A DNA stretch of 36,864 nt, from NCBI RefSeq assembly GCF_004153195.1, contig NZ_SEMC01000023.1, positions 1-36,864 of the forward strand, in the 5' to 3' direction. Below, one piece after another: positions 1 through 36,864 of this stretch. How positions within the stretch are numbered: the first letter of the stretch is position 1; every line of letters begins with the position of its first letter. This DNA is from Sporolactobacillus sp. THM19-2 (lineage in GTDB: Bacteria; Bacillota; Bacilli; Bacillales; Sporolactobacillaceae). A program made the translations under genes and the position numbers. Below the pieces are notes generated by a model, which made no database searches, had not been told where the DNA came from, and saw only the letters and a program-made list of their open reading frames with translations.

Positions 1-2
1 AT

Positions 3-698
3 TATGCTGTGCTGCTTGTTGAATATGAAAACCAAACATTCAACAAAACAGGGAGGCAATTAGGTATTGACCTGGGTGTTGCCGATTTAGTCATTGGATC
101 GGATGGTATTAAGTTCCCTACCATTCGTTTTGACAAAATCTTAGCCAGGAAGAAACATTACTGGGAGAAACGGTTAGCTAGACGTAGATTGCAAGCTCAG
201 AAAGAAATCGCATGGGATAAGCATAATAAGGTACTTAATCCCAGATGCCTCGATGACTTTAAAAATTATAAAAAAGCTAAATTAATGGTTGCTGAATACA
301 ATGAGAAAATGACTAATCAACGCAATGACTATCTCCATAAAATTACAATGCAATTAGTTAAAGATAATGATGTCATTGTCATGGAAGATTTGAAAGCAAA
401 AAATCTTCTACGCAATCACAAATTATCCAGAGCAATTGTTAATCAATCCTGGCGGGAAATGAGACGGATGCTTGAATACAAATGTGCATGGCGTGGTAAA
501 AAATTAGTCATTGTCAATCCCTATAAGACATCACAAATATGCTCGGAATGTGGTTATGATGACGGAAAGCATACGTTAGACATAAGGGACTGGACATGCC
601 CTGGCTGTGGGCACCATCACGATAGAGATATTAACGCAGCAAAGAATATTCTTCGGCTCGGGACGAGCCTTGGTAAAAGAGTTGTGACCTCTGCCTGA
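3..698 (+). CDS. tnpB: TnpB RNA-guided nuclease/transposon accessory protein, 5' end outside window
   Basis: TnpB proteins are RuvC-fold nucleases guided by an RNA made from the right end of their own element. All three catalytic acidic residues are present: Asp in GIDLGV, Glu in VMEDL and Asp in HDRDINAAKN. The zinc finger between the last two is intact (CSEC and CPGC), preceded by the NPYKTSQICSECG signature. The frame is open to the left edge, so the N-terminal wedge/REC portion is missing only because the window starts here. The C-terminus is complete. It runs opposite to the interrupted pucR gene. No frameshift is seen, so the element may still be active, though the unseen N-terminus cannot be judged. 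Confidence 0.92.
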   Translation, partial: YAVLLVEYENQTFNKTGRQLGIDLGVADLVIGSDGIKFPTIRFDKILARKKHYWEKRLARRRLQAQKEIAWDKHNKVLNPRCLDDFKNYKKAKLMVAEYNEKMTNQRNDYLHKITMQLVKDNDVIVMEDLKAKNLLRNHKLSRAIVNQSWREMRRMLEYKCAWRGKKLVIVNPYKTSQICSECGYDDGKHTLDIRDWTCPGCGHHHDRDINAAKNILRLGTSLGKRVVTSA

Positions 699-756
699 AC
701 GTAGGTAAGTGTGCAATGTTCCCAGAAGCACACGACTTGAGTCGTGTGAGGTTCAC
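699..756 (+). ncRNA. Right end of IS605-type element, likely 3' part of omegaRNA
   Basis: The 58 bases after the TnpB stop contain a perfect 8-bp hairpin (CACACGAC at 729-736, loop TTGA, GTCGTGTG at 741-748) followed by AGGTTCAC. In this family the tnpB 3' end and right end are transcribed as the guide RNA, and the bases just outside the element act as guide. Here those bases (from about 757) come from the interrupted pucR gene. The RNA itself is inferred, not seen. Confidence 0.6.
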
Positions 757-1807
757 AGAGAACTGTATTTCGGTGAATAAATTCTTTCCGGGCGATTGGG
801 GTTGTCCTTCCGTCTTCATCCAGAAAGGTGCGCAGGAAGCCGACCAGATCCGTCTGGTGCAGATGATCATAGCGATACAGGGGGCCGAGCATCTCGCTTT
901 GGAACGTCTGAAATACTGCTTTATCGGAAGTCTCCAGAAGGATTCGGTACACACCGGCATCTTTATACTGAAAAAAGGGCAGTTCCGGCCGGCGGCTGAC
1001 AAGCTGAACCACAGAGAGAGCTTCCCGATAACTTTTCGACAGCTGCTCCACCCTGTAGGCACCTCCGACTCCGATAAAAAGGTCAATTCCGGAATTGGGT
1101 CGCTTTTGCAGCACATGCCGCGTCATCTCTGCGAAAAACTGTCGCGTCACTCCTTTTTCCTTTCGGTCAGCCATATAAATCAGCTGATGGTCGTGATTCA
1201 TCGACAGACGGATCGTATACTTTTTCTGCAGCTCTTCTTCTAACGAAAAGGTCATCCACGCCGGAACAGCAGCCGGAGGACGGACAGAACAGACGATGAC
1301 GGCATAATGGGCGTGACTTTTAATCCCCACCTGCAGAAGATCACCGGCCAGGCGTTCCCTGTCATGTTCCGGTTGAAACAATATTTCTGAAAACAGTTCT
1401 TCTGTTTTTGCCTGCTTCTGATCGGCGACGGCCAGATATTGAAAGGATATCCTGACGAAATCGGCCACCCGATAGACCCAGGGCATGCTAAACACAGGGA
1501 AATGGTTCTGATCTGCAAAGCGAATCACCTGTTCCGGAATCGTTGGAATATAGGGACCGACATTCAAAATAATCCCCGCCGCCCCGCGCTCAAACGCCGT
1601 TTCAACCAGATCAGTCAGCTGCGCAGTATCCTGATGCATATTGATTCCGGTTGTAATAAGTAACTCGTATTTCTTAAAAAATTCAGCCAGATGGGCACTT
1701 TCTATCACATTGACACCGCTGACCGGTCTGCTGATTCCACGCTCACCTGCCGCAATATGGATCGCATCAAATTCAGGTAAGGTAAACAGTTCCTGCAGTG
1801 TGATCAT
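757..1807 (-). pseudogene. PucR-family transcriptional regulator, interrupted in its C-terminal HTH
   Basis: PucR-family regulators have an N-terminal PucR domain, a GGDEF-like middle and a C-terminal Fis-like HTH; they often control purine or amino-acid catabolism. The start is taken at ATG 1807 (MITLQELFTLPEF), which has GGGAG nine bases upstream and matches the usual start of the family; earlier in-frame starts lack spacing for a ribosome site. The protein reads normally to the HTH motif FIHRNTVL and then runs into the IS605-type right end, adding foreign residues until a stop at 617. The second helix of the DNA-binding motif is lost, so DNA binding is probably abolished. Target genes are not obvious. 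Confidence 0.85.
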
Positions 1808-1912
1808 TCTGACCATCTCCCTGAGTGAAAGCAATGATTCTGTGAAAAAACATACATTTACTATACCATAAGCATCCTGAACTCCTCTCTGAAATACACC
1901 TGAACAGGCCGA

Positions 1913-2809
1913 TTACTGATGTGACCGGTTCTCTGAACTTACCTCTTGTTTTTTTACGACCCGCTCTGCCACTTCAACAAACCGTTCTGCCGCAGGTGAG
2001 GGATGGAGGCGCGTCGCAATCTGTATCGTCCGGTAACTTTCCGACTCAAGCGGAATCGCCCGGAGTGGAGCGATATCTTCCGGCAGAACCAGTTCCGGGA
2101 GAATACTGATCCCGAGATGATGGGCAACCATCGACAGAATCGCATTCTCCTCCATCAGTTCAAAGCGGATATCCGGATGAACATCGTGTTCCGACAGGAT
2201 CCGTCTGATCTCATGATAACCGCCAAAAGCCGGCATGATGAACGGTTCCTCCTCCAGCTGCCGGAAGGAAACAGCCTCCTGATGATACAGGGCACTTCGC
2301 GGGGAAACGATGCAGAGAATCCGGTCCTGCATCAGGGGTCTGCACCGCAGATCCTTCGAGGAGGAAAAAGTAATAAACCCGCAGTCCAGTTTTCCGGCGC
2401 TGATCTGCTCCATGATCTGAATGTAATTGCCTTCATGGAGATACAATTGGATGCCCGAATAATCCTTATCCATGACCTGAATGATCCGGGGCAGAAGATG
2501 CCTGGTGACGCTGGTAAAAATGCCGACATGCAGCGTCCCCCTCGTCGTACCGTGAATCTCGGATGCTTGCTGATGGATATTTCTGTCTTCCTGAAGAATC
2601 CTGCGGAGTGAAGGCAGCAGGATCTCACCCTCCCGCGTCAGCTGAATGCCTGAACGGTTCCGGTTGATCAGCGGGAAGCCGAACTCCGTTTCAAGACTGT
2701 TGATCGCATGGCTGACGGCCGGCTGCGTCAGACCGAGCTGCACGGCGGCTTTCGTAAAACTGCCGCATGCAACGACTTTTACAAGAATCTGGTATTTGAT
2801 CAGGCTCAT
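1913..2809 (-). CDS. LysR-family transcriptional regulator
   Basis: A LysR-type regulator of about 298 residues. The N-terminal winged HTH is clear (CGSFTKAAVQLGLTQPAVSH), followed by the linker helix and a periplasmic-binding-protein-like effector domain (GTLHVGIFTSV onward). The start is ATG 2809 because MSLIKYQILVKV places the HTH at the usual distance; two GTG codons at 2821 and 2818 are alternatives. It is divergent from the EamA exporter at 2924, the standard arrangement in which the LysR protein regulates its neighbour and itself. The effector is unknown. Confidence 0.93.
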   Translation of the reverse strand: MSLIKYQILVKVVACGSFTKAAVQLGLTQPAVSHAINSLETEFGFPLINRNRSGIQLTREGEILLPSLRRILQEDRNIHQQASEIHGTTRGTLHVGIFTSVTRHLLPRIIQVMDKDYSGIQLYLHEGNYIQIMEQISAGKLDCGFITFSSSKDLRCRPLMQDRILCIVSPRSALYHQEAVSFRQLEEEPFIMPAFGGYHEIRRILSEHDVHPDIRFELMEENAILSMVAHHLGISILPELVLPEDIAPLRAIPLESESYRTIQIATRLHPSPAAERFVEVAERVVKKQEVSSENRSHQ

Positions 2810-2852
2810 GCTGCGCACCACGTTTCCATAAATTCATTTCATTTTCATCATT

Positions 2853-2893
2853 ATAAACATTCATTTTATTTATGACAATAACCGGATTATACT
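2853..2893 (+). promoter_or_regulatory. LysR box and -10 of the EamA gene promoter
   Basis: ATAAA (2853-2857), eleven bases, then TTTAT (2869-2873) forms a perfect interrupted palindrome of the T-N11-A type bound by LysR proteins. A TATACT -10 hexamer lies at 2888-2893 with no good -35, which would place the box at the -35 position, as for an activated promoter. The link to the adjacent LysR gene is inferred from position. Confidence 0.5.
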
Positions 2894-2923
2894 GATCCTG
2901 TAAACAGAAAGGAGCAAGTGAAG

Positions 2924-3808
2924 GTGAGTCAGAGAAGAGCTGATCTGTTACTCGTCCTTGCCACGGCGATGTGGGGTTCATCCTACCTTTTCATGAAATC
3001 CGGGCTGGAGACACTGGACGTCTTTAACCTGATCGCATTGAGATTTCTTATTGCTTTTCTGGTCACGGCAGCGCTCTTTTGCCGCGAACTCCGGCACACA
3101 GACAGGCACACCCTGTTCTGCAGCATGATCCTCGCCATAAATCTTTGCCTTGTCTTCACCGGCATTCTATACGGCCTGAAATCCACCTCGGCAGCTAAAG
3201 CCGGTTTTCTGGTAGCTCTGACCGTGGTCTTCGTTCCCTTGCTCAACTTTGTCCTTTTCCGGAAAAAACCCGGGATGAACGTGTCGGCAGGTGCCTGTCT
3301 TTCCCTCACCGGTATCGGTTTTCTGACATGGAACGGGCAGTTTATCCCCCAGCCCGGTGACCTGCTCTGCATCCTCGGTGCCCTGGCAAACGCCATCTAT
3401 ATCCTCCTGACCGACCACTTCACAAAACGCGTTAATACGATCTGTCTCGGGGTCTGGCAGATGGGGTTTGCGGGCATTTTTGCCCTTGCTTTCTCTTTTC
3501 TTATTGAAACACCTCACCTGCCGTCCGGACCAGATGCATGGGTCTCCGTTCTTGGACTCGCCATCCTGTGCAGCGCCGCTGGATACATGTTGCAGACGGT
3601 TGCCCAGAAATATACCGTCCCTGCCCATGCCAGTTTAATCTTTTCACTTGAACCTGTCTTCGCCGCGCTGTTTGCTTTTATCTTCATGGGAGAAGCCTTA
3701 CCTGCGAGAGGTACTATCGGGGCAGCGATCATCCTCTCTGGCATCATAATCATGGAAGTAGATCCCTGGAAGTATTTTCATCCCCGCCCGATGCACGCGA
3801 ACAGATGA
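2924..3808 (+). CDS. EamA/DMT-superfamily transporter
   Basis: A ten-helix drug/metabolite transporter of 294 residues with two EamA halves. The first half starts at ATAMWGSSYLFMKSG and the second after LLTDHFTKRV; near the end PVFAALFAFIFMGE is the usual signature. Members export amino acids, metabolites or toxic compounds across the cytoplasmic membrane. The start is taken at GTG 2924, nine bases after AAAGGAG (2908-2914); GTG 2918 is too close to that site. It is likely controlled by the divergent LysR gene. A decayed copy of its middle part lies at 5690-5825. The substrate cannot be told. Confidence 0.9.
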   Translation: MSQRRADLLLVLATAMWGSSYLFMKSGLETLDVFNLIALRFLIAFLVTAALFCRELRHTDRHTLFCSMILAINLCLVFTGILYGLKSTSAAKAGFLVALTVVFVPLLNFVLFRKKPGMNVSAGACLSLTGIGFLTWNGQFIPQPGDLLCILGALANAIYILLTDHFTKRVNTICLGVWQMGFAGIFALAFSFLIETPHLPSGPDAWVSVLGLAILCSAAGYMLQTVAQKYTVPAHASLIFSLEPVFAALFAFIFMGEALPARGTIGAAIILSGIIIMEVDPWKYFHPRPMHANR

Positions 3809-4021
3809 ACCACCAGTCGCATGCCGGAAGAGTTACAGAACTCATTAAGAATGGACATGTTGAATAAGCATTCATGACGTGCCGCCAGCTGACTTTAATC
3901 GTGAGAGGAATCAGCGCACGGGCGGCGCTACCAGCGCTACCATTGATAAAGTTTCAGCTGAATAGGCCCGTCAGCGTCTGCCAGAATATGATCACCTGAA
4001 ATGAAGCTTAAAATTAATAAA

Positions 4022-4054
4022 TCCGGAATTCGCCATGATTTCAGCGATTCCGGA
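4022..4054. terminator. Probable shared terminator between EamA and MFS genes
   Basis: TCCGGAATTCGC (4022-4033) pairs with GCGATTCCGGA (4044-4054) with one bulged base and a ten-base loop. On the minus strand it is followed by TTTATTAATTTT, so it best serves the MFS gene ending at 4083; on the plus strand the tail is weaker. The rest of the gap 3809-4082 shows nothing recognisable. Confidence 0.5.
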
Positions 4055-4082
4055 ATTCTATTTGCGTTGATGTCTGAAGAAG

Positions 4083-5408
4083 TCAGGCGCCTGTTTGATG
4101 ATAATGTTTCATTAACACGTTAACTTCCCCCTTATTGATTGCCGGATCACTGATATTTAACCGTCTGATGAGTTGGACAATGCTAATCGCGCAGAGACCG
4201 AAAATAACGGTACATCCCATCAGGATCCAAAGGAGAAGACTTGGCGAATACCCCATCAGTGTTGGCGTTGCTATTGAAAACACGGCTGTACAGGCTCGAA
4301 CGATACCGTACGAAAATCCTGTCATGGTCGCTCTCGCATTCACCGGATAGAAAGATTGGCACCAAACTTTATATATCGGCTCGCCACACAGAACCGTGCT
4401 TAAGCAATAACAAATATATGCGAACGTAAAGATCTGCCAATTTCCACTGAAAGTTCCTGCAGCTGCAAAAGACAGAAATGCAATGGCTATTCCTGCATAC
4501 ATGGCTTTGTATCTATATTTTGAATCAGATATTCTGAGGTAAATGAAAACAAGGATCATACTCAGAATATTGGCTGTCATGGCTACCATTGTTGAGAACC
4601 TCTGACTTTGATGATCAACCGTCACCAAAAAGTAGTTAATAAACGATCCCCAGGTATTAGCTGGTAGATTCCAAAACAAGTAAAACAAAGTTAACAAAAT
4701 TAAGGGTACGAGATAATGGTTATTTTTAAATAAATCACGGATTTTTATTTTCTCCCCGGCTTCACCAGCTGCTTCATGGTCTTCTTCTTTAACTGAAGTA
4801 ACAAGATTGGACTCGATTGTTTTCAAATTTTTAGAGAATACGCGCACACTCCAGTTCACGAAAGCAATAACACCGATAAAGCCGAATAAAATCTTCGGAC
4901 TTCCCATTCCATAATTTGCGGTAAGAAAACCAATGAATTGAGAAAGGATAATACCAACCGACCAGAAAATCTGAGTCGAGGAAATGGCCCGACCATAGGC
5001 CTCCCTGGAAGTTCGTTCCGAAATAACCGCCAATGATGTCGGTAAGTCAGCGCCAGAAGCAAGTCCAGTAATCGCAGCACCCACCATTAGGCCGGTAAAA
5101 TGATCCGAAAACACCATAACAGCAGAACCAACGGCAACAAAGAAAATATCAATATTAAAAACCGTCACTCGACCAAACTGGTCAGATAATTTGCCGCCAA
5201 TAAAAGCGCCAACCGCGATCATTACCGTCAGTGTCGTGCTCAATAAGCCAACGAGCCAACTGTTCAGATTAAGATACTTTGCCCAGACAGGAAGAGAAAC
5301 GCCTAAGCTGACGGCCAGCGCAGCATCCAGATAAGAGGCCACCCCTGCTATGATAATAAGCATGATATGATCTTTACTTAATTTCACTTTTGTATCTGTC
5401 GTGATCAT
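4083..5408 (-). CDS. MFS transporter, sugar-porter-like
   Basis: A 12-helix major facilitator superfamily permease of about 441 residues, with the loop motif GGKLSDQFGRV between helices 2 and 3 and a charged central cytoplasmic loop (GEKIKIRDLF). The start is ATG 5408 (MITTDTKVKLSK) because the first membrane helix follows at the normal distance; the 44 codons that could extend it upstream are rich in Cys and Trp and lack family character. A run of Gs just upstream of the ATG may act as ribosome site. Substrate unknown; members of this branch carry sugars, polyols or organic acids by proton symport. It faces a second MFS gene across a decayed region. Confidence 0.88.
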   Translation of the reverse strand: MITTDTKVKLSKDHIMLIIIAGVASYLDAALAVSLGVSLPVWAKYLNLNSWLVGLLSTTLTVMIAVGAFIGGKLSDQFGRVTVFNIDIFFVAVGSAVMVFSDHFTGLMVGAAITGLASGADLPTSLAVISERTSREAYGRAISSTQIFWSVGIILSQFIGFLTANYGMGSPKILFGFIGVIAFVNWSVRVFSKNLKTIESNLVTSVKEEDHEAAGEAGEKIKIRDLFKNNHYLVPLILLTLFYLFWNLPANTWGSFINYFLVTVDHQSQRFSTMVAMTANILSMILVFIYLRISDSKYRYKAMYAGIAIAFLSFAAAGTFSGNWQIFTFAYICYCLSTVLCGEPIYKVWCQSFYPVNARATMTGFSYGIVRACTAVFSIATPTLMGYSPSLLLWILMGCTVIFGLCAISIVQLIRRLNISDPAINKGEVNVLMKHYHQTGA

Positions 5409-5614
5409 ACCCCCCCAAAAAATAAAATACTTTTGCATGAGACAGCAGGCACTCCATGCATGAAAGCAGCTGCTGAAGATTGAACGGCCACAGCGAGAAT
5501 CATCCGGTTTTGCTAGTTCAAATTCCGGACAATCCATCACGTGTTCTTAAACATCATCATCTGTGTCTTCAGCCCTCTCAATCTTTACAGATCGTGCTTG
5601 GGCTAAACTATTTT

Positions 5615-5646
5615 TAGAATAAAAAACTCGATACGAATGTATTGAG
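5615..5646 (-). terminator. Terminator downstream of the 5830-7251 MFS gene
   Basis: On the minus strand CTCAATAC (5646-5639), loop ATTC and GTATCGAG (5634-5627) form an 8-bp hairpin with one G-T pair, followed by TTTTTTATT. It lies about 190 bases after the carrier gene and beyond the EamA fragment. The remaining part of the gene-free stretch 5409-5829 shows nothing else I recognise. Confidence 0.6.
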
Positions 5647-5689
5647 TTGAAACACTTCATTCATTTTATATTCAAAATGGGAGTCGGCC

Positions 5690-5825
5690 AGGTGGCAGAT
5701 GGGGTTTGCGGGCATGCCTGCTCTTGCTTTCTCTTTTCTTTTGAAATACCTCATCTGTCGTCCGGACCAGATGTATGGTTCTCCGTTTTCAGACTCGCCA
5801 TCCTGCGCAGCGCCGCCGGCTGAGG
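5690..5825 (+). pseudogene. Decayed duplicate fragment of the EamA transporter gene
   Basis: This stretch matches 3451-3586 inside the intact EamA gene closely, by eye at well over 80 percent identity; for example TGGCAGATGGGGTTTGCGGG is identical in both. A missing base after CTCTTTTCTT shifts the frame, and the match ends near 5825, just before the stop of the minus-strand carrier. It contains no start and cannot encode a transporter. It is either a partial duplication or the remnant of a second EamA gene replaced by its neighbours. Confidence 0.85.
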
Positions 5826-5829
5826 AGGC

Positions 5830-7251
5830 TCACCTCTTTAACATCGAGCTGTTGACCTGGATCTGTTCCAGGGACTTTCCCCGTGTTTCCGGGACAAATT
5901 TCCAGGCAAACAGGTAAGAGGCCATGTTGCAGGCGACAAAAACAATAAATGTCTGTGAGAGGCCGATATTTGCTAAAAGAACCGGGAAAAAGGCCCCCAC
6001 CAGAAAATTACTTATCCAAAGGAAGAAGGTTGCAACACCCATACCCAGCCCGCGAAGTTTCTGAGGGAAAATTTCCGACATAAGCAGCCAGGTAGTTGGT
6101 GAAATGCACCCCTGAAAAAATCCTAAGAAAATCATCGTTGTCAGAATGACCAGATAAGGCAGAAGCGGGGATTGAACGAGCGCGTGGGAAATCCATGCAA
6201 TGGCAACAAGGGAGATACCTGTTCCGGTGATACCCGTCAGCAGCATTTTTCTTCGGTTAACGCGATTCATCAGCCTCATACCTGTATAGGTTGCCAGAAC
6301 CGAAACAACGCCATTGAATATATTGGCGATCAGCGCGGCGGAGTGACCAAAACCGGATTCCATAAGAATCGTTGTCCCATAATACATCATGATATTAATC
6401 CCGATGATTTGCTGCATGATGCCAATTCCGGTTCCGATTAACACCAGCCGGCGAATCCAGGGGATCCTCAGATCGCGAATTCCGGCCTTTTTCGTTTTTC
6501 CGGCCTGATTGAGCGTCGTCCGGATCTGGCTGATTTCATGACCCACTTCTTCCGATGTTTCACGTACCTTGCTTAATGTTTCCGAAGCTTTGTCAACACA
6601 GCCCTTCATGACCATCCACCTTGGGGATTCAGGGACAATAAGCATGCCCACGAGCAGGCAGAGTGAAGGGATCATCCCAAAGGCAATCATCCAGCGCCAG
6701 ATACCGGTATAAGAAGCAAAAGATGTCCCGAGAATGGCATTAACAGTAAAAGCCAGTAACTGCCCGCCCGTAATCATCAGTTCATTCTGCGAGACCAGAC
6801 GTCCCCGAATGGAGGGCGTGGACAATTCCGACAGGTAAGTGGGTACGACAACCGAGGCACCGCCAACTGCCAGACCAAGCAAAAAGCGAAAAATGATCAT
6901 CGCCCAGGCGTTTGGGGCGATGGAACAGGCGGCGGTAAAAGCAAGAAACACAAATGAAAGGTAAAACAGAACCCGGCGCCGTCCAAATCGATCAGACAGA
7001 TAGCCTGCGGTAACAGCCCCCAGAGCTGCTCCCAGTGTGATGCTGCTCGTCACTAACCCTTCATTGGTTGAGTTTAAATTTAATTCTTCAGGTAATTTCA
7101 TAAAGACCAGGGCGCCATTTATAACACCCGTATCGATTCCGAAAAGCAACCCGCCAAATGTAGACAGGGCAGCAATTCGCTTCAAATTTTTGATCGCTGC
7201 ACTGTTCTTTCTGTGCGACTTGACAGGTTCTGCACTGGACTGATTATACAT
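5830..7251 (-). CDS. Sugar-porter MFS transporter (IolT/XylE-like)
   Basis: A 473-residue proton-coupled sugar or polyol carrier of the MFS sugar porter family. It shows the family signatures in order: GIDTGVINGAL in helix 1, GYLSDRFGRRR after helix 2, PESPRW before the central loop, QQIIGINIMMYYGTTI in helix 7 and PETRGKSLEQI at the C-terminus. These resemble Bacillus inositol carriers such as IolT, but substrate choice within the family cannot be read. The start ATG 7251 has AAAGGATG about ten bases upstream. It is divergent from a LacI regulator and shares operator-like sites with it, so it is probably the regulator's target. Confidence 0.93.
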   Translation of the reverse strand: MYNQSSAEPVKSHRKNSAAIKNLKRIAALSTFGGLLFGIDTGVINGALVFMKLPEELNLNSTNEGLVTSSITLGAALGAVTAGYLSDRFGRRRVLFYLSFVFLAFTAACSIAPNAWAMIIFRFLLGLAVGGASVVVPTYLSELSTPSIRGRLVSQNELMITGGQLLAFTVNAILGTSFASYTGIWRWMIAFGMIPSLCLLVGMLIVPESPRWMVMKGCVDKASETLSKVRETSEEVGHEISQIRTTLNQAGKTKKAGIRDLRIPWIRRLVLIGTGIGIMQQIIGINIMMYYGTTILMESGFGHSAALIANIFNGVVSVLATYTGMRLMNRVNRRKMLLTGITGTGISLVAIAWISHALVQSPLLPYLVILTTMIFLGFFQGCISPTTWLLMSEIFPQKLRGLGMGVATFFLWISNFLVGAFFPVLLANIGLSQTFIVFVACNMASYLFAWKFVPETRGKSLEQIQVNSSMLKR

Positions 7252-7302
7252 GACAAATAGACATCCTTTCTTATATTATCGGGTTAAGCTCTTCAGTTAA
7301 AG

Positions 7303-7318
7303 AGGTAACCGGTTTCCC
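7303..7318. promoter_or_regulatory. Candidate LacI-family operator near the MFS gene
   Basis: AGGTAACCGGTTTCCC is a partial palindrome centred on CG, the hallmark of LacI-family operators, 52 bases upstream of the MFS start. It shares AGGTAA-CGGTT with the second candidate at 7640-7655. Binding by the adjacent LacI protein is inferred. Confidence 0.5.
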
Positions 7319-7494
7319 TATGAGGCGTAATTCAGTCATTCAATCAATCTTTCTCCCTCCAGATATCAGAATGCATCAGAATGAATATGTGATTTTTTTA
7401 TCAAAGAATCCGGCGTAAAAGAAATACCACGAACAGGTTCTTTGTTCCCTTCATACTTGATTGTTTCACTAGTTTTGCAGAATGTCAATATTCG

Positions 7495-7508
7495 GGTTAG
7501 CGTTTACA
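7495..7508 (+). promoter_or_regulatory. Possible cre site
   Basis: GGTTAGCGTTTACA fits the catabolite responsive element pattern TGWAANCGNTNWCA except for two positions in the left half. It lies between the divergent sugar-porter and LacI genes, where CcpA control would be expected. Confidence 0.35.
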
Positions 7509-7598
7509 GCATGCCATCCATTGGAAATATTCAAAATCAGGTCCCCCGATTTACTATATTTTCCCCCTGAAAATGCGCCTGATTTCCGAAAAAAATGC

Positions 7599-7627
7599 TT
7601 GACATCCTGACTGTCGTTTTATAAAAT
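7599..7627 (+). promoter_or_regulatory. Promoter of the LacI-family gene
   Basis: TTGACA (7599-7604) and TAAAAT (7622-7627) are separated by 17 bases, a near-consensus vegetative promoter. The operator-like site at 7640-7655 lies just past the expected start of transcription, fitting autorepression. The transcript would have a leader of about 270 bases holding the structured repeat at 7679-7780. Confidence 0.7.
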
Positions 7628-7639
7628 TCAGATGGTTGG

Positions 7640-7655
7640 AGGTAATCGGTTAACT
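7640..7655. promoter_or_regulatory. Candidate LacI-family operator downstream of the lacI-type promoter
   Basis: AGGTAATCGGTTAACT is a CG-centred partial palindrome (five of seven arm positions symmetric) and resembles the site at 7303-7318. Confidence 0.5.
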
Positions 7656-7678
7656 TTATCCTGTAAACAAACATTCTT

Positions 7679-7780
7679 CCGGGCAGGGATAACTTGCCCG
7701 CAGCAGCTCGATGGGTTCAACGAGCAGTCTTAGTGGGGGATGAAGAAAATCCCCCACTGATTGAAGTTTCACTTTATTGA
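7679..7780 (+). repeat. Structured repeat, copy A (likely orphan IS605-type right end)
   Basis: The unit has a small GGGCA/TGCCC hairpin, the core CGATGGGTTCAACGAGCAG, a perfect 10-bp hairpin (AGTGGGGGAT at 7732-7741 with ATCCCCCACT at 7749-7758) and the tail GATTGAAGTTTCACTTTATT. Related copies lie at 9554-9674, 17700-17890 (minus) and 36429-36476 (minus). Layout resembles the right ends of IS200/IS605-type elements, where a C-rich hairpin precedes the terminal bases, so it may be a leftover end. It sits in the leader of the LacI gene and is not followed by a T tract. Confidence 0.65.
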
Positions 7781-7906
7781 AATGTGCGGTTAAATGTGCG
7801 GAAAGGCATGACCAGGCAGTCCCGACGTATTCTTCATTTACTGGAGAAAATGTCCCGTTTTTACCATGAGCATGCCTTTTCCAATCAGGGCAGGAGGACA
7901 ACCACG

Positions 7907-8902
7907 ATGGACAGAAAAGTAACTATTTATGATATTGCCCGGCAAGCCGGTGTATCGACCGCTACGGTTTCTAAAGTGATCAACAGGACCGGTAAAATCA
8001 GTCAAAAGACGCAACAAAAGATCCATCAGATCATAAGGGAAACGGGTTATTTACCCAATAAAAATGCCTCCGGTCTGTCAAAAAGACAGACAAATACGAT
8101 CGGTTTGCTTATCCCTGATATTACGAACCCTTTTTTTGCGGCCATGGCAAAAGAGATGCTGGCATCTGCGCGTGACTGCGGATACGACTTAACCGTCTGC
8201 AATACAGATTATTCAAAACAGAAAGCGATAAACGATATCCAGTCACTGCTTCAAAAAGGTATAGATGGACTGGTCATTAGTTCGACTAATCTGGATGAAC
8301 CCGCTCTCCATTCGATTATTCCTTCATCCAAACCACTGGTATTCGTTTCATCCAATGATGTTTATGGGTTAAATGTCAATTCTGTCTCTGTTGACGATTA
8401 TTCAGGGTCACGTATCGCTATAAAGTATTTAGCCGGACTGGGGCACCGGCATATTGCCCTGATCCTTGAAGAAGGAAACCAGAGCAAAGAAAGATTAAGA
8501 GGATATACAGATACACTTAGAAAACACGATCTGGATTTTTCGGCTGATTACGTCATCTGTGCGAAGTCATCAATCAGTGAAGGCCGTAAAGCTTTTGCAA
8601 AGCTGTCTCAACTGCAGCCTCCTCCTTCGGCAATTTTTGGCTATAATGATGTTCTGGCTATCGGCGCGATTCTGGAAGCAAAATCAAAGGGGCTTCGGAT
8701 CCCTGAAGACGTTGCGATTATTGGATTCGATAACACCATTATGTCGGAAATTGTTTCGCCGGAATTAACCTCAATCGACCAACCGCTGGAAGACATGTGC
8801 CGCAGAACGATGGAATTAATTGTTTCCCAGATCAGTCGTCCTGCCTTGCAAAAACAACATATCCTTTTTGCTCCGGTGCTGGTTAAACGACAATCAACCT
8901 GA
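7907..8902 (+). CDS. LacI-family transcriptional regulator
   Basis: A 331-residue LacI/GalR-type repressor. The N-terminal HTH and hinge are textbook (VTIYDIARQAGVSTATVSKV then the KNASGLSKRQT hinge), followed by the periplasmic-binding-protein-like effector domain starting at TIGLLIPDITNPFF. The start is ATG 7907 because AGGAGG lies ten bases upstream (7892-7897) and the HTH begins at once; an upstream extension in the same frame lacks family character. It is divergent from the sugar-porter carrier and probably represses it in the absence of a sugar. The effector is unknown. Confidence 0.95.
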   Translation: MDRKVTIYDIARQAGVSTATVSKVINRTGKISQKTQQKIHQIIRETGYLPNKNASGLSKRQTNTIGLLIPDITNPFFAAMAKEMLASARDCGYDLTVCNTDYSKQKAINDIQSLLQKGIDGLVISSTNLDEPALHSIIPSSKPLVFVSSNDVYGLNVNSVSVDDYSGSRIAIKYLAGLGHRHIALILEEGNQSKERLRGYTDTLRKHDLDFSADYVICAKSSISEGRKAFAKLSQLQPPPSAIFGYNDVLAIGAILEAKSKGLRIPEDVAIIGFDNTIMSEIVSPELTSIDQPLEDMCRRTMELIVSQISRPALQKQHILFAPVLVKRQST

Positions 8903-9007
8903 AAAATGAACGTATCGATACCTGTAAATAAATGCGTCATCAATCCGGCCGAATGACATAAAGTAGGAATAAGTCATCGCCCCATCACAAAGACGCGAGG
9001 GATCGAT

Positions 9008-9508
9008 ATGAATACGGTTCAATGGCTGGCATTCCGCGGAGTAGTCACCGCTGTTACGGATTTTCCAATAGGTCAGAACGAAGAAACACAGGGGTGCTAT
9101 AAGATTATCATTGTTCAACAGCAGGAAAACGTCGTTCATTTTGTGGTCTCGCCCGATACGTATGTCGTTAACGGTGCCGGCCTCGCAAATGGTGACACGT
9201 TGACCGGATATTACGACGGAAATGCACCGGTTCCGCTGATCTATCCGCCGCAATACCGGGCGCTCGTTATCGTGAGAGAAGAGCCCGATCAGCAGGTAAA
9301 AGTCGATTTCTTCAATGAACAGTTGGTCAGTCGGGATGGCCTGCTGCAACTCACCCTTTCCCCCCGAACCCTGATTCGTCTGACAAACGGACTGGACTTC
9401 ACGGGGTACCCCGGAAACCATGATCTGATCGTAATATACGGACCTGCAACAAAAAGCATTCCCGCCCGGACAGTACCTTATCGGGTCATCGTCTGGTGCG
9501 GCCAATAA
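9008..9508 (+). CDS. Conserved hypothetical protein, 166 residues
   Basis: No function is recognised. The protein is soluble-looking, without signal peptide or membrane helix, mostly predicted beta strand by residue pattern, and has a Pro-rich central segment (DGNAPVPLIYPPQY) plus a C-terminal region GYPGNHDLIVIYGPATKSIP. I recall similar uncharacterised proteins in clostridia and Bacillales with the same central segment, but cannot name a domain. The ribosome site GAGGGATC precedes ATG 9008. It follows the LacI gene in the same direction with a 105-base gap containing no clear terminator, so it might be co-transcribed. Confidence 0.75.
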   Translation: MNTVQWLAFRGVVTAVTDFPIGQNEETQGCYKIIIVQQQENVVHFVVSPDTYVVNGAGLANGDTLTGYYDGNAPVPLIYPPQYRALVIVREEPDQQVKVDFFNEQLVSRDGLLQLTLSPRTLIRLTNGLDFTGYPGNHDLIVIYGPATKSIPARTVPYRVIVWCGQ

Positions 9509-9553
9509 CGGGTTACCGGCTCAGTCCCTTTTCATTCGTTTATCCTGCATGAA

Positions 9554-9674
9554 CGGGCAGTAATGTTCATGAAGATAAGCGTAGATGCCCGAATGGGGGA
9601 TAGCGGTCCGCAGCAGCCGGTTCAACGGACAATCAGCGGGAATGAACACCCTCACTAATTGAAGTTTCACTTTA
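9554..9674 (+). repeat. Structured repeat, copy B, abutting the truncated PTS gene
   Basis: It shares with copy A the order GGGCA..TGCCC, CCGCAGCAGC, GGTTCAACG-ACAATCAG, a weakened CGGG/CCCT hairpin and the tail ATTGAAGTTTCACTTTAT. More mutated than copy A. Directly after its tail begins coding sequence of a PTS EIIC lacking its normal start, so the repeat likely marks an old insertion or deletion boundary. No gene is seen in 9509-9783. Confidence 0.6.
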
Positions 9675-9783
9675 TGATCTCTGTGTATTCATCCGCATCG
9701 GGATTAAAGGTCCGGCCAGCCGCCAAAACTTTAGTGCTCTCGCTGCTTACCCCCTACTGGATCAAGGCTGGCTACAAGCCATT

Positions 9784-11142
9784 TTGACCGTAATGAGCGT
9801 TGCAGGTAACGCCGTCTTTACAAATATCGCTTTGATTTTCTCGATCGGAGTAGCCGTTGGACTAGCAAATGGCGACCGTGGGACAGCCGGTCTATCTGGC
9901 GCTGTTTCCTTTCTCGTTTTTACGGCAACAATCAGCGGCTTATTGCAATTATTTTCACCGAAGGGATCACAAATCGACACGGGTGTCTTAGGCGCATTGG
10001 TCATTGGCTTTACCGTTGCTTATCTGCATAATCGCTATCGAAAAATTCAATTGCCACAATTCTTAGGTTTTTTTGGTGGTTCACGATTTATTCCAATTAT
10101 TTCATCGCTGGCCGGTATTATTTTGGGCGCCGTATTTTATATGATCTGGCCGCCTATTCAGAGTGTACTTACGTCTTCAGGAACAGCAATTGCTCACATG
10201 GGTAGCTTTGGCACCTTTCTCTATGGTTTTCTGCTCCGATTAACTGGAGCTGTCGGCCTCCATCATACAATCTATCCATTGTTTTGGTACACATCGCTTG
10301 GTGGATCAGCAGAAGTTGCCGGCAAAACCATCATAGGAGCACAAAATATCTTTTTTGCTCAACTTGCCGACCCCAATCATACAGGCCTATTCACCTATGG
10401 GACACGTTTCTTTGCCGGTCGATTTGCGACGATGATGTTTGGCCTACCCGCAGCCGCTTTCTCGATGTATTTTGCATTGCGGAAACAAAATCGTAAGAAA
10501 AACGGGGGCCTGTACTTTAGTGGCGCACTTACCTCTTTTCTAACAGGTATTACAGAACCGATTGAATACACCTTTTTGTTCGTCGCTCCCTGGCTGTATG
10601 TTGTACATGCTTTTCTCGATGGGTGCTCATTTTTTGTCGCTGATATTCTGAATATTCGCATTGGCAACTCATTTTCGGGAGGATTAATTGATTTTCTTTT
10701 ATATGGTGTTTTGCAGGGACAAGATAAGACACACTGGTTATATGTTCTACCCATCGGCATCATTTGGGCACTCGTTTATTATGTAGTATTTTACTTTTGT
10801 ATCAAACATTTTAAAGTTGCCATCCCCGGCATGGAAATCAACGAAGCCGATGAAGCTGCTATTGATTTACAAACGAAGGCCAATCATTCAGGTTCTTTAA
10901 ACCACGACGCAAAAACGATTATCGAAGCCCTGGGCGGAGTAAGCAATATCAATTCGGTTGAAGCTTGCGCAACACGTCTCCGCATAGCAGTAAACAACGG
11001 AAAAGTCGTTCAAAAAAATAGAATAAAAGATCTGGGGGCAACAGCCGTCTTCGAGGTCCAAGGCGGTGTCCAAGCAGTATTCGGTGGAAAAGCTGATCTT
11101 TTAAGTCAGGAAATTAATCAAATTCTTGGCAAAGACGATTAA
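9784..11142 (+). CDS. PTS glucose/N-acetylglucosamine/maltose-type EIICB, 5' truncated
   Basis: Membrane channel (EIIC) and phosphoryl carrier (EIIB) of a glucose-family PTS. EIIC features include GLHHTIYPLFWY and LTGITEPIEYTFLF; EIIB follows at about residue 385 with its active cysteine in SVEACATRLR. Family members begin some 35-45 residues earlier with an amphipathic N-terminus and helix 1. Here the frame is open upstream to a stop at 9643-9645, and family-like residues (ALAAYPLLDQGWLQ) extend to about 9700, but no usable start exists before TTG 9784 or ATG 9793. The beginning has been replaced by repeat copy B. It is probably inactive or altered, though the rest is intact. EIIA follows 18 bases later. 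Confidence 0.85.
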   Translation: MTVMSVAGNAVFTNIALIFSIGVAVGLANGDRGTAGLSGAVSFLVFTATISGLLQLFSPKGSQIDTGVLGALVIGFTVAYLHNRYRKIQLPQFLGFFGGSRFIPIISSLAGIILGAVFYMIWPPIQSVLTSSGTAIAHMGSFGTFLYGFLLRLTGAVGLHHTIYPLFWYTSLGGSAEVAGKTIIGAQNIFFAQLADPNHTGLFTYGTRFFAGRFATMMFGLPAAAFSMYFALRKQNRKKNGGLYFSGALTSFLTGITEPIEYTFLFVAPWLYVVHAFLDGCSFFVADILNIRIGNSFSGGLIDFLLYGVLQGQDKTHWLYVLPIGIIWALVYYVVFYFCIKHFKVAIPGMEINEADEAAIDLQTKANHSGSLNHDAKTIIEALGGVSNINSVEACATRLRIAVNNGKVVQKNRIKDLGATAVFEVQGGVQAVFGGKADLLSQEINQILGKDD

Positions 11143-11160
11143 AAAGTTAGGAGACCAAAC

Positions 11161-11640
11161 ATGTTGCAATTGTTCCGCAAGAAAAGGCAACCCATTCTAT
11201 CACCCGTTAATGGAACATTGATCAGTCTGGAGAAAGTTAAGGACCCTGTATTTGCCCAACGAGCAATCGGCGATGGCATCGCCATCGAACCTAGTGATAA
11301 CGAATTATTTGTTCCCTTAAACGCTACTATTTTAAATGTATTTCCGACTAAGCACGCCGTGACGTTTAAAACGCAGTATGGAGCCGAACTATTACTTCAC
11401 TTAGGCATTGACACGGTAAAGATGAGGGGGGAACCATTTACCATCACAGTTAAAGCAAATCAGCGTGTCGCGGCAGGCGATCGCTTAGGTTTCATGGACG
11501 TTGATAAAATTATTAGCAGCGGTCTTGATGCTACGGTGATGTTAATCAATACCAACATGAACATTTTAAAAGAATTAAAAAAAGAAAGCCTCGACACCGT
11601 CAAAGCACGAGACACGATTGGTTTCTTAGTCTATGCCTGA
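11161..11640 (+). CDS. PTS EIIA, glucose (Crr) type
   Basis: A 159-residue EIIA-Glc domain protein that passes phosphate from HPr to its partner EIIB. The active-site histidine is in ELLLHLGIDTV; the other conserved stretch ILSPVNGTLISLEKV is present at the N-terminus. The start ATG 11161 has TAGGAG seven bases upstream. It follows the EIICB gene by 18 bases and is clearly its partner, the two together making a split EIICBA system. With the EIICB start damaged, it may be translated poorly or serve other permeases. Confidence 0.93.
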   Translation: MLQLFRKKRQPILSPVNGTLISLEKVKDPVFAQRAIGDGIAIEPSDNELFVPLNATILNVFPTKHAVTFKTQYGAELLLHLGIDTVKMRGEPFTITVKANQRVAAGDRLGFMDVDKIISSGLDATVMLINTNMNILKELKKESLDTVKARDTIGFLVYA

Positions 11641-11674
11641 TTCGTCCGCTATTTTTCATTCATCAATCATCATC

Positions 11675-11714
11675 GGCCCGAAAAAACCATGATAACTTTT
11701 TCGGACCTTTTTTA
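11675..11714 (+). terminator. Terminator of the EIICB-EIIA unit
   Basis: GGCCCGAAAAA (11675-11685) pairs with TTTTTCGGACC (11697-11707) with one mismatch, followed by TTTTTTA. It lies 35 bases after the EIIA stop. Confidence 0.85.
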
Positions 11715-11880
11715 ATACCCTTCCAATCGTACTGCTAAGCTAGAGATCGATTTTGCACGGCAGTCTCTCTCCGTAACGACGGCCATAATAATAAAAATGA
11801 GCTTTTTTACAACTAAAACTTGAAACACCCAAAACAAGCTTCATGCCTTGTCAGATAAAGGGGGGAATGCAAAAATAAAA

Positions 11881-12780
11881 GCATGAATACCGAGCACTCG
11901 GTATAATTGAAGTACCAACTACCAATTAATCGAGGCGGATTCATGCAATGAAAAGTATAACAGGTAATGATCGTCCATCAGCGGTCTTTTAGCTTCCGTC
12001 CTAACCATTTTAGTAGATTTCATTTTGCACAAATCGCACGGGCTTCTCATGCCACCAGGACAAAAGGGGTGCCTTTCCGTGTCTTGTTCTGCTATCTGAT
12101 CATCACGACTTTTTTCAAGCAAGTCGACGTATCGTGATTATCTGAAGCATCAGGATCAGTTGAATTTCTTGGATAAAACGTTCCGCAACCTGCTCAATAA
12201 CCGCCGGATCAACTGGCAAATGTTCCTGATTCTGCTCTGTCAACGGATCATTCGGTTTATCGAACCGTTGACGAATTCGGCGCTTCAGAACGTGTTCATT
12301 GTGGATGACTCGATGTACAAACGGTACAAACGGGCCCATGCCAAACACTTGGAACTGGCCGCTTTTCAATTTGACCATGCCGAGCCTCGGCATACACGTG
12401 GTTTTCGCTTTCTTCAGCTTGGCTGGAGTGAGGGCAACACGTTCCTGCCGGTCACTTTTTCCTTGCTTTCTGGTCAGAATCAGATATGTGGCGCGAAAGC
12501 CGATGCTCGGACGTATTCTGGGAAGCGAAAGCTTCAGGCCCAGCGGAAAGCGCTCAAAGTCGTTCAAGAACTTCTCGTGTCCGCTCTGAGTCAGGGATCC
12601 GAGTTTCCTACGTCTTGTTTGACTCGTGGTTCTCAAGCCCGAAGATGTTTCATCAGCTGCGTCAGCTCAAACTTCATACCGTTGACATGGTCAAGCGGTC
12701 CAAAAAAGTGTATTACCGGTTTAACGGCGAAATGATGGATGTCAAAGCGATCTTTAAGGCGCAGAAGAAACGTCGCCTGC
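11881..12780 (+). pseudogene. Decayed IS4-family transposase
   Basis: Fragments of an IS4-type DDE transposase are spread over different frames. The first recognisable start is ATG 11948 (MKSITGNDRPSAVF), which meets a stop after 14 codons. The part with the first catalytic Asp (NVFIVDDSMYKR) reads from about 12120, and a shift near 12595 moves the second Asp region (VSYVLFDSWFSSPKMF) to another frame. Similarity ends after KAQKKRR near 12775, before the catalytic Glu domain, so the C-terminus and right end are gone. An inverted repeat (GCATGAAT at 11881, ATTCATGC at 11939-11946) enclosing a second hairpin marks the leader. The element is dead. Confidence 0.85.
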
Positions 12781-14102
12781 CCCTGTTAATTGAGGAACTG
12801 CAGGATCTTCTGCGCCATCTGAACCTGAAGCGTGTCCACCTGGTCGGCTGCCGGTACGGTGCCATTCTGGCTCTGGAGACCGCCCTTCATGATCCCAGTC
12901 GCATCGGTTCGCTGACGCTCATGTCCCTGCCCTTCTATTGTAAGGAGCAGGACTATGCTCATGAGAGCCAGATCAATTTTCAGCTTCTGAAGCTCGACCG
13001 ACATTTATTTGAGAAAAAGTATCTTTTAGAAAGTGTGCAGCCGGTCACAGAGGAAAAAACCCGGCTGATTGCCACTGCACTGCGGCGTGTTCCGGACAGA
13101 CTGCTGGCCGCACCGGTTCAGGAACTGCTCCTGCGGGCCCGGGCCGCGGACTTTGATCTGATCGGAAAACTGAGAAAAGTCCGGCCGCCGGTCCTGTTCA
13201 TACATGGCGAATATGATCCCGTCTTCCCTGCCTCACTTGCCATGCTGTTTAGTACTTATGTTCCTAATAACCGGTTTATGGTCGCCCCGGATGCTTCCGC
13301 TCTGATTCCGCTGGACCAGCCGCAGTTTGCTGCTGACCTCTTTGTTGCCTTTATGAAAAGCGACAAAAGGCCACTGAAAGCCGAACCGGAAATCGAAAGT
13401 ATGCTGAATTCGATCAACCGGATGATTGAACGAAAGTATCACCCGCATACCGTCCATCATCGTGAGCTGCTGCTGTCCGCTATGCGCGGGGAAACACATG
13501 TTTTCTGGAACGGGCGGGAAATCGACGGGAACTGGAATAAACGGACCGCAAAAGAACTGCTGCTGTTTATCATTCTGAATAAAGGGGCTGTCAAGCGCGA
13601 TACCATCATTGACGCCCTGACGCCCGACCTCGCCCTGAATCAGGCACGAAACCGGCTGCGTGTCGCGTTGAATTATCTGCATCACTTATTTGACAGTCAG
13701 GAAGAGCCCGGTCTGCATCAACTTCTCCTCATCAGCCGTGATACAGTTGCCCTTAATGCCCATGCTGTCTGTGATATTGGTCTGTACGTGAAACATCTTG
13801 ATGACCTCCTCTGGTCGGATGAACCGATCATGACACGCAGTGAAATTTTCCTCAGCTTCCTTGAAGACTATCATTCTGACATGCTGAAGGATTATACCGG
13901 GGTATGGATGAAGCAGCTGGCCGCGGATGTGAAGAACAGACTGTCCCAGATGCTGGCACAGATACTGATCGCGTTGAAAAAAGAAAAGAACATCACCGAA
14001 ATCAGGCGTGTTCTTCAGAAGGGAAACAAGGTTGAACCCTACGAAGGATTCTGCGACGGCTGGATGAATGCCCTGGGTCAGATGAGCCGGGAGAATGAAT
14101 GA
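12486..14102 (+). CDS. Chimeric ORF: IS4 remnant joined to alpha/beta-hydrolase-like/winged-helix regulator lacking its start
   Basis: Only residues from about 98 on (near 12780) are the native gene. They begin in the middle of an alpha/beta-hydrolase fold (IEELQDLLRHLNLKRVHLVG), continue through FIHGEYDPVFP, and after residue ~300 enter a winged-helix and helical repeat region (WNKRTAKELLLFIILNKGA; LNQARNRLRVALNYLHHLF) like the DNA-binding plus BTAD-type domains of SARP-like activators. The nucleophile elbow reads VGCRYGA, so the Ser of GxSxG is Arg, and the usual catalytic His position near IPLDQP is also lost: a sensor-like dead hydrolase. The N-terminal strands and start codon were replaced by the transposase remnant. 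Upstream residues in this frame are transposase, partly out of frame. Probably non-functional unless expressed from an internal start. Confidence 0.7.
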   Translation: MWRESRCSDVFWEAKASGPAESAQSRSRTSRVRSESGIRVSYVLFDSWFSSPKMFHQLRQLKLHTVDMVKRSKKVYYRFNGEMMDVKAIFKAQKKRRLPLLIEELQDLLRHLNLKRVHLVGCRYGAILALETALHDPSRIGSLTLMSLPFYCKEQDYAHESQINFQLLKLDRHLFEKKYLLESVQPVTEEKTRLIATALRRVPDRLLAAPVQELLLRARAADFDLIGKLRKVRPPVLFIHGEYDPVFPASLAMLFSTYVPNNRFMVAPDASALIPLDQPQFAADLFVAFMKSDKRPLKAEPEIESMLNSINRMIERKYHPHTVHHRELLLSAMRGETHVFWNGREIDGNWNKRTAKELLLFIILNKGAVKRDTIIDALTPDLALNQARNRLRVALNYLHHLFDSQEEPGLHQLLLISRDTVALNAHAVCDIGLYVKHLDDLLWSDEPIMTRSEIFLSFLEDYHSDMLKDYTGVWMKQLAADVKNRLSQMLAQILIALKKEKNITEIRRVLQKGNKVEPYEGFCDGWMNALGQMSRENE

Positions 14103-14149
14103 GCGAAGTCCATCGGGTTTTCGCTGATCCCTTCATTCAGCCGGTTGAT

Positions 14150-15880
14150 TCAGTATTTATCGGCCGGTCCGATCGTCAGCTGACTCAGACTGATCAGTTT
14201 CTTATCGAAGCTTTTCGAATACGTGTCCGGTGCATAAGAACGACGGTTTAACTCACCTGCCATGCTGTCCTTGCTGATTTTTCTCCGTTCATCCGGATCA
14301 TCCGGTGAAGAAACGGACTCAAGTGCGGGATAACCCAGACTTTTGAGTGCTGCACGCAGTTTTTCCTCATCCTTTCGCCGGATCACATGGGCGGTATCCG
14401 AGAATGAGGTGACAATCATTTTACTGATTTTTTTATCCCTTTTGATGACCGAAGCAAAGGATGGATCGGAAACCTCAAAGACAAGGACGTCCCACAGCCT
14501 GACCTTTCCAACATTTTCTGTCCAGTCGGTAATCGTGCGGACCACATTATCAGGCAGCGGATTTTTGCTGTATCGTCCGATAAATTCTAAAATTCCCTGC
14601 AGCGTCCAGCCGGCTTCGATAGCCTGCTCCAGACGTGATGCAGACCATTCATAGATTAATACCGCATCAGACTTCTTTAATTCGGCAAAGGTCTCAATCC
14701 GCCAGCGAATCGCCGGAAGAATATTTTCCGGTAACATGATCTCGAGATTAGGCTGAACGTACAGATCCTCTGTGAGAAGATCAGTCTCCGAATCAGGTCC
14801 CTCATCCAGTTCCATCCGGACAAAGGCTTTTCCCCAGTCTGTCCAGCGCCAGACTTCCCGGTCCTTCTCATCTACTCCCGTCTCGATTAACCCGAAAAGA
14901 ACAAGAGGGCGATAAAAAGTTTCATCGATTAACTGATCCTCAATGAGGATACTCCACTCTGCGCTCCAGATATTGATCAGCTCATTCACCGTCTGCTTCA
15001 GAGTCCAGCTGAACCCCTGTCCGAAGAACACGATTCTGCATAATTCCAGCGGGACCACCCGACTGACATGCTTCCATCGGTTCAAACGATCCAGATAATA
15101 ATCATAGTAGGTCCGGGCCCACTCATTATAGGGCACCCGCGTGAACACTTCCAGCATCTGCGGCTGAACGTGCACGTAATGATGATCACGGTCAATCAGT
15201 CCGTTATCTGACAGATACTGCTCCCAGAATTCAATATTCCCATAGTCATTGCCCGACCACATGACGGAAGCAAAAGATTCCGCTTTCAGGCGGCACTTTT
15301 CATCCATTTTTTTCATCCAGCGCTTATAGATCTTCCGCTGCTGCGTGATGGTCACCTTTTCATGGGCGAAGGTCGACAGAATATAAAGCATATCCTGATG
15401 GGCAGCAAGACCGGTATGCTGCGTGACGCGGACTTCTCCATAAGGCTTACTGAAATTCTTCTTCTTCGCGGCAATATGCGGCATCTCAAGATTCAGTATC
15501 ACAGTATAGACTTCGTCAGGGACAAACAGAATGTCCTCCCAGTAATATTTCTTTACGAAGATCATGCCCTTACTGATTAAGGCATTCAGCGTCGTTGACT
15601 GGCGCCCTGTTCGCCCCCCTGATACCTTCAGGTCACGGCGTACAGCGCCTTCTGACCGGACTGACGTGCACAGACAGAGATATTTCAGCGTTTCCTGTTC
15701 GTTTGCGGTCAGTTTTTTAAAATGCCTTTCTATTGCATCGGGCTGATACTCCGTCTGAAGCATGGAAAGGAGCCGGTCCGCACTCATTTTTTTCACGTGT
15801 CCTGATTTATGACCAAAAAACCGCGCTACTTTTTCCATACTGGATTTGGATAATTCTTGTAAATAATCAGCTGCCCGCAC
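14150..15880 (-). CDS. Helicase-associated protein, partner of bacterial XPB
   Basis: A 576-residue protein of the type encoded next to bacterial XPB helicases, with a helicase XPB-subunit-2-like C-terminal domain. Visible features are an N-terminal helical segment (MRAADYLQELSKSSMEKVARFFG), repeated winged-helix-like segments, and the C-terminal part containing LYVQPNLEIMLPE and KVRLWDVLVFEVSDPS. The start GTG 15880 is one base past the helicase stop, and its ribosome site AGGGGAG lies inside the last helicase codons, so the two are translationally coupled. Role inferred: modulating the helicase in DNA repair or transcription-coupled processes. Confidence 0.85.
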   Translation of the reverse strand: MRAADYLQELSKSSMEKVARFFGHKSGHVKKMSADRLLSMLQTEYQPDAIERHFKKLTANEQETLKYLCLCTSVRSEGAVRRDLKVSGGRTGRQSTTLNALISKGMIFVKKYYWEDILFVPDEVYTVILNLEMPHIAAKKKNFSKPYGEVRVTQHTGLAAHQDMLYILSTFAHEKVTITQQRKIYKRWMKKMDEKCRLKAESFASVMWSGNDYGNIEFWEQYLSDNGLIDRDHHYVHVQPQMLEVFTRVPYNEWARTYYDYYLDRLNRWKHVSRVVPLELCRIVFFGQGFSWTLKQTVNELINIWSAEWSILIEDQLIDETFYRPLVLFGLIETGVDEKDREVWRWTDWGKAFVRMELDEGPDSETDLLTEDLYVQPNLEIMLPENILPAIRWRIETFAELKKSDAVLIYEWSASRLEQAIEAGWTLQGILEFIGRYSKNPLPDNVVRTITDWTENVGKVRLWDVLVFEVSDPSFASVIKRDKKISKMIVTSFSDTAHVIRRKDEEKLRAALKSLGYPALESVSSPDDPDERRKISKDSMAGELNRRSYAPDTYSKSFDKKLISLSQLTIGPADKY

Positions 15881-15881
15881 G

Positions 15882-17648
15882 TTATTTAACTCCCCTTCGT
15901 TCCTTCTTGTTCCGATACGTCACAAGAGAGACCACCTTTTGCGCATCAATCTGAGCCGTCTCCGGATCCTCAAAATCACCTGCTTCAAGAATATGGTACG
16001 CATATCCCTGTTCCGTCAGAAATCTCTGCCGGTTCATCGCAAAATCCTGTTCCTTTGTGTTTTTTGTCACCAGTGAGTAGAAATAAGCCTGAACGCCTTT
16101 TGCCTTCGGACGCAGAATACGCCCGAGACGCTGTGCTTCTTCCTGGCGTGAGCCGAACTGACCGGAAATCTGAATGGCCACATTGGCATCAGGCAGATCA
16201 ATGGCAAAATTAGCTACCTTTGAGACAATCAGACAGTGGATCTCTCCCGAACGGAATCGTTCATACAGCTCGTCCCGTTTTTTCATCGGGGTTTTCCCGG
16301 TAATCATCGGCGCATCAATCAGGGCCTGAAGAGCATTCAGCTGACTGATGTACTGACCGATGATCAGAATCTGATCCGCCCTGTGCTTTTCAATCAGCGC
16401 CCGGACGATATCCAGTTTCTGTCCGGCTTCCGCCGCTAATCGTGCCTGCACCCGGGCTTCCGCTGCAGCATAGGCCACGCGTTCCTGGCCGCTGAGCGAG
16501 ACCCGGATCTCCAGGCAGCTGGCTGTCGCAATCCAGCCGCTGTGCTCCAGCTCTTTCCAGGGCACATCATATTTTTTCGGGCCAATGAGTGTAAACACAT
16601 CGGCTTCACGACCGTCCTCGCGAATCAGGGTCGCGGTCAGCCCCAGGCGCCGACGTGCCTGAATATCGGCAGTGACGCGGAAAACCGGTGCCGGGAGGAG
16701 ATGAACCTCATCATAAATAATCAGCCCCCAGTCCCGCTGCTCAAATAAAGCCAGATGAGTAAAGGTATCCTCTTTACTTTTCCGATGGCTGACGATTTGA
16801 TAGGTAGCTACCGTAATGGGACGAATCTCCTTGTGCTTGCCTGAGTACTCGCCGATCTGATCTGAGGTGATCGACGTTTTGTCAAGAATCTCTGAAATCC
16901 ACTGGCGGGCGGCCGTAACGCTTGACGTGAGAATCAGCGTCTCGGCACCAATTTCTGACGCCGCCGCAATACCGATGACGGTTTTTCCCGCCCCGCACGG
17001 CAGAACGAGCACACCGCTTCCACCCCGGGAAGATCCCCCGGCGTAAAAGCTGTCTACCGCCTGTTTCTGATACTCGCGCAGAGAAAACGGCTGACCTTTC
17101 AAAGTAGTTTCCCTGAGTGAAAAATCAAGAGGCGCACCGGATGTATATCCGGCCAGATCCTGTACCGGATAACCGATCCGGATCAGCTCCTGCTTCAGAC
17201 GCCCGCGGTCACGGGCTTCAACTTCCACACGATCGTCTGCCGGCCACTCCCTGACAAAAGGCTTCATACTCTTAAAGCGGAAAACATCCTGCAGAACCGC
17301 AGGATCCCGGCTGATCAGATAAAGACGGTCATCCTCCTTCTCCAGCCGCAGAATCCCGAAGCGATCGAACTGTGCCCTGATTTCCTGAATCACGTTCGGC
17401 GCGATGTCAAATTTACTGTATTTATGAAAAAGCTGAATAATCTGATCAATCGTCCGTCCGGCTGATGCGGCATTCCACAGAGACAGCGGCGTCATACGAT
17501 ACGTATGCACATGTTCCGGGCTTTTCTCAAGCTCCGCAAAATCACTCAGTACATCCCGTATTTCAGCATAAGCCGGGTGATCGACTTCAAACAGCACGGT
17601 CATGTCCGATTGAATCATGAGCGGGTTCCCTGGCTGGTAAGTGATCAT
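15882..17648 (-). CDS. Bacterial XPB-type DNA repair helicase (SF2)
   Basis: A 3'-5' superfamily 2 helicase of the XPB/RAD25 type, 588 residues. Motifs: Walker A LPCGAGKTVIG, Walker B with the DEVH box (IIYDEVHLLP), TAT motif GLTATLIREDGRE which includes the XPB-specific RED residues, and motif VI QEEAQRLGRILRPK. An N-terminal domain of about 190 residues precedes the helicase core. The start is ATG 17648: AAGGGAG is six bases upstream, while the in-frame GTG at 17654 directly touches it. It forms a two-gene operon with the associated protein at 14150-15880. Confidence 0.95.
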   Translation of the reverse strand: MITYQPGNPLMIQSDMTVLFEVDHPAYAEIRDVLSDFAELEKSPEHVHTYRMTPLSLWNAASAGRTIDQIIQLFHKYSKFDIAPNVIQEIRAQFDRFGILRLEKEDDRLYLISRDPAVLQDVFRFKSMKPFVREWPADDRVEVEARDRGRLKQELIRIGYPVQDLAGYTSGAPLDFSLRETTLKGQPFSLREYQKQAVDSFYAGGSSRGGSGVLVLPCGAGKTVIGIAAASEIGAETLILTSSVTAARQWISEILDKTSITSDQIGEYSGKHKEIRPITVATYQIVSHRKSKEDTFTHLALFEQRDWGLIIYDEVHLLPAPVFRVTADIQARRRLGLTATLIREDGREADVFTLIGPKKYDVPWKELEHSGWIATASCLEIRVSLSGQERVAYAAAEARVQARLAAEAGQKLDIVRALIEKHRADQILIIGQYISQLNALQALIDAPMITGKTPMKKRDELYERFRSGEIHCLIVSKVANFAIDLPDANVAIQISGQFGSRQEEAQRLGRILRPKAKGVQAYFYSLVTKNTKEQDFAMNRQRFLTEQGYAYHILEAGDFEDPETAQIDAQKVVSLVTYRNKKERRGVK

Positions 17649-17699
17649 AAACACTCCCTTTGCATGTAATCTATGACCTTATTGTATCGAATTTAATAG

Positions 17700-17890
17700 A
17701 AAAATGGTATTCTTTCCTGGCATAGCCGGCAAAAACTTCAAATACGTGAGGTGGGGTCGGGCGCACAGGACGTGCCCGTGCATGTTGCGACAGGATGCCC
17801 TCGTTTTTAGCCTGCGCGCCCCCCACTGATTGTTCGTTGAACCCATCGGGCGGCTGCGGGCAGTGATTCCACACCTGCCCCTGTTCGTTT
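17700..17890 (-). repeat. Structured repeat, copy C, with enlarged central loop
   Basis: Read on the minus strand the unit carries TGCCCGCAGCCGCC, the core CGATGGGTTCAACGAACAAT, CAGTGGGGGG, then about 70 bases rich in GGGCA and TGCCC words, then CCCCACCTC and ATTTGAAGTTTT. Core and ends match copies A and B in order, but the terminal hairpin encloses extra GC-rich sequence that can fold on itself. It lies upstream of the XPB helicase gene; its relation to that promoter is unknown. Nothing else is recognised in 17649-18049. Confidence 0.55.
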
Positions 17891-18049
17891 ACCCTCATTA
17901 CCCTGAGGTGGGGGGCTTACTATCCGTTCATGCGCAAAAAAAGAAACCTCAGATCTCTCCGGAATCATCAGAGTGACAGAAGGCTGCTTTCTGCATGTCA
18001 CAGGTGGGAGGGATCAATCATGTCAGATCGGTTTTTCCCTGCGCGAAGC

Positions 18050-18247
18050 CTACTCAATCTGAACATCGTCGCCAAGAATCAACTTCAGATGTTCGTCAAA
18101 GTGTTCATGGACCTTTTTGAATTTCTCGCTGAACTCCTTCTCAGTAACAATCCCCTTCTCCATCAAGAGATAAAACAGGGTTGTGTTTCGTTCATAGTTC
18201 AATACGGCTTCAGACGCAAGTTCGGTCAGGATTTTCTCATTCGTCAT
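18050..18247 (-). CDS. Small hypothetical protein, 65 residues
   Basis: Function unknown. The protein (MTNEKILTELASEAV.. to ..LILGDDVQIE) is charged, helical, without cysteines or membrane segments. The ATG at 18247 has GGGGAG eleven bases upstream, a workable but long spacing; an in-frame extension to 18280 is possible. Codon pattern and amphipathic helices argue for a real gene. No operon partner is evident. Confidence 0.55.
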   Translation of the reverse strand: MTNEKILTELASEAVLNYERNTTLFYLLMEKGIVTEKEFSEKFKKVHEHFDEHLKLILGDDVQIE

Positions 18248-18655
18248 CGTCAGGACAACTCCCCGGTATAGAATCAGCACAAATCAGGTGCTATTTGCAA
18301 TATTGCCTGATTTACCCGGATTCATACTGTAAATCTGCTTCATAATCAGAATCTTTTTTCAACTGCGCCCGAATGAATTCAGGTGCAACGGAAAGATCGC
18401 ACCCTGACTGACGTTAACCGCCTTACAATGATTTCGGCCACTCACCGGCAGCCTGTCTCTGATACAGATGACCATCCATTTTAGATTAACCCCACCGTTC
18501 CACAGCGCGTCTGAGTCCGGGACATCATGCGATATCAGCAGTCTTTGAATGCCGCTTGATCCTTCTATAGGCCCATAAATAGAGTCATATTTTGTCAAAT
18601 TAGTGAACGTCTGGAATTTTCACCAGATATTTAATAAAATAATATTTCAATTAAT
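18248..18655. other. Gene-free, AT-rich stretch
   Basis: No convincing gene, RNA or repeat. On the minus strand short protein-like segments (for example YQRQAAGEWPKSL and PEFIRAQLKKDSDYEADLQY) share a frame but are separated by stops, suggesting decayed coding sequence. The part 18600-18670 is very AT-rich. Confidence 0.4.
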
Positions 18656-18943
18656 TTAAAATTTTAGTAATATTGTTTTGGAAGGTACTGTAGTAATGCA
18701 ATCAATCATCCACGCGTTTACATCTCCGTAAGACCTGAGTTTATCCACGTAAGGCCCAATTGCCTCAGCAGCGATTCTGCTGCCTGCCCCGAAATCCTCC
18801 GAAATGTTTTTCGCCTCGTCCATGGCGTACTCCGATGGGCGGGGCGAAAATCCTTGTCCTGGCCATGTGACTCCTCTTTGGTCATATGCCGCCGGAACCC
18901 ATGTCTTAATAGACCTTCCGCATTTCAGAATGAATGGTGACAG
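18656..18943 (-). pseudogene. Start-less protein-like ORF, probable gene remnant
   Basis: A 95-codon frame is open from a TGA at 18944-18946 to a TAA at 18656-18658. Its residues look like a real globular protein (GVTWPGQGFSPRPSEYAMDE, IAAEAIGPYVDKLRSYGDV) but it has no ATG, GTG or TTG before residue 41 and no ribosome site. I do not recognise the family. It is best read as the remnant of a larger gene, perhaps together with the fragments in 18248-18655. Confidence 0.35.
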
Positions 18944-19124
18944 TCAAATGAGCAGCCGTCCGTGTGATGGCTGTTCATTTGTTTTCCATTTTAAATAAAT
19001 AAATTTTCAGATCATTCACCAGTTTCCATCATCCCTTCCTATTTACAGGACATAAGGCTGGATCAAATGACCCGCCACTCTCCGCAGAACCCCATACTCA
19101 AACCCCGAAAGGAGCCTCATACCT

Positions 19125-19712
19125 ATGGCTTTCACCGACCATTTTGCCCTTCCTTCTGAGTCTGAAGAACTTGCCTTTGAACGCCTGATGAAAAAATACG
19201 AACCGAAGATCTTCAAATGCGTCCGGAACTATTTAACTAAATATGAATCTTACCTCTACAGCTCCTCTGATCGCGATGACCTGCTTCAGATTGCCCGCTA
19301 CGCTTTCTGGGAAGCAAATATCAGGTTTGACTTCTCCAGGGTCAGTCCGGGAAAGAACCCCGAATATGTCTTTATTGCATTTGCCACGCGGATGATTGAC
19401 GGCCGATTATCCGATTACCTCAGAAAGCATTACAGGAATGCCAGCCATGAAACATCCAGTGAATCTGATGCATATGAGATACCGGACGAGCCGCAGGAAT
19501 CCATCAGAGCTCAGATGCTCCGCCTCCTCGAAACCCATCTTCCCGGCCTCACCCCCCGCGAAGCCCAGTATCTCAACCTCGCCCTGTTCGATGACTGGAG
19601 CACGCAGCAAATTGCCGAAGCGAAGCAGGTCTCAGAACATACGGTCCGATCCTGGAAGAAAAGTCTGCGAAAGAAGCTGGCCCCTCTGAAAAAAGAACTA
19701 CTAGAAAAATAG
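19125..19712 (+). CDS. Sigma-70-family RNA polymerase sigma factor
   Basis: A 195-residue alternative sigma factor. Region 2 is visible in DRDDLLQIARYAFWEANIRFD and the following FIAFATRMIDGRLSDYLRKH; region 4 with its HTH is LTPREAQYLNLALFDDWSTQ followed by IAEAKQVSEHTVRSWKKSLR. It lacks region 1 and region 3, as in ECF-like or competence/phage-type factors. AAAGGAG precedes ATG 19125 by eleven or so bases. No anti-sigma gene is adjacent; the next gene is a convergent flavodoxin. Which promoters it serves is unknown. Confidence 0.88.
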   Translation: MAFTDHFALPSESEELAFERLMKKYEPKIFKCVRNYLTKYESYLYSSSDRDDLLQIARYAFWEANIRFDFSRVSPGKNPEYVFIAFATRMIDGRLSDYLRKHYRNASHETSSESDAYEIPDEPQESIRAQMLRLLETHLPGLTPREAQYLNLALFDDWSTQQIAEAKQVSEHTVRSWKKSLRKKLAPLKKELLEK

Positions 19713-19741
19713 CAAACTCTGAATCTGGCCATTGTATTTAC

Positions 19742-19771
19742 AAAAACCCGCCCCTTTTTTACTGGAGGCGG
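19742..19771 (-). terminator. Terminator of the flavodoxin gene
   Basis: On the minus strand CCGCCTC (19771-19765) pairs with GGGGCGG (19754-19748) with one G-T pair and an A-rich loop, followed by GTTTTTG. It lies 30 bases after the flavodoxin stop and may also stop the converging sigma-factor transcript. Confidence 0.6.
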
Positions 19772-19802
19772 ATTACCCATTTCATGTTATAGGCCGCAGG
19801 AT

Positions 19803-20324
19803 TCACCGGCTTTGCTTCATCCGGTCCCGTACTTTTTCAGCAAACTGTTTCCCGAGCTGCCTGGCCTGTTTTTCTTCTTCCGGTGACATGCTGAAATCAA
19901 CCTTAAAATCGGGGAGAATCAGGTCGGCGCCCAGATCGTCCAGTTTCTTGTGGATCGTGTTGACCGCTTCACAGTACAGTTCATAGCTGGTGTCGCCCGC
20001 TCCGAATACAGCACATGGCACCCCTTTCAGATCGAGAGCATCCAGATCATCATAAATATCCTGCGCTTCGTCCGGCAGCTCCCCGTCTCCGGTCGTCCCG
20101 CTGCCAAACAGAAAGGCATCGTAGTCTGTGATTTCATCAGCGGTCGCACCAAAGGCATCCTTAACTTTGGGCGTCACGCCTCCCTCACGAATCCCTTCAG
20201 CCATTTTCTGAGCAATATCCTGAGTGTTACCCATTTCACTCGCATAGAGAATCAGAATAGATGGGGTGCCCTCTTCACTTTTCTTCGAATCGGGCTGATC
20301 TATAGGATTAGATTGACTGGTCAT
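19803..20324 (-). CDS. Flavodoxin
   Basis: A 173-residue FMN-binding electron carrier. After an unusual polar N-terminal tail of about 20 residues comes the flavodoxin fold with the phosphate loop YASEMGNTQDIA, the FMN-flanking loop FGSGTTGDGELPD and the second loop FGAGDTSYELYC. The Thr-x-Thr-Gly form of the phosphate loop is replaced by Ser-Glu-Met-Gly. GAAGGAAG precedes ATG 20324. It stands alone, convergent with the sigma-factor gene. The partner reductase is not in the window. Confidence 0.92.
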   Translation of the reverse strand: MTSQSNPIDQPDSKKSEEGTPSILILYASEMGNTQDIAQKMAEGIREGGVTPKVKDAFGATADEITDYDAFLFGSGTTGDGELPDEAQDIYDDLDALDLKGVPCAVFGAGDTSYELYCEAVNTIHKKLDDLGADLILPDFKVDFSMSPEEEKQARQLGKQFAEKVRDRMKQSR

Positions 20325-20599
20325 ATGTTTTGCACTTCCTTCATCAGATGTTCTAATTGATATTCATTCTCATATTTAGATTAAACCTTTCATCTGCTAA
20401 AAGAAAGTTTCTGATCCGGCAGCACCGGACAGACAATGTGAATCAGCTGATTTTATCTGAGGGGGGAGCATTTGCATGAACAGACAGGACAAATGGTTGC
20501 AGAAACATGATAAAGAGGAAGAAACTAATGTGCAGAAATGACAGAAAAAATGACTGAGACTGTAAAAATACATATTTTAAACAATTTTCCGATATTGTG

Positions 20600-20628
20600 T
20601 TGACAACCCAGGTCACGTGATGTATCCT
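20600..20628 (+). promoter_or_regulatory. Promoter of a short free-standing transcription unit
   Basis: TTGACA (20600-20605) and TATCCT (20623-20628) are 17 bases apart, with TG one base before the -10. Transcription would start near 20635 and end at the strong terminator at 20829-20866, giving an RNA of about 230 bases. Confidence 0.6.
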
Positions 20629-20661
20629 GAATTCACTCAATTACGAAAGGTCGTTATCTCA

Positions 20662-20748
20662 GTGAACATCAGTCGGCGATTGCAAAACCTGCTATCTGAA
20701 CGAGTGCAAGGCCAGGACAGTTTGGCCCTGTTCAATTTAATTCAGTAG
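20662..20748 (+). CDS. Possible 28-residue peptide
   Basis: GTG 20662, preceded by GAAAGG at 20645-20650, opens a frame for MNISRRLQNLLSERVQGQDS plus eight residues ending LIQ. The peptide is amphipathic, not membrane-like. It lies inside a unit bounded by a good promoter and a perfect terminator. It may be a real small protein, a leader peptide, or chance coding within a small RNA; about 80 non-coding bases follow before the terminator. Confidence 0.3.
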   Translation: MNISRRLQNLLSERVQGQDSLALFNLIQ

Positions 20749-20828
20749 CGGGCACGTATCGCTGAAACAAACGACAAAATCTGTGCGTGTCCTGTTTATG
20801 GTCATGACAGTATTTTATCTAAATTCAA

Positions 20829-20866
20829 GCCCCATTCATGATCATGAATGGGGCTTTTATATTTTT
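20829..20866 (+). terminator. Strong intrinsic terminator
   Basis: GCCCCATTCATGA and TCATGAATGGGGC (20829-20854) form a perfect 26-base palindrome followed by TTTTATATTTTT. It ends the unit that starts at 20600 and separates it from the lyase operon. The gap 20867-21033 also has an orphan AAGGAGGTGATG at 20954-20965. Confidence 0.9.
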
Positions 20867-21033
20867 AAGAAAATATAAAATTTTGTGGAAAAAAAGCATC
20901 AGAAAAGTTGTGCCTCTGGCGACGTCAGGATCTTGTTAATCAGCAGGCTATTTAAGGAGGTGATGTAAACAGAAACAGCGCGTTTTTGAACACAAGGCAG
21001 TAAAAGAACAACAAAAAGAAAGGTTGTGGTGAA

Positions 21034-21882
21034 GTGGATGACAATTTGTCTGCCGGACTAAAAGAAAGTATTCAAGCCGGCAAGTCCTTGCTCGTACCAG
21101 GTGTTTTTGATGGTATCTCCGCAAGACTAACTGAAGAAGCAGGATACCCCGCCGCATTGATTTCCGGGATCGGAGCATCAGCCACGTTGCTTGCTTCAGA
21201 CGACTACGGACTTTTATCCCTGTCAGAGCAGGCCAGGCAATTACGTTACATTCGTCAGACGGTTGAATTTCCGCTGTTTGTCGATGCGGAATCCGGCTAT
21301 GGAAACGCGTTGAACACCTTCTACACTGCAAAAGAATTAGAGCGATCCGGAGCGGCGGGATTGATACTGAACGATCAGTCCGTACCGGCCTCATCAGAAT
21401 TTTTTCAAGATTTAACCGTGATTGAAGCAGGGGAAATGATCGGGAAAATCCATGCAGTAAAAGACGCACTGGATCATCCGGATACCCTGCTGATTGCCCG
21501 AACCGATTGTCTTTCAGAAAGAGGATGGGATGAGGCGATCAGAAGGGTCGAACAGTACCGGAATGCCGGAGCCGATTTGGTGCTCGTCGGCGGCCTGACT
21601 GACCAGGCGGCAGTGACCCGGGCGGCGGAGTCATGCAACCGGTTGCCGATGGGCGTCACTATCATGGAAAACCAAAATAACACCTTCACATCTCAGGAAC
21701 TTTTTGAACTTGGATTTCGCCTAATCTTTTACCCGGCCGTTACTTTATTCGCGGCTGCTGAAGCCGAGGAAAAAGCACTGCAACTGCTGAAAAAAAACGG
21801 CCACTCCGGTCAGTCGGGCTCAGACATTTTAAACCGTCTGTCTGAAAATCTTTTTCAACCTGGAAAGAAGGTGTCCCCATGA
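21034..21882 (+). CDS. Isocitrate lyase/PEP mutase-superfamily protein, catalytic-Cys motif missing
   Basis: A 282-residue TIM-barrel protein of the isocitrate lyase/PEP mutase superfamily (SLLVPGVFDGISARLTEEAG; DAESGYGNALN; LIARTDC). Family lyases carry a K-[KR]-C-G-H loop with the catalytic cysteine. At that place this protein has DQSVPASSEFFQ, so it should not work as a classical lyase; phosphonopyruvate hydrolase or oxaloacetate decarboxylase-like chemistry, or a structural role, is possible. Start GTG 21034 follows a weak AAAGG site. It overlaps the next gene by four bases (ATGA), implying coupled expression of two unequal paralogues. Confidence 0.82.
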   Translation: MDDNLSAGLKESIQAGKSLLVPGVFDGISARLTEEAGYPAALISGIGASATLLASDDYGLLSLSEQARQLRYIRQTVEFPLFVDAESGYGNALNTFYTAKELERSGAAGLILNDQSVPASSEFFQDLTVIEAGEMIGKIHAVKDALDHPDTLLIARTDCLSERGWDEAIRRVEQYRNAGADLVLVGGLTDQAAVTRAAESCNRLPMGVTIMENQNNTFTSQELFELGFRLIFYPAVTLFAAAEAEEKALQLLKKNGHSGQSGSDILNRLSENLFQPGKKVSP

Positions 21883-22760
21883 AAGCCGATCGCATGCGCG
21901 CCCGATTCAATCAGCTCGTACATCAGCCGGAGATTATCAGCATGGTCGCCTGCCCGGACAGTCTCTCGGCAAAAATTGCTGAAAAAATCGGATTTAAAGC
22001 TATTTTTCAGGCGGGGTACACCACATCTGCTTCTGAACTGGCCATGCCCGACCGCGGAATTGCCGACTTCGGAATGATGGTTAACCGGGCCAGAGAAATC
22101 GTCAACTGTGTAGATATTCCTGTTTTTGCCGATGCGGATACCGGCTATGGAAATCTGAAGAATGTGGTCCGGACAGTCCGATGCTATGAAGCCATCGGCG
22201 TTGCCGGACTGTTTCTGGAAGACCAGATATGGCCCAAGCGATGTGGCCATATGGATGGGAAATCCGTCATCCCGATGGAAGAAATGGTCGAAAAAATACG
22301 GGTTGCGGCGTCCGCCCGTCGGCATCGCGATTTTCTGATCATGTCACGAACAGACGCCCGGGCCGTATACGGGCTGGAAGAAGCGATCCGGCGCAGCCAG
22401 GCCTGCCGGCAGGCCGGCGCGGACATGATCTTTATCGAAGCCCCGCAAAGCACGGGCGAGTTGAAAAAAATAGCAGCCGCCTTTCCGGACATCCCGCTGA
22501 TGGCGAATATGATCGAACACGGAAAAACGCCACTGCTAACCGCGGGTGAACTGCAGAAGCTCGGTTTCCGCATCGTGGTCCATCCGACCCTGCTCGCCTA
22601 TGCACAGACTTTTGCCGAACAGGAGGTGTTACAGGAACTGCACGAAAAGCAAACCACAGCAGGCGTGATCGACAGACTTGTTCCCTTTGATCAGTTCAAT
22701 CATTTTATCGGACTGGATGAAGTCAATGCACTGGAAAAACGTTACACCCGTCAATCATAA
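21879..22760 (+). CDS. Isocitrate lyase/PEP mutase-superfamily lyase (methylisocitrate/dimethylmalate lyase-like)
   Basis: A 293-residue C-C lyase of the methylisocitrate, 2,3-dimethylmalate or related 2-hydroxy-acid lyase type. It keeps the magnesium-binding DADTGYGN motif, EDQ, and the catalytic loop PKRCGHMDGK with its cysteine, followed by IMSRTDAR. Such enzymes cleave branched malates to pyruvate or similar products. It follows a divergent paralogue with a four-base overlap and precedes an MFS organic/aromatic-acid-type carrier, so the operon probably takes up and cleaves an organic acid. No methylcitrate synthase or dehydratase is beside it, which argues against a plain propionate cycle. 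Confidence 0.85.
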   Translation: MKADRMRARFNQLVHQPEIISMVACPDSLSAKIAEKIGFKAIFQAGYTTSASELAMPDRGIADFGMMVNRAREIVNCVDIPVFADADTGYGNLKNVVRTVRCYEAIGVAGLFLEDQIWPKRCGHMDGKSVIPMEEMVEKIRVAASARRHRDFLIMSRTDARAVYGLEEAIRRSQACRQAGADMIFIEAPQSTGELKKIAAAFPDIPLMANMIEHGKTPLLTAGELQKLGFRIVVHPTLLAYAQTFAEQEVLQELHEKQTTAGVIDRLVPFDQFNHFIGLDEVNALEKRYTRQS

Positions 22761-22818
22761 AGAAAAAAACCGCCAGAGATAAAAAAACACACGGTAAATA
22801 TAAGGGAGAGAAAGATAT

Positions 22819-24234
22819 ATGGAAACAGAAAGGACACTCGGTATCGGTCGTATCCGAACAACCGATGAAGTTCATGAGAAACAGTATTCACTGCCGGAGC
22901 GGCATCTCCTCGAGGCCCGCATCAATAATCTGCCGGCCACACGGACGATGTACAAAGTATTCACACTGATCACACTCGGTATGGTCCTCGACGGTTTTGA
23001 CGTCTATTTAGCCGGGGGCGTACTCAGCAGTCTGATCCAGACCGGCTGGTCCACCATGTTTTTGAATGCCGCATTCATTTCCACGACATTTATCGGACTT
23101 TTTCTCGGCTCAATCGCCTCCGGTGTCATCGGAGATTTAAAAGGCAGACAATTTGCCTACCAGATCAATCTGTTGATTTTTGGTCTGGCCTCACTCGCCA
23201 GCTTCTTTGCTCCGAACATGATCACGCTGATCATTCTCCGCGGGATCGCCGGATTCGGACTCGGTGCAGAAATTGTTACCGGTTTTGCCCTGCTCGGTGA
23301 ATTTGTCCCTGCCGGATCACGGGGTAAATGGGTCGGCAGTCTTTCCGTACTTGCCAACTGTTCAGCGCCTATTGCTACATTCATTGGTTTTCTGATTATC
23401 CCGTCCATCGGCTGGCGCTGGATGTTCGTGATTGTCGGCATCGCCTCATTAATCGTCTGGTACTTCCGCCGGAGTCTTCCGGAATCGCCCAGATGGTATT
23501 TTTCACAGGGCAGGTACAGCGATGCTGAGAAAGTGGTCAGGCAGTTTGAACAGGAAGCAGAGAAAAAATATGGAACCCGGCATCCTGGTGTCAATCTGAA
23601 CGATCAGCAACAATTTGATCAGATCGACACACGTAAAAGCCGGTTCAGTGAACTGTTCAGCAGTAACGAAATCAGGAAAACAATACTTGCCTGCGTCATC
23701 CTCGCTGCCATCAACACGGCTGCCTTTACCTTTGTCACCTGGGCGCCGACTCTCCTTGTTAATAGCGGTATCACCGTTTCCAAGTCACTCGGTTATAGCG
23801 CATTGATGATGCTCGGTGCGCCGGTTGGTGCCTTTATCGGCAGATCAACGGTCGATCGTATTGGCCGGAAATGGACGATTGTTGGCGCCTTTGTCATGAC
23901 TGCCATTTTCGGTTATGGCTATGCCTTTCAGACAAACCCGGCAGCAATCATGTCACTCGGCTTCCTGATGACCGTCTGCATCTATATTCTGATGGCTGTC
24001 GCGCTTTCCATCTACGTTCCCGAACTGTTCCCGACACGGCTGCGAATGCGTGGTAACGGAACAGCACAGGCTGTCGGCCGTTTCTTTACCATTATCACAC
24101 CTTACGCAGTAGCCGGCCTGCTCAGCACCCAGGGACCGATCAGTATTTTCATCATGATCGGCATCTTTATGGCTGTTACTGCAGTACTGACCATCTTCTG
24201 GGGACCGGAAACAAAGAAACAGATCCTTAAATAA
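22819..24234 (+). CDS. MFS transporter, aromatic/organic acid:H+ symporter-like (NiaP/AAHS type)
   Basis: A 471-residue, 12-helix permease with a long N-terminal cytoplasmic part ending in LPATRTMYKVFTLI, then GMVLDGFDVYLAGGV in helix 1 (the DGFD signature of acid symporters), IGDLKGRQ after helix 2, LPESPRWYFSQGR before the central loop, DRIGRKW in the loop 8-9, and ELFPTRLRMRGNGTA. These resemble carriers for niacin, benzoate and other organic acids. AAGGGAGAG precedes ATG 22819. It is third in the operon with the two lyases and is followed by a strong terminator. The true substrate is presumably the acid acted on by the lyases. Confidence 0.88.
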   Translation: METERTLGIGRIRTTDEVHEKQYSLPERHLLEARINNLPATRTMYKVFTLITLGMVLDGFDVYLAGGVLSSLIQTGWSTMFLNAAFISTTFIGLFLGSIASGVIGDLKGRQFAYQINLLIFGLASLASFFAPNMITLIILRGIAGFGLGAEIVTGFALLGEFVPAGSRGKWVGSLSVLANCSAPIATFIGFLIIPSIGWRWMFVIVGIASLIVWYFRRSLPESPRWYFSQGRYSDAEKVVRQFEQEAEKKYGTRHPGVNLNDQQQFDQIDTRKSRFSELFSSNEIRKTILACVILAAINTAAFTFVTWAPTLLVNSGITVSKSLGYSALMMLGAPVGAFIGRSTVDRIGRKWTIVGAFVMTAIFGYGYAFQTNPAAIMSLGFLMTVCIYILMAVALSIYVPELFPTRLRMRGNGTAQAVGRFFTIITPYAVAGLLSTQGPISIFIMIGIFMAVTAVLTIFWGPETKKQILK

Positions 24235-24268
24235 CGAGAGTAAATAATTTAAATCAGGTTAAATCAGG

Positions 24269-24312
24269 CAACCCGGTGAAATGCATAATTACGTTTCACC
24301 GGGTTGTGTTTT
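24269..24312 (+). terminator. Terminator of the lyase-MFS operon
   Basis: CAACCCGGTGAAA (24269-24281) pairs perfectly with TTTCACCGGGTTG (24294-24306), followed by TGTTTTG. It may also stop the opposing GH130 transcript. Nothing else is seen in 24313-24473. Confidence 0.88.
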
Positions 24313-24473
24313 GTCTGCGGAGATGGGAGACATAGCATTTCGTCACAGCTATTTTATTGAAACAGAGAAATTTTGAAGCCATTCTAAACACAAAGCGAAC
24401 GCTCAATACACCGGCATAAATATTAAGACGGCCGTGAGCGCTCTCTTCCATCTTCATCCTGTTTTGCCTTTAT

Positions 24474-25541
24474 TCAGCAGATTTTTTCAAGGTCGGACAG
24501 TATTTCATGAATACTGAGATCGGCAGCTGCCATTGATCGGTCTGCCACACCATAATAAAGGTGCAGCGTATCCCCCTCGGTGATCCCTCCGCACGTAAAC
24601 ACGACGTCGCCGAAGAAACCGTTTCGTTCATAGTTCGCCTCCGGCTCAAGTATGGGGTGTTCTGAACGGGCAAGAATCTTCGAAGGATCATCTCTGTCAA
24701 GAAGCACCCCGCCAAGACAATATCTGCCGCCTGGAGACATCCCATGGTAAATTTCCAGCCAGCCGTCCTGAGTGAGAATCGGTACAGCCCCACCCCCGAT
24801 TCTGGCGGCATCCCATTTATTTGCCCGGGTCCCCATGAGATGGCGATGATTGCCCCAGCATTGAAGATTATCAGATTCAGATAGCCATATATCAAGACTG
24901 CCTACACTCTTTGGTGAAGGACGATTGAGTGCATAGTATTTACCTTTGATCTTCTCAGGAAAAATGACGACATCTTTACATTCAGGTAAGAAGATCAGCC
25001 CCCGATCATCATAATGTTTGAAGTCCTTTGTCGTCACAAGTCCGACGCCGATACCATACGCCGATACAGCACTGAAGTAAATCGCATAGGTGTCACCCAT
25101 TTGTGTGATCCTCGGGTCTTCTATGCCAAATGTCTGGTAACGATTACATGGATAAATAAATGGTTGATCATCAACAGTGAAGTGACGACCATCCCTGCTC
25201 CGGGCAAGTCGGAGATAGGACAGGGAGGTTAAACCGACAAAGCGATCCGTATTTTTTCTCAACCTGATTGTCCGGCTATCTTCAAAATTCAGTTCAGGAT
25301 CCTGAAGATCATAGTTCTTGACGACAACTTTTCGCTTCACTTCGTCATAGTATGGCGATGGAACTTTAGATGGATCTTCTCTAACAGGACGTTCAGCCAC
25401 ACGTAATAATAGCAGAGTTTCCCCATGAAAACTGGCAATGCCGGCATTAAACGCTCCTATGACTTCAAATCCCGGATGTATCGGTTTCACATCTTCCGGC
25501 TGAATCAGCGGATTTTCGATATAGCGACGAACATGTATCAT
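24474..25541 (-). CDS. GH130 glycoside phosphorylase (beta-mannoside phosphorylase type)
   Basis: A 355-residue five-bladed beta-propeller enzyme of family GH130, which reversibly phosphorolyses beta-1,2- or beta-1,4-mannosides to mannose 1-phosphate. Family landmarks in order: GAFNAGIASF, LLLLRVAERP, RYQTFGIEDPRIT with the catalytic Asp, KDVVIFPEKI.GKYYALNRP, GGGAVPI, YHGM, and YERNGFFGDVVFTCG. No signal peptide, so it acts in the cytoplasm. It stands alone without a mannoside transporter nearby. A TATAAT lies at 25587-25582 on the minus strand, upstream of the ATG. Substrate linkage cannot be told from the sequence. Confidence 0.92.
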   Translation of the reverse strand: MIHVRRYIENPLIQPEDVKPIHPGFEVIGAFNAGIASFHGETLLLLRVAERPVREDPSKVPSPYYDEVKRKVVVKNYDLQDPELNFEDSRTIRLRKNTDRFVGLTSLSYLRLARSRDGRHFTVDDQPFIYPCNRYQTFGIEDPRITQMGDTYAIYFSAVSAYGIGVGLVTTKDFKHYDDRGLIFLPECKDVVIFPEKIKGKYYALNRPSPKSVGSLDIWLSESDNLQCWGNHRHLMGTRANKWDAARIGGGAVPILTQDGWLEIYHGMSPGGRYCLGGVLLDRDDPSKILARSEHPILEPEANYERNGFFGDVVFTCGGITEGDTLHLYYGVADRSMAAADLSIHEILSDLEKIC

Positions 25542-25781
25542 CTTTATTTTCCATCCTCACTTAATTATGGCCTGCATCATCATTATAATTTTTATTGTCC
25601 GAGAGGATACCCTAGCCGACATTTTTAGTTCCAGGGATTTCTTTATTTATCTACATGATGGGGCATAAGTCATCCAAAAGTTATCCAATTCCAGAAGATC
25701 CGGTGAATGTTATGCTAAACGTATTTTTTCAGGGTATGGGCAGAGTATTCAGCCACGTTCTGGAAGGGTACAGGGTCTATA

Positions 25782-25829
25782 AAAATAAAAAAAGAAGGGT
25801 TGAATGTGAATAAAATCACTCAATCCTTC
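25782..25829 (-). terminator. Terminator of the ten-gene polyol operon
   Basis: On the minus strand GAAGGATTGAGTG (25829-25817) pairs with CATTCAACCCTTC (25806-25794) using two G-T pairs, followed by TTTTTTTATTTTTA. It lies 26 bases past the rpe stop. The gap 25542-25781 shows only the start region of GH130 and nothing else recognised. Confidence 0.9.
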
Positions 25830-25854
25830 ATCAATAATGAAGCATGATGTTTGG

Positions 25855-26505
25855 TTATGCTATGATCCCGGTTAATGTATGAATCGCCTCAAGTCGGTTC
25901 TTTTGACCGAAAACAGCGGAACCGGCAACAATAATTGATGCTCCGGCTTTCAGGCAGAGTGGCAGGGTCTGTTTATTTATTCCTCCGTCAACTTCAATAT
26001 TAATATTGAGTTGTTCGGCGTCAATAAATAATTTTGCTTCGTGTATTTTTTGAAGCATGGAATCAATAAACGTCTGACCACCAAAGCCGGGATCTACAGT
26101 CATGATCAGGATATAATCCAGATCTGGCAGAACAGGTTTAATTTGAGAAAATGGTGTTGCCGGGTTTAACACAACACCCGCCTGCACACCGCCATCCTTG
26201 ATCAGTTGTATCGTTCTATGCAGATGTCTGCAGGCTTCAGCATGTACGGAAATCATGTCAGCGCCTGCATTTATAAAGGATGGAATGAGATGATCGGGCT
26301 CATCCACCATTAAATGGACATCTATATCCATCGCTGTCTCTTTTTTTAATGCGGCAACAACATTTGCCCCAAATGTGATGTTCGGTACAAAATGTCCGTC
26401 CATCACATCAAAGTGAATCAGATCAATACCCGCCCTTTCAACATCACGAACTTCTCTGGAAAGGTGAGCAGCATTCGCAGATAAAATCGATGGTGCCAGA
26501 CGCAT
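25855..26505 (-). CDS. rpe: Ribulose-phosphate 3-epimerase
   Basis: Interconverts ribulose 5-phosphate and xylulose 5-phosphate. A 216-residue TIM barrel with LAPSILSANAAHL, the metal-binding HFDVMDGHFVPNITFG, DVHLMVDEP, MTVDPGFGGQTF and EVDGGI with the catalytic Asp. The start is ATG 26505: AGAGG lies nine bases upstream, whereas the earlier in-frame ATG at 26526 has no ribosome site. Last gene of the operon, directly before its terminator. A second housekeeping rpe probably exists elsewhere; this copy serves the pathway here. Confidence 0.96.
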   Translation of the reverse strand: MRLAPSILSANAAHLSREVRDVERAGIDLIHFDVMDGHFVPNITFGANVVAALKKETAMDIDVHLMVDEPDHLIPSFINAGADMISVHAEACRHLHRTIQLIKDGGVQAGVVLNPATPFSQIKPVLPDLDYILIMTVDPGFGGQTFIDSMLQKIHEAKLFIDAEQLNINIEVDGGINKQTLPLCLKAGASIIVAGSAVFGQKNRLEAIHTLTGIIA

Positions 26506-26544
26506 TTCATATCGCCTCTCTTTCATTAATCATATACAGAAGCA

Positions 26545-26997
26545 TCAGACATGAGATTCTTCTTTTTCAATTCGGGTGATCAGATCCAACCGTCTTTGAT
26601 GTCTTCCACCCTGAAATTTGGCATTCAGCCAGGCGTCCACAATCATTTTAGCCAGTTCCGGTCCTATAACCCGCGAACCAAACGCAAGTATATTTGTATT
26701 ATTATGTTCACGGCTCAATTTTGCAGAGAAGGGCTCGCTGCAGACCACTGCACGAATACCCGGGACTTTATTTGCGGCTATGGAAATGCCCACTCCTGTT
26801 CCGCAAATGAGAATGCCAAGATCAGCCTCACCACTGACCACTGCATCAGCAACTTTCCTGGCATATACAGGATAGTCGACACTTTCCGTGGAATGCGTCC
26901 CTTTATCAATGACTTCAATACCTTTTTCAATTAAATAATCCTGGATGGCAGGCTTTAAATCAAAACCTGCATGGTCACAACCAATAGCTATTTTCAT
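26545..26997 (-). CDS. rpiB: Ribose-5-phosphate isomerase B
   Basis: Interconverts ribose 5-phosphate and ribulose 5-phosphate. A 150-residue RpiB/LacAB-type protein with IGCDHAGFDLK, ILICGTGVGISIAANK (catalytic Cys) and REHNNTNILAFGSRV. LacA/LacB sugar isomerases of galactose-6-phosphate are relatives, but the neighbouring transketolase, transaldolase and epimerase favour RpiB. Start ATG 26997 with AAGGTGAG upstream; GTG 27006 lies inside that site. Confidence 0.92.
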   Translation of the reverse strand: MKIAIGCDHAGFDLKPAIQDYLIEKGIEVIDKGTHSTESVDYPVYARKVADAVVSGEADLGILICGTGVGISIAANKVPGIRAVVCSEPFSAKLSREHNNTNILAFGSRVIGPELAKMIVDAWLNAKFQGGRHQRRLDLITRIEKEESHV

Positions 26998-27045
26998 TCG
27001 ACTCACCTTCTGATTTTATCAGGCTGGCTAGATTCAGTCAGTGAT

Positions 27046-29055
27046 TTATACTGTTTGTTCTTTCATCAACATTTTTTTCATGGCTGCCGCAACCTTTTCC
27101 GGAGTAAATCCGAATTTTGAAACGACTAAAGGTCCAGGAGCGGAAGTTCCAAAACGGTCAATCGTGATCAAATCACCTTCGTCACCAATAAACTCTTTCC
27201 AGCCCAGTGAAGACCCCATTTCTATCGCCAGTCTCTTTTTTATCGCTGGAGGAAGAACCTTGTCCCGATACGAGCGTGACTGTTTTCTGAACAGTTCCCA
27301 CGAAGGAAGACTGACAACTCGAACCTCTATTGAATCGCGTTGCAGAATTTGCTGAGCTTTAACTGCAAGTTCTACTTCTGAACCGGTTGCAAGGAGAATG
27401 CCCTGAGCTTCAGTGCGGGAATCAGAGACAATATAACCACCTCTCTTCACACCCTCAGAGGCACGTTCTGTTTCTCCTTCCACCGTCTGGACACCCTGAC
27501 GTGTTAATACGATTATCGTCGGCTGATTATGGCTTTCGACAGCAATTTTCCACGCTTCACGTACCTCATTACCATCTGCTGGTCGTATAAGGTTTACATT
27601 TGGAATGGCTCGTAACCCGGCCAGCTGTTCAATAGGTTCGTGTGTCGGACCATCCTCACCTACAGCAACGGAATCATGTGTGAATACAAATATGGAAGGA
27701 ATACCCATCAGGGCGGCAAGGCGAATAGCCGGTTTCATATAATCTGAAAATGTAAAGAAGGTTGAGCAGAATGGCATAACACCCCCATGCAACACCATTC
27801 CGTTAACCGCTGCGGCCATTGCAAACTCCCGGACGCCAAACCATATATTACGTCCACTGTAGTGTCCGGGGAGAAAGTCTCCGCTGCTGCTTATCGTTGT
27901 TTTTGTGGATGAAGCCAGATCAGCCGCACCGCCAAACAGTTGAGGCACAGACTCGGCCAGTTTATTAATTACTTCACCGGATGTTGCCCGAGTGGCTTTC
28001 TTCGTTTCGGGTCCATAGAGAGGTAACTGATCTGCAAAGTGATCAGAAACTTCTCGGTCAACAGCTTGCTTTAACTGTGCAGCCAGTTTCGGGTATTTCT
28101 CTTCATAGGCAGCAAATTTTCTTTTCCACGCATTTTCTGCTATTTGTCCGTCAGAAGCGATTGCCTTAAAATGTTCCTTTATTTCTTCTGGAACCGTGAA
28201 TGGTTCATATTTCCAGCCATAGGCTTTCTTAGCCCCTGCAGCTTTCTCAGCACCCAACGGATTTCCATGAACTTTATTGGTTCCGGCAACATCAGGAGCC
28301 CCGTAACCAATGGTTGTACGTACCTCAATGAGTGTCGGACGGGTTTCATCCATATCAGCGTGATCCAGTGCCTGTTTAATGGCGATCACATCATTTCCGT
28401 CTTCAACCAGCAGCGTTTGCCAGCCGTAGGCTTCAAAGCGTTTTCTCACATCTTCAGTAAAAGCCATGTCTAATTTTCCATCCAAAGATACTTTATTAGA
28501 ATCATAGAGCATAACCAGACGACCAAGCTTTAACCGGCCTGCCAGTGAAGCCGCTTCACTCGCTACCCCTTCCATTAAATCGCCATCACCGCAAAGCACA
28601 TATGTGTGATGATTCACAATATCATAGTCTTCTCGGTTATAAACTGATCTAAGGTGTGCTTCTGCCATAGCCATACCGACTGCCATAGCTACACCTTGTC
28701 CAAGAGGCCCGGTCGTCGCTTCAACACCAGGGGTGTGGCCGTATTCAGGATGTCCGGGTGTCAGGCTGCCCCACTGACGGAACTGTTTAATATCCTCAAG
28801 CGTTATGCCATATCCGAACAGGTGAAGCAAACTGTAAAGAAGCATGGATCCATGACCGGCAGAAAGAATAAAGCGATCACGATTAAACCATTCAGGATCA
28901 GCGGGATTATGCTTCATTTTCTTCGCCCAGAGCGTATAAGCCATAGGTGCCGCCCCCATGGGGAGCCCGGGATGTCCGGACTTTGCTTTTTCAATGGCAT
29001 CAATGGATAACGTACGAATCGTATCAATTGACAATTGATCTAGTGAAACAGGCAT
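27046..29055 (-). CDS. tkt: Transketolase
   Basis: A 669-residue thiamine-diphosphate enzyme moving two-carbon units between pentose and other sugar phosphates. Visible are the N-terminal [10 protein letters not shown] and the ThDP motif [19 protein letters not shown] ending in YDSN, HGNPLG, the pyrimidine-domain [34 protein letters not shown] and the C-terminal [10 protein letters not shown]. Full length. GAGGAG precedes the ATG. A 108-base gap before it, carrying a cre-like site, suggests an extra internal promoter or CcpA roadblock. Confidence 0.97.
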
Positions 29056-29115
29056 AAAGACATCTCCTCATCTAAATATATTTGATCTTTCTCCTCACAT
29101 AGAAGAGTCATCATC

Positions 29116-29129
29116 AGATAGCGTTTTCA
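29116..29129 (-). promoter_or_regulatory. Possible cre site before transketolase
   Basis: On the minus strand TGAAAACGCTATCT matches TGWAANCGNTNWCA at all but the last position. It lies about 60 bases upstream of tkt inside the polyol operon, where it could act as an internal CcpA roadblock or control a secondary promoter. Confidence 0.45.
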
Positions 29130-29163
29130 AAGTCAATAGCAAGGCATATATGACGTCGTAAAA

Positions 29164-29907
29164 TCATCCCCTGCTTACTGAACTGGCTTCATCTTGTGAT
29201 AGAATCGTATAACCAAGAGACTGGATATCTTTGTTAAACCCTTTTACTGTATCAAGGGATACCTGCTCCAGTGACTTACCAACTTTTTTAAGTTTTTCAA
29301 TGATTGCCGGCGTACAGGTAATAATATCGACACCCAGACGATCCGCTTCATAGACATTAAAAAGTTCACGAGAACTTGCCCATAGCAGTTGTGCACCCTT
29401 ATTATGCTTGCAAAGCTCAACTGATTTCTTCATATAAGGAATGGGATCACGTCCTGTATCAGCTATTCTCCCGGCGAAAACGGATACAATATTTTCAACA
29501 TCCGGATCCAGTGCTGCAACTGTATCCTCAACTTGTTTTGTTGTTAGAATAGCTGTTACATTCAGGGAAAAGCCTTTTTTTTGCAGCTTTTTTATTAACG
29601 GGATGGACGATTCACCTTTGGTATTCGTAATAGGAATTTTAATGAAGACGTTTTTCCCGAATGAATGTATTTTTTCCGCTTCTTTTTCCATCGTTTCAAA
29701 GTCGTCGGCAAACACTTCAAAGGACAATGGTAAATCCGGAATTTTTTCGACGACTTCTTTGGCAAAGGCAACGTAATCTGCCACACCTGCCCGTTTCATT
29801 AGACTGGGATTGGTTGTAAAACCGGAAACGAAACCGGCTTTATAAGCTGATAGCATGTCATTAATGTCCGCACCATCTGCATAAATCTTTACCTTTAAAT
29901 GATTCAT
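29164..29907 (-). CDS. tal: Transaldolase (short type)
   Basis: A 247-residue transaldolase-family barrel moving dihydroxyacetone units between sugar phosphates. Landmarks are KIYADGADINDML, FTTNPSLMKRAGV, the Schiff-base lysine in NVFIKIPITNTKG, and NVTAILTTKQ. It is shorter than the classical 315-residue enzymes and close in size to the TalC/fructose-6-phosphate aldolase group, so aldolase activity is an alternative. The start is ATG 29907: GGAGG is seven bases upstream; an extension to 29934 overlaps the preceding dehydrogenase and lacks a site. Confidence 0.9.
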   Translation of the reverse strand: MNHLKVKIYADGADINDMLSAYKAGFVSGFTTNPSLMKRAGVADYVAFAKEVVEKIPDLPLSFEVFADDFETMEKEAEKIHSFGKNVFIKIPITNTKGESSIPLIKKLQKKGFSLNVTAILTTKQVEDTVAALDPDVENIVSVFAGRIADTGRDPIPYMKKSVELCKHNKGAQLLWASSRELFNVYEADRLGVDIITCTPAIIEKLKKVGKSLEQVSLDTVKGFNKDIQSLGYTILSQDEASSVSRG

Positions 29908-29930
29908 ATCTATTCCTCCAGATATTTTTT

Positions 29931-30971
29931 TCAAATATTCCCGGATTTAATGAGCACCTTAATTTCGTGTCCACCCATAACGGATTCAAAAGCATCTCTC
30001 CATTTCTCCAGTGGGAAGACCTTCGTGATCATCTTATCTGCATTAATTTTTCTTCTTGTTAACAAATCCAGAGCAATTAACCATGAACTTGGCTTCTGTG
30101 AACGGCTGCCAATATAAGTAATTTCTCTCTGAATAATTGATTCTTCGTCAATCGGGTTAGCCTTCTTTGCAAACAAACCAACCTGAACGAATGTCCCCTT
30201 CTTACGAACCAATGGTAACCCCTGGTTCACTGCAGGGACAGCACCGGAACAATCAAATACTCGATCAACACCATACCCATCTGTGTGTTTCAAAACAATG
30301 TCTTCCAGATTTTCTTTCATGGTATCTACAACAATATCTGCGCCAAGCTGTTTCGCTAATTCGAGTCTATCCTTATCTTTGGTAATGCCAGACATGATCA
30401 CAAATGCACCTTGGGCTTTAACAACCTGCAGCATCAGTAAACCAATCGGCCCTGGCCCAAAAATCAGAACCTTATCCGAATCGCTGACAGTCGTCTTCTC
30501 AAGTGCTGCATGTACACAGCAGGAAAGTGGTTCACTTAATGCAGCTGCCTGATATGATAGACTGTCGTCAAGAACATGACAGCTTTCTTCCCTAGACAGA
30601 ACATATTTTGCAAAACTTCCGTTAGCCTGAGTACCTATACCTCTACGATGACTGCACAAGTTATAATCTTTTTCTTCACAATATCGACATTTTTCACAGG
30701 TCTCAAATGTCGTCTCACTTGTCACCCTGTCTCCGACTTTAATGTTCTTCACATCAGGTCCGACTTCAACAACCTTTCCGGAGAATTCATGTCCCAGCGT
30801 CACAGGTGTTGTTGGATTTTTGTACTCTCCTTTGAAAGTGTGAATATCTGACCCGCAAATTCCTGTATAAGCAACCTCTATTTTCACACGATCACCATAT
30901 ACTTCTGGTTCAGGGACATCTTTCAAAACCATTTGATCATAACCCGGAGCTTCTTTGACGACTGCTTTCAT
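29931..30971 (-). CDS. Zinc-dependent medium-chain polyol dehydrogenase, first of two
   Basis: A 346-residue MDR-superfamily NAD(P)-dependent dehydrogenase like sorbitol, threonine and polyol-phosphate dehydrogenases. The catalytic zinc Cys and the His-Glu are in TGICGSDIH and LGHEFSG; four structural-zinc cysteines are in CEKCRYCEEKDYNLC; the Rossmann loop is FGPGPIG. It lies in the operon between a second dehydrogenase (five-base gap) and transaldolase. Likely oxidises a pentitol phosphate, or an isomer not handled by its neighbour, to a pentulose phosphate. The exact substrate is inferred from context. Confidence 0.9.
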   Translation of the reverse strand: MKAVVKEAPGYDQMVLKDVPEPEVYGDRVKIEVAYTGICGSDIHTFKGEYKNPTTPVTLGHEFSGKVVEVGPDVKNIKVGDRVTSETTFETCEKCRYCEEKDYNLCSHRRGIGTQANGSFAKYVLSREESCHVLDDSLSYQAAALSEPLSCCVHAALEKTTVSDSDKVLIFGPGPIGLLMLQVVKAQGAFVIMSGITKDKDRLELAKQLGADIVVDTMKENLEDIVLKHTDGYGVDRVFDCSGAVPAVNQGLPLVRKKGTFVQVGLFAKKANPIDEESIIQREITYIGSRSQKPSSWLIALDLLTRRKINADKMITKVFPLEKWRDAFESVMGGHEIKVLIKSGNI

Positions 30972-30976
30972 TTGTC

Positions 30977-32026
30977 TTACACCTCTGTGTTTGGTAAAAT
31001 CATAACTTTATTAAAGGGTTCTCGGCGATTTAGCATCATATCAAAAGCTTTGTCCGTATCTTTTAGATTAAATCTGTGAGAAATATAGGGTGTTAAGTTT
31101 AATTTTTTTTGCTGAATAAAACCTATGGCCGCATGCCAAGATCTTCCGGGGAAGGGTGCGGTATAAGAATTCCAACTCCCCTTCAAAGTCAATTCACGCC
31201 GAAAAATATTCTCGAATGCTTTTTCATGAAGGGTAACATCTGAATAAGCGATTCCTATATACCCTACTTTTCCCTTCTTTTTCGGGACTAACAAAATTTG
31301 CTCCTGAGTGACTTTAGAACCAGCACATTCAAATGCGATATCTACACCTTTTTGATTTGTTATCTTCAGTATTTGTTGTTCGACATCTTCATTCATTGGG
31401 TTTATGGTGTACTGACATCCTATTTTTCTCGCTTCAACTAATTTTTCGGGCGCAATATCAATTGCAATAATTTCTTTAACGCCTGCGAGTTTCAACCACT
31501 CAATCACTAACATTCCTATTGTTCCAATTCCAAAAACTGCTGCTTGATCACCAATTTGAGGATTAAGACTCATGACCCCATGCAGAGCAACCGCTGCAGG
31601 TTCAATCATGGCAGCCTCTTCAAAATCAATATCATCAATAGGGAGCACATTGGTTACAGGTATGTTTGCATACTCTGCAAATCCTCCATATCTTACTGAA
31701 CCAATCATTTTGTAATTTTCACACAGTGAATATTCACCTCTCTCGCAATATTCACATCTTCTGCATGGAATAAAGGGAACGACAACAACATGTTGCCCCT
31801 TCTCAAAATTTCTGACTTCTGTACCCTTTTCAACAACTATTCCAGAAAACTCATGACCCATGATTGCTGGCAATGGATATTTCCATTTCGATTTCATCTT
31901 GTGAGTATCAGAGCCACATATCCCACAAGCCAAAACTTTTATTTTAACTTCATCAGATTTAAGTTTTGGTAACGTTACATCTTCATAATGAATTTCGTTA
32001 TTCTCGCGTAAAACAGCCGCTTTCAT
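30977..32026 (-). CDS. Zinc-dependent polyol-phosphate dehydrogenase (GatD-like), second of two
   Basis: A 349-residue MDR dehydrogenase resembling galactitol-1-phosphate 5-dehydrogenase. Catalytic Cys37 sits in CGICGSDTHK, the zinc His-Glu in MGHEFSG, structural-zinc cysteines in CRRCEYCERGEYSLC and the coenzyme loop in FGIGTIG; SWNSYTAPFPGRSWHAAI near the C-terminus is typical of GatD-like members. It directly follows the EIIC gene, so it should act on the phosphorylated polyol delivered by this PTS. As no tagatose pathway genes are present, a pentitol 5-phosphate is the more likely substrate. Confidence 0.9.
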   Translation of the reverse strand: MKAAVLRENNEIHYEDVTLPKLKSDEVKIKVLACGICGSDTHKMKSKWKYPLPAIMGHEFSGIVVEKGTEVRNFEKGQHVVVVPFIPCRRCEYCERGEYSLCENYKMIGSVRYGGFAEYANIPVTNVLPIDDIDFEEAAMIEPAAVALHGVMSLNPQIGDQAAVFGIGTIGMLVIEWLKLAGVKEIIAIDIAPEKLVEARKIGCQYTINPMNEDVEQQILKITNQKGVDIAFECAGSKVTQEQILLVPKKKGKVGYIGIAYSDVTLHEKAFENIFRRELTLKGSWNSYTAPFPGRSWHAAIGFIQQKKLNLTPYISHRFNLKDTDKAFDMMLNRREPFNKVMILPNTEV

Positions 32027-32051
32027 CCTATTCGCCTCTATAAATTTTTAT

Positions 32052-33320
32052 TTAAAATATTGAATGTAACAACTGCGCAAACTTCAAAATGATCCAATTT
32101 AATGGATTTCCTCCCATATCGAGCGAAGACACCTGTGTCACACCTTGTGGAAAGTCATATACGCCCTTCATCATCTCCGTATGAACAGGCCCAAAATCCG
32201 TCGCCATCAGCAAGGAAAGAGATAGAACGATGGTCCCAGCTAATACTGAATGAATAATGTTGCCCTTTCTTGAAGCAACAATAAAAGATACATAAAATGG
32301 TATCGTTGCTAAATCTCCAAAAGGTAATACCTTATTCCCTGGGATTATAACAGCCAGTATCAATGTAATCGGTACCAAAATTAACCCCGTTGCTATATTG
32401 GCAGGATGTCCAATTGAGAGTGCTGCGTCCAACCCCAAATGAACTTCTCGACCATGATATTTTTTGCTCAGATATTCTCTAACAGACTCTGATATCGGAA
32501 TCAGACCTTCCATCAGTATTTTTACCATACGGGGCATTAAATACATAACACCTCCCATTGCAATTCCCAATTTAAAAGCATTACCAATATCATATTTAGC
32601 TAGAAGTCCGATTACGAAACCAATGATTAAGCCCATAATCATGGGTTCGCCAAATATGCCAAACCGCTTCTGGATTGTTTCTGGATCCGCTTTCAATTTA
32701 TTAATACCTGGAATTTTTGAAATCAACCAGCCAATAGGCATACCAATAAGACCGAAAGCGGCAGTTGATCCTGTTGGTAAAGAGATACCCTCCAATCCAT
32801 AAAATTTTTGTACCATGGGAGCAGTACGATCCGCAATAATCAGAACAATCACTTCAAAGATGAACGCACATAGGATCGCAAACCACCAATTGCCGGTTAC
32901 AATATATCCAGTTGCACCGGCCGCCATAAAGTGCCAGTAATTCCAGATGTCAATATCTAATGTTTTAGTTACTTTTACGAATAATAGAAGAATGTTTAGC
33001 AACAAACACAAAGGAATCAATATTGCCGCGACAGGAGATGCCCAGGATGCTGCTGCTGCTGATGGCCATCCGGTATCAACAATCGTTAGATTGATACCAA
33101 AATTTTTGACCATTTGCTGAGCTGCTGGGCCTAAATTATCAGTTAATAAACCAATAACTAAATTTATACCCACAAAACCTATACCGATTATAATCGCCGA
33201 TTTAAAAGCTTTACCAAATCGGACCCGGAAAATAATCGCTATGAGGAATATAGCTAAAGGCAAAATAACTGTAGCCCCTAGATTTAAAATATACTGCACA
33301 ACGTTATACAGAGTATCCAT
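32052..33320 (-). CDS. gatC: PTS EIIC, galactitol (SGAT) family
   Basis: Membrane channel of a galactitol-type PTS, 422 residues with about ten hydrophobic segments. Family features include the N-terminal LNLGATVILPLAIFLIA, a SAAAASWASP stretch, TGNWWFAI, and the conserved GLDAALSIGHPANIATGLIL near the C-terminus. It forms with the separate EIIB and EIIA proteins downstream of the activator. The family transports galactitol, but also pentitols such as arabitol, ribitol and xylitol in Gram-positive bacteria; the operon context favours a pentitol. The gene symbol names the family only. Confidence 0.9.
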   Translation of the reverse strand: MDTLYNVVQYILNLGATVILPLAIFLIAIIFRVRFGKAFKSAIIIGIGFVGINLVIGLLTDNLGPAAQQMVKNFGINLTIVDTGWPSAAAASWASPVAAILIPLCLLLNILLLFVKVTKTLDIDIWNYWHFMAAGATGYIVTGNWWFAILCAFIFEVIVLIIADRTAPMVQKFYGLEGISLPTGSTAAFGLIGMPIGWLISKIPGINKLKADPETIQKRFGIFGEPMIMGLIIGFVIGLLAKYDIGNAFKLGIAMGGVMYLMPRMVKILMEGLIPISESVREYLSKKYHGREVHLGLDAALSIGHPANIATGLILVPITLILAVIIPGNKVLPFGDLATIPFYVSFIVASRKGNIIHSVLAGTIVLSLSLLMATDFGPVHTEMMKGVYDFPQGVTQVSSLDMGGNPLNWIILKFAQLLHSIF

Positions 33321-33344
33321 TCCACTTCCTCCTTTGTAATCAGT

Positions 33345-33626
33345 TTATTTTAGATATCCAAGAATTTTTTCATCCATTGCCTCCATATTGATTCCCGAAA
33401 TATAAGCAGTTGCAACAACAGCAGGAATTTCATATTTTGTCGGCAAAATAGTAGATGAAACGATTAAATCTGCATCTCTTTGTTTGGATTTAACTTCAGT
33501 AATCTTGCATTGAACAATTTCCGCATCAATATGATTTTTTTTAAATAACTTCTCAACACGGTCAACCAGCACGGTAGAAGTAGCAATTCCTGCTCCGCAG
33601 GCAACAAGCACTCTTTTTTTAGCCAT
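33345..33626 (-). CDS. gatB: PTS EIIB, galactitol type
   Basis: A 93-residue phosphoryl carrier. The phosphorylated cysteine lies in the P-loop-like motif VACGAGIATSTVL near the N-terminus, followed by the helix VDRVEKLFKKN. It receives phosphate from EIIA at 33642-34115 and passes it to the polyol during transport by EIIC. Spacing of 24 and 15 bases to its neighbours indicates one transcript. Confidence 0.93.
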   Translation of the reverse strand: MAKKRVLVACGAGIATSTVLVDRVEKLFKKNHIDAEIVQCKITEVKSKQRDADLIVSSTILPTKYEIPAVVATAYISGINMEAMDEKILGYLK

Positions 33627-33641
33627 ATTTTTCCCTCCAGA

Positions 33642-34115
33642 TTATCTATTTATTGAAGCACATAAGGTTAATGCTTTAAATAATTCATCTTTATCACTTG
33701 CATTTACCAATTGAGTGACGTGTTTTTCATTTTGAATCATGCCTACTAATTCCTTCAAGGCTTCAAGCTGAAAATGAGGTTCATTAAGGCCCAACATAAA
33801 GACCAGAGAAACATCAACATCCTGAGTTTTATCCGCCATTTGCTGGAAAACAACAGGGGGGGCCAGGGTGGCAACAGCAATAAATTGTTTTTTTACGCAT
33901 TCTGCATCTGTATGCGGAATGGCCACATTATAATGATTCAGCTTCAACCCTGTAGGGAAGTTTCTTTCCCGATCGACTACTCTGCTTAGAAAATCATCTG
34001 TTACATATCCTCTCTGATAAACCTGTTCGCCAAGGAATTGAAAGAGCTCCTTTTGAGTGTTGAATGACAGTTTGAGGAAAATCAAATCTTTTTTGATAAA
34101 TTGATCTATGCTCAT
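33642..34115 (-). CDS. gatA: PTS EIIA, fructose/mannitol/galactitol type
   Basis: A 157-residue EIIA-2 domain protein accepting phosphate from HPr. The active histidine is in HYNVAIPHTDAECV (PHTD). The start is ATG 34115 because AAAGGAGGAG lies eight bases upstream; that site falls in the end of the activator gene, whose stop is at 34135-34137. It is a soluble single-domain protein, as usual for galactitol-type systems. It may also pass phosphate to the activator's PRDs. Confidence 0.92.
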   Translation of the reverse strand: MSIDQFIKKDLIFLKLSFNTQKELFQFLGEQVYQRGYVTDDFLSRVVDRERNFPTGLKLNHYNVAIPHTDAECVKKQFIAVATLAPPVVFQQMADKTQDVDVSLVFMLGLNEPHFQLEALKELVGMIQNEKHVTQLVNASDKDELFKALTLCASINR

Positions 34116-34134
34116 AAAAATCTCCTCCTTTCTC

Positions 34135-36228
34135 TTATTCAAGCGCCGGCTCTTTCACGGCACCAAGAAATTCTTTAATAACTTGAGATAATGCCACATT
34201 TGACTGCGCACTTTTCATCCTTTCGATACATGATTGCGATTGGGCAATCCGGCATAATTGTCGTAGTGCATTGAAGTGTGATGTTTTATCGACAGCTGCC
34301 AGGGTAACAACAAAATATACTTTCTTCCCGTTCTGTACCTTTATCCCTCTTCGGATGTGCAGGAGACTCATACTCATTTGACGGACGCCATTTTGAGGCT
34401 CTGCATGAGGAAGAATAATATTACCGAATAAAGTGATATGGAGAGCTGGTTCATGATATAATTGTTTTAACGTATTAATGTATTGGATGGTAATCGTGTT
34501 TTGTTGCAGCAGAACACTGGCGCTCTTTTCCAGGGCATCCATCCAGTTTTTTACTGAATCAACTTGACGGATGGTTAAAGGCGTGAGCAGGTCATCCAAT
34601 TGAACCGGAACTCTCCTATATTCAGAAATATTTTCATCATAATTTGCTATTGAACCACTGCTGAATAAATTTTCCAGTTCCGTGCATAGTTTTTTTGGGT
34701 TTTTTATATCAGCATAACGACTGATTACATCCATCAGTGCTGTAAAATCTACTTCCATTGCGTCTAGATGATAAAGTTCTTTGATCACCCGCTGTTTAAG
34801 TTCCCTTTTTTCCCTCTCATTCATCATTTCATTGATAACGAAGAGTCGTGCCTCTGTCTTTAATGGTACAGCTGAGAATACGACATCAATGGGATACTGG
34901 AACTTTTTAAACTCTCTGACTGACATTGCGGGATAGAAGAACATATATGAAAACATATGACGTAACGAATTTTCCATCAGCAGTGATATTGAGATGCCAT
35001 TTGTGCAAACTACTGCCGCTCTGATTCGTCCATCCAATTGATCCTTATCCTGGATAAGATGGCTACCGATAAATAATGAGATAAACAAAACTTCTCTATC
35101 AGGGATAGATACTCCAATAAATTGTTCCAGTGGCTGAATAGATTTTTTTACAAAATAATTGATGAGTTTATATTCGTGACTGATTTGGCTCAACCCATTG
35201 TAATTCGTCGTCAGACGATATTTGATTCGGTAATAAGCAGGTTTAAAGTGAACGAGCAATTTCTGTAATAATATTTTTTTATTTTTCAATGTAATACAGG
35301 CGTTTTTCTCAAATTGATCCAGAAAATTGGATAATGCTTTTTCCAGCTGTGGTAAAGCGCCATCTAGAATATAATGATTTGAAGAAATGATATTAGACGA
35401 CAGTAACTGCAAGGTAATGTAAATCCTTTCCTGTGGTAAAATATCAGTCTGTCCGTCAACTAAATCCTCTACAGCTTCATATTCGCGTGTATCTGAAAGC
35501 GTCCTATAATTAATCTGGAAAATATTATCAATTGTCTTACCTTGGTGTATCCTCCGGAAAATACCTTCAAGCAGAAAGGGCAATTCCATCATTTTTTTAT
35601 CAACAAATTTAATTCCCAATTTTCCTTCCATTAATTCAATCTTCTTTTGCCATAAAGCAATTTGCTCATCCGTCATCTTTAAATAATGTGCAAGATAAGC
35701 TTCACCTTCGTTTATGTGAATTAGATGATCTACTGCATTCATAAATGCTGATCGCTGATTCCACTCATCACCTTTAATGACATAGCCTTCCTTACGTGAA
35801 TAAACCAGTCTTAATTGAAATTTGTGTAAAAATGAATGTACTTCCTTTAGATCCCTTAATACAGTATTTCTGCTCACCTCCAGTTCAAACATAAAATGAT
35901 TCACGGACAATTGTTCTTCATAGGTGATCAACATAAGTACAATCACGTATGACCGTTCTTCGGTTGAGGGAATATACCAGTCGACTACGTTTTTTGTACC
36001 GTCTAGACTCCCCATCAACTTCATTAGTGCAGGCGGTATCATAAAATGACCAGAGGACGTGTGTTTGATCAGTGGATAGGTTTTATCCGATAGCCACCGA
36101 TTCAGCTTCGAAATCGTATAATCCACTTGACGTCGTGACAGTTGAAATACAGTTTGAAGATCTTTATTGGTTTTGTTCGGATGTGCCAATAAATAGTTCA
36201 ATAACATGTCGCTTCGTTTTTCCAGCAT
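34135..36228 (-). CDS. PRD-containing transcriptional activator (MtlR/LicR type) with EIIB-like and EIIA domains
   Basis: A 697-residue PTS-controlled activator. Order: N-terminal winged HTH (about 1-60), second HTH (VNHFMFELEVSRNTVLRDLK, about 108-130), PRD1 (about 190-290, candidate His228 in FRRIHQG), PRD2 (about 300-395, His327 in LLVHFKPAYY), an EIIB-Gat-like domain with Cys408 (AVVCTNGISIS) and a C-terminal EIIA-2 domain with His608 (ILPHAEP). The second PRD2 position, usually His, appears to be Phe in LFISLFIGSH. Phosphorylation by HPr and EII proteins should tune it to substrate and energy state. AGGAGG precedes ATG 36228. First gene of the operon it presumably activates. Confidence 0.93.
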   Translation of the reverse strand: MLEKRSDMLLNYLLAHPNKTNKDLQTVFQLSRRQVDYTISKLNRWLSDKTYPLIKHTSSGHFMIPPALMKLMGSLDGTKNVVDWYIPSTEERSYVIVLMLITYEEQLSVNHFMFELEVSRNTVLRDLKEVHSFLHKFQLRLVYSRKEGYVIKGDEWNQRSAFMNAVDHLIHINEGEAYLAHYLKMTDEQIALWQKKIELMEGKLGIKFVDKKMMELPFLLEGIFRRIHQGKTIDNIFQINYRTLSDTREYEAVEDLVDGQTDILPQERIYITLQLLSSNIISSNHYILDGALPQLEKALSNFLDQFEKNACITLKNKKILLQKLLVHFKPAYYRIKYRLTTNYNGLSQISHEYKLINYFVKKSIQPLEQFIGVSIPDREVLFISLFIGSHLIQDKDQLDGRIRAAVVCTNGISISLLMENSLRHMFSYMFFYPAMSVREFKKFQYPIDVVFSAVPLKTEARLFVINEMMNEREKRELKQRVIKELYHLDAMEVDFTALMDVISRYADIKNPKKLCTELENLFSSGSIANYDENISEYRRVPVQLDDLLTPLTIRQVDSVKNWMDALEKSASVLLQQNTITIQYINTLKQLYHEPALHITLFGNIILPHAEPQNGVRQMSMSLLHIRRGIKVQNGKKVYFVVTLAAVDKTSHFNALRQLCRIAQSQSCIERMKSAQSNVALSQVIKEFLGAVKEPALE

Positions 36229-36250
36229 CCTTATTCCTCCTACGTGTTTT

Positions 36251-36256
36251 ATTATA
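36251..36256 (-). promoter_or_regulatory. -10 element of the polyol operon promoter
   Basis: TATAAT on the minus strand 23 bases before the activator start, giving a very short leader. No good -35 lies 16-18 bases upstream (TACAAT is the best), which fits activator dependence. The cre-like site at 36276-36289 overlaps that -35 region. Confidence 0.6.
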
Positions 36257-36275
36257 TAACGGTTTGACGTTTAAT

Positions 36276-36289
36276 TGTATGCGCTTTCA
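36276..36289 (-). promoter_or_regulatory. Probable cre site of the polyol operon
   Basis: Read on the plus strand TGTATGCGCTTTCA matches TGWAANCGNTNWCA with one mismatch; the site is near-palindromic so strand is formal. It overlaps the -35 region of the operon promoter, a good place for CcpA repression. Confidence 0.65.
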
Positions 36290-36428
36290 ACGCCATTTAC
36301 TGACATCGAATTGTGCACCATGATACTGTTCTGATTTAGCCGGTGATTCATGACTTGTATATGGATCTCCTTATTTCACGCAGAACTATCTTCAGTCCTG
36401 CAACGTCTTAGCCATTTGGTATGTTCAT

Positions 36429-36476
36429 AATAAAGTGAAAATTTAACAAGTAGGGAGTTTTCTTCATCCCCACTGG
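36429..36476 (-). repeat. Structured repeat, copy D, terminal part only
   Basis: On the minus strand CCAGTGGGGATGAAGAAAAC, CTCCCTACTTG and ATTTTCACTTTATT repeat the terminal hairpin and tail of copy A at 7731-7780 with a few changes. The GGTTCAAC core is absent. It lies between the polyol operon promoter and an IS1182-type transposase gene. The remaining bases of 36229-36671 show no gene. Confidence 0.6.
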
Positions 36477-36671
36477 TGTAAAATTAAGCCAAACGGCTCA
36501 ATGGTCAGTTGATCCCCCACCTTTTCTTTTGGAATACATAGGGTTTGCTGAATTAATAAAAAATGCTGATACAGCAGGATTTACGGACACTTTTGTCGAA
36601 CTTATATGCAAGGAGAAACACCAGATTTCCGGGCAATCCCGGAAAAAGCCTTGCACATGGAGCCGATTCAA

Positions 36672-36864
36672 ATGTATCGATATCAGGAACAGCAACTCAT
36701 CATGCCGGAAGACTTTTTCCTCCCTTTCGGGGGTACTTTGAATAAAGATAACCGCTGGGTACAGCTTGCTCAGATCATCCCCTGGTGGAAAGTTGAGGAG
36801 CACTACGCTGCGACGTTTAAAAAGACTACGGCGAAAGGCACAAGACCGCTGTCAGCCCGTTTGG
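36672..36864 (+). CDS. IS1182-type (IS5 superfamily) transposase, N-terminus, cut by window end
   Basis: The frame begins MYRYQEQQLIMPEDFFLPFG and continues with NRWVQLAQIIPWWKVEEHYA and KGTRPLSARL, the typical N-terminal domain of IS1182-type DDE transposases (FPFG.. NRWV.LA..IPW...E..Y). GGAG lies nine bases before ATG 36672; ATG 36657 in the same frame is an alternative. The catalytic domain is outside the window. No clear terminal inverted repeat can be placed without the other end. Confidence 0.82.
   Translation, partial: MYRYQEQQLIMPEDFFLPFGGTLNKDNRWVQLAQIIPWWKVEEHYAATFKKTTAKGTRPLSARL

Follow-up and report, generated by a model that had tools for sequence, protein, structure and literature searches.

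The window, the whole 36,864-nucleotide stretch of DNA that was analysed from Sporolactobacillus sp. THM19-2, a lactic-acid bacterium that forms spores, carries ten intact and co-oriented open reading frames on its minus strand between positions 36228 and 25855 (Table 1). Gene families were named with Pfam and NCBIfam models. The genes encode, in order, a PRD regulator, the PTS components EIIA, EIIB and EIIC, two dehydrogenases (DH1 and DH2), transaldolase (tal), transketolase (tkt), ribose-5-phosphate isomerase B (rpiB) and ribulose-phosphate 3-epimerase (rpe). The regulator and EIIA genes overlap by 8 bp, and DH2 and tal by 4 bp. The remaining gaps measure 15 bp (EIIA/EIIB), 24 bp (EIIB/EIIC), 25 bp (EIIC/DH1), 5 bp (DH1/DH2), 108 bp (tal/tkt, the largest), 39 bp (tkt/rpiB) and 18 bp (rpiB/rpe). 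Coordinates, strand and families confirm the ten-gene arrangement proposed in a first-pass annotation of this DNA, and the family models agree with its succession of two dehydrogenases, transaldolase, transketolase, rpiB and rpe. Each of the last four genes passes a curated NCBIfam cut-off, and together (29934-25855) they belong to the same predicted operon as the PTS. Listeria and Sporolactobacillus shoreicorticis share the order of the first six genes, which makes a chance assembly unlikely.

Table 1. Features of the predicted operon and its flanks (positions in the window)
Feature	Position	Strand	Evidence or remark
PRD-containing transcription regulator with C-terminal EIIA-like domain (MtlR/LicR type)	34135..36228	-	first gene of the operon
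PTS EIIA, EIIA-2 family	33642..34142	-	PF00359, E 9.3e-37
PTS EIIB, nearest Gat type	33345..33626	-	PF02302
PTS EIIC of the Gat family, predicted to be a pentitol permease orthologous to EIIC-Axl	32052..33320	-	PF03611, E 8e-102
DH1, GatD-like Zn-type MDR dehydrogenase; predicted pentitol-phosphate dehydrogenase	30977..32026	-	
DH2, Zn-type MDR dehydrogenase; predicted D-arabitol-phosphate dehydrogenase	29931..30971	-	
Transaldolase, TIGR02134 type	29164..29934	-	359.8 bits (cut-off 281.95)
Transketolase	27046..29055	-	TIGR00232, 902.3 bits (cut-off 682.25)
Ribose-5-phosphate isomerase B	26545..27006	-	TIGR01120, 219.3 bits (cut-off 138.65)
Ribulose-phosphate 3-epimerase	25855..26526	-	TIGR01163, 288.8 bits (cut-off 212.6)
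cre-like (CcpA) candidate site	36276..36290	-	TTGAAAGCGCATACA; 47 bp upstream of the regulator start codon
cre-like candidate site in the 108-bp tal-tkt gap	29116..29130	-	TTGAAAACGCTATCT; putative function
Probable intrinsic terminator after rpe	25780..25829	-	hairpin 25829-25794, then T-rich run

A scan with what we take to be the cre consensus returned five matches in the window, three of them inside genes, compared to a mean of 0.79 in shuffled sequences (five or more in 0 of 100 shuffles). CcpA may repress the operon at the cre-like site. The segment from 25780 to 25855 folds with -13.8 kcal/mol (z -3.4), and none of 200 shuffles folded as well. A simple terminator scan left this hairpin unlisted and returned 12 sites versus a shuffle mean of 8.8. 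Promoter-like sites did not rise above background (36 versus 30.9 on average in shuffled sequences). The tal-tkt gap does not fold unusually well (z -0.45).

The regulator contains Mga HTH (residues 97-163), PRD (301-389) and PTS_EIIA_2 (549-686) domains, and is 52% identical to its S. shoreicorticis relative; its full-length matches among Listeria regulators show 41-44% identity. By these domains and this likeness it matches an activator of the MtlR/LicR type; the predicted activation of the operon would proceed via PTS-dependent phosphorylation. EIIB is 61-69% identical to its equivalents in the Listeria loci. EIIC shares 83% identity with the S. shoreicorticis protein and 77% over 422 residues with those of four Listeria species (L. 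marthii, L. farberi, L. cossartiae and L. immobilis; L. monocytogenes lies outside this set). In a tree of 75 EIIC rows, from which the MG1655 gatC pseudogene was omitted, the THM19-2 protein pairs with that of S. shoreicorticis (support 100/99) within a 15-row clade alongside Listeria, Brochothrix and G018 (support 93/88), with the caveats of five long end branches and of a possible false join between two distant groups. Through these other Listeria species EIIC is orthologous to the Lmo2665 type.

The two dehydrogenase genes directly follow EIIC, in the same order as in Listeria. DH1 is 58-60% identical to Listeria DH1 and 33% identical to E. coli GatD, and DH2 is 71-78% identical to Listeria DH2. 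A search of solved structures gave E. coli GatD (4a2c) as the best match of DH1 and a ketose reductase (1e3j) as that of DH2; no pentitol-phosphate dehydrogenase is named among the best 60 of 143 matches for DH1 or the best 60 of 111 for DH2. DH1 belongs to the GatD subfamily, an observation that counts against a pentitol reading.

Related loci were collected by exact peptide patterns from one protein, a search that picks up close relatives only. DH2 is present in all 49 distinct loci (L002 and its duplicate L081 count as one; L083-L089 were excluded). Both dehydrogenases occur in 19 of these, namely those with an EIIC at least 66% identical to that of THM19-2; DH1 itself is at least 55% identical in 18 of them and 38% identical in Brochothrix. 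The other 30 loci form one clade with an EIIC of 57-62% identity, and all contain DH2 while none has a DH1 of at least 50% identity. In the EIIC tree the 19 two-dehydrogenase loci form two groups (6 and 15 rows, THM19-2 included), the union of which has no supported node. The comparison fits a function of DH2 on D-arabitol phosphate and of DH1 on a second pentitol phosphate. The earlier suggestion that two dehydrogenases mean two pentitols is supported by this contrast of 19 and 30 loci, which falls short of proof. DH2 without DH1 as opposed to DH1 with DH2 also provides a simple testable rule for telling Gat-type PTS operons for one pentitol from those for two.

The operon transaldolase is 74% identical to a second copy on contig C19, and the operon transketolase is 64% and 53% identical to copies on C19 and C17, respectively. 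Genome-wide we found two tal and two rpe matches, all in this operon or in a ribose/gluconate cluster on C19. RpiB scores below the LacA and LacB model cut-offs. No phosphoketolase was found in the genome, while the control search gave a match in 4 of 14 genomes; pentose phosphates would therefore need transketolase and transaldolase. Within the genus, tal-tkt pairs recur next to other sugar genes, and the present transaldolase has no match in 5 of 13 same-genus genomes. The recurrence of this pair offers a modest clue to the arrangement of the pentose phosphate pathway in these fermenters. We may tentatively imagine, with more doubt than conviction, a lineage without a constitutive non-oxidative branch, in which tal and rpe would exist solely as inducible copies in catabolic operons, a tal-tkt cassette would have been copied between unrelated sugar operons, and each pentose-yielding substrate would bring its own branch. 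Counting against such a lineage are two additional enzymes, both in unexplained settings: on C17 a third transketolase, and on C18 a second RpiB.

Judging from sequence, we propose with a probability of roughly 0.86 that this PTS operon serves D-arabitol plus one further pentitol, xylitol being the likeliest, and that it corresponds in Sporolactobacillus to the PTS-Axl operon of Listeria. EIIC identity and conserved gene order in the closest relatives, and the reported transport of D-arabitol and D-xylitol by the Listeria PTS (PMC13082608), support the first-pass view of a pentitol PTS with its own pentose phosphate branch. The sequence analysis shows gene content, order, families and orthology, from which the substrates, the pairing of each dehydrogenase with a pentitol phosphate and all of the regulation are inferred. 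EIIA, EIIB and EIIC would import and phosphorylate the pentitols. DH2 would oxidise D-arabitol phosphate and DH1 the second pentitol phosphate to give D-xylulose 5-phosphate and D-ribulose 5-phosphate, pentose phosphates that Rpe and RpiB would interconvert and from which transketolase and transaldolase would form fructose 6-phosphate and glyceraldehyde 3-phosphate.

The operon could instead serve ribitol, or ribitol together with D-arabitol, if DH1 converted ribitol 5-phosphate to D-ribulose 5-phosphate. RpiB, Rpe, transketolase and transaldolase would process this product just as in our proposal, and gene content alone does not distinguish between pentitols. Since the proposal overlaps with ours and differs in the second pentitol alone, the odds of the two are not mutually exclusive. 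We consider ribitol unlikely. Ribitol uptake by Lactobacillus casei BL23 proceeds through a mannose-type PTS. The characterised Listeria counterpart, Lmo2665-2667 of L. monocytogenes, reportedly transports D-arabitol and D-xylitol (PMC13082608).

The description of EIIA, EIIB and EIIC as galactitol-type in the first-pass annotation holds, in that EIIC belongs to the Gat family and Gat models are the best NCBIfam matches of EIIA and EIIB, as well as of DH1. However, all four galactitol cut-offs are missed (GatA 91.5 of 139, GatB 69.7 of 95, EIIC (TIGR00827) 512.5 of 542.2 and GatD 239.6 of 550 bits). E. coli GatA, GatB and GatD pass their own models as positive controls; the EIIC model stands without a galactitol control (MG1655 gatC is a pseudogene), and Listeria EIIC falls under its cut-off by a similar margin (514.3 versus 542.2). 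Bacillus methanolicus, with a similarly labelled atl operon, does not grow on galactitol (PMC6685057). Tagatose-6-phosphate kinase and tagatose-bisphosphate aldolase are indeed absent from the ten genes. A LacD-family (class I tagatose/fructose-bisphosphate) aldolase on another contig (C50:213838) could in principle, with phosphofructokinase, complete a tagatose route. This gene lies beside MntH. Of the 14 frames around it, 7 were scanned, and none of these was assigned to a PTS or kinase (3 were without a family at the strict threshold). Since no class II (GatY/FbaA-family) aldolase was found genome-wide, the LacD-family enzyme may simply serve glycolysis. The class I FBP aldolase model PF00274 matched neither the genome nor the controls and carries no weight. 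Searching the genome for 1-PFK-type kinases gave five matches, including a ribokinase on C19 and a match on C18; the only one above the cut-off, on C33, is assigned to fruK on its score. Among 48 related loci, some with short flanks, a GatY-like match occurs only in L016 and L023, each more than 4 kb from EIIC. A galactitol operon is highly improbable. In such an operon EIIC would import galactitol and DH1 would form tagatose 6-phosphate; the remaining steps would fall to a kinase encoded elsewhere and to the C50 aldolase, and the presence of the pentose phosphate genes would have some other reason. Galactitol as the main function was rejected on model cut-offs, genome searches for aldolases and kinases, and locus neighbours.

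A literature search for Sporolactobacillus with arabitol returned nothing related. The matching Listeria loci, which we take to be lmo2668-lmo2659 (the PTS-Axl operon), share with THM19-2 the core of regulator, EIIA, EIIB, EIIC, DH1 and DH2 and, after it, a group with rpiB, tkt and rpe. The order behind the core is rpiB, an rpe-like gene (32-37% identical to THM19-2 Rpe), tkt and rpe in 8 of 10 Listeria loci, whereas the THM19-2 series of tal, tkt, rpiB and rpe adds the transaldolase and lacks the rpe-like gene. The pentitol reading would extend this Listeria-type operon to Sporolactobacillus.

A D-arabitol-phosphate dehydrogenase operon was reportedly described in Enterococcus avium by Povelainen in 2003. 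The E. avium locus L032, one candidate for the published locus, resembles THM19-2 in its regulator, EIIA, EIIB, EIIC (59%) and DH2-type dehydrogenase (67%), but lacks a close DH1, and matches to tal, tkt, rpiB and rpe are likewise missing within 9 kb. Both dehydrogenases are present at another E. avium locus, L013.

The arrangement is already described in Listeria, and misleading galactitol labels are already in print, as the B. methanolicus study documents (PMC6685057). There, atlABCD is annotated as a galactitol/sorbitol PTS, yet is induced by arabitol; AtlD shares 51% identity with the arabitol-phosphate dehydrogenase of E. avium, and AtlC 56% with the Listeria protein. Like the THM19-2 locus, this arabitol operon, first labelled galactitol, combines a regulator, a Gat-type PTS and two dehydrogenases, one an arabitol-phosphate dehydrogenase and the other annotated as galactitol-1-phosphate 5-dehydrogenase. 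Its downstream genes are annotated as a hypothetical protein and a methylthioribose-1-phosphate isomerase, and tal, tkt, rpiB and rpe are not among the operon genes in the available part of Table 3 of that study (PMC6685057). This precedent agrees with the earlier warning that a galactitol label would mislead, and the analysis argues for a pentitol label on the THM19-2 PTS. The E. coli gat operon has EIIA, EIIB and EIIC of the same family and, in GatD, the relative of DH1 described above; it contains gatY and gatZ, in place of which THM19-2 carries tal, tkt, rpiB and rpe.

The reading-frame listing of the window places ten intact genes one after another on the minus strand, and family scans name them, in order, as a PRD regulator, EIIA, EIIB, EIIC, two MDR dehydrogenases (DH1 and DH2), transaldolase (tal), transketolase (tkt), RpiB and Rpe. 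The gene content claimed by the first-pass annotation is thus borne out. By gene coordinates, the junctions are overlaps of 8 and 4 bp or gaps of 5–39 bp, except for the 108 bp between tal and tkt. The hairpin behind rpe is absent from the list of a simple terminator scan of the window. Five cre-like sites were found against a shuffle mean of 0.79; two are tabulated and the remaining three lie inside genes. The window is an entire contig (C25) of an assembly that totals 3.0 Mb over 70 contigs and has a completeness of 100, and the operon starts about 640 bp from the contig end. Mobile elements at the contig ends would explain the assembly breaks. Elsewhere in the window, the 538-aa frame is a possible IS remnant or fusion because by eye its N-terminal portion resembles a transposase, and the PEP-mutase gene group is possibly a small organic-acid catabolic unit.

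Coordinates of the operon, its candidate signals and other features (window positions unless a contig or locus is named)
Feature	Location	Strand	Observation
Ten-gene operon	36228 to 25855	-	
Hairpin and T-rich run, 3' of rpe	within 25780-25855		fold z -3.4; 0/200 shuffles as good
cre-like site	47 bp upstream of first start codon of operon		consensus-match scan
Second cre-like site	within tal-tkt gap		consensus-match scan
GH130-family mannoside phosphorylase-like gene	24474-25541	-	downstream of operon, past the probable terminator
PEP-mutase/isocitrate-lyase superfamily gene pair	21034-24234	+	side by side, then MFS transporter
538-aa frame	12486-14102	+	weak alpha/beta hydrolase match, residues 102-155
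Partial frame, contig end	3-698	+	TnpB-like by eye
Partial frame, contig end	36606-36863	+	no Pfam match
Second tal-tkt cluster, contig C19	L094 8853-12058; L078 939-9008		
LacD-family aldolase	C50:213838-214791		one found in genome
Tandem EIIB gene pair	L082 7413-7993		orthologous pentitol operon of same-family genome G018

Curated family cut-offs count against a galactitol system as the main function, all four Gat models being missed: GatA (91.5 against 139), GatB (69.7 against 95), EIIC-Gat (512.5 against 542.2) and, for DH1, GatD (239.6 against 550). E. coli GatA (298.7), GatB (202.7) and GatD (729.4) pass; these three were the only positive controls, and a Listeria EIIC also falls under the EIIC-Gat cut-off (514.3). 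In sequence comparison, DH1 nevertheless groups with GatD within the MDR family: it is 33% identical to E. coli GatD and carries a stretch (SWNSYTAPFPG) common to that enzyme (SWMNYSSPWPG) and absent from DH2.

Pattern matching across the genome collection yielded 48 loci. Dehydrogenases were counted in 49 distinct loci (the 48 named loci plus that of G018, with the duplicate L081 dropped), and identities refer to the proteins of the window. Where EIIC is at least 66% identical (19/49), DH1 and DH2 lie downstream in every case, and 18 of these 19 loci have a DH1 of 55% identity or more. The exception is Brochothrix, with matches of 38% (DH1) and 50% (DH2) in reversed order. The other 30 loci, with EIIC 57–62% identical, all contain DH2 (56–68%) and none a DH1 of at least 50% identity; in ten of them a 38–39% GatD-type match occurs, inside a second set of PTS genes that has a regulator, an EIIA and an EIIC to itself. 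In the EIIC tree, these 30 loci form one clade (100/100 support), and the 19 fall into two groups that no supported node unites. The simplest reading of this distribution is that DH2 would be the core D-arabitol-phosphate enzyme and that DH1 would allow a second pentitol to be used as well. Judged by what follows the second strand of the cofactor fold (residues DIA in DH1, GITKD in DH2), DH1 would prefer NAD and DH2 would be less strict.

A search of the genome gave no phosphoketolase; xylulose 5-phosphate is therefore expected to be processed by transketolase and transaldolase, and the operon itself encodes a complete non-oxidative pentose phosphate set. The only other rpe and tal matches in the genome lie in the C19 cluster, where a second tal-tkt pair is accompanied by ribokinase, rpe, 6-phosphogluconate dehydrogenase, gluconokinase, an IlvD/Edd-family dehydratase, Eda aldolase and gluconate permease (GntP). 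The window and C19 copies are 74% (tal), 64% (tkt) and 66% (rpe) identical; a third tkt (contig C17) and a second RpiB (C18) are 53% and 42% identical to those of the window. No class II aldolase was found in this genome by a search that matched 11 of 14 control genomes. The LacD-family enzyme may be the glycolytic aldolase; a PF00274 search, which bears on this question, gave no match here and none in the control genomes either. MntH adjoins its gene, with one of MotA type a few frames off, and no PTS or kinase, nor any other sugar gene, was recognised among the 7 of 14 surrounding frames scanned, three of which had no family at the strict threshold.

Across the genus, tal-tkt pairs recur beside other sugar genes: 6-phospho-3-hexuloisomerase and a sugar-kinase-like gene (L119), a fructose-type EIIC (L125), or a further PTS of Gat type, accompanied by a class II aldolase and a TIM-like gene (L087). 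L123 and L126 have tal with no tkt match nearby. Among 13 same-genus genomes, the window transaldolase has strong matches in six (best E 2.4e-125 or lower), weak ones in two and none in five. In Sporolactobacillus shoreicorticis, whose EIIC (83% identical) lies on a 6989-bp contig, tal directly follows DH2 as in the window, and the contig stops there. Another of its contigs opens with the end of a tal, then tkt and rpiB, with no rpe match within the 9 kb read; this assembly has several tal copies at contig ends, and its contigs were read singly, unjoined. At the G018 locus, no tal, tkt, rpiB or rpe match follows DH2.

All ten Listeria loci share the order regulator-EIIA-EIIB-EIIC-DH1-DH2 with the window, and eight continue with rpiB, an rpe-like gene, tkt and rpe. 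After DH2, L011 has just rpiB and the rpe-like gene, and the sequence of L008 covers only about 1 kb. Matches are split for the regulator (L011, L045), DH1 and tkt (L003) and tkt (L045). We take this gene set to be lmo2668-lmo2659. Lmo2665-2667 is reported as a transporter of D-arabitol and D-xylitol (PMC13082608), and L. monocytogenes is described as using both and possessing PTS for both (PMC10667646); the two cite the same source, Kentache 2016. In Bacillus methanolicus, arabitol induces an operon labelled as galactitol PTS plus sorbitol dehydrogenase, galactitol supports no growth, and the dehydrogenase of the operon shares 51% identity with the arabitol-phosphate dehydrogenase of E. avium; the authors state that they were unable to demonstrate transport by AtlABC itself (PMC6685057). 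The earlier proposal of a pentitol PTS with its own pentose phosphate branch is most likely right, the pair of pentitols resting on orthology. Compared with Listeria, the window adds a TIGR02134-type transaldolase directly before tkt and is without the second, rpe-like gene. Judged from its sequence, the system most likely belongs to a kind already described, the D-arabitol/xylitol PTS operon of Listeria type that includes pentose phosphate genes.
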